Below, one piece after another: positions 1-64,000 of a DNA stretch of 64,000 bases. Position 1 is the stretch's first letter, and each line of letters opens with the position of its first letter. Under the pieces are notes generated by a model. The model worked only from the letters and a program-made list of their open reading frames with translations, did no database searches and was not told the DNA's origin. Position numbers and translations under genes: made by a program. The DNA comes from Diphasiastrum complanatum. Its lineage: Eukaryota > Streptophyta > Lycopodiopsida > Lycopodiales > Lycopodiaceae. The stretch spans positions 69,337,444 to 69,401,443 of the forward strand of contig CM055096.1 in NCBI GenBank assembly GCA_029204225.1. The letters run 5' to 3'.

Positions 1-1430
1 TTTAAACTACATTGGGCCCTTGTTGGCCCATTATCCTTATTAATTACTTTGGAGGGCCTAAAGAGGGAACCGCCTTGTTCTTAAGGCTAATAGCTCCTTT
101 TGGGCCTACAAAGCTTACAATGGATATTCTGATGCATTGATAAGCACTAATGTACTAGTAGTATATGACAATTACCTTCTAAGAAATTCCTTTCTATCTC
201 CTCAAGCGATTTTACTTATAACCTGTCTATAAAGCGTTCAATGTGAGAGTTAGTTATGAAGCAAATATCATCTATGTGTCTAAATGAATGCTTGAAGTCA
301 TTCATAAATGTTTAATGCCCCAATTTAGCTAATCTCTTTATAAACTATATTTCAGAAAAGGATAAATAGTGGTTACACCAAATGGGCGAATAGGAGAAAC
401 CCCATAGGTACACCACAAACTTGTCGCTTTATAATCTAGTATGACAATGCAGTTATCTATTAGAAAGGCATTCTAGTGGCATAATAAATGCTTATCAATA
501 TTTTTGCATTTTTCATCTAGTTTTCTAGACCATGGCCATTTAAAAATCTCAGCTTCCTATATCCACTTATATTTGAGTTGAGTATACTTGACATGTTTGA
601 AGGCATAAACGATTAATTTATTCATATTAATAATTGTAAGTCCATTTTTATTGTCTAAGGGTATATTCTCATAGCATTTAGAAATATCTACAACCCACAT
701 CACCCTGCCAAATAAAGTTGTATCCACATTTAGGACACTCTTGTATGTTTTTGCCTTAAGGCGTGTTTCGTGTATGAGGAATGGATACAACATACCAAGA
801 GCTCTTGTGAGGAATTTGTCAAGTCTGGTAAAGCATCAGTTGTGAGCATGAATGATCCACCTAAAACATTCATTGTGGGTTTTGTACTTACAAAGTAAGT
901 ATGGTAATGCTTCATTACCCATAAATTCCTTGGGTAGCAGATCATTGAGTTTAATTACTGCATACTGTAATGAATGCGTTACCAAGTTGTTTTTACCATT
1001 CAAAAACCGGCTAAAATTAGAGCTATTTAGTCTTTCAATAGCTAGTTTTCATACAAAAAAGATGCAGAGGAAACATGGATTATGTTGCACTTTATCTATG
1101 CCATTCACCAATGTCTTTCGTCATTAGCAATTTTAATCTTCGAAGAAAAAACAATCTTGTCATGTAGCCAGTCAGGGTCTTCAAAAAATCTAGGGCAACG
1201 TTCTTAAGAAATAAAACATGCTTTTCAACAATGTCATGTCCTAAGTGTTTGTGGTTAGATAAGAGTCTCATAATTTTGAACCAACCATTACAAAATTCAG
1301 AAGCAGCATCATTAACGCTAGATTGTCGTAAAACGATATGATTTAAACCTTTTTTCAAAGAGTTACGTATACTATGGCTCTTAACAATAGTAAAGTCAGT
1401 AGAAACAACATGTCCAAATTTATCTGACAC
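1..1430 (-). pseudogene. Penelope-like element reverse transcriptase relic (Naiad/Chlamys-type)
   Basis: Read on the minus strand across several frames, this stretch holds reverse transcriptase blocks in the correct order. KGLNHIVLR lies near 1340, a KTHN..FRWI block near 850-890, VVDISKCYENIPL near 650-690, GVPMGFSYSPIWCN near 371-417, and HIDDI (the catalytic YxDD-type box) near 260-290. This block order and the GFS-SP-WCN form match the Naiad/Chlamys clade of Penelope-like elements, known from green algae, protists and invertebrates, rather than LTR or LINE RTs. Stops and frameshifts break it at least five times, for example at 557 and around 500, so it cannot be active. The 3' part runs off the window. 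No GIY-YIG endonuclease was recognised. Family assignment is by remembered motif similarity and is inference; that it is an RT is secure. Confidence 0.7.
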
Positions 1431-1755
1431 ATATCCCTTAAAATGTTTAAAACTAGGAATGTAAGTCTATTTCAAAGTTGAAAAAAACTTCATAAGGGAA
1501 ATACCAATTATGTTTAATATTTGGTAGATATGACTAGCTAAATATAATATCATCAAAAGCGTCGTCTATGACATCAAAAATCTGACTAGAATGTGAGCAT
1601 AAAACTGCTTCACATGGATAGCCTTAAAAACTCTATTATGGTAAATTAGATGTAATTTTTTTTTTATTGTTGCTAATAGAAAGCTGAAGTCTGGTCACAC
1701 TCATAGTAATTTTCCTTCTTTTTGCATTGTCATTATTTTGCACGTCAGTCAATCC

Positions 1756-1998
1756 CTATAAAAGTTCAATCTTTTTAGTCACTCTTTGAGTTATTGTTTT
1801 TTTCTTTTCTTTTCTCTTAAATCCAACAAATCTTCTTCTCTTTCCAGTTCGTGACCTGGAGACAATTGAACTTGGATTGTTGAGATTGAAATTGTTCGTT
1901 CTTTTTCTTGTATTTTGAAGATATTTATCTTGAAGGATAGAAAAACTTGGTCTTTTAAACAAACGCTCAATTTTTTCTTTCATAGATACTATTGACAT
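1756..1998 (-). other. Short basic open frame upstream of the Penelope-like relic
   Basis: An 80-codon minus-strand frame rich in Lys and Arg, with a basic cluster near its centre. It lies on the 5' side of the Penelope-like RT relic and could be part of that element's poorly conserved N-terminal region, but no domain was recognised. Chance ORF is equally possible. Confidence 0.15.
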
Positions 1999-2855
1999 CC
2001 CCTGGGTTTGCTAAAAGCTTGGCAGAAAGGTGTTTGGCAAGTTCAATGGAGACATCAATAATGTGATGTCTAATAAAGAGGAAAGTCAAATGTGCTTTAA
2101 CAGCATCCCTAGTAGGCTTGTGTAACCACATGAAAAAAAAAAACATTCATTTGATTTTATAACCGAGATCTAATATTTTTGGAGGAAAATTAAACTTTCC
2201 AATAAAACGTTACCGAACACTAAAAAACCTTTATTGTTCATTTTATTTTTGAAGTTAACCTTCACCAACTTGGCTGTGAGTAGATCTAACTTCAATAGGC
2301 TAGGTGAGGATTATTTTTATGATTTTTTTTAAAAGAATTTTTTTCACTATTTTTGGTCATTTTTCTCAGAGAAATCGCTGGAAAGTAACCTTCACCCTTT
2401 AAACTGTAGTTTCACTACATTAGGGCAATCCTGCCTACAAGTTGGCGAAGGTTGGTTGCAAGTGAACAGAGAGTTATGAGTGTTTGATGAAGATCTTGTC
2501 CTCTTTTGTCTCCAAATTGAAGAAAATGAGTGATTTTTTTATGTCAATGATTTCTTGAAATCTAGATGGATCTCAAGAATGATGTAATGTATGTCCTTAA
2601 TTTCTCATCATCTCAAGTTATTACAAGCAAGAAATTTTCACAAAATCAAGAAAATCTCCCAAAACCAACCCTGAAAATGCAATTCTAATACTATCATGCA
2701 AAAACCACAATGCCTAAATGCAGCTAACATCCATCCAAGAAATGTATAGAAATATTGTTTTAAGTATATCTACTTTAGTAGTGTACATGCCTAGAAAGAA
2801 CAGTCTCGACAATATACCAAACATCTACGTAAAAACATCTGAATCTCATCATCGT

Positions 2856-3170
2856 TGTTATGTTCATGGCCAGTAAGTAGGCTTCAATATACTCCTAATC
2901 TTGGATACATGATACTCCAGTAAATCAAGCTGTTACTTATGTCACGTCATACTGGATGTGACCCGAAAGTAACTAATATCCTTGTGAGGCCTAGAACACA
3001 CTAATTGGGTTTAGGTTACCAGTTTATCTCTTCTCCTCTTGCTTCACATGGCATGGCTTGGGGGATAGATCCAGTTTTGATCTAGGATTGGTTGGGCGGT
3101 TTGGCTCCATAGTCTCTCTTATTGTGTTCTCCTATCCTCATCTTAGGGGCAATCCTTTAGGGACTTTACA
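2856..3170 (+). repeat. 5' LTR of the 2856-9618 element
   Basis: 315 bp, TG...CA ends. It matches 9357-9618 closely except for about 50 extra bases between two TGGAT copies (about 2912-2963), which the right LTR lacks. Confidence 0.88.
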
Positions 3171-3171
3171 T

Positions 3172-3189
3172 TGGTATCAGAGCCTGGGC
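3172..3189 (+). other. Primer binding site (initiator-Met tRNA)
   Basis: TGGTATCAGAGCCTGGGC, one base after the 5' LTR end, is complementary to the 3' end of plant initiator-Met tRNA. It fixes the LTR boundary and the + orientation. Confidence 0.9.
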
Positions 3190-5489
3190 TAAGATGCGGT
3201 CTTGGATAGGAATGGAACACAAGGTCTTCATCGGATTGGAAGATCGAAGTGCTTGGAGTTACATCCCAATTTGGAGTGCTGTTTTTTCTCAAAGAAATTA
3301 TGGAGTTGGATTCACAAATTCCGGATAAGTAGCATATTTTTTGAAATTACAGTAGAGTGCACTTCTACAAGGATTTTTTTGGTAAAAGATGCTGCGAATT
3401 TGTTGGAATCTATATGTAATTTCATAATTTCTTGAGGGAGTTTTCCAATTGGTGCTCAAAAATCTGTAATGGTTGATTTAGTTACTGATTTCATTGCTAG
3501 ATTTTGCTCAATTAAGTTCTGAATAGCATGCATAAGTCCACAAGTGTGCTGAATCATGTTGTTTTGTTCAAGTTCATAGATAATTGATTGTAAAATTAGT
3601 ATGTCCAGTTTTGTATGGACTGTTGGTAACATAAACGATTAATTCCAGTTAAAGCATGGAGAGGTTATGGATTTCTTTGTAAATTTGCATGTTGAGTACA
3701 TTTGGTGGAATTGCAGTCTGCTAATACTTGATTCTGAGATGGAAATGAAGCTATGAAAGTAAGTTTACATCAATCATCTTGTTGGAAATAAAGTTCCTGA
3801 CAGATTTTTTCTGAGCTTATGTTTACCTACTTTTTGAGACATGCATGAGGTTGAGAATAGAGTTATAACCCTTTAACAAAAAAAAAAACTATAAAGCATG
3901 CTATTAATCCTCCTTTCAGACTCGTTCTTGGAATTTTGAGATTTCAGAACAACTCCTCAGAGCCATTAAACAGTCACTTGGAGTTTTGAGGTCGTTTCCC
4001 AAAGTTTGATTAGCTTGGTTTGTGTAGCAAATGGGGGAAACTAGTTGTGGCACAATGGCCCTGGTCAGCCAAATGTTCTGGAATGTGGTTAGATACTGTC
4101 CGCGCTTAGCTTATCAAATGATAATGGTCAGATGTTGTGGCTGTTGCTCGTTTCACCCTTAGCTTCGCTGCAAATATTCTGGATTTGTTGTAGGCTCGCT
4201 CTCCTTTGATGTGTGGAGAGGAGAGTGGCTCCTCATCCATCCTCCTTCCTCATAGAGAAGCGAGGGCAAGAGTGTGAAGCCTGGGAGCATAGTTGGCAGC
4301 AGATTGTTTCTTGGTATGGAACCTGCAAAAGAAAATCTCTGTGATGGTAGCGATGACAGTAGTAGGAGAAGATGCTGGACAACAATGGAGGCTGTGGCGA
4401 CTTTTCTCTCTCTCTCTCTCTCTCTCCCTTGCTTATGGAGGCTCATGATGTCCAAGAAGATATGAGGGAGCTGGCCCTAAAATTCAAACTAGGGTTTGTG
4501 TTTTTGGGGACACATGGCCTTTTATGGATGTGCTTCTAGCATGCATTGTGCAAGGTGTTTAAGCTAGTTTCATTGCATGATACGTGGTCGGCAGTTTTGT
4601 GAGTTGGCTGACTGTTTGCATCAATGCTATTACATGCTAGTCAATCAAGACTTGGAAAGGATTTTTGACATTTGGTAGCCTTGAATTGGTCCGAAATCGA
4701 CTTTTGAGATCAATTTCAAAAATTCAAGTTACTAACACCCGGATAGAGAAATTTCGATTTCTTGGTGTTTGATTGTCAAAATTTAGCCTTGGTACCCAAA
4801 TCCAAATCTTATTTTCCCATTGATTACATATAATTTTAACGAAGTAATTCTTAAGCCAATAAGTGAAAAGGACGAACAGCCCAATTTTATTGAAAAAAAT
4901 TGTAATAATAGGAAATACATAAGTGATTTCATTTCCAGCAAATCCTATGGTGAATTATATTCAAAAGATTAGACTAGTACTATTTCACATACTAGTAGAT
5001 GATTTTTGATGTATCAGTTATTCACAGCTTGTACTAAATGCCATTCATGACATGAAACTAGAATTTGTAAATATGCCTTACAAGAATAATGAAGTCCAAT
5101 TAAGTCTCTCAATATTTCAATTTAATGTTTGATTTAAAATAGAGGTGCTTTTTAAAGCATGTTCAGATGTAAATAGTTCATTGTACAACTATTAGTGAAT
5201 TGTAGACAAGCTATAAAAACATGCTCCTAGTAAAATACTCGTCTTGTGCAAGTATCCTTGAATTTTACAAAAGACGTTTTTTAATGAAAGTTCAAATTTT
5301 GGTAAAAAAATTGTAACTTTTCAACCTCTTTTCTTTTATATCATTTTCATTACATTGTTATCTTGTGCACCTAGATTCTTAAAAACATGCACAAATATGG
5401 TGAATTTTAACGAAATCTAGGAAATATGCCAAATAGTTCCCGTTTGCACAAAAATATTACCTATTCCATACGTAACAATGTTAAGGGCC
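3190..5489. other. Leader/interior of the LTR element, no recognisable gene
   Basis: AT-rich sequence without recognisable gag. A frame at 3202-3435 follows the primer site but shows no known domain. A short (TC)11 tract lies at 4405-4426. Nothing else recognised. Confidence 0.5.
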
Positions 5490-6129
5490 TTGGCATGCTG
5501 CGAGTAAATCTCTGTGAGTTTTGCGAGTTTCTTTCCTGCCATGATTCAACAAAAAGATAGCACATGGTGTGCCACCTTTTTTACGCTACTACAAACCCAA
5601 CATGCCGGCGTGCTAAAGACTGCCCAAAAAAAAATATTTTTGCAGCCTCCAAACCTAGCACACCGGCGTGTACAAGATCTCTAAAAAAAACATAGCACGC
5701 CGGCGTGCTATTTTTAAATGTTGCAATTTTTTTTTAGTTCTTTTCCTTAGCACATCGGCTTACTATGTCCGGAGGTTGAAAAAAATATTTTGAAATAATG
5801 TTTTTACTTCAAATTTGATTCTCATATGTGCCAAGATAGCTTTTCTATCTTATAATTTACTCGGCTAGCACATCGGCATGCTAGTCAAATCAGCTCCAAA
5901 CAAAAATTTATTTTTTCAAAAAGTTTTTTAAAAACACTTCATTTTTTTGAAATAAAAAATTTGCAAGCTAGCACGCCGGCATGCTAGCTTTTACAGCTTC
6001 AATAACACTTTAAAAAAAAAATGGGTACACCTATATTTATAGAGTAAAAAGGTATTTTGTGATGGGCCTATTGAAATTTGTGGCATGTCATGGAAGAAAC
6101 TTGCAAAAAATTTACTCGCAGAATGTCAA
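5490..6129. mobile_element. Palindrome-rich foldback/MITE-like element, copy 1
   Basis: The ends are imperfect inverted repeats built on TTGACATTCTGCGAGTAAAT, followed by TTTTGC.AGTTTC. Between them lie six versions of a GC-rich palindrome in an otherwise AT-rich background: 5601-5615, 5656-5672, 5693-5710, 5748-5765, 5865-5884 and 5967-5988. The one at 5693-5710, TAGCACGCCGGCGTGCTA, is a perfect 18-bp palindrome. The same ends and the same palindromes occur in a longer copy at 16059-16980, so this is a repeat family. No coding capacity and no clear target-site duplication. A non-autonomous DNA transposon, perhaps Mutator- or foldback-type, is the most likely nature (inference). Confidence 0.7.
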
Positions 6130-6362
6130 AACCCCAATTTTGGAGGGATTTACAAGCAAGTTATGAAATGACGGGATGCCAAAAACAATTGCTCGAACAT
6201 CATGAAATTCGTAAAGTCAGAAACACAGTTTGCCGTGTTTCCTCATGTTTGCAAAAGTTAGGCTTTGCTGAAATTAAGCAAATGCAATTAAATTTTTTTT
6301 TCAAAGACAAAAAATGATCAAAATTATTATCTTTGTTCATCTGTAAGGCCATGATGAAAAAG

Positions 6363-6570
6363 GTTTTGCTTACTTCTTGAAAACAACTAAAGTTTGTCGT
6401 AAAGCTTTCAAAGGTATTCATGCAATTGAAAACTCAAGACTTGCTCGCATTTACACTAGACTACAAAAAGATCCAAGTCTTCAAGGTTCTGTTCAAGGTG
6501 GAACTGTTTCTTTGGACTCCTTAACCACAAAAGCGTGGGTAACGCATTTCATTACCGTGCAAACCTAGAA
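6363..6570 (+). pseudogene. Fragment resembling a DDE-transposase N-terminal region
   Basis: A + strand frame contains VCRKAFKGIHAIENSRLARI, followed by a QGSVQGG stretch. The pattern VCxxxF..xHxI..xRLxRI resembles the segment upstream of the catalytic core in some eukaryotic DDE transposase-like proteins. I recognise the pattern but cannot name the family. The neighbouring frame at 6078-6317 may belong to the same decayed gene. It sits directly upstream of a Copia integrase scrap. Confidence 0.25.
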
Positions 6571-6585
6571 ACTTTCAAATTCACG

Positions 6586-6705
6586 AAATTGGAACTATTC
6601 TTGATGTACAAATATTTTGCAATGTCTAATAATCAGTTTTGGGCTGAGGCAATAGCTGCAGCTGTACACCTGCAGAATAGATCTACAACAAATCCCGTAC
6701 GTAGA
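6586..6705 (+). pseudogene. Ty1/Copia integrase fragment
   Basis: Reads [19 protein letters not shown] then [10 protein letters not shown], the conserved FWAEA...NRSPT region at the C-terminal side of Copia integrase cores. About 40 codons survive, and the sequence then passes directly into inverted Gypsy pol sequence. It is a broken fragment inside the 2856-9618 element. Confidence 0.65.
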
Positions 6706-7600
6706 TCAATTTTCGTGAAGTATTTAGCTCCATTCAATCGATCTATGAGATCGTCCATCCTGGGCAACGAATATTTATTTTTAACTGTAAGTTTGTTCAG
6801 ACCCTTATAATCTACACATAGCCGGAACTCCCATCTTTCTTACTCTTAAGAAGGACAGGTGCTCTCCATGGAGATTTACTTGGTCTTATGTGCCCCATCA
6901 TGAGATACTCCTCGATCTGCCTAGCCACTTCCTTCTCTTCCTTATGACTAAACCAATATGGTTGTCTGAAGATAGGATGACTATCGGATCTTTCTTATGA
7001 TCAACCGACCGAGCAGGTGGTAATCCATAAGGTAGCTGCTTCGGAAAAACTTCACTAAACTCTTGCTTAAATCTTGCAAAAGCTGTTGTTCTTGATGCGA
7101 ATTCTCGGTGTTAAAGCATGAAAACACATTCACATCCTCAACATCACAATGCATATGAGATTTCAAAAGCAAGTGAAAGAGTTCATACTCAGAATCATGA
7201 AGTTTCTCAATTAATTCAGCCGAGGAAATCATCGACGAGGAAGTACATCGGTCTCTCCAGAAATAGAGACAATTTGATTAAACTTATCTTTAAATACCAT
7301 AGAATGATTTTTAAAATCTCTCTCTAAAGAGTCTGACTCTCATCTAATTTCTCATTCCATCTGATGGGAGGACTTGGCCTACCTTTGCGGCTTTTCACTC
7401 CTTTCAACATATTGTTGAGAGGTGCAGCAATCTTCAAGTACTCCTCTACAAATCTATGAAAAAACATAGTGAATCCTAAGAACGATCGTTCATCATTTGC
7501 TAGAAAGTAGCCGGAGCATTCATCAAACCAAAAGGCAAAACAAGAAACTCGTAGTGGCCAAACCTGGTCCTAAAACCGGTTTTAGATACATCTTCCGAAT
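6680..7600 (-). pseudogene. Ty3/Gypsy pol fragments (pre-RT and RT), rearranged
   Basis: Two minus-strand pieces of Gypsy reverse transcriptase. 7080-6690 reads LPYGLPPARSVDHK, QPYWFSHKEEKEVARQ, then, after a one-base frameshift, the [15 protein letters not shown] block and KIDLRTGF. 7590-7390 reads [19 protein letters not shown] then MNAPATF, followed by an apparent deletion and a tail near EEYLKIAAPLNNMLKG. In an intact RT the second piece lies downstream of the first; here it lies upstream on the same strand, so the order is swapped. Frameshifts and stops make it non-functional. It is antisense to the surrounding LTR element, so it is probably a nested insertion. Confidence 0.85.
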
Positions 7601-7829
7601 GTATCCTAATCTGATGGGATAAAGTCTGGCCGGTGAATTAAGCCAGTGCCATGAGTCTTAGGTTCTCGTTTGGCCCTGATGAGGACATCAGCTTTCTCAA
7701 ACGAGGGGAGGATGTTGTAAAGCTGACTCGGGTGCACCCAACGTGCCCTGTAAGACTCCAAGGGGTGACACTCTCTAAGGTCCCAAAGCAAGTTAGAACG
7801 TCAAGGATAAAAATGAAATTGTTTCAGAC

Positions 7830-9343
7830 TTTTTTCTACAATAATTAATTTTTAAACATGTACTAATGTCGTTACGTCTTCTTGATACCTTAGCTGAAAA
7901 ATTTTCAGAGAATTGAAAATTCTAAAGAGGGAAGAAGAGTGGACATAAGTGGTAGTAAGTGTGATCGGGAAATGTATTTCGTAGTTAGAATTTTAGGATC
8001 CCAGTCTTAATACCGGTTATTAATTTCTTGGATAGAATTCATGTAGTTGAATTCATAACTTATATCTTTGTAACCATTATGGTATCCGTAGTTTTGGATA
8101 TCAATTGTGATGTTAGAAGTAGAATTTGATACATGGATTACATCGGATCTGTTAATTGATAGAAATTTGTCCCTAGAGTTAATGCCCTTGGATCCATGGG
8201 ATTCTAAGCTTATCATTAACCAGAAAGGATCATAATGTAATATTGAACCATGTTAATTCTTCTATCTGAATCACAGAATCAGGTGTGGACTTGTAGTATC
8301 CATCTGCTGATGGGCATGCCAATCATCCAAATAAATGGATTCTCCAGTGTTTGGGAACAGGAGATAATATCCTATATTGGATTATAGGACAGCTAGATGA
8401 TCAGTGGATATCTAGAATTTCAGATAAGGTAGTTAAGGGTTTTCTGGAAGGAAAAGTTGATGGTATGGGACATCAATAATTTTAGAAAGAAAACTCTAGG
8501 ACTGTAAAGATCTGATGATCAATGGTGTGATTTAGTACCTAGTCGCGATATGGTAACCATTTGATCAAATGTGAGATATTTTGGAAAATTTTGAGGTTTA
8601 ATCTAGATCCCAATGTGGTATCTCATTATTTACAAAATTAGAGGCCCTCAAATCTATTTCTCACATTCTTAATTAATCCTTTACTTCTTAGTAATTTCTC
8701 AAATATAAGACATCAGATTGGTTTATATGATTCTTTTCAGCATGAAGTTATCTCCAGTTATCATAGGAGACAGACAAGTCTATTAAGATGAATGAATGCT
8801 ATTTTCTTGCATTTGGTGCTAGAAACATGAGCATTTAATTCAAAAGAGTACCTGGGATACTCATAGTTGAGTTTTAATCATTCTATATCTTAATCATTTT
8901 CCTAGAGATTCTAATTAAATGAATTATCATATCTTAGAATTTGGATTCTAAGGATATTTGTACTTGAAAGCGTATGAATTATCTGTCAGAGCTGTGAATA
9001 ATTTCAGACTGTAGTTATAATTATTTTATTATTTCTTTAACTTTAATCTCTTAAGCTAGGTTATTTCACCCAGTGTTTTATGTAAGTGCTTTACATGAAG
9101 GTTATGTTACTAACTTGAGGTGAATGTAATCCAGATGGAAAAATTTATTGCTTAGTGTACTTTTCAAACCTGAGGTGTACTCCAGTGCAAAAATTATCAC
9201 TTGGAAAATAGGATTATCTCTGAGTACTTGTTTGACGAAAGTTAGACTAAGGATATTGATTTTCTAGGTTGATATTGAGAGTTAAAAAAACTGTTCATGT
9301 TATTCTTTCCTGTTTAGAGAGCTTCTAAGGATAGAAGCAGTTT
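7830..9343. other. AT-rich interior sequence, nothing recognised
   Basis: No domain, RNA gene or clear repeat was found between the Gypsy fragments and the polypurine tract of the enclosing LTR element. Confidence 0.4.
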
Positions 9344-9356
9344 AAGGAGGGAAGAA
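9344..9356 (+). other. Polypurine tract
   Basis: AAGGAGGGAAGAA directly abuts the 3' LTR start TGTTATG, as expected for the plus-strand priming site. Confidence 0.85.
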
Positions 9357-9618
9357 TGTTATGTCCATGGCCAGTAAGTAGGATTCAATAACTCCTAGTC
9401 CTGGATGTGACCCGAAAGTAACTAATATCCTTGTGAGGCCCAGAATAGACTAATTGGGTTTAGGTTACCCATTTCTCTCTTCTCCTCTTGCTTCAGATGG
9501 CATGGCTTGGGGGCTAGATCCAGTTTTGATCTAAGATTATTTGGGCGGTTTGGCTCCATAGTCTCTCTTATTGTGTTCTCCTATCCTCATCTTAGGGGAA
9601 TTCTTTAGGGTCTTTACA
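9357..9618 (+). repeat. 3' LTR of the 2856-9618 element
   Basis: 262 bp. It starts TGTTATGTCCATGGCCAG, ends TCTTTACA, and is collinear with 2856-3170 apart from one deletion. Confidence 0.88.
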
Positions 9619-10049
9619 ATTGCCCCATCTTTTATGTCTACGCTTGAATCTATATATGATTTATCAAGCTCAATTAGCCAATAATAGATAGTGCTAAGTG
9701 TTCTTATAGTATCTTACAAGAACTGTTAAGAGGAACACACAATACATGTAACATGAAGACTACACAGTCCTAGCTGAGGAGGCTGATTAGGATTAAAAGT
9801 CAGTCGAACATATTCGGGGTCATGAAGGGTCGACATAAAGTCAAACTTATTTGAAATTGTGAAAGAGTAGAATTTATGAATGTCATGAAAGTTCGAATTA
9901 GATTGTCCTCCAAATGAGTCAAGATAGTTGACTATGCTAACTTCCACATATTTTTGCATATTTTTTTGTCTACAACAGGTTCATGTGTAAAATACCAAGT
10001 TTGGGAAATTGTCGTGGATGCTTGAAATAAAAATTACGGTAATGTAGAG
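9619..10049. other. Intergenic spacer, nothing recognised
   Basis: Unique-looking AT-rich sequence between the 3' LTR and a Copia relic. No domain recognised. Confidence 0.4.
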
Positions 10050-10965
10050 TGGAAACTAGATCAAAACTATGAGTGTGCCAAGACTATGAGGTTAGATGCA
10101 TCTCTTTCCAAGACGTTTTGGGAGATGGCAATAAATTGTGCTAACTTTCTTTATAGTAGATTGTCTTGTTTGTCTGTAGTAGGGAAGAAACCATATGAGG
10201 TCTTCTTTGGATAGAGGCCGATTGCAAGGACACTAAAAATTATTTGAATTGCTATGTTACGCTCACCCACCTTTGGAGCCAAGAAACAAGGACAATCCTA
10301 CTTCTAGGAAAAGGTATTTTTGTTGGTTATAGTGACGCTAAGCAAGGCACAAAGAATCTATCTTGCATCTACTAAAAAGGTGATTGTTGATAAAGGTTTA
10401 ATTTTTAATGAAGAAAATGTTTCTGAATCAAGTGATGATATGCCTAACAACCCCATTGTTCAAGTTGATGACTCACTGAAGGTAGATGCAAGTGATAGTG
10501 ATGGAGATTCAATATCAAGTCCAAGATCTGAGCCAAGGAGGTAAACAAGACAAAGAATATAGCCATCAAGGCTGACTTATGTGAACAAAGGTAAGCAAAT
10601 GGAGGAAGGTAGAAGCACTACACTATTATCTTATCTTATCTTTTGGATGAAACTTTACTTTTTAATGATTTTTTTCAACCTAATAAATGAATAAAAAAAC
10701 ATGATGCACTTATGAGAAATAACAATGGGATGTTGTTGACCTTCCTTGAGGAAAGAAAACTCTCACTTGTAAGTGGATGTTTAAACAAATTTTTTTTGAA
10801 GATGAGACCATAAAAAAACATAAGACAAAATTAGTAGCAAAATATTATGCTCAAATCTATGGAGTAGATTATGATGAAACTTTTTCACCCATAGCCAAAA
10901 TGGTAAGCATCCGAGTCTTGATGTCACTTGCAATGCTCAGAGTATTTGATGTAGGATTAGTTGGG
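10050..10965 (+). pseudogene. Ty1/Copia pol relic (integrase C-terminus to RT)
   Basis: On + the order is: integrase end (LSKTFWEMAINCANFLYSR, then KKPYEVFFG near 10190), a FVGYSDAKQGTKNL box near 10320 (the VGYS...KGYR region), a linker at 10440-10560 with the SRLTYVNKG-type end, and the RT N-terminus (KLVAKYYAQIYGVDYDETF then SPIAKM near 10830-10900). Stops and frame changes separate the parts. It is cut off inside RT at about 10965, where a minus-strand Copia relic begins. A FVGY/linker block of similar type occurs at 54540-54840, so the two may be relatives. Confidence 0.8.
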
Positions 10966-12990
10966 ACGATTTTGACTTGCAGTTCTCCATGCCATACCTA
11001 TAGAGTACACTAGGTAGATATCTTTCTTGGTTTATTGTGATCCTTCTGTTTGGTTGGTCTCTAGTTATCTCAATCCCGAGAAGGTAATGCACTGGTTCAT
11101 GAATTGGTCATTTCGAATTCCTTCAACAATAGAGACTTTGTCTCCTGCAATAACTGATTTGAATTGTTGATGATTAGAGAGTCATCAACGTAAGCTTGAA
11201 CCTCTGTGCTTGAGATAGACACCAGAGTCGGTAGAAATAGAAGTAAAGTTGTGCTGCAACAAGAATCAATTGATTCTATCAAACTAGGCCCTTGGAACTT
11301 TATTCAGTCCATAGAGGGCTTTATACAACTTGAATAACTTGTGTTCTTGGCCTTGAAGGACATACCCTTTGAGTTGATAGATATAGATATCTTCTTGAAT
11401 ATATTCGTTTAGAAATGTTGTCTGAACATCCATCTGGAGCTAACATGATCGAGATTCTTTCTTAGGTCAGAAGGCATCTGCACATAGCAAAGACAACCAA
11501 ACACTCGAAGGTGCTTAAGAATCGGCTTGTATCCGTGATAGGCTTCAAAGAGAGTCTTTGAGTCAACTGTTATAGTGCTTGAATAATTTTGCAGATAGCA
11601 AGCAGTTGAAATTGCTTCAGTCCAAAAGATCTTAGGTAGTTGAGCATTTGATAGCATTGATCGTGCCACATTGAGTAATGTTTAGTTCTTCATTTCGGCT
11701 ACTCCATTCTACTATGGTGTGTAGCTGGTGGTGAACTGATGATGAATGCCACATGATGATAGATAGTCAGACATTTCGTCTGATAGATATTCTCTCCCAC
11801 TATCCGTGCGTAAGGTCTTGAGCTTTCAACAAGTTTGTGTCTCAACAAACTACTTGAATTCTTCGAAGCAGTTGAATGCCTCAGACTTATTCTTGATGAA
11901 CATAACACTGGTGAATCTCAAATAATCATCAATAAAAGTGATATAATATAGTGCTAAACCTAGAGAGGGGATACTCATAGGGCCGCACAGATCACTCTGT
12001 ATCAATTCTAAAGTGGACTTAGCTCTAGTGGCTTGTCCCTTTCGGAATCTTGATCTAGGTTGTTTGCCTAGTAAGCACATTTTACAGACATGTCGAATGT
12101 CAGTGGAGGCAGCATTAATGCTTAGATCCTTAACCAAGCTATTGTGATATACAAGATTGATCTCAGGTTTAAATGTCCTAATCTTTGATGCCATAACCGA
12201 GCATTGGACGTACTCACACTGGTAGAAAATGCATACTCATGACTCAAGAGTACAAGTTACCTTCTTTGTTTGCATAGAGGATTTCATCATGATTTTTATC
12301 CAAAATAGTAAATTGTTTTTAATTGAACAAAACTTTACAACCCTGATCTGTGATCTTACTGATAGAAGGTAAATTCTTTTTCAATTTGGGTACATAAAGT
12401 ACATCATTAAGCAACAATATTAATTATGCAGCTTCCAAGTATTAAAGGCTCATTAGATATGATAGAAAAGCCGTTAACTTGTATAAAATGCCATAACAGA
12501 GCTATGACATGTCCCCTTCCTCAGATACGATACAACCTTGTGAGTATAGCGATGCTAAAGCATTAGATAAATAGGCATGAGGTCTGTAGCATCCCCTTGT
12601 CAAATCAGTCATAAGAAACATGCTTCAACATAGGTATGAATCATTTCTCAAAGTTCATGAGTAGTTGTCAATGTTATTGGGAGTATCAACCATCCACTTT
12701 GAACTTTTGAAATAGAAAATTTACCTTTGAAAATTTGTTCCTCTCTATAGAGTTTTGAACAAATTAGCTTGCAATTCTCAAGTCGAATCAACATTGTAAA
12801 TCTCGTGTTTTAGCTAATAGGTCTTTCTTTACAGCTTCATTAGGTATGTCGATAACTCTTGAATTTCAGCACAGAATCAATAGACTCCAATATTGTGGTG
12901 GAATCAACACAACATCTTATTTTGATAAGATCGAAAATCAGCGTCATGAAAATTGATTCATCTCTCTGAGCGACGTCATAACCTCATACA
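10966..12990 (-). pseudogene. Ty1/Copia gag-pol relic, internally deleted
   Basis: Minus-strand order: the LYVPKLKKNL region near 12370, gag-pre-integrase CKMCLLGKQPRSRFRKG near 12050, integrase LELIQSDLCGPM and YYITFIDDYLRF (12000-11930), FWTEAISTACYLQN (11600) and HLRVFGCLCYVQMP (11490). It then jumps near 11450 straight to RT, QMDVQTTFLNEYIQEDIYIY (11420) and LYKALYGLN (11300), then AYVDDSLIINNSNQ (11190) and HYLLGIEITRD (11080). The segment between integrase tail and RT fingers is missing, a deletion of perhaps 600-900 bp judged from typical Copia length. Stops and frameshifts are frequent. It ends in the RT thumb at about 10966. No LTR was found for it. Confidence 0.85.
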
Positions 12991-13397
12991 AGGTCCTGTT
13001 TTCATCTTGAAAATCCTATGAATCAATCACACAAAATAGTGAAAGAAATGAAACAAACATAACATAGAAAATTGTCTCTTAGAAAAGTATGAATCAGTAT
13101 TTGCTTACGGAGAATCAAGATTTTATTAACATGGCGAAACTTTCACAATTTTCAACTTGCATTATCAAAACATAACAACACTACAATGACACAAAACTAC
13201 AAACAAAATAATAAATACAGTACAATTAAAAGTAAGAACTTCTAAAAGAAACGGTCAACAAAAAATGTGAAAAACAGAGAATTGAAAACAAGAAAAAAAA
13301 AAAAAATTTGCCTCAGTCTCATGGAGGCTAACAAAATCGGAAATATAATCTCTTGATGATTTTGGCTTCAGTCTTGGTACGAATACCATGCTCTTTG
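12991..13397. other. Spacer between Copia relic and LTR, nothing recognised
   Basis: AT-rich; could hold the decayed 5' end of the minus-strand Copia element. A GGTACGAATACCATGC stretch near 13376 is reminiscent of a degenerate minus-strand primer site but is not convincing. Confidence 0.35.
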
Positions 13398-13871
13398 TGT
13401 CATGCCCAAGACTATTCTCGGGTAGCGTGTCCACGCTAGGGATCAGTAGACCAGTAACCCATAAGTTAATTGTGACTATAAGAGAATTGAGGCCCTTATG
13501 TGTATAAGGTCATAATTAATGGCTGCAGGCCTAATCATGATGGTGGATTGGTATGGGTCTATCAGTGAGTCATTGGAAAACTGGATTGGCCTAGACAGGC
13601 TGTAAAGGTGTCCAATGCGGTGTCACAGTGCACTGCTAGTGGTGCATGGGCCTTGGAGGGTATAAGTATACCTATTGGGCTCACTAGTGCATGCTTGATT
13701 GCATGATTGGTAGCTACATGCTGCTAGAGTGATCCCTCATTCCTCAATGAGATTGATCCATAGCTTGGGGACTAGATCCATTTGATCTAGGATTGGTTGG
13801 GTTGGTTCGTTCCCTTTGTGGTTGCTTGTTTTGGCATGCTTAGAATAGGATCCTTTGTTAAGGACTTTATA
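13398..13871 (+). repeat. Solitary 5' LTR related to the 2856 LTR family
   Basis: It starts TGTCATGCCC and ends GGACTTTATA, followed by TTGGTATCAGAGCC. The end and the primer site are the same as in the 2856 LTR. It also shares the block around GATCTAGGATTGGTTGGG. No 3' partner was seen, so the element is truncated or its 3' end has decayed. Confidence 0.7.
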
Positions 13872-13872
13872 T

Positions 13873-13885
13873 TGGTATCAGAGCC
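13873..13885 (+). other. Primer binding site (initiator-Met tRNA)
   Basis: TGGTATCAGAGCC one base after the LTR end. Confidence 0.8.
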
Positions 13886-14271
13886 ATTCTAAGCAGGTAT
13901 TGCCATTGAAAGTGATTGAGAAGAAATCTCGACGTTTTTCGAGAATTCGGTGGAGTAAGCAACAAAGAGAGAAAATTTCGGATTGCTCTTCATGTTGATT
14001 TTCTTTTTTAGAGTGTAATCGGTTGTGTGGTACGTGCACTACCAGGTATACAACCAGTTCAATTATTAAGCACTTCGAATGGGTTTTTGGAAGCAATTCT
14101 GATTTTCAGTTCCTTTATGTTGTCGATTACTTTGCTATAAGCACTTTTGGGAAAGCAACGATTTCAATTTGAAGCTATGCTGGAGTTTTTCTTATGGCTG
14201 CTTGTTCTTGCAACAATGGTTTGAAGAAACAAAATGTTTCTATCACCAAAGCTTTGTTAGCTTTCATCCCT

Positions 14272-14386
14272 CGGTCTAACGAAAAGACACGAAGCAAAAA
14301 TGTTCACGAACATCACGAAAAGACACGAAGCGAAAATGTTCGCAAACACCCTGACGAAGAGACACGAATGCAAAAAGTTCACAAAA
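14272..14386 (+). repeat. 36-bp tandem repeat in a short open frame
   Basis: Three copies of a 36-bp unit starting GAAAAGACACGAAGC (third one diverged) lie inside a 95-codon + frame (14194-14481). Because 36 is a multiple of three, the repeat encodes 12-residue units of the type EKTRSKNVHEHH. The frame follows an LTR and primer site by about 300 bp, where gag would start, but no gag domain is visible. Confidence 0.6.
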
Positions 14387-14481
14387 AAAATTTATTCGTG
14401 ATACAAACATCGCTTCTCTCACGCCAACGCGTTGTGTGGGTCTATCATACATCGCTCAAAAACAAGAGGATCAATAGATGA

Positions 14482-15600
14482 TACTATAGCTATTACGCAG
14501 ATGTCACTCTTAATTTTGTTTGATCTTGAATGAATTAGAGTCTGCTATCGCTTGTGTATTTCACTCACTTGTTTTATCTATTCCGCACACTGGTTCGGTT
14601 TTGTTGAATGTTGTATTAATCAAAACATAAGTCAGCAGTGTCTGTCTACATTCTAGAGGATTGTAGGAATGATATAGCCGGCAGTGATCAACAATCATAT
14701 CTGAAATCCATCCGAATTGTTTTTTGTTCGTGATTAATTTTGATTTCGCTTCAGCAATGTCAATATCAAAGCTCGCTCAAGTTTTGTCTCGTTTCGTTTC
14801 ATTTCAGAGTCTGATCGATAAATGCAGTTCGTGATCAATGATCATATTTAGCATCATGGTTTATGAGATTTTGATTGTTGTCTATTGCTTTTTGTGGAAC
14901 CGATTTTGCTTTAAAATCAGTGAGAAAGGCAAGAATGGATGCAAAAATGGACTAACCACTTGTTGTGAGTGTTGGTGGATTATTTACAAGTTTTGCATAG
15001 CGATTTTTTATGGAGTTGCAGGTTTTTGTTGTGTTTTCCAGCAAACTAACGGTGGTTTGGAGTGTTATGAACTAGTAAGGCCATTATTGGAATGGTTTGG
15101 ATCATTTTGAAGCCTATTTTGTGTGAGAATGACAAACCTACAAATGTTTAGTTTCAGTGAAAATTTGGATAGCATCTCCCCTGTTTCACAGCCATAAGGA
15201 AATCCAAGCTTTCAAATATGTGAATGTTAATTGCTTATGCATTTGTGAAAACAAATTGAAGATTAAGCAAACTAAAAAATGCCCTAAAGCACACTCTTTC
15301 TGCACAAAAAACAGCAGTATGAAGGTTTTGCTTCAATGTAAGGCTAAATAGATTAGCTTTTGCTGTCTTTTCTTGATGCTGGGACAACAAGAAACAGAAG
15401 CACTCTATTTGCATCTTCAATATGCTAGTATTGCAGGGTAAATCATCAGAATCTACAAGGGATGGTAAGAAATGGAAATACATCACAAATATCAGAATAG
15501 GGCACCTTTTTGGGCTTCAAAAACATGCCTCCTGATCGGGTATTGAGCACTCCACACCTGTCAAAATCCCCGCACAAAACCGACTGTGAAAGGCTCTTAA
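14482..15600. other. No recognised gene
   Basis: Frames of 60-90 codons occur on both strands but none shows a recognised domain. The interval may be decayed interior of the element beginning at 13398. Confidence 0.35.
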
Positions 15601-15611
15601 ATCTGGCTGGT

Positions 15612-15822
15612 GCGCAAAGCACAAAGTGTGAGAAGTACAAGAAAGCTTGCAGTTTGCACTTCCTGGTGAATTCGATTTTTGTGAAAAGAGCAAAAATTGT
15701 GACAAGGTTTGCATTTTGCACTCCCTCTTGAGCAGGACTTCTGCAAAAAGTGCAAAAAGTGTGACAAGGCTTGCGGTTCATACTTCCTCTTGAGTTGGAC
15801 TTTTGCGAAAAATGCGAAAGTC
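15612..15822. repeat. 62-bp tandem repeat, about 3.3 copies
   Basis: Two successive units of 62 bp (starting GTGAAAAGAGC at 15678 and GCAAAAAGTGC) plus a diverged first copy and a partial last one. The shared core is TGTGACAAGG.TTGC, then CTTCCTCTTGAG. Overlapping open frames here on both strands are by-products. Confidence 0.7.
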
Positions 15823-16058
15823 ATATATATGAGAGCATTTCTATAGTGGACCATCGATCCATCACTGGCTCCTAATTTTGTTCATATCAACTGTATTTTT
15901 TGGTTCTATATTCAATTCAATGACACTTTTGAAGAGTAAACAATCAAAGAGGGTGCCCCAATCCCCATAAATTGGCTATGAAACTTCAGGCTGATTAATA
16001 ATGACTTGTGAACATTTCTCAATTTTGTGAAAAAAGTTTCATTTTTTTATTCTCAGAA

Positions 16059-16980
16059 TTGACATTTGCAAGTAAATTTTTTTGCGAGTTTCTCCATCCA
16101 TGATTCAACAAAAAGGTAGTACATGGTGTGCTACTGTTTTTATGCCATTACACGATTTTCTATAAATAAGTATTGGTGTTTGGTACATAGTTCAAAATCT
16201 TACTAGCCATCAAATTTTATATAGGTCCATCAAAATACACTTTGCTATCCTTTAAATATAGGTTTATTTGTATTATGAAATTGTGTACATGAAGTTGTAA
16301 AAGCTAGCACACCGACGCAATACCCAAATTGGCTCCAATTTTTTTTTGTAGACTAGCGCATCAACGCGCTAGCTTTTACAACTTCATAAACATATTTTCA
16401 TAATATAAATAAACAAGATAGCAAAGTGTATTTTGATGGACCTATATAAAATTTGATGTCTGGTAAGATTTTTAACTATGTACCAAATATTTATGGAGTT
16501 GTAAAGGCTAGCACGCCAGTGTGCTAGTCTTCAAAAGAAATTTAAAATAAAAAAAAATTATTTTATTTATTTATACTCAATTTTTTTTAGTAAATAGATA
16601 GATAAATAAATAAATAAACATTTTTGGAGCTTACTTGGCTGGCACATCGACATGCCAAGTCGGCTACAAAAAAAAAAGTTTAAAAAAAAAACCTTCATTT
16701 TCTTGGAATAAAAAATTTGTAGCTAGCACGCTGGCATGCTAGCTTTTACAACCTCATGAACATTTTCCTTGATCAAAATAAAGCTATATTTAACAAAGTA
16801 TTTTGTAATGGACCTGTTTAAAATTTGATGAATAGTCAGATTTTTTCTATGTTTCAAACCATAATTTTTGTTTATAAAAAATCATGTAGTGGCATAAAAA
16901 GAGTAGCACTCCATGTGCTAGCATTTTTTTGGATCATGAGTAGAAAAAACTTGCAAAATTTTTACTCATAGAATGTCAAA
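16059..16980. mobile_element. Palindrome-rich foldback/MITE-like element, copy 2
   Basis: Long terminal inverted repeats: 16059-16180 pairs with the complement of 16861-16980 (shared order TTGACATT, AGTAAA, TTGC.AGTTT, CATGAT, ACATGG.GTGCTAC, TTTTTATGCCA). Inside, a second pair of arms (about 16172-16315 and 16361-16500) is nearly perfect, sharing TATATAGGTCCATCAAAATA, and a third, diverged copy of that arm follows at 16741-16860. Five GC-rich palindromes of the same type as in copy 1 occur at 16303, 16353, 16506, 16639 and 16721. The element is AT-rich, non-coding and related to 5490-6129, apparently expanded by internal inverted duplication. No clear target-site duplication. Confidence 0.78.
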
Positions 16981-16999
16981 AGCCAAAAATCATTGTCTT

Positions 17000-17410
17000 T
17001 GCACACTTGGTGCAGTCACACCACTTAGTCAATCCGCAAATTGCTTCATAGTTGTTTTTTTCACATCATGTAGATATTGTTGAAGCTTTACTCCGCTTCA
17101 TTTGGTTGAGAAATGAGTGAAAGTAGTTCATTCAAACTCCAATAGTCTGATACCTTTAATAGCTCAAGAACTAGTTTGATATGTTATTTTTTATCTTGTT
17201 TGTTGTTGTGCATATAGCTCAAACTTGGCAATAAACTCTTTATAGAGCTTTCCTTCACTCAATTATGTGCTATGTAGCTCCTGAAAAGTCTTCACCATCG
17301 TTTCAAGCCAAAATCTCTGATTTTTTTTAAGGTGGGACTGTATCACCTCAACAGGTAGCTTGTATTGTGCTCAACATAGTTCTAATACCATAATGAATGT
17401 TGCTAATCAT
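17000..17410 (-). pseudogene. Possible 5' end of a minus-strand LTR element (primer site and gag remnant)
   Basis: On the minus strand a primer-site variant TGGTATTAGAAC lies at about 17382-17393. It is followed by a broken frame containing KEFIAKFELYAQQTR and QQYLHDVKKTTMKQFAD, which look gag-like. LTR boundaries are not visible. Low confidence. Confidence 0.3.
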
Positions 17411-17959
17411 TACTCACACACACAACCGCAAATGCACAACAACAAAAATATGACTACTGGATATTTATCAAAGAGCACACAACACTCAACAATCTTGTGG
17501 CTAACTAAATAGTAAAAAAGTAAATTACGAAGAATTATAACTACAAAGTCCTAATGCACTAAAGGTAATATCATTATAGGTACTAACCTACTCATGTGGA
17601 CCGTGTGGGCCACAAATCTAAGTAGTACAACTGACAATAAATAGCACCACATATAGAGTAATATACAATGGGGCCAGCTAGGCAATAGGTGCCCATCAAA
17701 ATTTTTACAAGTTAAAGTATAATGGAGTTGTTGAAGAAAGAAATCGTGCTCCTCTTGTAGCTCTTGAAGGTTGAACAACTGTTGAAGCATACACTGATAG
17801 AAAACCCAATGTTATTCGTTTACAAATCACTCCAAGAATCAGTATCTTCTACCATTCAGGTTAGTAACACACATATGCTTCAATTTTCTTTGATAAAGCA
17901 TAAAATGCAGGGTGACGGAGTAAGCAACCATTACTTTGACAATAGTGGTACAAAAAAGT
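17411..17959. other. No recognised gene
   Basis: AT-rich spacer upstream of the CACTA relic. It could include the LTR of the minus-strand relic at 17000-17410. Nothing recognised. Confidence 0.35.
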
Positions 17960-20240
17960 AGAGAGTCTCTCCCATCATTTTGACATCATTTCGAGTTTGG
18001 ATGAGTGGTTCAGGTTCTTCCAAAACATTGTCAAAATTGGGTGGTGGTTCGTCGTGTGTATCATTCAACAATATCTTTTCCTTCAAACACACATCGTTTT
18101 CTTGCATTAAGTTGGATCACATACCACCATCTTGGGTCTATTCGATCTGAATGGAACATAATCTGCCAAAGAATTAAAAAAAATTAAGTTAGTATTATAA
18201 GATTGATACATAAATAATTGGATTGCAAATATTAATGACATTGAAATTTTGGAGTCTCACTTGTTCGCAATGTCGTGGCAATACTAAAGTGTCATGAGAG
18301 TCCATCGATATACATTTTGTTGAGTCGATTTGAAAAAACTTTGAGTTATCATTTCTAATCGTGGCGTTGCTTCCACGAAAGATGACCTTAAGCCATTTTA
18401 CGTCAAAAATAAAGTATTTGCCGTTAGTCTCGTAATCGACTTCATAAATATGTTGCAATGTACCGACATAGTCAAGGTCACTGGAAATGACATTAGGGTC
18501 CCTCGCACTAGAATGACTCTCTTGTTGAAAGTTGGCCATTACACCACAATCATATGTACGTCGCTTGTTGTCAACTCTCTCAACACGGTAATGGTGTCCA
18601 TAGCCCACATGGCAGTGTATGATGTATACTAAAACACAAAAAATAAAAAACAAATGTGTGTAATTAGAAATACTATTCATATATTGAGTAGTACAAAAAC
18701 AAAACTTTACATAAACAATATTACACTAACCTTCCATCCACATCCGCCAACAAATTCCCATTCTAATTCGGTCACTTCTTTTGCGTTTTTGGATGCTTTT
18801 AGCATCGTATCAAAAACCCATTCACGAGAGCATTTTGAAGGTAAAGGCTCCAAAGGTTCGTCGTTCTCCAACGCCCTTCTTCTTCTTCGATTGATATTTC
18901 TTATTCGTTTCAATGTTATGTTTGTTTCTTTTTTGGCTTCTTCATACCTTGAAATCCACTTTTCCATTTGTCCACAATTATATAATATGAATGTGTCAAT
19001 TTTCTCTTTTAATTGAGGTGAAAGTCTTTTTTGCACACCATTTCCTTGCGGTACTTCACCCTTAACACGTTCATCTTCTTCTTCACACCACATTTTTGGA
19101 CTTGCAGGATGCAATTGTGAGATTATTTCGGTGATATTCCTGTACAAGCCAACTTTCTGCAATGCTACCTTCTGGCCTTGCCTTTTGTCTCACAAAGCCC
19201 TTCAAAACTTTCATAAAGCACTCAAGGTAGAACATCCATCTCATGTGCACAGGTCCTGCAATTGATACTTCTTCGACCAAATGCACTAGAAGATGAACTT
19301 GTATATCCAAAAAGGAAGCTGGAAAATCTCTTTCCAACAAACATACCATTTCAATCATTTGGATTTTCATGGAATCCAATTCACTATTTTTTTATTTCTT
19401 TTGAGGAAATCCACCTGCAAGTTTGATAGTACATTAGGTTGTTTAGCACATAAAAAAAATTGAAATATCACATATTTATACAAGTGCTTACAAAAATATA
19501 CAAACCTAATCATCGATGACAAATTGTAAAGCGTATTTTGTACGTCATCGTTGAAGAGACCTCGAATAGAAAGTGGAAGTATGAATTGCAACATCTTATG
19601 CCAATCATGTGATTTCAATCCACTTAATTTACCATCTTTGGTAAATGACTTGCATAAAGAATGTGCATAGCCTGTTGGAGTTCTCATTTGTTTTATGACA
19701 TGTTTAACATATGAGAGTTGCTCTTTTGTAAGAATCCACGACACGCTAGGTAGAATCTCATCTCCACCTTCGGTGTATTGAATCCAATAGGGTCTTTTCA
19801 CATCGGCCGCTTGTAGATCTTTACGAGCTGCGGAGTTGTCTTTTATGCCAATGATGTGGTTCCATAAGGATTCACCCACGTTTTTTAATATGTGCATAGG
19901 ATCCAATAGATGGTTTATCAATAAATTCCTCCAGTAGGATAATTTATGAAAAATAGACAACTGTTTCATACCATCAATGGATTCATTCCATGAAGAATTA
20001 ACGTCGTGATGTCTAAGCCATTCACCATGCCATTCCGCTACTCCCATGCGTGGGGGTGGTGGTGTAGCTAGAGGATTATCTCCCCGCCCTCCAAAAAATC
20101 GCCTATTCAACCTTCAAAAAGGATGATCAGGCGACAAGTATTTTCGATGATTTTCGTACACACTTTTTTTAACATATTTGTGCTATGTCGACCCTCCAAA
20201 ATTGGTCCACAAATATAACATGCGTTGTAACCCGATGTGG
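17960..20240 (-). pseudogene. CACTA (En/Spm) transposase TNP2-type relic
   Basis: Minus strand, 5' to 3'. Transposase_21-type part: GYNACYICG near 20220, then NRRFFGGRGDNP (20100), LLDPMHILKNVGESLWNH (19900), GLKSHDWHKMLQFILPLSIR (19600). DUF4218-type part: MVCLLERDFPASFLDIQVHL, HLVEEVSIAGPVHMRWMF and ARPEGSIAESWL (19340-19160). DUF4216-type tail: FDVKWLKVIF near 18400 and DPRWWYVIQL near 18130. This is the standard order of plant CACTA TNP2 proteins, which cut and paste the element. One stretch of about 247 codons is still open (19367-20110), but frameshifts and stops separate the blocks. No CACTA terminal repeats were found, so borders are uncertain. Confidence 0.88.
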
Positions 20241-20477
20241 TTAAACCTGCATAGGTCATAAACCAAATTAAACATAAGCTTAGTTAAATATACTCAAACG
20301 TTAAACCCTAAAACGGATTAGATTCATTATATAGATACTTGAACATTCACTTAAACCGGGGTAGTCATGCATGATCACTGCATATTCATAGTCGTTGTTG
20401 ATTACAATTGTCATCTTTGTATACAATTGTGCCGGCTGCTGTTATTGTCCAAGTAGTTGCATAGTACAAGAACTGGA

Positions 20478-20994
20478 CGTGATAAGACTTCGACTATTCG
20501 AAGTCGAACGTGTCCCTGTCGATAGTCGATAAAATTGGGATAGTCGTTTGACGGTCCTTGACGATAGTCGGTTGAGTCGACAAGTCGGACTTCCCAGATA
20601 AGTCGACCAAGTTGGCCTTCCTTGACAAGTCAGACTTCTTCGACAAGTCGTTTGCCATTCTGGTGCCTGTCTTCAATAATAGAATATTTCTACAGACTGT
20701 GCGACAATGCATGTAAAAATGTAGCAAATTGAATGGAATCATATTAACATTGGATTTAGGAGAGTAGAGGAATAAATCCAACACCTACGACTCATACAAA
20801 ATATCTGATGTGAAGAAAGCATGGCTGTCATAGACGCCTAACTGTATCGCTCTCCTCATTGTTGTCTTAGACACCTACATGGATATTCCTCTGGTTGAAA
20901 GACATGATTTAAGTAACTATCTGAATCAATAGTTTGCATCGATCTTGTAATAATTTAACGTTGTGGTTTTCTTGTTTGGATTTTATATTCAACA
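20478..20994 (+). repeat. Probable LTR remnant with repeated GTCGA motifs
   Basis: The right end TTCAACA is followed by AGAG and TAGTATCAGAG (20999-21009), a degenerate initiator-Met primer site typical of plant Copia LTR junctions. The left half (20486-20655) holds imperfect repeats of GACAAGTCGGACTTCC and many GTCGA/AGTCG words, as in tandem enhancer repeats of LTR U3 regions. The left boundary (TGATAAG) is a guess. Confidence 0.4.
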
Positions 20995-21009
20995 AGAGTA
21001 GTATCAGAG

Positions 21010-22600
21010 TTGATAATTAATCCCTAAAGCTTTTACCACCCCAACAGATGGTTCCTATGGTCACAAATCTATCATAGTCATTGTTGGCATCCTCATAATG
21101 AGCTAGAAGGATATTCTCATTACCAAAGGTATGTTGCATGGGTGTTCTACCCCACTCTCTACAATTAGTCTTTTCAGGGTCCTTAATCGTTTGGCTCAAG
21201 TTGTTTGAGTGTGATTCAAGGGTTTCTATCCAGTTTAGGCTCTTGAAGGCCTATACAACCAATGGAGTGCTAGACATGTGGGTAATTAATATGGCTGCAA
21301 CTTGTGAAATTAGATTCATCTCCCTTGAAATACGCATTCGTCCTTTCTATTTATGGTTGCTTTGTATGCATGACGATCCTCATTCAATTCCACTCATTTA
21401 GCTATGCAACTGACACTTGGATTCACTCACAACTATATCAGAAAAGTCTAGGTCCATTCTCATTCATATGACTATCTCCTTGTCATTGATCTTGCGTCCC
21501 CATGATACCCATGACCTTCACCGAGTCATAATCATAGAGTATATAAGTACAAAGTCACGATTATGATTAAGAAATGTTATTACAAAGTGATTAATACTCG
21601 GATCAAGATATCTAAAGTATATTACTCAATCGATTAATACCTGATGCAAATCCAGAGTTTGATAGAGTCACTCACTTGATATAATATTCAATTATTTGAT
21701 TGATTAATATATTATTAGGTAGGACGATTATATGTATGATCGAGTGATTGCTCGATAAAATGCTCAAAACAACCCACTCATTTGATAATGAAAACTTTTA
21801 TAGAGTGAAAAAAATTACTCAAATTGAGATGGCTAGTGATTGGATCGAGTGAATAATCAAATTGAATAATAGCGAATCGAATCGAATCGAATAAGTGAGC
21901 TCTCGACAACCATTACTCAACATGTCAATGAATGAATATGACTTTATATAAGGTTATATAGTTCACACACCAACAACTAGAAAAAATATCATATATGTCA
22001 CATATCACTAAGGTCTTCAATATATCATAAATGCTTTTGATCATGAATCTAAATGACCCTATACAACCACCATTTAGGTCACATGACAAAAAATCATATT
22101 CTCACTTTGGCCATATAATTATGTCATGAATTCACATCAAATCTATGACACCCAGATTTTTAACAAATCTAGATTTTCATGACATCATCAATTTGATATA
22201 ATATTGTGTCATAAAATCTCAAATTTTTTTGTCAAATTAGTTGTTTAATAAAAATATGTACTATCATTATATCTTATGATTTTGTCTTTTATGTCAAGTC
22301 TTAAAATAAAAAATAAGATTTATAAAAATATAAGATTTGTAAAAATTAGTTTTAAAAATTTAAGTACTATCATAATGAACCATGCTTTTATCTTGTATGT
22401 CCAATCATATTAAAATATATGTTTTAGGTTTGTTTTTTACTTTTTTGTGTCAAATATCACAATTTTTTTTTGTCACAAATTGAAAACAAATTATCATTTG
22501 CATGGCATTTGAAGCATGTAAACCCATGTGGGGGACCTTCCCATGTGTGAAAATGCAAAAAAATTTGCATGTGGAACATCCATGCGTAAATACTCCATAG
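21010..22600. other. AT-rich spacer, nothing coding recognised
   Basis: Contains a short (CGAAT)n tract at 21872-21893 inside a region rich in degenerate GATTAATA / GAGTGATT words. Short frames on both strands carry no recognised domain. Confidence 0.4.
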
Positions 22601-22604
22601 ATTA

Positions 22605-22675
22605 TCCACGTGTGGAGAACTGGATCGTGGATAATCCACGTGTGGATAACTGAGATGTGGATAATTCACACGAAG
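22605..22675. repeat. Short repeats with CACGTG palindromes
   Basis: Three related copies of about 24 bp: GATTATCCACGTGTGGAGAA, its near-inverse GGATAATCCACGTGTGG, and a degenerate TGTGGATAATTCACACG. Two contain the G-box CACGTG. They lie about 370 bp upstream of the start of the hypothetical gene at 23036. Confidence 0.5.
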
Positions 22676-22792
22676 CTTGAATCGAAATAAAAACATATTT
22701 CTACATCCATTCTCTTCCTCTTTCTTTGCTATTGCTTTCCTTCTTGCTCTAGTTCCATTGCCCTACTCATCTTCCTTCATTTAGGCCTCCAA

Positions 22793-22945
22793 CTACTCTA
22801 TTGCTCTTGCTATTGCTCAAGCTCTTGCTCTTGCTTTTGCTCTAGCGCTTGCTCTCACTCTATTGCTTGCTTTTGCTTTTGCTCTATTGCTTGCTCTTGC
22901 TATATTGTTTGCTCTTGCTTATTCTATTGCTTGTTCTATCTCCCT
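22793..22945. repeat. Pyrimidine-rich minisatellite (TTGCTC-type)
   Basis: Irregular tandem array of TTGCTC, TATTGC and TTTTGC words. Together with the CT-rich sequence to 23030 it forms the apparent 5' leader of the hypothetical gene starting at 23036. Confidence 0.65.
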
Positions 22946-23035
22946 TGCTTTCCTCTTGCTTACTCTTTTGATCTTCCACTCTTCACTACTCTCTCACTCC
23001 ACCACTTTCATACTTTTTTAGTTTTGGTTGATAGA

Positions 23036-24129
23036 ATGTCATCTAGTGGAAGGTCTAGTGGAAGATCGAGTGGAAGGCCATCAAGGAGAAGACCTCGTGA
23101 GGAACCCGAGCAATATACACAAGATTGGTATGAAAATCTCTCTCCCCAACAAAGAGAGTGAATCAAAACTCTTGTGTTATCTTCTTTGGGTGAATCATCC
23201 ACAAGTATACCTTCCATGGATGCATCTTCCCAAGTGTCTTGTAGTGTTTACTATGATGTTAATCCCTATGGTGGTGTTATCAAAGATTGAAGGAGCAATG
23301 TAGTCATTGCTCATTTGCGTGATTTAGTTGCATTCGTATTTTGGAAAAGATTACATGACCTATTGATCCTCCCAATCATTGGAAGATAAAAATAAAGTAA
23401 TAGATACTTTGTATTCTGAATTTTCTCAATCTAAAACGTTTAGTAGGACTTGGGCTTTAACTACAATGTGCCTTTGGATTCGAAATAAAAGACAATTGAT
23501 GAGAAGAGCTTTGAGAAATCCTAGGAATCTCTCAAAGCCTGGATGGTGCTCCAAACGGGATTGGAGGAAGCAAAACAATCCTGAGAAATATGAGCAACAA
23601 CGCAAAGCCGCCACCGAGAAGATTGCAAAACATGTACAAAGCCATTTGGATTTGGAGGAAGGGGCAATCTAGAGGCCAATGTGTAAGTGCAAATTTTTTT
23701 TACTATAGTTCTAATTGTGTATTTCTGTTGCTTTCTATTGTTATATTTTATTCCTAACTATATTTTTTGTTTTATATAGCTTAGTGATTTTGGAAGGCAC
23801 ATGTCCGTTGAAGAGTACAATCAAGGCTACGAATCTAAATGTGCTGGATGCAACCAATTGTAAACTCTTAATCTTTATTTTGTAACTCTTTAATTTGTAA
23901 CTCTTTAATTTGTGATGTAAATTAGTTTAATCTCAATTATAATGAAATGTATTTTTCTAGTTTGTAGAGAGGCTCTACATCCACAAGCATTCAAGATGTA
24001 GAAGAAAATGTATCCGAAAATCTCAAGGAGGATGCAAATGAAAGCGAAGGGGACTTTGATGATGTGGATGCCGATGTGAACCTACAAGACGAAGCCAGAA
24101 GTGATGAGAGAGATGATAGCGATATATAG
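23036..24129 (+). pseudogene. Decayed spliced gene of unknown function
   Basis: It begins with an ATG at 23036 and an Ser/Arg/Gly-rich repeat (SSSGRSSGRSSGRPS), then YTQDWYENLSPQQRE, where a stop follows at 23159. A second frame (23379-23672) contains TLYSEFSQSKTFSRTWAL, WIRNKRQLMRRALRNPRNL and NPEKYEQQRKAATEKIAKH, a basic, charged segment. Plausible introns: donor after 23681 to acceptor before 23780, then an exon reading LSDFGRHMSVEEYNQGYESK, then acceptor before about 23968 and an acidic tail (VEENVSENLKEDANESEGDF, DSDI, stop at 24129). The basic middle is reminiscent of accessory CACTA proteins (Transposase_24 type), which would fit the CACTA relic 3 kb away on the opposite strand, but I could not confirm it. 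Confidence 0.4.
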
Positions 24130-25625
24130 AATCATCTCTTCTCTTTTTTTTATTATAAATTAGATGTTGTATATATGTAAGGCCTTGAAAGAGGCAATGG
24201 GTGAAGGGGGAATTGACTTCTTCCCCGATGCTTATGAAATTGTACTTTTTTTGACAACTAATATAAATATTTTGCTACTACAAAATTGAGATAAAAAAAA
24301 TGTTGAGTACATATTTTTCCATTCTATGTAAGTGTATAGTCTATTTATGAATCAAATGCAAAATGCAATGTATAGTCTATTCATGAATCAAATGCAATGC
24401 ATAGTCTATTTATGAATTGAATGCAATGTAAATTGATCTTCAAGCGCATGATTTTCATGATAGAATACAATGCATAGTCTATGTAGAATAGAAATGATTA
24501 ATCTATGTAGAATAGAAATGCAATCTATGATGTAATGTAGAATAGATACGAATGTCACTTTGATTTACCTCTTAAGTGACTGCTTGCCTAATATTCCTCT
24601 TCTTGTTGATCCTTTTTCTCTTTCAATAACTTTATTTCCATTTTTTTGCAAATCTTGCTCTTCCCTTTGCACTTGATTCTCCAATCCTTTGCAATGAAAT
24701 CTCTTCTCTTGTTTTACATATCCAAATCTACATCACAAAAACAAAAGATATTCGAACTAACACTAACAATCACAAGCAAAACACAAACAAAAAACAAAAT
24801 GCCATTTATTCTCACTCACATCTCACCCGCATCTCATCCTCACTCTTCTCTCTTTTCTTCCCTCTCACACAATAGAAAAGGGTTTTTAGACTCTCAAAGG
24901 GATAAGCAGGTTCTTTCATTGCATTTGTAATATGCCCTAGTGGATGAGATAAAACTTGAGTACCAAACTAGACATGGAGGCTTACTAAGAACAATTTACG
25001 ACAATACTTTCTCAAGACTCCATTTATTTTCATTTTCATTTTCAAGGAATATACATAGTTCTTACAAAAGGTTATTGTGCAAATACAATTTGTGACATCT
25101 TGACATGCATGGTTAAAGGAGACCTTATTAAGAATGACATATTGACATATTTGCAATGACCTTATTTGGAATGACATATTGACATTGGAGGAGTCGAGTA
25201 CAACATGATTAGATGATGTTCAGCACAACATGACTTAGATGATTTTCGACAAAGACATATATGGAAATTAATGATGAGTCATCTTGCAAATTGCGGTAGT
25301 TGTGAAAGGAGAATCAACGAGAGGATAAGTTGAAATTTGTTTCATATACTTTTTTTAGCCCCTCTTTAAAGCTCAAGAGAATTTATAGAACTCAAGAGAA
25401 ACTTATGATTTTGTCAAAAATTCATCCAAGGGGTTTCATGAATTTTAGGTTCCATCCGTGAGGATTTGTAACGGTTTTTTTAAAATACGCAAAAACTAGT
25501 AAAATCCACATACTTATTTTGTAATTTGTTTTTTCTGACAGGGGTTGAATAAAAAAACTCAAAAAAATTAAAATGCAAAGTATTGCCATGTCAAAGAAGT
25601 GAAAAAATCGCTTTGCATTTATAGA
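24130..25625. other. 3' flank with short tandem repeats, otherwise nothing recognised
   Basis: Three copies of a 29-bp unit (TGTATAGTCTATTCATGAAT plus CAAATGCAA) lie at about 24328-24435. A 21-bp repeat containing AATCTATGTAGAATAGAAATG lies at about 24476-24525. The rest is AT-rich without recognised genes. Confidence 0.55.
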
Positions 25626-25629
25626 CAAG

Positions 25630-25872
25630 CATCCCCACTCGAGACATACATAATTTGCAAGTCTAAATTGATGGTCAGTTTCATGAACAAGACTTGGAAT
25701 GGTCTTGGAATGGACCCGATGAATTTGAATTATTAGATTTATAGGGCATCCATATCCCGATCCCCCACCTGAGACATACATAATTCGCAAGCCTAAATTG
25801 ATGGTCAGTTTCATGAGCAAGAATTGGAATGGACTTCATGAATTTGAATTATTAGATTTATAGGGCATCCAA
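25630..25872. repeat. Tandem duplication of about 130 bp
   Basis: Two copies (about 25630-25760 and 25763-25872) share GAGACATACATAATT, AATTGATGGTCAGTTTCATG and GAATTTGAATTATTAGATTT in the same order. An open frame across both (25422-25820, minus) therefore repeats HETDHQFRLANYVCLEWG-like text but has no recognised domain. Confidence 0.75.
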
Positions 25873-26143
25873 ATCAAAATTAATGAGATTGCACTAAAAA
25901 TTGTGGGCCAAACATTATAGGATGATGATGGGGTCAATCATATAAGATTTGAACTCACACCTATTAAGTGAAATTATAATGGTAGCATTTCTTGGAGCAA
26001 GAGTACTAAGTTGTCCTAGGAGATGTCTAGCATGGTGTGGTGGCCCATGAGTGTATTGTGAACTTCCAATATATGTTTTATTTTTCTTCCAAATATTTTC
26101 TTTTTCTTCCAATATATGTACTCCCTGCTACTTTTGCGTTAGC

Positions 26144-26708
26144 AACGTAATTATTATGTAGAGCCATATTGATAACGTGGCAATTTTTAATTGGCTCTGA
26201 ACAGATCCATTTTTTCCTACCTTCTTTTGGTACCTCCCTCGCTCCTGCCATCTCTCCTCCCTCCATTCTCTCTCTTCCGCTCCCTCCCTCCTGCCATCTC
26301 TCTTCCGCTCCCTTCCGCCATCTTTTCTCCCTCATGCCATCCGCCCTCCTGCCATCTTTCCTCTCTCCTATATCCTCCCTCTTTTGGCTCCCTCCCTCCT
26401 GCCATCTCTCTTTTGCTCCCTCCCTCCCTTCTCTCTCTTCTGCTCCCTTCCGCCATCTTTCGTCCCTCATGCCATCCGCCCTCCTGCCATCTTCCTCTCT
26501 CCTCTCTCCCTCCCTCTTGCGACTCCGTCCCTCTTGCCATCTCTTCCGCCTTCTCCATCCCTCCTATCTCTCTCTTTCGCCTCCCTCTCTCCTGCCATCT
26601 CCGCCTCCCTCCTCCTACCATCTCCTCTCCTTCCTGTCATCTCTCCGCCTCTCTCTCCCAGACATCTCCCTCCTGCTATCTCTGTCTTTGTACATAATAA
26701 TTACGTAG
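26144..26708. repeat. Pyrimidine minisatellite bounded by short inverted repeats
   Basis: The + strand from 26217 to 26690 is almost pure C/T with interspersed GCCATC words (CTCCCTCCTGCCATCTCTCT). It has a higher-order period of about 139 bp: CCTCATGCCATCCGCCCTCC occurs near 26330 and again near 26470. The tract is enclosed by ACGTAATTATTATGTA at 26144-26160 and its inverse TACATAATAATTACGT at 26691-26706. Overlapping long open frames in several frames (Pro/Ser/Leu-rich or Glu/Arg-rich) are a composition effect. Confidence 0.7.
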
Positions 26709-28463
26709 GAGGCGGCTCGGTAGGTACTGACTACCCTGCTACACACGGTAGCGAGCCTGCTCACGCCCGCTACCTAGTCCGTAATCGACATTCGCAAAGA
26801 GTGTTCATTGTTAAGAGCAAAAGTGCTACACAATGTAAAGAGCTCTTACTAAAAGTAGATGATGTGTGGGTCAACCATCCATCAATTATGTCTCATATTG
26901 GATAGGAGGAAGGGTGATACCACCGCCTGTAGTAGGCGTTGCCGCTACAACAACGGTGGCGTTGGCAAGCTTCCCCAGGGAAGGCATACTACATTCTATG
27001 CACGATATATCACTATTATTCCCTTTCCCTTTTTATTTTTATTCTTGTAGCGCTTTAAGTTAAGGCGGATAATTTGGACAATACACTCGACGTGGACAAC
27101 GTAGAATGGCCCTTGCTGGGCTGGGCTGGGCTGGGCTGGGGATGGGCTGGGCTGGGCTGAGAAGACCAAGTGAATAACTTGGAAAGCTCCGGAATATCTA
27201 TATCCATGTACCTCCATGAGTTTTTCTACGCAGCGCAGCGGCAGCAGGAGAGCGGGCACTGCGTACGGTGGATGGCAGCTTTTCTCTAGCTTCATGATGA
27301 TGATGGTGATGAAGGAGAAGATGAAGATGATGGACGCCTCTTCAATCTTGATTTGGTTAGGAGTAATTAGATATTATAAGGAATGGCGATGATATTATAT
27401 TGTTGCGGAGTGGGGCGGTTGCAGCAAAGAAAGAGTTGATGCCCTCCCTCCGTTTTTTGCCTGTAGTAGAGATCCATGTGGGGCCCCTTCCAATGGGGAT
27501 CAAGTACTTCCCTCCCGTCTTTCTTTCTTCTTCCATTTCTGCTCATGAGCTGTCTTGTTTCTACTGCATCAACGCTGCATTCTTGTTGGGTAGCAGCTAA
27601 GAAGCAGGAAAACAGAGAATCAAGCTGTGGATTAGTGTAGTGGTGGTATGGGGGATGTTTTTGTGGTTGTATTAATAATAAGTTAAGGTCTTCCTATGGA
27701 GGATCTGAGTAGGAACTTCAATGCTGGCCTGTGGATTTTTATATCGTCAATTTGGAGCAGTGAACCTTGCACTTGTGATTTATATGATCTCTATGCTACA
27801 AGTCATCTTTGCGCCTGCGGCTGGCTTAGCTTAGAATCTCGCGTTTGACTTTTATTTCTTTTTCCGTGGTTTTGTTTTAATCCTCCATGTGGCGTTCCTT
27901 CCTTCCTCACAGCCTTGCAGGGAGCTAAATCCTAGTTTGTTTGCAAATCTCGTCAGCAACATCATTTGGAGCAAGGTGGTGCTACCGTCTTACCTTGAAG
28001 CACAACAACAATTGAGAGCTGTAGAAGAGCTCGGGCCCTTATGACCATTTCTTTGGAACACGGCTCTTCGAGATCTTTCCACCGCAAGCTGCCGTTTGAA
28101 TATGCAGGCCTTCATATTTTCGGAGAATTGTGCGAGTAATAAGGCGATCGATTGTAATCGTTTTGCGAGTAGGGGTTGCTGCTGTCCTCGCCTCCACAAA
28201 CTTCGCCGTTCCAAGGAAGTTTGTTTCTTTGCAAGAGCTGGATGCTTGAGTGCCATGAAGGAGCATGAAGGGTGGCAGGCTCTCAGAACTGCAAGAAGAG
28301 GGTGAACAAATAGTTATAGACTGCTACTTATTACAACAGCTAAGTTGGGTGATGAAAGGCTTGCGGCGGCGAGCTTGCTCATTAGAACATTCATATCAGC
28401 CAGTTTATGTACGCTGTTAACTTAGATACTGCTCAATACTTCTAGTTTGATTCTTCCAACGGC
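26709..28463 (+). promoter_or_regulatory. Upstream region of the LysM receptor kinase gene
   Basis: No other gene was recognised here, so promoter and 5' UTR of the gene at 28464 should lie in this interval. It contains a (GGGCT)n pentanucleotide array (about 27116-27160) and a short GAT-rich tract (27292-27336). No TATA box or leader intron could be assigned with confidence. An in-frame TAG at 28443 lies 21 bp before the start codon. Confidence 0.35.
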
Positions 28464-31400
28464 ATGGCGATGCTTAGAGAAGGGGGTTTCTTCACAGTCA
28501 CAGTGAGATTGCTTTCCTGGTTACTACTTGTGAGATGGACTGTGACTTATGTGAATGCGGCCTGTCTGCCTCTCAAGGGATGCACTCAAGCTCTTGCAGT
28601 TTATAATATTTCCCAAGGGGACCAACTCACGCAGCTGTACCAACAATTCTCTACCAATCTGGAAGATCTGAGGAAGTACAACAACATCTCAGATCCTGAC
28701 CAGATCATAGCAGGCGATGCCCTCCTAATTCCATTCACCTGCAATTGTCTCGGTGACCACCTGGGTTTCTATTTCCCTTACGATGTTTTGGCCAGTGATA
28801 CTGTATACACAATCGCATCAATGACTTTTGAGAATTTATCAAGGCAGGAGTGGATCGCATCCGCCACTCCGTTAGTCGACATCAACTCAATTTTTCCAGG
28901 CCTTAGATTGAAAGTTCCAGTGAATTGCTCATGTGGGGATCCTTCTGTGGGCCTCTATGGCCTATTTGCGACTTACGTGGTTCAAAGTGGTGACACGTTA
29001 GAAAAAATCTCACAGAGGTTTAAAATTGCTTCAAACTTCTTGACAGGATACAATCCCAAGATAAATTGGAAAAATCTGACTGCTCAATACGACATATTGT
29101 TTGTCCCGGCTCCTGGTATGCTCCAGTTTAACCTAATTTTAGGTGTACTATGCCACAAAGACATTATGTCTTGAATTTAGATTATGGGATTTTGTCAGGT
29201 TGGTTGGTGATCCTTTATGAAAGTCAAGCATGTTAGTAGATATCCTTCATAGTATCCTATCCTGAAACCATGACTATGCATAAAAGGTACAGTTCATAGC
29301 AAATTTCTAGGTTCTTAGATTCAACGTGAAACTGTATGCCTGCCTGTTCATCCCCGCATTGCATGTTAGATAGACTCCATAAAGTTGAAGATTGCATGGC
29401 TCCTTGGTTATGTTGGGCCTATTATCTTAAGACATAATGTTGATATATCATCTTGCATTGCATGAGTCATTTAACTCTTTAATGCAATTTTTGTCCTGTT
29501 GTTGTGCAGTGGTGAATGGGGTTTTTCCACAACTAAACAGCAGGTAAGTTTTCATAGCACATTCGAGTTACAACATGAGTTTTGTATTATGGGACATTTG
29601 CATTATCATTCTATGCAGCTTTCCTATTTTGTCAAATCAAACGTATTTTTTCTAGTCATCATTTAGCCTCTTACTTTTTGGCAAGATCTGACCTTGCGCC
29701 ATATTGTTGGTGTTGCAGTTTTAATGGTCAGGCATTCTATCTTCTATCACTTCCACTTTGAAATCTGGTCGAGGTTTAAGTTTTTTTTCCAGTCATTTAT
29801 AGCTGATGTAAGATGTTTTTTTAGCTTTTAACATGCTTGGAGAAAATTCAAGTTCAGTCATAAGAAAAAAGATCTTGTCAAAATGATGAATCCAGGCCCC
29901 GGTGGCAGTGGAAGTCACACAGCCGCAATAATTGGAGGCTCCGTTGGTGGTGGAATCGCTCTCCTCATCATTTTGGGGCTTGTGGTCTTTTGCTTGTGCC
30001 TTCCAAGGAAGGGTCGAGATGGATCCGCCAAGTTGCAGCAGCCGCTACGGATGGAAAAAGGTGAAGTTACTGGCGATCATACTCGTAAACGTTAGGTTGG
30101 CAATGTCTTACATAATGCTCTAACCCCCTACACAAAACCCCCCGCCTACGGCAAAAAATTTCAGCTGCTTACGTACAAGGGGATAGCAAGCAAGCTATTG
30201 GTTGACGAAGCTTATTCACTAGCTATGCCTAGTAGGGTGTGAGATGATTATGGTTGTAATTATGCAAGTTCACGTACTAGGTAGGGTTATGACATCGTGA
30301 TTAAGTTGTGATTCTATGAAAAGAGGATTATTGACCACTGGATCCATAGCTTGCACAGATTACAGGACCAATATTCATTTGTTGGGCACGAGCCCCTTTT
30401 TTTCATGTACAACCTTTTTTGTTCATTTCCATTTTGATTGGCCACGTCCTGAACTATTATTTGGTATTGGAGTGGATGGGGTCCTAGGGTTAGGGCTCAA
30501 ACCCTCTAGGTGGATGCACTATGTTCCCTGTCGTGACCCAAGCGTTAGCTTAGGCTAAGTGTCTAGAAAGGTTCTATTTCAGGTTTCCTATTGGGTATGA
30601 ATAAGTTCTAGTGACATTCATTTTTCAACTTCTGGATTTGGTAGAACCAGAGCTCTAGATAGGAGAATTTTTGCTAGTGTTTGTAGTGCCTCAGCCTAAG
30701 ATCACACGTGATGTATTCCAGCATTCCCTCATCTGTGATTGTCTATACTTCGGTTGATATCAAAATTTGTGGATTGTGCTCATAATTGACTTGGTGTTAG
30801 ACACTTTTTGAGCGATGGGGAAGGCTCTAATTTCCCTTCTTGTTTTCTCTCTAGCAATTATTTCTCTAGACCTAAACAAACATTTTTTTGCTATAACGTT
30901 TTTTGTTTGTGGTTGTAATCAAGATTTGTTAGTTTCATTGGCTTCTTAGCAACATGGCACGAAACATTGATTTCCATTCTTGGCCGTTTGTGGAAACCCT
31001 AATTATAGAAACCCTAATTTTCAGCTTTTTCATATTTTTTAGTTAGGAGTTGACACGACTGGCTCAGATTCTTGTGGGGTTGCATGCTTATATAGGGAGT
31101 CTACAACTATGGAGTTTATCAGCCACAATGTACATGCACGATATATCTGTATTCGCATCTCAGGACGTGACATTGGTCTGGATAGGGATCTCTTCATTAC
31201 AGCTTGCTACTTTCCTCTAGAGTCTTCTTCCTTTGTTGAGGGTATTGGCTCTCCCTATACCGACCTTTTTGCAAACATTGTCAGATTTACAGAATGTTCT
31301 TCTCGCTCGTGATCTTAATGCATGATTGCTACCAAACAGATTGACTTCCATGTCACCGCTAACCAATTAGGTATACGGGCTATTGACTATTATGACATCA

Positions 31401-34400
31401 GCATTACCAGGACATTAGCTAGGGCCTGTCACTAGCTATGATCAGTATCTGTTGCAGCTGGTGAAGCCCATGAGCTAGCCATTATAATGGCTTAGCTTGC
31501 TGGCAGTATTCGAGCGGCTACACATGCCATCCTCACAAGTGCAGACATAGCGTTGTGAACCCCCTCATGGGGTCACTATCCTCTACCCTTATATTTGATT
31601 TTCAGATTCTTCCTAGCACCCTTTCTGATCACTCATTTCTTTCTTTTCATTTGGGCTCTATCCTAATTCCATAGTCTCCATCTGTCCCCTATATTCCTCA
31701 TGCTCCCAGATACACCTAGCTCGGATCTCCTGTAAGCCATGGTGTGCCGAGGCACTCTGAGTCACAACTCCAGTTTACGTCCTTATTCTCTCGTAGAAGA
31801 CCATGGTTTGACCCAGAGACAGATGATAGTGATGAGGATGACACGCCTTCCCTTAGAAAGAGAGGCATTATGCTTACTATATACACTACATCAACAAGGT
31901 CAAAAAGTTTTGTCCAAAAAGGCTGTGATGCAAGCTACTTCAAAGAAACAATGGTTTATGAAGTTATTACTTGGCTGGATAGGTGGGGGCTAGGGGAAAA
32001 AAGATCTAGAAGGAAATGAGGCTGTAGGAGCACTTGCTCAACAAAGAGGTGGAAAAATCTGGCAAAAATCAAAGGAGAAGATGGCCTTTTATGAAAAGGG
32101 CAGAAACCCGATGATCAGTTAACTACTCAGGGCAGGAATACATGAAAACAAGCATCTCGGTTTTTGTAATGACACCTTATTTGCAAGAGCTAGTTTTTGT
32201 GATTGCAAGATAGAGATAGGAAGGTGGAGAGGACTTGACATAAAAGACAGAATTTGAAAGCTATGTAGTAGTCTTGTGGTGGAAAACGCAGAGCACATGT
32301 TTGGGGAAAAGGAAACAAGGCTGTAGGAGCATTTGCCCAACAAAGGGGCTTAGAGAAAGTCTGGCAAAAACTAAAGGAAATGATTGCCTTTTATCAAAAG
32401 GGAATGAATCCTATGATCAACTACTCAGCGCAAGAAAGAATACATGAGAATATGCATCTCAGTTTTCTAAATGACAGCTTATATGCAGAATGAGAGCTAG
32501 TTCTTGTGATTGGGAGATAGAGATAGGAAGGTGGAAAGGACTTGACATAGAAGACAGAACTTGAAAGCCATGTAGTAGGCTTGAGGTGGAAAATGCAGAG
32601 AGCACATGATCTGTAGATGCAATGCGTATGCCCATCTATGGGAAGCTCATGGCTTGTTTGATTTGAAACCTCAAGCTTGGTCTTTGTACTTTCTTTGACA
32701 AACCAGAAAGTAGTAAGAAGTTTCTTAGATGATGTGCTTGGATGTAGAAAAGGCTTCATGAAAAATTTGACGTGTTGTAAAGTGCCAATTTTGTTACTTT
32801 TAGCAGCTATGTATATGGTAGCAAAGCTGCCACTACGGAATGGAGACTCTAACACGGACATGGCTGGTGACATGGGACAAGGTCAACAGACAATCACCAC
32901 AGGTTACAAGAAGCCATTCTATTTCATGCAACCATCTATCAAACCTTCTATGATATTTTCCAAGACACTTATGGATATCTTATCCACGAAAGACATTCTT
33001 TAATGAATGATCTGCACTCATTATGTTGCTATACTTTCTTGCTCCTGGTCATACTTGATCTGCAACCTGACCTTCTGCTTTCGCTTCTTGTTCACATTCG
33101 TATCCCGCGTTTATGGCATGTAGTTGTCTTGCCTGCTATTTTAGATGAGTATTAGTTAGCCTCTACCTGGAGTATAAGTCAGTACTAAATATTTCTGAAC
33201 ATCATCTAGAGTATTTTGTGGATCTTTTACTGTGGCAGGAAATTCTTTCCAAAATTACTTGTGATCTTATCAGAACACTGGAGAAAGTTTTATTTTCCAC
33301 ACAGTAGGCATCCTGTGTAGCTGTGCCTGTTGTGATGGTGAGGGTGCGAGATAAAGGGTTTTAGTTTTCCCTTCTTAAAAGAGGCAATTTTCCCATACTT
33401 CCACTGTGTTATTAACATAACTGAAACGTATCTAGAACTTCAAAAGGCTCTTGAATGTGCAAAGTAATCTAAAATTGATCCGATGAGCATAAAGCATCAC
33501 TTGCTATATATTAGAGTTATTTGTCCTTGAAGTTACCACATCTAACTTTTTCGATAAAAAAATATACCTATTGCAGGACTGTCTGGAGGATCTTCGGATG
33601 CAGGCCAGAAGTCGATGTCTTCATTGGGAAGTGCTCCTGGAGTTCTTTCGGATTTTGCTGTTGACAAATCAGTTGAGTTTTCTTATGAGGAGCTTGCAGC
33701 TGCCACAAGCAACTTCAGCATTGCTAACAAGATTGGTGAGGGTGGATATGGTTCGGTGTACTATGCGGAACTTCGTGGCCAGGTTAACAATTTGTCCAAC
33801 CTGCCCAATTTTGCCTTTTATCTTTTTCTCTTGTAATGTCGAAGTAGAACACTGTTGAGATTTCAAATCATCTGGTAATTTGCATTGTGATACGTTTCAA
33901 CTTAAATTTCATAGTGACATGACTTTTGTTGTGCCAGCTGGAATGGGTTTTGCGAGAGGTCTACGGTGCCTAAAGCTTATACATATGTTTTGTAAACCAG
34001 TATAACACCTATTCTATTATAAGCAATATGTTTAGTGTGGATACTTGTCATCTACTTTTATGTGAGCAGATAATTCACCTAAAAAATCTGAAATTTCTTC
34101 AAGGTTTGATAAGAACTTATTTTTGGTAATGATAGGTGAAACTTGTTCAAATTTGAAACCAGTCTTTTGCACAGACAACACAACCTGGTTAATGAGTCTC
34201 AAGGCACGTTTTGCTTTGGTTCTGAAACAAAAAAAATCTCAACATAGAATCAAGAAGAAGAGAAAGATCATCAAATTGGTGGAATGATAATTTTTCAACC
34301 GAGATATGCAGACAACTTGCAATGAATTATCTTGCATTGCCATCCTACAAAGAACTCATTTTCAATGGGGCTCTCTGACAAACAAATTCATGGCTTGGGA

Positions 34401-37321
34401 AAGAAAAGCTATGAAATGAGCTTGATTGTAAAAGGTCCAAGCACTTCTGTGCCCGCAAACAATTTTTGGCAAACACAAATACTGGACAAGATGTTGCACA
34501 ATTCTTGAAGCTCAAGTGAGACTGACAGCTGCCAAGAAAAGCAGTGACTACTTTTAAAAGCATCTAACAAGCGCCATCAAGCCTGATGGCTGCCTGTAAC
34601 TAGGTTGACATGGATGATAATGGAACCCTGTGGAAAAACTAAGCTGTTGACTGTATGCTGCTGGACTCAGGTTGTCAAACATAAGATATAGAATATAAGA
34701 GCTGGGCTCAACTGTCGAGAAGTGCCTTTCCAATCATAACTTGAAGCTCTCTTTGAAGTATTCTAGAATTTCAATTTCTGGTCTAGCTTGAAACATTTCC
34801 AGGACGTCTTTTGTGCCACTGACCTACTGTATATGTGTCTTTTCTCTGAGATTTATGTATGATGGTGCCTCCACTGTCTTTAGTGCTTGTTTTACTTGGA
34901 AGGTATCCGTGGAATTTCAGATTCTCTTTTGTTGATTTTTATTTGTTTGAATTTAGTTTGAAATTCTAATAGGAGAAGGTACCAGGTAAAAACATAGTGA
35001 ATCTACAGAAGGATCTGAAGAATTTCACAGAAGTACCGCCTTTTGAGATAGACAAAAGAAAAGGTGACAAAAGAAAAGGTGACATTATTTTGCTGTTACA
35101 CTAAATTGGAACACAAATAGACACAGAACTGAGCTAAAATTGAGAAAGATAAAATTGCTGGGCTGGAACATGGCTGTTCCTCAGCAGTCGATCATCTGCC
35201 TGCATGACAGTTTTGTGGATGAAATGAAAGAGGTTCAGTCAGATGTTGTAACTGCTGCCATTCTGAATCAATTATCTCTGGTTGCAGAAGGTGGCAGTGA
35301 AGAGAATGAATTTGCAAGCTACAAAGGAGTTCTTGTCTGAACTTAAGGTGCTTACACATGTACACCATACCAACCTGGTAAGATCCTCCTTTTTGGTTTT
35401 GATAGATCAGGAAGATGATGTTGCTCAGCTTCAATGTACCTAGAGGAAGAGAAGCAAAAGCAGGAACTTAGTGTTTGCTCCTGTTATGAATCATCTTTCC
35501 CTGTTAAGGGGCATGTTAACATGAAAAAATAGCATATGTATAAGAAAAGTTTTAAGAAATGATGGAAGATAATTGGGAGCCTTAAGATATTTCCAGTTAT
35601 GAAATATTTTTCCTTTTGAAGAGGGCACACCAACATGAAAAAAAAGTGCACGTGCGTGCACACGATGTCGAAAACCAAAGTTTGAAGACATAAATGGAAG
35701 ATTATTTGGAGCCTTCAGAAGTTCATTTTTTAATGTCTTTTTGAGCAGAGGTAATTCTAGGAGATCTTGGTGATTTTTGTTCTGAAATGATGACCAACAA
35801 ATATTCAAGATAATGAGCATCTTTTTCTAAAACAAACATTCTCAAGGATTTTGCTGAAAAGATCCCTTGTCAATGCATCTTCAATACTGCTATACCTGTC
35901 CATTTATTCAGCTTTAGTTGTTCTGATTTAAACTTTAGTGCATTCAGTTTCACATTTTTATTTACCTGATATTTCGTTTGAGAGACTCATACATGTTGGA
36001 AGAAATTCAGACATTGTGCAATGTAGTGAAAGGTTGTTGTGTCTTTCGACAACCCCAGTTATGAGGGGGTCAGTTTGTCTATGTTTTAGACTAAACAACC
36101 CCAGTTCTGACAGCCTTTTGTTTGCAAAGAAACTCTGCTCAGATTTTCGTCTAAGGATTGGGGGGATAATGCTATCACATTCACTTGTAACACGATTGAA
36201 GTTTTGTGCTTTTTGGATCCAGTGATGCATTTCAGATTCTGGATCTGCTGTTATAAAAGTATTTTGTGTGATCTTACTCATCTGCCTAACTATCTGCTGG
36301 AATCTATCACTATGCCCATGCTGCTAAGGATGGGTCACTTTTGTTCTTCTCTTGTGTTCTGATATGTGTTGGGCAAATGTGTAAAAGACATCTTTTTTGA
36401 AATAGTTCCCCTGATAGATTTGAAACTCTCTACGTTGATTGTGTGATTGTTGGTACTCACAGGTACAGCTGATTGGTTACTGCACAGTCGAGTCACTTTT
36501 TCTGATTTATGAATTCGTAGAGAATGGAACCTTGGCTCAGCACCTACATGGATCGGGTATTTCATATCCAAGTTTGAGTTTTCTCAGTAATTTCAAAACT
36601 TCAAAAAGTACTTGCATTGATTCTTTTGAAATCATATAATCGGTCCCCTAGGTGTACACTATGTTATATTTCTTCTTTTCAACAAATGACTGAGGCTACA
36701 TTTATGCAGGAAGACCACCTTTGAGCTGGCCTTCTCGAGTACAAATAGCACTCGATGCTGCAAGGGGTCTCGAATACATTCATGAGCATACCAAGCCCAC
36801 ATACATTCATCGTGACGTCAAGTCTAGCAATATCCTCATTGATAAGCACTTTCATGCAAAGGTTGGTGCTCATTTCTGGTTCCTATTGCAGCATCATCAT
36901 GTATGCGTGTCAATGTAATGATGAGATTGATGACTTACCTACAAAAGACCCTTATTTTTTTGCAGGTTGCTGATTTTGGATTAACAAAGCTAACAGAATC
37001 TGGTATGGGAAGTGTTTCAATGACTCAGCCAACACGTCTTGTGGGAACGTTTGGTTACATGTCTCCAGAGTACGTAATGCTAAAGTTTGTCCTTTCTCAC
37101 TGTGATAGCTCGGCCTGTCACCGTGTGTATAATGCAACAATGATCTGCATAGTGTCACATGTTGGTTGAAAATTCCAGAAGGAATCACGTACGACTGTAG
37201 AAGCAAACCTGCAAGCTTAGAATATCACTACCAATATGATTGCATCTTTTTTAGGTGCCTGGATCACAGGAGGGCTGCTGTGACCGCAGCAATATATGTC
37301 CAATTAAGTAAAATTGGAGAA

Positions 37322-37378
<57 letters not shown>

Positions 37379-37662
37379 GTCAGCAATGATAGGCAAAATG
37401 CGTTCTGGAGCTTCTCATTGGTCCATGTTTGCCCTAAAATGTATTTGAAGGGCAGTTGAAGTGGGTTTGAAAATCACACGTTGATTTTGGAGAGAGAACA
37501 CACGTTTTTAAAAACTTCTAGAAAGATAATTTTCTAGAAAGAGAGGCAAGGTATAAAGATCGCAAGGATGCAATGCAAGCGAGAGAAAGAGAGGGGCGCT
37601 GAGCAAGAGGAAGAGTTTTTTTTGAAAATTGAGGGTTAGGGTTTAGGAATGAAAAATAGCAA

Positions 37663-37713
<51 letters not shown>

Positions 37714-38545
37714 GTATTTCTGATAAACACTAAGCAGCCTATTTCTTCATTGAGGTATCAGACAATAGGTTTTGATATTGTGATTTCATGTAATATTAGG
37801 TATGCTCGCTTTGGAGATGTCTCCCCGAAAGTTGATGTATATTCATTTGGCGTTGTCCTATTTGAAATAATTTCTGCCAAAGAGGCTATCGTGCGAACTG
37901 CAAACACCTCATCCATAGAGTCGAGCTCTAGGGAGGAGCACAAAGGACTTGTAACTCTGGTATGTTTCTTGTCAATAAATTCTACTCATCTCTCTTGAAA
38001 GGTATTGTTTTGGCTAATATCTTTTTCATTTTAATATCTCTCCGTCAGTTTGAATGCCTGGTTATAAGGTTCACATACCTTTTGAAAGTACTCCGTACTG
38101 AGCTGCATGTTTCTTCACGTTTTTCTACTGAAAATGTTGCCCTTTTCAAATGATCTCAATGCACGAGCAGTTTGAATCCGTGTTAAAAGATCGTGATGGC
38201 AAAGAAAAAGTACAAAAGCTAGTGGATCCTGCTCTAAATAGCTATCCACTAGATTCGGCTTGGAAGGTACATCAATCAGAGTTGCATATTGCTTTGTATA
38301 CTGATTGGTGATTAGGTTGCTATTACATACTTCTCATTTTTGCTCAAAGGGAAACCAAACATTATCACCTTATGGACTTGCAGATGGCCCAATTAGCAGG
38401 TGCATGTACACAAGAAAACCCAGAATTAAGGCCCAGTATGCGAACAGCTGTTGTTGCATTGATGACTCTATCTTCTTCAACACAAGATTGGGAAATTAAC
38501 GTTGCTGGAGATAATGGACTAGGGGGCCTAGTTTCTGGAAGATAG
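28464..38545 (+). CDS. LysM receptor-like kinase, CERK1/LYK1 type (chitin/Myc-factor co-receptor family)
   Basis: Exons: 28464-29115, 29510-29543, 29858-30060, 33577-33782, 35288-35377, 36463-36556, 36710-36861, 36966-37069, 37800-37959, 38171-38266, 38384-38545. All introns are GT/AG and phases fit, giving 650 residues (Arabidopsis CERK1 has 617). Signal peptide 1-33; LysM ectodomain about 34-217 with Cys34, Cys40 and the CNC and CSC motifs; transmembrane helix about 251-277; [16 protein letters not shown] at 328; kinase with G-loop [10 protein letters not shown] (350), Lys370, Glu383, HRDVKSSN (460), DFG (480), SPE (510-512), then YAR at 513-515; end VSGR. The family is a plasma-membrane kinase that senses chitin or lipo-chitooligosaccharides with LysM partners. 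ATG 28464 is the first after an in-frame TAG. The exon 3 start is least certain: 29858 is the only nearby acceptor that keeps frame, and it adds a Lys-rich stretch before the membrane helix. Confidence 0.93.
31110..32610 (+). pseudogene. LINE (non-LTR retrotransposon) relic inside intron 3
   Basis: A + frame near 31110-31310 reads [20 protein letters not shown], then [11 protein letters not shown] and [11 protein letters not shown]. Further on [18 protein letters not shown] appears near 31600. This is the pattern of an exonuclease-endonuclease-phosphatase domain of LINE ORF2 (ACYFPP...SPYxDL...SDHxxL). Downstream (32016-32608) a roughly 295-bp block is duplicated in tandem and carries words such as [17 protein letters not shown] and ENAEHMF, possibly from the region after RT. 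No RT core was recognised. Many stops; inactive. It is in sense orientation to the host gene. Confidence 0.55.
32016..32608. repeat. Tandem duplication (about 295 bp) within the LINE relic
   Basis: Copies at about 32016-32305 and 32311-32608 share GGCTGTAGGAGCA, TGCCCAACAAAG-like words, GATAGAGATAGGAAGGTGGA and GGACTTGACATA in order. They differ by scattered substitutions and small indels, so the duplication is not recent. Confidence 0.75.
33783..36462. other. Introns 4 and 5 of the LysM kinase gene
   Basis: Flank the 90-bp exon 5 (35288-35377). Intron 5 contains a degenerate direct repeat (about 35507-35590 and 35619-35722; shared AACATGAAAAAA and TGGAAGAT.ATT.GGAGCCTT). No other genes recognised. 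Confidence 0.6.
37325..37374. repeat. (GA)25 microsatellite in intron 8
   Basis: 50 bp of uninterrupted GA inside the intron between the SPE-coding and YAR-coding exons of the LysM kinase. Confidence 0.98.
37667..37710. repeat. (GA)22 microsatellite in intron 8
   Basis: 44 bp of uninterrupted GA about 90 bp before the exon 9 acceptor (37799). A telomere-like GGGTTAGGGTTTAGG lies just upstream at about 37632-37646. Confidence 0.98.
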
Positions 38546-38846
38546 GCGGTCACCCTTTTGCATACGAGCTACCTCAATTTTTTATTCCTCATTTTTTGTT
38601 TATGGTTTCATATAAGGCCATCTTCTTGTACTGATCAAGGACTTTCCAAATTTCAAGATTTAAATCTGATGTGCTTCTATATTTATCTGAAAAGTCTTCA
38701 GTTGGATAAATTTTATCATGCCAATGTTTTGTGGAACAAGACTTCAAACGTCCACTAAGTGGGCTGTGGTTTATGGTTTGCAACAATGATTACAGGTCAT
38801 TGTGTGTAGCTTGTTTGTAGATGAACTAGCTTAAGAACAGAGCCTG

Positions 38847-38852
38847 AATAAA
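38847..38852 (+). terminator. Candidate polyadenylation signal
   Basis: AATAAA 302 bp after the stop codon of the LysM kinase gene, in a T-rich 3' flank. Plant signals are loose, so this is only a candidate. Confidence 0.4.
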
Positions 38853-39530
38853 GAAAATCTATGCAGTTGGAGCTCAAGTGACAGAAAGAGAAGTAAAGCC
38901 TGGTATGCTATTTGGGTGTGCTCTGTATTTTATTGTTTGCATGTTTCTTTCAGAGATAATGCCCTATCAAGTATGGAACATGCTCAATATTTGGCATCGA
39001 TATAGCTCTCTCCTTACTAATGATCTGATGTCACCTAAAAGACATTCTATAAAAACACACAGGTTTTTGAATGTTTGAGCTAAACTTGTGAGAAGTCGAA
39101 AATTCAATAAGGTTGTTAAAAGGTCATGTTTACCAGTATTTTACGTGTGGTACTGTTTGATAGCATTGCATCATGATTTCATTTTGGAAAGTTTTCATGA
39201 CTATCTCAACTCAGAACATTATCACTACATTTGAACTTCTATTGCAACTTGCAGTATAATAAATTTAAACAAATTACTGTTAAAATTTAAACAAGGTTCC
39301 CATTAAGCCATTAAGTCACTGATTTGCACAGCATTGAAGGGTTCAGGCTGTTGTGTACAGGGATGGCACTTAAATGTTTCTCAGATAATTCATAAGTTGG
39401 TGGTCTTGTTTCTTGATAAACTTGCCTTGCTTCGGCAAGTTGAAACCGAACAAGACATAAGCATCGCATCTCCATGCGCACCAGTTATTGGATGGTGTGT
39501 AAAGTCGACACCAGCAATAATTATTTGGCA
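38853..39530. other. Downstream flank of the LysM kinase gene, nothing recognised
   Basis: AT-rich spacer with short frames and no recognised domain. Confidence 0.4.
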
Positions 39531-39548
39531 TCTATATGTGAGAGATGT

Positions 39549-39626
39549 CCCGGAACACATTCCGGGCCTAGTTGTCCGTTCCAGAACGGAACACGTTCTG
39601 GAACCCGTTCCAGTTCCGGAACTTGG
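39549..39626. repeat. Cluster of GGAAC/GTTCC palindromes
   Basis: CCCGGAACACATTCCGGG at 39549-39566 is an imperfect palindrome. It is followed by alternating GTTCC and GGAAC words (for example CCGTTCCAGAACGG) up to 39626. A second cluster lies at 40171-40221 with arms CAGTACGTT/AACGTACTG and CCGGAACGGG. These fold into hairpins; function unknown. Confidence 0.6.
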
Positions 39627-39651
39627 CCAAATAAATTACGTAGTTTTCAAC

Positions 39652-39838
39652 AAAGCAATGGAGATTAACGCAATCAAGATATAGAGCGTGCTCAAGCAGC
39701 GATTCTAGCTCGGATATATATCACTTGGTTTTTAACAAAGCAATCGAGATCAAGGAACGGAATCAAGATATATAGTGTGGCTCAGACAAAAATTCTAGCT
39801 CGGATATATATAATGTGGCAGATAGCGATTCTAGGATC
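39652..39838. repeat. Tandem repeat of about 90 bp, two copies
   Basis: Each copy runs from ACAAAGCAAT.GAGAT through AATCAAGATATA to ATTCTAGCTCGGATATATA. A further AAGAAATCGAGATTA near 40010 resembles the start of a third. Confidence 0.65.
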
Positions 39839-40264
39839 AAGTTGAGCAGCAGTCAGAGAAGATATCAGAGACGAACAGAGATGGAGGACGTGACAGTAAC
39901 AAATATGGTGGTGGTGGTCCTAGGGAAACTGTAGAGATCGAGCTGGTCCTGATGGTCGTCCCAGTTGCTGGCCGTGGAGGTCGCTCATTAAATAGCTGTA
40001 ATTTTCAACAAAGAAATCGAGATTACCTTGAAAAAGGAATCTGCTTGAACTGTATGTTTCTAGCGTTTTTGATCTCTAGCATCCCTCAATATATTATCGC
40101 GAAGGAAAATCATGGCCAGGGGTGGCACTTTGATACCTGGTTTTTTGGTTTAAAAAAAAACGTTCAGACCCAGTACGTTCCGAAACGTACTGTACGGAAC
40201 ACGTAGTACATGGCCGGAACGGGTTTCTAACTTCCCGGGCACCACCGTGTCCCGAACGGGAGTG

Positions 40265-40265
<1 letters not shown>

Positions 40266-40297
<32 letters not shown>
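40266..40297. repeat. (TG)n(TA)n microsatellite
   Basis: TG repeats pass directly into TA repeats, ending ATATATATAC. Confidence 0.95.
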
Positions 40298-40298
40298 C

Positions 40299-40463
40299 TA
40301 GTTGTGAGTGCCCGTCGTTGACGGGCAATGGCGGCCGATCTAGTGACGGCCGATGATTTGGAAAATGGCTGAATGAGGGAAAAGGTTCGATCGCCTTCTT
40401 CTAGTTGTAAGTGTCCGTCGTTGACGGAGGCCGATCTAGGTGGCGGCCGATGATTTGGAAGAT
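40299..40463. repeat. Direct repeat of about 65 bp, two copies 100 bp apart
   Basis: Both copies read TAGTTGT(G/A)AGTG(C/T)CCGTCGTTGACGG, then GGCCGATCTAG, then CGGCCGATGATTTGGAA. The GC content is well above the local average. Confidence 0.75.
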
Positions 40464-40539
40464 ACATATGTATATATGACCTGTATGATAAACACAAAAA
40501 AGTCTCAGTCAATTACAAAGTTTATAGATGAAATTGATA

Positions 40540-40623
40540 AACACAACTCTCTCGAAATTCCGCGAAAAATACTCTCGAAAATTTCCCGAAAACTTCTCTC
40601 TCGAAAATTTTGCCAAAAATTCC

Positions 40624-40685
<62 letters not shown>

Positions 40686-41028
40686 AATTTCACGAAAAAT
40701 ACTCGAAAATTTTGTGAAAGATTTTGAGAGTTAAAATTTTTGAGAGTACTTTTCGCGGAATTTTCGATAGAGAGAAATTTTTGCGAAAAATTCCAACTCT
40801 CGAGAAAAGAGAGTATTTTTCGCAAAAATTTCGACAGAGAATTTCGCTAAAAATTCCAACTCGCGAAAAATTCTCTCTAAACTTTTGCTAAAAATGCACT
40901 AAAAAATTTTGCGAAATTCTCTCTCTCTCTCTCTCTCTCAAAATTCTAACTCTCAAAAATCGGCGCAAAACATTCTCTCGCGAAATTTGAGAGAGAGAAG
41001 AGAGGATTTTTCGCGAAATTTCAAGAGA

Positions 41029-41099
<71 letters not shown>

Positions 41100-41288
41100 T
41101 TGCGAAAAATTCTATCCTTGTCGAAAATTTCGCAAAAAATTCTCTCTCAAAAATTTCGAGAGAGAGAGCGTTAAAATTTTCGAGAGTATTTTTCGCAAAA
41201 TTTTCGACAGAAACAATTTCGCGAAAAATTCCAAAATTCAATAGAAATTTTTGCAAAAAAATCTCTCGAAATTTTCGCGAAAAATTCC

Positions 41289-41337
<49 letters not shown>

Positions 41338-41446
41338 TCTCTCTCAATTTTGCGAAAAATACACTCGAAAATTTCACAAAAAATTTCAATTCTTGAAAAT
41401 TTCGCAAAAAATTTCAACTTTCTCGAAATTTTTTGCAAAAAATTCC

Positions 41447-41506
<60 letters not shown>

Positions 41507-41543
41507 GGCGAAAAATTCTCTCGCAAAATTTTCGAGAGAGCGA

Positions 41544-41595
<52 letters not shown>

Positions 41596-41670
41596 TTTCT
41601 ATCTCAAAAAATTTCGAGAGAGAGAGAGATAGAGTTAAAATTTTCGAGAGATGTGTTAAAAAATTCAAGG
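40540..41670. repeat. Composite satellite of CT/GA arrays and CGCGAAA-type palindromes
   Basis: Six long dinucleotide arrays (CT at 40626-40682, 40918-40939, 41031-41094, 41291-41345, 41449-41501; GA at 41549-41592) are spaced by 100-250 bp. The spacers are built almost entirely from TTTCGCGAAA, AAATTTTCG and GCGAAAAATTC words and short CTCTC/GAGAG runs. Because CT and GA arrays coexist on one strand and the spacers are self-complementary, large hairpins are possible. Open frames made of Ser-Leu or Glu-Arg dipeptides here are artefacts of the arrays. A sparser continuation with the same words runs through 41820-42000. Confidence 0.85.
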
Positions 41671-41689
41671 CCTAATGTGTTCAAAATAC

Positions 41690-42640
41690 TTCTAAACAAC
41701 CGTCTTAATCCCGATTGTGACGCCAAAACAATGATTTAAAATTTATTAACTAAGACAGTGAATAAAGAGACTGGTAGCATTAAGAAAGTCAAAGCACAGT
41801 GTCGCGACAGTTTTGAGTGTCATAAAAATTCTATTCCTCTCTTTCGAGTTGCGAAAAATTCTCTCTTCCGTGAAAAATTCTCTTTTGCGAAAAATACTCT
41901 CTCGGACTCGAGTCTCGAGAGAGTTTTTCGCGAAAATACCTCAAAGATTTTCTGGATGGAGAGGCCTCAAAAATTTCGCGAAAATTGGTGAATCCTTCTC
42001 GAAATTTGCCGATCATGAATTCGATGTCAAACAAAATTAACTACAACCATTTTGAAGATTTAATGTACAATCCAATCTACAATCTCATGGCTGTCTGCGC
42101 ATAGAGATGCCAAGTGTTTCATCATTGGACACAACGCAGGAGCAACGATTGTGCACCAGACAATGCTTAACGCAGCAATAGATGAGTTTGGGAGAAACAG
42201 ACTTCTTATCTTTTCCCATTGTTGCCGAAGCCTTGAAGCGTTTATGAAGTATTCAGAAATCGGATCTTACCTTAATGGCGAAATTGAAGCCTAGACATAA
42301 GTTGCCTAAATACAGCATCAGCCCAGAAACTATCCGCCAGATGCAAATTCACACCTTGACTTGGAAAATGATTGCTAGGCAGAAAATCTCTTTCTGCCAT
42401 AGTTGTCATGAACTTCTTCACGCACTACTCATCCCATTTTTGGCTATTCAAAATTTTGAAAACATTAACTAAAACCTTCTTGATCAATAAATAGAATTTG
42501 TCTAGACGCAATATATCAATGCCACCCCATTCCTTGCCCCGGACAGAAATCCTTCAAAAATCTGAAGGGAAAGCTTCACATCTAAACGAAGCAAAAGGGA
42601 GGCAAGCCTCTCAATGAGGTCAGCCTGCAGGACTAATTTT
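41690..42640. other. No recognised gene
   Basis: Short frames on both strands (for example 42502-42700 minus and 42275-42472 plus) show no known domain. The left part carries the CGCGAAA-type words of the neighbouring satellite. Nothing else recognised. Confidence 0.35.
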
Positions 42641-42699
42641 TCGAGACTCGACTCGAATTTTTTGAGGCTCAATTTTTTCGAGTCTCGAAAAATTCGCAT

Positions 42700-42830
<131 letters not shown>

Positions 42831-43115
42831 GTGTCGCATATCTCACTTAGAGAGAGAGATGACAGCAAAAGTACGAGCCAGAGAGAGGTCGAGAGGGCGA
42901 CTTCGGGCATATCTCGCACATCTCATGTCTCAAACAGCTCGCACATCTCACATATCTGGCATATTTCACACATACCGCATATCTCGCTTGGAAGTGGGTG
43001 TTCATGTGAGGCAAGGTAGATACAACATAAGAGCAAAAAATAAAGATTTCAAAGTATAGAATACATATAGTGGAACCTTAAATTTGTTAGCTGTATGTTG
43101 AGACCATGAAACATA

Positions 43116-43132
43116 GTGTGTGTGTGTGTGTG
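43116..43132. repeat. (GT)8 microsatellite
   Basis: Short GT run 28 bp before the CT array at 43161. Confidence 0.9.
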
Positions 43133-43156
43133 CCTATCATTGCGATCTGGGTGCAA

Positions 43157-45230
<2,074 letters not shown>

Positions 45231-45315
45231 TGCCATATTGCAAAAAAATAAAAAGAGAGAGCATTCTTGACCAGCTTTTTGAGCAAATTCCCAGAACCTG
45301 TTCCAAAACATGGAG

Positions 45316-45429
<114 letters not shown>

Positions 45430-45813
45430 GGATGCTCCTTCGTTCAATTTTACGCTGCTTCGCTACCAAACAAGTGGACAACGTTCAGTTTTACCCTGCT
45501 TCGCTACCAAACAAGTGGAGAACAACAAACGTACCGCTTATCCAAAAATACAAGGTCCAATTTACACTCTATACTTGCATAAGAAAAGTTTTTTCTTATC
45601 TAAGTGGTTTTTCCACTTAAAATTCAAAAACACTTTAAAAGACTTTTAAATTTAAATCCTAACTGGAGGGAAATCAATTTTCCTCCCCACTCATACCTTC
45701 CAGGAAACCACACTGCATAACACTACAAAACCATGCAGTTTCGAGGTTTTTTCTTTACAGCACCGTGAAGAAGTTTGTTTTTCTCTTACATGCTGAAAGT
45801 GCGCCCTACCAGT

Positions 45814-46075
45814 TGTCAAGAATTAGATATGCAACATCAAGCATTCACCATAAGCAATCACCACAAGAAGGCGAAAGAAGAACACACACTATCACACTAT
45901 CACACTGAATCATACTGAATGTAAAATGTACAAATAAACCCTGAACCCTGATAGAGAGAGAAAACTTACAAGTAGACTAATAGACTAGCCTACGACTAAT
46001 GACAGCTGGTCACAACTGTCAACATTAATGTACATCGTAAACAATAACAATGAAGTTTATCATTGATTTCTAACA
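45814..46075 (-). repeat. 3' LTR of the minus-strand Copia element
   Basis: On the minus strand it starts TGTTAGAAATCAATGATAAA at 46075, directly after the polypurine tract, and ends ATTCTTGACA at 45814 (262 bp). Its first 126 bp recur in opposite orientation at 49020-49146. Confidence 0.8.
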
Positions 46076-46088
46076 CTCTCCCTCAATG
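46076..46088 (-). other. Polypurine tract of the minus-strand Copia element
   Basis: Minus-strand ATTGAGGGAGAG immediately before the LTR start. The pol frame runs through it and stops in the first codons of the LTR. Confidence 0.75.
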
Positions 46089-49019
46089 ATAAAATTACAT
46101 TCTTCTATTTCTAATAGAGTACGAAACCTCTCAAATTTACATCCACCTAATGACTTAGTAAAAATATCTGCCATTTGATCTTCGAATTTACAAAAAACAA
46201 GATCAATGGCTCCATCAAGAATTTTCTCTCGAACAAAATGGTAGTGTATTTCGATGTGCTTGGTTCAGCATGTAAAACTGAATTTTGGTAGGGTGAATGC
46301 AACTTTGATTATCGCAAGATATAGTAGTCGCATCCACCGGTGGTTGACCTAAATCCACAAGCAATCTTTGTAACCATACCGCTTCTTGTGTAGCATTGCT
46401 GAGTGCTCAATATTCAGCTTCCGTCGATGATAAGGCTACTGTAGGTTGCTTTTTGCTGCTCCATGAAATTGCAGCTATACCATAACTGAATGTATGACCA
46501 TTGGCCCGATCTTCTGTCATCAATATTACCTGCCCAATCGGCATCTGTATAACCTACCAACATTGGAGTTTCAGACTGATCGTACTTCAAACCAAAATTC
46601 AATGTCTCTCGAATGTATCTGAGAATACGTCTAGCAGACTTCCAGTGTGCTTGACTAGGATCTTGCATAAATTGACTAGCAACACCAACAACATAAGAAA
46701 TATCAGGTCATGTGTGTGTCAAATAAATCAAACTACCCACTAGCTATCTATATAAATAAGAATCCACTTTCTCAGATTCATCATATGCAGTAAGCTTCAT
46801 GTTGACATCCATAGGTGTACTCAAAGGCTTACAATCCTGCATATTGAACTTATAAAGTAAATCTCGTGCATATTTGCTTTGTGTAAGAAAGACCATGTCT
46901 TCCTTTTGCCATACTTCAATGCCAAGACAATAGTGCATCAATCCTACATCAGTCATGTCAAAAGCATTGGAAAGATTCGATTTGATTTCATCAATTAACT
47001 TCTCATTACTTCCTGTAATAATCAAATCATCCACGTACAAGACAATGAATACTATATCTGAATCTTGTCTTAAAATGTAAAGATTAGGATCAGCATCACT
47101 CTTTACCATTCCTCGTTCCTTGAAGTGTTCATCAATGCAAGAGTACCATGCCCGTGGGGCTTGTTTCAATCCATAAATGGCTTTGTTGAGCTTACAAACA
47201 AGATGCTCTCTCCCTGGCTCATCAAATCCTTGAGGTTGTACTAAGTACACCTCTTCATCCAGCACTCCATTAAAAAAAACAGATTTTACATCCATTTGCT
47301 GGATCTTCCAACCATAGAAAGCAGAAATAGCAATAATAAAATAGTCAGAATCTTAGCTACGGGTGCGAAGGTTTCCTCAAAATCACCTTCTTGTTGCTCA
47401 AATCCTCTTGCAACCAACCGTGCTTTGTACTTGTTGAGTTGCCCATCTGCTCCATATTTTATCTTATAAATCCATTTGCAAGTGATAGGCTTCTTACCAT
47501 CAGGTAGCTCAACCAAATTCCACGTCCTCTTTTTCGATATGGCTTCCATTTCTGTTTCCATAGTTGCACGCCACTCCTTGTGCTCCTTTGCTTCATCAAA
47601 AGTTTTTGGTTCTTAAGCCTTGAGCACAGAGCCCATCAGGGCTAGATTCATCTCTAATCTTGTAGGGGGTTTTTGATTTCTACTTGATTCTCTAAGCTCT
47701 CCCTGCTCACTTGATTCAGGAGTATCTCTCTTATTGACATCACTTGTTACTGACAAGTACCACTTAGGTACTCTCCTAGGAGTCTCATTATTAACTTTGT
47801 CTTTTTCCATTGGCTCTTCATATCGACACCAACTTCTTTCTTCACTTGCACTTTAGCTTTATCATCAAAGGGATCAATTGTCAATTTTATCTGGTCATTT
47901 TGACCAATCTCATCAAAAGTAGCATCTTTGGAAATCATGATCTTTTGTGCATCTGTGTCATACATCCTATATGCCTTGGCTCTTTCATCATATCCAAGGA
48001 AAATACACTTAACAACTTTTGCATCCAGCTTTTGCATTTTTCATCAGGCACATAAGCGTAAGCATCACAACCAAATACTCGTAAATGAGAAACATTAGGT
48101 TTCTTTCCATTAAAGGCTTCGTAAGGTGTCTTACCCTCCACGGACTTAGTAGGACACCGATTCAAGATATGAGTAGCTGTGTTGCATGCTTCTGCCCAGA
48201 AAGTATCTGGCAAACCCTTGCTCTTAAGCATTGCCCTAGCCATTTCCACAATGGATCTGTTTTCCCATTCTGCAACTCCTTTTGGTTGTGGTGAATAGGG
48301 TGTAGTAGTTTGTCTCTTGATCCCCTGATAATTGCAAAAATTTATAAACTCTGTTGAGAAATACTCACCGCCACCATCTATCTGAGGGTCTTAATATAAC
48401 AACCTGTTTGTTTTTCAACTAGAGCCTTGAACTCTCTAAACTTGGCAAAAGCATCACATTTCTTTATGAAATAAATCCAGATATGTCTACTATAGTCATC
48501 AAAAAATGTGATGAAATGGTAACAACCACTAATGGACCTAGTTTGTATTGGTCCACACAGATCACTATGAACAAGATCAAGAATGCCATTGGCTCTTCTT
48601 GCTCCATCTTTGGGAAATCTCTCTCTATGTTGTTTTCCCAAAATGCAATTTTTCCTTCAAAAGAGATATCAAGCAATCTAGCAACTAGATTACCTCTTTT
48701 AAGGATTTGCAAGCTTTAAGCACTAATATGACCAAACCTTTGATGCCAAAGGTCACTTCGACTATCAACAGTGCTTACCATAGCTTGAGTAAAAGTTCTC
48801 GCATTCAATTTGTAGAGTCGATTCTTGTTGACTCTAGAGAGCTCTTGTAGCAATCATTTTGTAGTGATTCTTGATGTCCTTGACGAGACATTTGTCATTG
48901 TCAAACTCAGCCTTGAGTTGTTGATCAGTCATCATCCCAACAGATAGTAGATGGTTAGCTAAGCCAAGTACATATTGCACATTGCTCATCTGCTTTATCT
49001 TCCCGCTAGCTAACTTCAC
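46076..49019 (-). pseudogene. Ty1/Copia pol, 5'-truncated
   Basis: Minus strand, 5' to 3'. Gag-pre-integrase side: NVQYVLGLANHLLSVG (48980). Integrase: GILDLVHSDLCGPI, ITFFDDYSRHIWIYF (48560-48480), FWAEACNTATHILNR (48190), HLRVFGCDAYAYVP (48080). RT: KPITCKWIYKIK, YKARLVARGFEQQEGDFEET (47440-47400), NKAIYGLKQAPRAWY (47180), YVDDLIITG (47030), LMHYCLGIE (46930). RNase H: VGYTDADWAGNID (46540) and QPTVALSSTEAEY (46430-46390), ending MADIFTKSLGG near 46160. Several frameshifts and stops separate the frames, but the RT catalytic YVDD and the LTR/PPT end are intact. Everything upstream of the gag-pre-integrase region (gag, protease, 5' LTR) is missing. Confidence 0.92.
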
Positions 49020-49146
49020 TGTTATAAATCAATGATAAACTTCATTATTACTGTTTATGATGTACATTAATGTTGACAGCTGTAATTAGCCATAGGCTAG
49101 TCTATTAGTCTACTCGTAGTTTTTCTCTCTCTATCAAAGTTTAGGG
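49020..49146 (+). repeat. Inverted LTR fragment at the broken 5' side of the Copia element
   Basis: It begins TGTTATAAATCAATGATAAA and matches the first 126 bp of the LTR at 46075-45950 in opposite orientation, then diverges. Internal Copia sequence abuts its TG end directly. Confidence 0.8.
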
Positions 49147-49159
49147 GCTTGATAATTTT

Positions 49160-50885
49160 TTGGATATAATCAGTTTTGATGCTGATGATCTTTTATCTGG
49201 TGTTGACGATGTACATAATGATAAGTTTTATTCAGGGAAAGATTGCTTGAAAACGGTTGTGGAGAAAATGTGCAACAAAGAAGATGATCTACCTTCTGAG
49301 GAGGAGTTTTTCAGAATCCAAAGTCAACTTGGTTGTCCACAACCAACTATCTATTCACCAACAATATTGACATCAAAAGGTGGACATAATATTGATGGAG
49401 AGATAGTAATCAGGGAAGACAAATCCAAATGCGTAAGTTCTTGTGTCTTATCATCATGTACTAGTAGATTCGTTATGTCCGATTATATACTGGAGCTTAC
49501 TTTTTTTTTTATCATTTCAGGAAATAATTTTCCTTGATGATTTCGCAATTCGTCGAGAAGGGCAGAGATCTTCTGCTGGAGAATTTTCAAGAGATCATGC
49601 ACTGGGGCACTATCTAAAGTTCTCAAGAATAATGAGATAAGTGTTGCCCATTCAAAGTTTCATCAACATGGTGAGACTATGATTATGGCAATCAAGGCAC
49701 TGTCTCATTTTCTTGGAGGACATAATTTCAATAAGGTGCATAAAATAATTTTTGTAAGAAAACCATTGCGGTTAAAATTTCAGGATATGGACCAGTGAAT
49801 TCCATGCTCATATCATCTCATTTTGCGCTGCTTACGTTGATCTGAGTAAGCATGAAAACTATGAGCTATTATGGGCCCAAAGAGGGCCCTATAAGAAATG
49901 TCATGTATGAGAGAGAAAAATAACTATAACTTCTTTACGCATCTGCCCGCACTACTTTCCATGTAAATGTATGCACCTTAGTTTAGTCACATCAAACTTC
50001 ACTGGTGCTTAACCATAGTTTAAATATAATTTTCAAAATGCTGAAATAGTCCTTCCCAATAGTTGGGAACACTTAAAAATTTGAATTAAGAGTGACATTT
50101 CTAAAACAAAGCCTATGCCATCTCTATCTACGGGGTAAAAAAACAAGTGTTTAGCACCATCTCTATCTCCAGCAGAGTCGTTGACGCCATCTCCAGCTTT
50201 GTTATTGTCATTGTGTTGTTTGTTACTATACTACTATGATGGCAAAGCTTTATCATTTTCATGTGGATCTGTCACCAGAATATGCTCCGCTCAGGACAAG
50301 AAATTCAAAGCAACCCAAATTGTCAACTTCTGATATGGTCCGATACAAGGAGGAAAAGCTAAAGCATGTAGATTTATGGTCATCAAGAACATTGTATCCT
50401 ATTGATCCATGTTCATTGCAACATCCATATTTTCATTCGGTGAGTCAGTTAATAATCTATATGTGTCATGGTAAAAATGGCCTTTTGGGTTGCTGTGAGA
50501 ATTTGATGCTCTATGGGAATGCACATTCAATGCAAAGAATACATTATTTGGAAGAGGAATCAAGGAAAATATCAAAGGAGTGCGAAGAAAAATCTACAAA
50601 GTTGAAAACTTGTTTGGATGAAAATGAGATGCTCAAGAAGGAGATCCAAAGGTTTTTTGCATCATTATACAACTAGTAATGATGAGACAAAAACTACATT
50701 TCAATCCATGCGTTTCTCATATTTGTCTCTTGTTAAAGATATGGATGTGCTCAACAGAAAGGTCCGAAGCAACAAGAGGAAAAGACTAGTAAACAAGGAT
50801 ATATGTGATCTATCATCCAAAGGAAGGATACTCAAATGTTACTTGCCACCATCCCACAACACAAAATCACATGAGTTAGTATAGT
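49160..50885 (+). pseudogene. Decayed spliced plant gene of unknown function
   Basis: Exon-like frame 49160-49431 reads LPSEEEFFRIQSQLGCPQPT then TILTSKGGHNIDGEIVIRED. It ends with a good donor (C|GTAAGT). The acceptor TTTCAG at 49515-49520 joins it in phase to FLDDFAIRREGQRSSAGEFS and RDHALGHYLKFSRIM. A one- or two-base shift then leads to KNNEISVAHSKFHQHGETMI and a donor near 49735. Further downstream 50236-50676 reads FHVDLSPEYAPLRTRNSKQP, then a probable coiled coil (EEESRKISKECEEKSTKLKT), shifting frame at about 50676. I do not recognise the family. Splice-compatible joins and non-repetitive composition argue for a former cellular gene rather than a transposon. Confidence 0.45.
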
Positions 50886-51659
50886 GGGGAAGATGGTGTC
50901 ATAGTTGAGCATCAGTTGTTATCCATGTCCAAACAAGGTTCACTACTTTACTAGCTCAAATACAATTGCATAGCATACATCCAGTCTTCCTAGCCATAGC
51001 TTACTTTACTAGCAATACGTTCTGCCCTAGGAACTTAACATATCATGGGTAGATGGCATATTGATTAGTACAAGGGAAAAATAAATGTATGAAATTCAGA
51101 TTAACATTTAACATACGTAAGAAGCTATTACTCATTTCAAAACATACAAAGAGTTGTGGTCCAAGCCTTAGCATTGGGTACCAGGGTAGATCCGTGCCAG
51201 AAGAGAAAAGGAAATGGCACAAAGGAAGGCGCCACTCTCAAACTTGTATCACTTTTCTGCTTCCTACTCTTCCTCTTCGCCATGATGGCTCATGCATAGT
51301 AGCGCCCATCTACAATCAACCATTCAGCATTAACACACGGAAACGGTAAGCTATTTCACCCACTATTTGCAAATGGCAAGCAAGAGCGGCATTTCATAAA
51401 AGTACACAACATGGCGGGACTAGCACAAAAAATAGCTGTATACTGCAACTTTTCCAATGGTTTTACAGAAGAATCCAAATTCGTCATAATATAAAATCAA
51501 CGGATCATAAAAATTTTCAAAAAACATGCAAATTTATACAAGCCAGTAGGCAATAGACACACAATAAAATTTTGTATATTAGATAAAAATATTTACAAAG
51601 TACAATTCAACAATATCTACTCTGCTTCCGATACTTTCTCCAATGAAAGTTGCAACTTA
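50886..51659. other. No recognised gene
   Basis: Spacer between the decayed gene and a minus-strand Copia element; a frame at 51089-51349 has no known domain. Confidence 0.4.
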
Positions 51660-53210
51660 GAATCATGCAGCAATTTTCTCTTTGAATTGTTTGAACTTAA
51701 TGAAAGTCTCTGATTTTTGCTTAATGAAGTAAACAACTGATCTTCTGGAGAATTCGTCAATAAAGGTAATGAAATACTTTGCATCTAGCAATGATGGAGT
51801 TTGCATAGGTCCACATATATCTGAATGAACAACATCTATCAGACCTTTTGTTGCATGCCTATGACTTGATCTAAAAGGGATCCTAGTCTGATTTCCAAGA
51901 ATGCAGTTATGGAAGATAGGGTGATCGACTTTGCCAGAAGGATAGTCGAGATCAAGTGCTAGAGATTGTCTGGACATGTGAAAAAAAGATGCATAATTCA
52001 AGTGTCATAAGCGATGATGCCATAGTAATGCTTTATTGACAAGAACAGAGATTTTCAAGACTTAATTAGAATCAGAATAACAATGTGCCAATCTATATAA
52101 ATATCTATGCCTCTTGCCGAGTGCAAGGATCTTATTATTCCTATCGATAATTCTGCATTGATCGGACTCAAACTCTACCTTATGACCTAAATCTATAATT
52201 TTACTTACTGATAACAGATTTGTAGAGAGTTTAGGAACATATAAGACTGTTGGCAGTAGTTTGAATTGATCATGCTGGAACCTTAATCTTACAGTACCTT
52301 CACCTTCGATAGTGTGAGCGCTATCGTCACCAAGATGGACATACTTCTTTGTGTTGTAAGGCATATATGAATGGAGAATCTCAAAATGATTGGTCATATG
52401 TTGAGTAGCTCCAAAATTTAGAAATCACGAGTCATCTGAATTCGTGTTTTCTTTGATCATAAAAGCGCCTTCGTCCATCTGTATTTGCTTGTTGATCAGG
52501 TTGCTTAGCTGCATTCTTCGCTTTGAGAATTTGGCAATCCTGATAGTTCTTGACTTTGAGTTTGTTTCTGATTTCGATGAAGATACTTGGAGATTTTCTG
52601 CTTCTGTCGTTTTGAGCCCTTGTTGACATATAGAGCATGAGACAAAGAGGTAGACAAAGTTTCTTGACTTCTTCGATTATCTTCTTGCAACAACATAGTG
52701 ATAACTCTGGTAAGAGTTAAATGTCGTGATGATCATCACCCAATTCTCATATGTAGAGGGCAGGCTTGAAAGCAATGTCATAATTGCATCTTGATCGTCT
52801 ATGACTAATCCGACAGTGGCCATATGTTGCAAGAGATTCTTAACCTGGTTAATATGATTATGATTCGACATCTTGAGTGTGAAGAATTTTCTTCGAAGAT
52901 GTAACTTGGTAGTTATGTCTCTCACATCATATAGTGAGCTCAGGATGTCACAAACTTCTTTCAAAGTTTTGGCTTCAGCTACGTGGCCAATATGTGTATC
53001 TGATATATTGAGGATAATAAGCGCGAAAGCTTTACCGTCCTTTGATTTTCACTTTGAGTCGTCTGTGTCATCTTCAGGCTTCACTTTAATACCTGTAACA
53101 ACATCCCACAACTCGTCGGTGATTAGCAAGGCCTTCATCTTTTTCCATAAATGATAATTGGATCCATTTAGCTTGTCTGTGATAAGACCGACTTTAATTT
53201 GAGAATCCAT
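51660..53210 (-). pseudogene. Ty1/Copia gag to integrase, 3'-truncated
   Basis: Minus strand from the ATG at 53210: gag with ITDKLNGSNYHLWKKMKALL and VKPEDDTDDSK (one internal stop), EVCDILSSLYDVRD and NQVKNLLQHMATVGLVIDDQ, LLSSLPSTYENW (52770), a degraded zinc-knuckle region near 52540, protease side ATQHMTNHFEILHS (52400), LPTVLYVPKLSTNLLSVSKI (52240), then GLIDVVHSDICGPMQTPSL and YFITFIDEFSRRSVVYFIKQ (51840-51710). It stops abruptly at 51660 within the integrase core. Its LTR and primer site lie to the right (53375-53625). The matching 3' end of this family lies, in + orientation, at about 57161-58340. Confidence 0.88.
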
Positions 53211-53374
53211 CTGGAACTTTAGTCTGACAACGTTAACAGAGATACTGTGCTGTGGAAATCAATTCTTTGATACCGAAACAAATTGATTCGAACTGAAGAA
53301 TAACTTGGTATTGCGAAAGATATCAAGTATTAGAGCTTGCGCTCTGATATAGTATTAGGCCTTGAAAAATCAAT

Positions 53375-53386
53375 GCTCTGATACCA
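53375..53386 (-). other. Primer binding site (initiator-Met tRNA)
   Basis: Minus-strand TGGTATCAGAGC directly after the LTR end at 53387. Confidence 0.85.
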
Positions 53387-53625
53387 TGTTGGAAAGTGGT
53401 GTTCAAATATAGGTCGAATAGAATTGAATAAAAAGAATTTGAAATGACAAAAAAAAAAACTTATCGTGCACAACGGAATGTACTATCTTCCTCTTTCTTT
53501 ATGCATGACTATGCCTATCAATTTCTCTATGATGTGTAGAAACACAAAGAAATCTGCAGGTCTAGATAAAAGTTGGACGAACATTAAAATGTCGATTAGT
53601 CGATTAGTAGGAGAATAATCCAACA
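53387..53625 (-). repeat. 5' LTR of the minus-strand Copia element, internally deleted
   Basis: On the minus strand it starts TGTTGGATTATTCTCCTACT at 53625 and ends CTTTCCAACA at 53387 (239 bp). Both ends match the 1032-bp LTR at 57309-58340, but about 800 bp of the middle is absent. Confidence 0.87.
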
Positions 53626-53799
53626 TTATATGTGCCTGACATTATAGGAGCTTAGTAGGTGTAGGCCAACTATTATACAAAAGGTGTTTTGTTGAGTTTA
53701 ATAGCAAGGCATGTTTGATAAAGGAGAAGGGAGTGCTTATTGCAAGATACAATATTCTGAAGATTGTTCAAGATCAATGCAAGTGTTCATGCTAACTCT

Positions 53800-54843
53800 T
53801 GTGGTTTGATCAAGATGACACCACAAGAGCTTTGGGAAAAGAGGACGTTGGGCCATCCCAACTCTATTTCATTGGATTTGGCTTATTGCTTGGCATTCCA
53901 AAGGTTTTGATAACTGATGATAATATTTCTCAAGCATGTGCTTTGGAAAAAGAGCATAAACTCTCTTTTTCAAGATCTACCATCAACTCTACTCACATCT
54001 TACAACAGATGTTCTCTTTTCAAGCACCAAAAGTACTAGAGGGACAACAATTTTTGTATCATTATTAGATGCCTATAGTAGATATGAATTAATCTATTTT
54101 CTTTCATCTAGAGCTCGTGTTTGATATATTCATCATTTTCAAGTACTTTCTTGAGAAGAGATTAAATACTAGCATTAAAGCAATAAGATCATATGGTGGA
54201 GGGGAATACATCTTTATCAAATTGAATTCATTTCTTAAATCTTGTGAAATTTAAAGAGACTCTTCATATGCCTCTATCCCACAAGAAAATGGCATAGCAA
54301 AGAGAAGAATTAGAACACCCTGTAAGTTAAAGCCATGAAACTAGATGCTTGCTTGCCTAAATCCTTTTGAGGAAAAGTTATTGTAGGTGCAAATTATTTG
54401 GTTAAGAGGATTGCAAATAGTGCTACTAAAGGAAAACTCCATTTGAAATCTCTTTGGTGTTAGACCATGTGAAGAACCTAAGAGTATTGGGCTCAAAGTG
54501 TTTTGTTCATATTCCTTTGAAAACTAGAACTAAATAGGATCCTTCATCCATAGAAAGTATCGTGGTTGGGTATGAAACCACAACTAAAGAATACAAAGTT
54601 TATCTTCCATCTTCTCAAAAGTTTGTTGGATGTTATCATTGATGAACAAACTATGTACAAGTTTGGTGAAGGCTCTAAAGCTTCTAACCCATCTATTGTC
54701 GGAGATCTTGATGAAAAGGAGGAGTTACCTCAAAATGGAAATCCAAATCAAGAGGAGGAGTTTGTTGAAGACCCGAGAAGTCCTAGAATATCTAGAGGAT
54801 TTAGAATTGAGCCATCAAGGCTTACATATGCTGGAAAAGACTA
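53800..54843 (+). pseudogene. Ty1/Copia pol relic (integrase region)
   Basis: + strand: LGIPKVLITDDNISQACALE with KEHKLSFS (gag-pre-integrase, near 53890-53960), IRSYGGGEYIF and IPQENGIAKRRIR (integrase core near 54190-54310), a linker with FGEGSKASN, and EDPRSPRISRGFRIEPSRLT at 54770-54830, the usual boundary to RT. Multiple frame changes. RT is not recognisable beyond 54850 apart from a short RSLIGFLVDHIMFLAMNH-like stretch near 55030. It is in the opposite orientation to, and distinct from, the Copia element at 51660-53625. Confidence 0.75.
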
Positions 54844-55149
54844 ACACAACTTGAATGGGGTATCTTCTCATGCCTTCCTTACTTGCTTCATCACATATTT
54901 GGAATACAATGCTAAATAAAAATGATTGATATGATGTTATGCTTGTGGAATACTATGCACTTATGGAACATGTGATAAGATATTGTATGGAAGATGATAA
55001 ATAATCTTTTAAGGACATCACAATTTATAGAAGTCTTATTGGTTTCTTGGTAGATCATATTATGTTTCTTGCTATGAATCATACTTATTTACTTCCAAGA
55101 GTTTATTTCTAGAAAAAAAAAAATCATTAGTTGGCTTGATTTGTAATTC

Positions 55150-55310
55150 CATGTTTCTACTAGCTAAACTTTAATCAGGAGCATTGAAAATTGTGAAATT
55201 TAGCTAGATGTATCTTTCAATAGGTTGTACTTGAAATTTATGGACTAGACTTTAAAAGGCACATGTGTTATGCCTTGGACCATAATGCACCTTAATTTGA
55301 TATGATAGAA
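55150..55310 (+). repeat. Inverted repeat partner of 58530-58690
   Basis: Contains ATTGAAAATTGTGAAATTTA, then CTTTCAATAGGTTGTACTTG and ATAATGCACCTTAATTTG. The complement of 58530-58690 shows the same words in the same order with moderate divergence. Probably two copies of an unnamed dispersed repeat in opposite orientation. Confidence 0.65.
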
Positions 55311-56396
55311 GCCCGCACAAAGGTTTCTTCTCTAGATATAGCATATTTTCATTGTAATTATAAAACTTATAATGATAATGATATAATGATAATTTTTAAT
55401 GATCTATAGGCCTACTAATCTTAAATTAATTATGCTTATGAGGTATTGGGGCTCCCATGGTACTAGATCATAATCAATGATTGAGGCCTAAATCCGATGA
55501 TAGTGGATTTAGATGATTTGTTGAGTGATAGGCACTTTAGCATACATAGATCTGAGTTCATAGAGAGGAATTTCTACTAGCAAAAATGGAGTTTTATGTA
55601 CTTGATCATGAACAATACACACTGAAAAGCAAAACACATGAGAGTAAGTGGCATGTTGCATCGACCAAGAGATTCCCAATAAGAGGTCGAATGCATCTAT
55701 AAGAATTTTTTTCCCAAATAATATGTGTTACTCTAAAATTCTATCCAAAAAGCCTATAAATTATTATGTAGAAAAACAGCTAATATTATCGTGATCACAA
55801 AGTGATTTCATTATAGACGATTTATAAATAGAGTGTGATCAATCCTACTTTCCAAATATCATTATTTGCCACCACTAGTTCATGCTATTATCAACATCAA
55901 CAGCTTTCAATCTAAACTATTCATAGCTTTTTCTCAATAAAACTATGTGTATTACTATTTCTCTCGCAAAATAAAACCTATTATCACTTCTGTGTATTTT
56001 TTGAAGTCTAAGTGTCTCAAACTAAGGTCTATGCCCTTCTGACCAAGAGTTTCACAGATTTGAAATCATTATGTAACTTGGTGAACATTCTGTCAAGCTT
56101 AGCTTTATAGATATGCTTGTCTAGTGCCACCAAGTCCTGATAATGAATCATGTCTTTATTCTGAGATCTGAATAACGAAGTACTGAGCAGAGACTTAAAT
56201 CTGAGATATACCTCAGAAAATGCCTCCACACTAGGACCCTCAGTAATAGAAGGAAGAACAAAAAAAAAGGAGAAAAAAGAGATTTGAAATACTCCAAACT
56301 ATCAATAATACCAAATTCATGAAAAAAAAAAAAAAAAAAAACAAACTAGAATCAAAATTAGACATTTTAAATAAAAACTACAAATGTAAAATTCCA
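55311..56396. other. AT-rich spacer, no recognised gene
   Basis: Includes a poly(A) run near 56322-56341. A minus-strand 66-codon frame at 56029-56229 has no known domain. Confidence 0.4.
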
Positions 56397-56677
56397 AATA
56401 TTGCTCTCAGGCGCAAACTGCAGATCAGGCAAGAACCTCAAGGCACTATGCACTCGAAAGAGATATTAGAAATTAGAGTATCGGATCCGAGCGCATGAAC
56501 AAAGAGCAGACAAGAAAGGAGATGTAAAGCACACTTGAATGCGATACCAGACGAGGCAGTATCGGTTCCAGGCGCAAGTTAGTCAACGGAGGGTAATCAG
56601 TGCAAATGGCGCGCTTGAAATCGATATCCGGCCAAGAAATCAAAAATTTGCATAAAAATTCGAGCCGAAAATGACCT

Positions 56678-56685
56678 ATTTATAA
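56678..56685 (-). promoter_or_regulatory. Candidate TATA box facing left
   Basis: Minus-strand TATAAATA, 57 bp before the first left-hand ATATCG motif; mirror image of the one at 56952. Confidence 0.4.
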
Positions 56686-56951
56686 TAAAAAAATTCACAC
56701 ATGTGGAGGAGTTACGAAGGAACACGTGTCGATGTATGATTGGTCAGAATTAATACGCAATACAGACAATGATTGATCTGACATCTATCACGTGCGAGAA
56801 TGACACTCGTCGAAAAGGGATTCATCCACATGTCCCAACCCACGTGGACTCATAATGAGGTCATCATTGTCAGTACAGACATTCCATGTGGAACAATCAT
56901 ATGACGACACATGTTTTCGGCCGTCTTTTCACACGTGCAAAAATTTTGTAT

Positions 56952-56959
56952 ATATAAGT
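56952..56959 (+). promoter_or_regulatory. Candidate TATA box facing right
   Basis: TATATAAG on the plus strand, 55 bp before the first right-hand ATATCG motif and 15 bp after a CACGTG box. Confidence 0.4.
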
Positions 56960-57160
56960 CCTCAAAATTTTCATTTTTTGTCGCAGAATTTTCGGTTTTC
57001 GCTCCCAATATCGCTCTCAAGCGCGGCCTCTCACCGTTTAATCGTCCGCCTTCTCACAGTGCGCTCGAGACTGATACCACTGTTAGTCCAATATTGCTTT
57101 CGAGCGTGCATCTCGTTTCTTAAAATATTCTATGTATATCTTGCACTCGAAACCGATATT

Positions 57161-57297
57161 CAGTAAAGAGGTCAGATTGCAGTATTGTCGAACACAAGAT
57201 ATGACAACAAATATTTTTACCAAAGCATTAAGCTTGGATACACACAGAAAGTTCTGTGCAGAACTAAGTTTAAAGGTCAAGGCATTCATGGATTCAA
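57161..57297 (+). pseudogene. C-terminal end of Copia RNase H
   Basis: + strand frame reads EVRLQYCRTQDMTTNIFTKA, then LSLDTHRKFCAEL and a stop just before the polypurine tract. This is the usual HVxxxDxxADIFTKAL end of Copia pol. Everything upstream is replaced by the cassette at 56397-57160. Confidence 0.75.
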
Positions 57298-57308
57298 ATT
57301 AAGGGGGA
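57298..57308 (+). other. Polypurine tract
   Basis: TTAAGGGGGAG immediately before the LTR start TGTTGGATT. Confidence 0.8.
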
Positions 57309-58340
57309 GTGTTGGATTATTCTCCTACTAATCGACTATTCGACATTTTAATCTTCGTCCAACTTTTATCCAAACTTGCAGATTTTTTTTTGTATTTTTA
57401 CACAATCTGCATAATTACTCAAAAACGGCTCACAATGTCGGCATTTTTGGGATTTTTGTCTTTTAAGATTTTCTCTCACTTTGGCTTTTTCGCAAAATGC
57501 CAAATGCCTCAAATGTTAAGAAAATGACTTTGGCGAAGACCTTCGCATCGTTCGCTTGACAATTTACGTTCATTTCTATAGAGTGATAGTTTACGTTCAA
57601 ATCTGCAAACAAACTATTTATGTTCAAATCTACCGACTTGCATTAATTCATCAACAAGTAATTTCTGAGAAGTCCTAACTAGATGGATGCCATCACATCA
57701 CAACCAACTGGATGATGCATTTGGCAACCTAATTGCTTAGTATAAATAGTTATTCATATTCCTATATCTCGAGCATTGAAGCATGAAGATCAATAATCAA
57801 ATATTGAATAGTTAGCGTCCCTCTCTCAAGCAGGCGAGCTTGGACACTTGAGCATTCTAGCTCACTTCTTTAGAGTTGATTAGAGATTGCTATTGTTGCT
57901 TACTGCTTATCAGCATTGCGCTTAATTCAGACTTATATTTAGTCGCTCAGAGATAGCTTAGAGTGCGCGGCTTTGATCCGCAACTTGTTGTATTCATTTA
58001 CATCTGTTTCGTTTTCATACTGAATCAATACTATCTTCTTATTGCGTTCAGGTTCATCTCAAAATGTATGCATTTTTGTAATTTTTCGTGACTGATTATT
58101 TGTCTGATAATTCAATGCTTTCATGTTTGGCTATGTAATCACTGTAGTACTAATGATTTCAAAGTTAGGTACTATAAGATCGGACGTGATTTTTATCACT
58201 ATTGTTTTGTTCGAAATTGATAGGCGTAGTCATGCATAGATAGTTTATTCCTCTACGCACGATAAGTTTTAATTCTTGTCGTTCAAATTTTTTTCATTCG
58301 ATTCTATATGACCTATCTTTGAACACCTCTTTCCAACATA
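57309..58340 (+). repeat. 3' LTR (1032 bp) of a Copia element
   Basis: It starts TGTTGGATTATTCTCCTACT and ends CTCTTTCCAACA, following a polypurine tract. A TATA box (TATAAATA) lies at 57741-57748. Same family as the shortened, inverted LTR at 53387-53625. Confidence 0.87.
57741..57748 (+). promoter_or_regulatory. LTR TATA box
   Basis: TATAAATA near the middle of the 1032-bp LTR, a plausible U3/R promoter. The region is deleted in the sister LTR at 53387-53625. Confidence 0.5.
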
Positions 58341-58529
58341 TAGTACTCCACAAACTTAATATTTTTGAAAGAACCATGATACATTGGAATAGATCTAATT
58401 ACTTCTACCTTATTAGAGTGATCATTTGCATGTCAGGAATTATTCCAAATTCCATATACTGGACATGGACGTAACACCAACCACTTGTCCTATAAAGTAA
58501 CGATGCTTGTAAAGTATCCAATGCAATTT

Positions 58530-58690
58530 CAAATGCCTTCAAATTAAGGTACATGATGGCTCAAGGCTTGATACACACGCCTTTGAATTTTGGTCCACAA
58601 TTTCCAAGTGGAACCAATTGAAAAGTAGATCTAGCTAAATTTTACAATTTTCAACGACTCTAAATTGGACAAAAAATGTATACAACTAGA
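58530..58690 (-). repeat. Inverted repeat partner of 55150-55310
   Basis: See 55150-55310; the shared words are read here on the minus strand. Confidence 0.65.
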
Positions 58691-58844
58691 TTATAAATGG
58701 ATGAATGCCACCAACAAAGTCCAAGATTGAAGCTCGGAAGTTGATTATTGAAGCAACGACATATCAATTGTAGATGAAATGTCCAGAATGGGAATTGACA
58801 AAATTCTCAGACATTGTATTATGTTTTTTTAAACACAATAGAAG

Positions 58845-59025
58845 CCATAAGGAAAACTATGTATAAAAGTCTTACATGTGGACACTTTGGAGCAAATGTT
58901 ACAACAAAGATAATTGTTCACGATGGACCTTAGTGGCAAACCTTAAGTAGATATATTTTTCAATATGTGAGAACTGTGATGTTTGTCAATGAACCTTGAA
59001 ACCTTAATTAAAGGAGGGGATGATG
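58845..59025 (+). pseudogene. Ty3/Gypsy integrase zinc-finger remnant and element 3' end
   Basis: + frames read GHFGANVTTKIIVHDGP, WQTL, then FQYVRT and CDVCQ after frame shifts, the H2C2 zinc-finger start of Gypsy integrase. Shortly after comes TTAAAGGAGGGGA followed by TGATGTTACAACC, which looks like a polypurine tract and LTR start. If so, most of the integrase is deleted. Confidence 0.55.
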
Positions 59026-59857
59026 TTACAACCTTTACTAGCTCAAAGTCTTTATTAAAATGATGGCGTTTGACTATTGTGAGAGATTATACCTGCAACA
59101 AGGAAACTCAAGCATGTTATATCGATGTAGTTGTTGATTACCTGAAGCTAAATGAGCGCAATTCGAAAATGATAATATGATTTTGCTACAGAACCATCTT
59201 CTGTGCACTTTGGTTGTCCAATTAGATTGATTTATGATCGTGGCATACTTTTGAAACCATATTGCACTTGTTGTCATGGTTGTTAGTTGTACCATATTCA
59301 ATAAACTCTATTATTGAAGATGTGATGGCGTGATAGAATGATGAGAGAACATCTTTTGAGGGAGTTCATAACATAATACACATATCACTCAAAGTAAGAA
59401 AAAAAAGCATTAAAAATATTACACTCATTCTCCAATATTTATGCCTTGTAAATATCTTTGAAATATGCTCACTAGAGCATTATGCCCATAAAAGCGTAAT
59501 CTAAAATAGATGTCTACACCCCCTTCAAGCCCATGGCTTAAATAACTCATTATGCTCAACCCAAAAAAGTTGGTATTACACACCTACTTCCGCAAAAGCT
59601 CAAACGTAAAATCAATGTTTAGGCACCTTTAGGCCCTACTGTCTACCGACTCCTACATCTTGCAGGCATTGCCCACTTTGCCCCTTGCTCAATCACAACC
59701 ACACGCTTTTTTCAAAAATTAAAAAAAATAAAATTTTTATTCACATAAACTTGCCCAAAGTTTCTGTGATTGACATGTCTCTTTATCCCGTAAGCATTTT
59801 GAAGTTTTTGTGATTGACATGTCTCTTTATCCCATAAGCATTTTGCACTTGTTACAG

Positions 59858-59888
<31 letters not shown>

Positions 59889-60120
59889 CAGAATCAACAA
59901 ATTAATCTTAAAATGTGTGTGTGTATTTGGTGCCCACACCTGCGCGTGGTCTAAAGCATGAGATTGCCAACAAATCTGTTGCCTGCCAACTAATGCTTGC
60001 AAGTTGCATGCTTGCACTCCATGTAGAGTTTTCTTGGAACCAGCAAATTTTCTTGGTGCCCTTGCACCTGCGCAGTGCGAAATAAAAAAAATCTCGGGCA
60101 TTGCCAGATGGCGCATTGCT
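59026..60120. other. No recognised gene
   Basis: May begin with LTR sequence of the Gypsy remnant. Contains (AT)n at about 59863-59888 and a 48-bp direct repeat (TTGACATGTCTCTTTATCCC at 59771 and 59815). Nothing else recognised. Confidence 0.4.
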
Positions 60121-60124
60121 TCTT

Positions 60125-60206
60125 GGTTTCCAAGGGAAGGCTCGAACTTGAGACCAAAGAAACTTTGGATGTCAAGCTAACCAATTGAGCCAACCCCCCA
60201 GATGGC
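60125..60206 (-). mobile_element. tRNA-derived SINE head
   Basis: On the minus strand TTGGCTCAATTGGTTAGC (60193-60176) matches an RNA polymerase III A box, and TCAAGTTCGAGCC (60151-60139) matches a B box, 30-odd bases apart as in tRNA genes. The stems do not pair as a functional tRNA, so a tRNA-derived SINE is the best reading. Its body and tail towards lower coordinates were not delimited. Confidence 0.5.
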
Positions 60207-60239
60207 GCATTGGCAGAGTGCTGAAGCCAAACGCGCAAG

Positions 60240-61115
60240 GGGTGCCTTTAAGTAAGGGCGAAGGGGTTCAACTATTTAGTTGATCTCTTTCTATAACATA
60301 CTTGGAAAGGAATGAGGAGCTAACTGTCCGTACTTTTATCGTTGCATAGTTGGCCGCCTGTCTATCTCCTTCGTACCTGCTGCTCGCATCAAGCAACTAT
60401 GGTTTCCTTTCTCACTGATTTAACTCCATTTGCTTATGTTACCGTGCTTATCTTTTGCATTTGATGTACTGTCCGTGTTACAAGCTCAGTGATACCTATA
60501 TTATGTCTTATCTCTCCTTCACTTTGTCACAGTCTTGAATTGTTTGTTTCCTTCGCTTGTTCAATGCGTCTACAGGCGTCTATGCAAATTGTATATGGAA
60601 AGTTGGTTGGCACACTGGATGACCATCAACATAACTGACCTATCTGCGTTCCTCTGTAGTAAAGAATCCTATAAAACTTATTGAACCAACATTACGATCC
60701 ATTTTACAGTGGAAAGGTTCCCCCACCCCCAGAAGTTCGCTACTAGAAATTCACATGATTTTTGACTGCCACGAAATAGTTGATCAACTCATAAAAAATG
60801 CCATGCCCAGAAGTTTCTCACAACACATCGTACTATCATGGCGATTAAGAACAAGTAATCCTGCTGTAACTTCTCAAATGACCCTTCATCACTGTGAAAG
60901 ATCACAAAGAAGAAAATTCCAAAAATTTTACTGGTTCTCACCCACCACGATTGTATGATGTGTTGTAAGAAAATTCTGGTCATCATTCTCTATGGTGATT
61001 CCCTTTAGGAAGACAATTCCCCAATACATGTAACCACTTTATGGAGTTTTGATCCGTTAGGCTTTGAACTTATGCAAATTCTTCTAGCGATATAAAAGCC
61101 ATAGATCAAGGCTAT
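60240..61115. other. No recognised gene
   Basis: Contains a partial, diverged copy (about 60865-60910) of the direct repeat at 61120-61270. No domains. Confidence 0.4.
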
Positions 61116-61119
61116 AAAG

Positions 61120-61270
61120 TATGAATGAAATAGGTCCCATTCTTCTATAAGGAAGTGACTTCATTCGATTGGTGGGCTTGTCGTAACTTCTCAAATGACC
61201 CTTATCACTATCAAAAAGGTTACTAGAAAGACCATTCTCCCATAGATGGCACTTTATGGAGTTATGATCC
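61120..61270. repeat. Direct repeat, copy 1
   Basis: Shared with 62015-62155: AGGTCC.ATTCTTCTAT.AGGAAGT, GTGACTTCATTC, GATGGGCTTG, CACTAGAAAGACCATTCTC and CCACTTTATGGA in the same order. Confidence 0.75.
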
Positions 61271-61518
61271 ATTACATTTCGAACTGCATATTTTGCAAGC
61301 ATCTAAAAGGATTAGAGGTCTCATAAATTATTGCTATGAAGTTATGAACTAGGTAAGAGTCAAAGATGCACATTCCGATCCGGGATTCCTCATTAGGGTT
61401 TCCCAAAATGCAAGTTTTAAATTATTTTCTTTGGTGGGGAATGTGAGTATGAGCCTAGAGGTCTCTTACCCAGCAGTAAAGATTCTGCAAATCTCTGAGT
61501 TTTTGCAGAAATGAGCAT

Positions 61519-61800
61519 TTAATCTCTGATCTTTAGACAGCAGTAGGAGACAATGCAATGCTGAATTTTTGGCAACAGTAGAGAGCAGGCAAATCCCTGA
61601 TTTCAGGCGGCAGCAAAGAGCACACAAATCTTCCATTTTTTTGGCAATATAGAGCAGTCAATACCTGATTATTGGGTAGCAGTAAGAATTTTAATCTCTG
61701 ATTTCTGGACAGCAGTAGGAGACACTGCAATGCTGATTTTTGGCAGCAATGATGAGCATCCAATTCCCTGATCTTGACAGCAGTAAAGAACTTGATTCCT
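61519..61800. repeat. Minisatellite with a 172-bp higher-order period
   Basis: Irregular units built on CTGATTTTTGGCAGCAGTA. A longer block (TAATCTCTGAT, GACAGCAGTAGGAGACA, TGCAATGCTGA) occurs at 61519 and again at 61691. The open minus-strand frames with repeated SLLPEIRDL-type text are by-products. Confidence 0.65.
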
Positions 61801-62014
61801 AGAAGACACTGAAACACTGATGACAAGGCCCTCACTAGTAGGTTGCACTACCGCTGCAGCACCGTAAAAAAATTTGCAACTAGCTGGCTGCAGCATCTTA
61901 AAAAAATTGTAAACTTTTTTTTGCAATCTGGGACCACTATCTGGGTCCTGGATCACCAGCGTTCCGGAACTTTGATGCAGTGGATTGCGATCCGCTGCAT
62001 TTGGTGTAAGAGTG

Positions 62015-62155
62015 AAGTAGGTCCTATTCTTCTATGAGGAAGTAGTGACTTCATTCAATTGATGGGCTTGCCATAGTAACTTGTCAAATGATCCTTACCA
62101 CCATGAAAAAGGTCACTAGAAAGACCATTCTCGCAACGTATACCACTTTATGGAT
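62015..62155. repeat. Direct repeat, copy 2
   Basis: See 61120-61270. The two copies flank the minisatellite and may be ends of one unnamed element. Confidence 0.75.
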
Positions 62156-62212
62156 GTCGCATGTACTTTGAATCCCTTTGCCCAATGTAAATGGTAAATA
62201 GTAATTATTGAA

Positions 62213-62711
62213 CTGTAAATGGCTAAGTCACCGGCCTGTGCAATGTAAATATTTGTTATAGTGACTAAATCCGAGATGGCCAAGGGGGTACTGGGTCTCA
62301 TGAGAGTCTGCTGGAGACGGTCAATGGACAGGTCAACAAGACGTGTCATATGCTCATTGGGACACGTGGTCCAATGCATGAGTGACACGTGTCAGACTGT
62401 CCACCTACTAGCTTGCCCATGTGTCAGGGTACTGCCAAGTGGCAAGTGTCGGCTGTGCATGGAGTTTTGCCATGTGTCGACGTTAGGATGTGTCAGGGTT
62501 AAGGGGTGCTTGAGGGGATATAGGGTGAGCCTTGTCAGGCATTCCTCATTATGATTATGGTATTCCTATGCAGCTATGGTTGGGAGGAGACTTGCAACAG
62601 AGCTCTCATGTTTGCTTGTTGATCTATGTACATTTGCTTGAGATTAATAAAGTGACGGATTTGCTGGGTAATTCTGTGTATTACTTAGGGTTTGTGAGCT
62701 TGTGTGCAACA
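62213..62711 (+). repeat. 5' LTR of a Gypsy element (left border approximate)
   Basis: The right end GTGTGCAACA is followed after two bases by TGGTATCAGAGC (62714-62725). The left border is a guess at TGTAAATGG, since the 3' LTR lies outside the window. Confidence 0.6.
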
Positions 62712-62713
62712 TT

Positions 62714-62725
62714 TGGTATCAGAGC
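62714..62725 (+). other. Primer binding site (initiator-Met tRNA)
   Basis: TGGTATCAGAGC, followed by an untranslated leader of about 550 bp before gag. Confidence 0.85.
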
Positions 62726-63272
62726 AGTTACTTTCAAGACTTGTGTGGGATTTGGCATCTTCAGTTAGGGTTTGGAGCATTCTTGGAGAGCCAGCGCCCT
62801 ACTGCAGGTGATCTGTTGGCAGATTTGGAGCCCATAAGATAGCAGATTGAAGCCCTATGGTGGATTGTTGATCTTTTGGCAGCCTTTGAGCATTTTCTAC
62901 TACGCGGCTTGATTATTCTCTTCTCTTTTGTGAAAATCCAGCCCACATAGGATTTGTAAATTTGTTTGTAACTTCTTCAATACTCAGTATTTTTCAGATC
63001 TGTCAGTTGCAATAAGCTTCTTGTGGTAGGTCGCTGGTAGGGTAGGGCTTTTCGCCTTTTGATTCGGTGATCATCCATAGTTTTTTGCCGATTGTCAGTT
63101 TGAAACCCTAGTTTGCTGGTTTTTGGAGAAGAAGAGTCTATGTGTAGTTAGAACTTGGCTGTAGGAGATCTATTCTATCCAGTTCTTCTAGGAATTCAGG
63201 GCAACCTATCTGTGTAGTGATTTGAGGTGCTGAGAGCCTGGTTTTGCTTTGTTTCTGCTACCTATTTTTCTG

Positions 63273-64000
63273 CTATGGCATCCGCAAGCAACACCAGTCA
63301 AGATTCACAGAGATTAGATGCTGTATGTTCCAAGGTGGATACTATCGAAGCTACTCTTAAGCTGATTTTGGAGCAACTCAAAGGTAAAGGGGTTAGTGTT
63401 CCTGAGAGAGTCAGTGGTACAGCTATGGAAGCAGAAAGGACATTGTCAACGGGCCATGAAGCTGAGTTGGGGTTTCGAAAGAGAAAGCTACCTACTATCA
63501 AAGATTTAAAACCTCCGAAGTTCACTGGAGCAGTATCTATGAGAACTACTGATGCCGTTGAGAATTGGTTGCAAAAGTGGGAAAAAGCATTCCAGATGTG
63601 TGGCATAGACGATGAAACTGAGATGATTGCTAAAGCCACATATCGTTTTCAAGAGTCAGCACAAAGGTGGTGGAAAAGAATGACCTAGTTCCAACCACAT
63701 GGGAGGCATTCTAGCAAATGTTTGCGCAAAACTGGGTGCCTATGGATGAAGACAACAGAGCCATGCAACAATGGTCTTATTTGAAGCAGGGTAACTGCGT
63801 GCAAGATTTCGCAGACAAGTACCGAGAGGCTTTGTTACGCATTCCTCAGGAAGTTCCTATGTACATGCAAATATTTCACTTTGTGGAGGGACTTCGAGAG
63901 AGTATTCGCCCTTTCGTGCGGAAGGAGCGATCTCCTGATTTGCAATGAGCCATCCAGATGGCTTTGTATTATGAAGATGGGAAAAAAGGCCCGGATCCTG
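63273..64000 (+). pseudogene. Ty3/Gypsy gag, broken, running off the window
   Basis: Probable start ATG 63273 (MASASNTSQDSQRLDAV), chosen because the preceding residues of the longer frame look like leader. A short helical N-terminus is followed by the Retrotrans_gag domain: DLKPPKFTGA, ENWLQKWEKAFQMCG, ATYRFQESAQRWWK, then after a one-base shift near 63680 VPTTWEAF, QMFAQNWVPMDEDN, WSYLKQGNCVQDFADKYREA, FHFVEGLRESIRPFVRKE. Three lesions disable it: the frameshift near 63680, a TAG at 63712-63714 and a TGA at 63946-63948. Gag normally forms the virus-like particle of the element. The downstream zinc knuckle and pol are outside the window. Confidence 0.88.

Follow-up and report, generated by a model that had tools for sequence, protein, structure and literature searches.

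The window analysed here is a stretch of 64,000 nucleotides (C5:69337444-69401443) from a 1.74-Gb eukaryotic assembly. Toward its right end, a core of G-boxes is framed by two outward-facing TATA boxes and by arrays of an inverted motif. The start of a divergently oriented gene follows on the left; on the right, where the arm of a repeat would be expected, there is a truncated copia fragment. The features are:

56056..56365, minus strand: start of the divergent left gene, with ATG at 56365 (homology to other copies, in-frame ATG in related copies, frame open across copies)
56398..56627, minus strand: left motif array, six motifs as three inverted pairs, within the 5' leader predicted for the leftward transcript (motif scan and position-matrix scan)
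56677..56684, minus strand (read 56684-56677): leftward TATA box TATAAATA (sequence, and column majority of 31 copies)
56700..56937, no strand: G-box core, with four intact CACGTG boxes (56723, 56789, 56841, 56932) and CACATG/CATGTG sites
56949..56957, plus strand: rightward TATA box TATATATAA (sequence, and column majority of 31 copies)
57008..57159, plus strand: right motif array, four motifs as two inverted pairs, within the 5' leader predicted for the rightward transcript (motif scan and position-matrix scan)
57165..57309, plus strand: non-repeat sequence, a truncated copia pol end where the right arm is expected; family homology breaks at 57164
49147..49870, minus strand: displaced, inverted repeat piece that matches an internal part of the left arm (blastn against C2 and C10)
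49870..50824, plus strand: left-arm piece just inside the candidate left terminus, holding an ORF at 50236-50676 (homology to other copies)
51374..51677, plus strand: additional left-arm piece of the repeat (homology to other copies)

The frame at 57165..57309, which ends ...LQYCRTQDMTTNIFTKAL, is what we take to be the end of a copia pol gene; an LTR-like start, TGTTGG, follows at 57310.

Anatomy of the segment

Ten copies of a 17-bp motif make up the array, in strict alternation of strand (starts at 56398+, 56450-, 56478+, 56531-, 56559+, 56611-, 57008+, 57061-, 57091+, and 57143-). Motif starts lie 52-53 bp apart inside a pair and 28-30 bp apart from pair to pair, giving a period of 80-83 bp. 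The first-pass annotation had described this alternation, pairing distance, and repeat length, and the scan agrees on all three. A chance origin is ruled out by an order-1 Markov control: ten sites in the region score at least 11 of 16, against a mean of 0.69 and a maximum of 4 in 200 such sequences. Elsewhere in the window, the position-matrix scan returned a single weak match, at 11206. The count of three units to the left and two to the right is correct for the window. The asymmetry is nevertheless partly damage, because all four other copies scanned carry a further right-hand motif, lost from the window copy, which is cut at 57164. Most other copies compared continue at that point with one more motif.

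The four CACGTG boxes and the two outward TATA boxes noted at first sight are indeed present. Plant promoters commonly contain G-boxes. The column majority of 31 copies contains eight CACGTG boxes, against four in the window; by hand, these resolve into three pairs mirrored about the midpoint between the TATA boxes, plus two unpaired boxes. From each TATA box to the nearest motif the gap is 49 or 50 bp, edge to edge, rather than the 55-57 bp originally given. In the same column majority, the start codon on each side lies about 310 nt from its TATA box. Assuming a transcription start 30 nt below each TATA box, both leaders would be equally long, about 280 nt, and are predicted to consist largely of motif pairs.

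The bilateral symmetry is stronger than first described: positions 56476-57161 align with their own reverse complement at 60.9% identity over 713 positions (E 6e-33). Together with the regularity of the array, this alignment identifies the segment as an old or constrained inverted duplication of a predicted promoter, rather than a set of scattered motifs.

A dispersed repeat and its candidate termini

A search of the assembly with the DNA query 56390-57170 gave 1551 first-look candidates. All of the best 40 of these, which were scored, match at 85-100% identity; they include the window itself and an identical copy on contig C537. (The latter, C537:11214-11994, matches all 781 query bases at 100%, lies on a small contig, and is likely an unplaced haplotype or an assembly duplicate.) The segment therefore belongs to a dispersed, high-copy repeat. 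The first-pass annotation had named three signs that would tell against its reading: a lack of other genomic copies, unconserved motif spacing, and alignment of the segment to a known LTR. Instead, copies exist, the spacing is kept, and the LTR at 57310 belongs to a separate, truncated element.

Thirty-nine loci (38 others and the C537 copy) were compared together with 2-kb flanks, and coverage by other loci was measured on six reference copies. With L009 as reference, 15 to 38 other loci cover each sampled point from -1550 to +2350; with L020, 12 other loci still align at -2000, 2 kb to the left; and with L010, 18 still align at +2650, about 2.6 kb to the right. Coverage of the remaining reference copies falls to 0 before the flank ends, a result of truncation or interruption of the copies themselves. 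For some of the 39 loci, homology extends roughly 2 kb to either side, and the limits 56397 and 57160, first proposed for the segment, are not repeat borders: in other copies homology continues beyond both.

The window copy itself is broken and rearranged, as indicated by further fragments of its repeat at 49147-49870 (inverted), 49870-50824, and 51374-51677, and its left-gene frame is shifted at a homopolymer tract. Other elements are nearby: Pfam identifies a copia reverse transcriptase at 46744-47352 (minus strand, E 2.7e-51) and a copia gag at 52677-53048 (minus strand, E 8.1e-24). Farther left are an exon for a LysM-receptor ectodomain at 28446-29174 (plus strand; Pfam LysM E 1.5e-15, NFP/LYK-type models); a stretch at 36846-37169 that looks kinase-like by eye only, with 0 Pfam families; and long (GA)n/(CT)n tracts across 37290-45490, whose complementary arms reach 116 nt and lie kilobases apart. 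The LysM-receptor exon and the plant-type copia elements suggest that the host is a land plant.

Candidate termini emerged from other copies. Those on C2 and C10 have a common abrupt left border at ACCTT-CATTAGAGA, and two further copies share a right border that is nearly the inverted repeat of the left one. Allowing up to 2 mismatches, the left pattern occurs at 1183 sites genome-wide and the right pattern at 540, with 0 and 0 in reversed controls. Flanks of the left-pattern copies differ right up to CATTAG, which rules out the preceding ACCTT of C2 and C10 as part of the terminus. In L012, a right-type end stands to the left of the array, which suggests that both end types are versions of a single repeat. 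What seemed a right end at L023:4439 was rejected as L021's own break, since other copies continue past it. Comparison of the C2 copy with L052 was uninformative for locating ends: the two are about 99% alike over 10 kb, and L052 is most likely a segmental duplicate. (L052 lacks a 379-bp piece spanning part of the left array and the core, as seen against the L023 region.) A TGTTGGAGAAAG... block abuts two repeat copies at different points (L053:4831-5974; L054, reverse complement, 2978-4106) and is probably an LTR.

The search yielded no copy with both termini: the flanks of L014, L025, L054, and L055 were examined for a target duplication, one end was missing each time, and so none was seen. 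One candidate copy is interrupted by a copia fragment, and another is without its left end. Summing distances over several copies gives an estimated element length of about 9 kb.

As for transposon class, members of the CACTA (En/Spm) superfamily have termini that begin with CACTA or CACTG and a 3-bp target duplication. Eight left ends listed here, two duplicate pairs among them, begin CATTAG by construction of the search pattern; CATTA is one change from CACTA. The copies are broken, and the frames submitted to Pfam gave no transposase domain, no hAT dimerisation or DUF659 domain, and no MULE transposase or VANC-type protein.

Flanking genes and the age of the copies

Both predicted transcripts lead into frames that appear to have been open in the amplified ancestor, a conclusion supported by stop counts across copies. 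On the left, over 33 copies, the gene frame has 24 stops in 5889 codons (other frames, 195-827), and the next frame 12 in 3399 (others, 153-367). Pieces of the left gene submitted to Pfam found no match. Farther left, frames on the opposite strand include a coiled-coil-like stretch and another stretch that resembles transposase-like proteins; Pfam returned nothing usable for these frames.

On the right, the frame in other copies has a clear H3 fold (Pfam Histone PF00125, E 1.6e-25), and against the PDB it matches H3.1 (E 2.3e-21) and CENP-A (E 1.3e-20). The fold places the predicted protein in the histone H3 family, these scores not separating a canonical from a centromeric origin. As a query on the same genome, the protein gave 7694 first-look candidates, of which 150 were scored, all with E<=1.1e-96; these include the query copy and its 99% duplicate. 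In the same 33 copies, stops in the H3 frame number 56 in 5894 codons; each of the five alternative frames has 88-454. Stops or frameshifts interrupt most of the H3 copies at the loci compared; a few, L043 and L017 among them, read through the full 216-residue query or nearly so. The frame of L054 extends to 397 codons, about 250 of them past the fold. Of 25 pattern matches to possible viral relatives of the protein, 0 were confirmed.

The canonical H3 tail is near-invariant, with K4, K9, and K27. The right-hand protein departs from it: all 32 readable copies have K4, all 31 readable at position 9 have alanine there, and within residues 1-30 no lysine other than K4 reaches a majority (8 of 32 copies have one at position 30). 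This pattern reflects the amplified master and is not a demonstration of selection. A Pfam Histone search of the genome, with 150 of 6325 first-look candidates scored, placed 13 loci at 163.7-165 bits; below a gap, the next stands at 109.5, followed by many loci at 95-110 and three short ones at 83-84. The top 13 are taken, from scores alone, to be canonical H3 genes, the Pfam model covering all core histones. A separate histone-fold locus, L065, is known from its upstream part (C156:48100-48950); it has Q-rich and P-rich coding sequence before the fold and an unrelated leader, and the motif scan of this part found no match. The genome may hold several kinds of histone-fold repeats.

How old are these copies, and are they constrained? 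In the array region, mean pairwise K2P is 0.158 (528 pairs, 33 copies) and the transversion difference is 0.039; transitions dominate among the differences, as expected for methylated repeats. In a 31-copy alignment (four of the 39 loci dropped before aligning, five near-duplicates before counting, the window included), motif columns are conserved at 0.920 and the rest at 0.919, no excess. Shared variants in the H3 frame likewise have no codon-position bias (60, 48, and 49 at positions 1-3). Given these two results, selection is not demonstrable within the burst, and the sampled copies resemble the descendants, mostly dead, of a single burst. One open master would be enough to leave open frames among its descendants, even if the protein had no function.

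A predicted two-way promoter and its possible roles

In the four copies scanned, all position-matrix hits of the motif at the cut-off fall inside the central array (L054, 11; L053, 4; C10, 10; C2, 10); the scanned stretches of C2 and C10 include left ends, and that of L054 a right end, so the candidate termini in these copies, kilobases from the array, are without the motif. A genome-wide search for the pattern TCRAGCGC-N32..40-GCGCTYGA, which represents the inverted pair, gave 536 sites, and its control gave 1. Pair lengths of 48-56 bp were allowed; among the 50 of 536 sites listed, they are 52 bp (33 sites), 51 bp (15), 50 bp (1), and 53 bp (1). The genome-wide search first suggested for the motif pair thus finds its spacing kept, at 51-52 bp in 48 of 50.

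Loops behave differently from the motifs that bound them. When ten loops were compared with no shuffled control, six matched all others at 11-17 of 34-36 letters, and four were mutually alike (19-32); some of the differences arise because loops from different units of one array were included. On this comparison, motif and spacing are kept where the loop is not. Some common descent of the loops is still visible: similarity among the five master loops is a little above that of their shuffled counterparts (13.5 versus 12.2; 8 of 500 shuffles reach this value).

Direct observation establishes the copy number, the continuation of the repeat on both sides, the H3 homology, the confinement of the motif (in the copies scanned), and its fixed spacing. 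From these we regard it as probable that the segment is a bidirectional promoter with twin 5' leaders, at the center of a high-copy, transposon-like repeat that carries a divergent histone H3 on the right and a second gene on the left. The G-box core and its two outward TATA boxes would drive both genes, with G-box factors as putative activators. Rightward transcription would produce the divergent H3, in a frame running well past the fold, and leftward transcription from the same core would produce the other gene. Each leader of about 280 nt would carry two to three inverted pairs of the 17-bp motif at fixed spacing. These pairs would be binding sites for an element- or host-made protein that regulates or un-silences both genes, in the manner of VANC sites in VANDAL elements. 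The repeat itself would move as a DNA transposon bounded by the CATTAGAGA repeats.

The nearest competitor overlaps this reading in all but function: the H3 may be a passive passenger of a DNA transposon, and the array an ordinary family promoter with sites for host factors. We consider this possible rather than probable. The G-boxes are what an ordinary plant promoter might contain, and the copies in hand are decaying, without a codon-position signal. There is also a precedent in a fungus, Pseudocercospora fijiensis, where a hAT element is described as having captured an H3 and multiplied it into hundreds of copies, almost all of them now inactive (PMC6710886). Against it, the protein has strongly diverged from H3, yet its frame was apparently open over the whole fold in the ancestor, and the 13 top histone loci stand apart from all others listed (at most 109.5 bits, among 150 scored of 6325). 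Moreover, the motif and its spacing persist despite differing loops, which a passive promoter need not do.

Do the inverted pairs act instead as RNA, forming leader stem-loops that yield small RNAs or control translation? This alternative concerns the array only and leaves the two-way promoter as described. Each TATA box does have an array downstream of it, within the leader predicted on that side; outward-read loops are pyrimidine-rich (0.63-0.81, five loops); and the stems appear in predicted folds. The arms of one unit, however, match no better than those of different units: arm-to-arm co-variation shows no excess (observed identity reached by 26 of 120 permutations), and pairs with G-U allowed are not enriched (48 of 120), both from five units and with low power. 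Leader folds are only slightly better than shuffles (z -1.33, 17 of 200 at least as good; z -1.73, 13 of 200), and an Rfam scan of the window gave zero matches at gathering threshold. Because the arms of a unit do not co-vary, the data weakly favor DNA-binding sites over RNA hairpins, and an RNA role seems unlikely. Of the divergent promoter with hairpin arrays first proposed, then, the anatomy stands (inverted-motif arrays at the predicted transcript starts, leading into ancestral open frames), whereas the hairpins find no backing in arm co-variation. The pairs are better viewed as candidate DNA sites at which protein may bind as a pair, about five helical turns apart.

A more ambitious proposal gives the element a chromatin program of its own, combining a K4-keeping H3 variant with arrays that recruit an element-coded factor to its own two-way promoter. 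The variant would have K4, no K9, and no majority lysine where K27 would lie (tail alignment being uncertain here). Nucleosomes with this H3 would offer no site for the main repressive methyl marks, and the arrays in both leaders would recruit a factor that places or protects such chromatin. As an account of the whole we hold this to be quite doubtful.

A foldback or MITE-like transposon with subterminal transposase sites, the other original proposal, fits the inverted symmetry and high copy number and is otherwise extremely improbable: homology extends far past the array both ways, the array is flanked by frames open in the ancestor, and the candidate termini are kilobases off and, in the copies scanned, motif-free. 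(Foldback elements have long, modular terminal inverted repeats that reach the element ends, and here the array is internal; a foldback bounded by the outer motifs is ruled out by the continuing homology.)

The nearest working analogue of the arrays is VANDAL21 of Arabidopsis, in which the element-coded VANC21 is reported to bind arrays dense in its motif, with loss of DNA methylation (PMC5735166). Both systems have dense arrays of short motifs in the non-coding parts of one family, beside genes. As described there, VANC21 motifs are 9 bp long, in one orientation, and in variable tandem repeats (PMC5735166), whereas those described here are 17 bp, alternating, and fixed in spacing. Nothing resembling the VANC protein was recognized here.

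That a transposon can carry H3 is already known from fungi (PMC6710886). The Pseudocercospora fijiensis hAT element noted above is given there as about 9.5 kb long, decayed mainly by transitions, with an 8-bp target duplication for the fungal element (PMC6710886). The present repeat resembles these Dothideomycete hAT-H3 elements in being multicopy, in its candidate terminal inverted repeats, and in carrying H3 coding sequence (PMC6710886). It differs in its apparently plant host, in its reduced H3 tail, and in a frame that continues after the fold; in its predicted central bidirectional promoter with inverted-motif arrays; in candidate ends that begin CATTAGAGA; and in the lack of a hAT domain in the frames tested. 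Copies here are mostly decayed, whereas H3-carrying copies in Pyrenophora tritici-repentis are described in the same text as potentially active (PMC6710886). Helentrons of Culex also contain histone sequence inside a transposable element; these are described as broken H4 and H15 fragments in eight copies of a rolling-circle element with other ends (PMC4067079). A search of titles and abstract beginnings in the open-licence literature, outside which most subscription literature lies, found no plant transposon carrying H3. Not found described are the host, the H3 tail in which K4 is the sole majority lysine of residues 1-30, and the motif-lined promoter.

The question touched by these results is whether mobile DNA can bring along chromatin proteins of its own. 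Here is an apparently plant genome with thousands of first-look H3-like candidates behind a symmetric, predicted two-way promoter, along which inverted motifs stand at even spacing. Should any of the copies be expressed, one could ask directly whether mobile elements evade silencing with a histone that they themselves encode.
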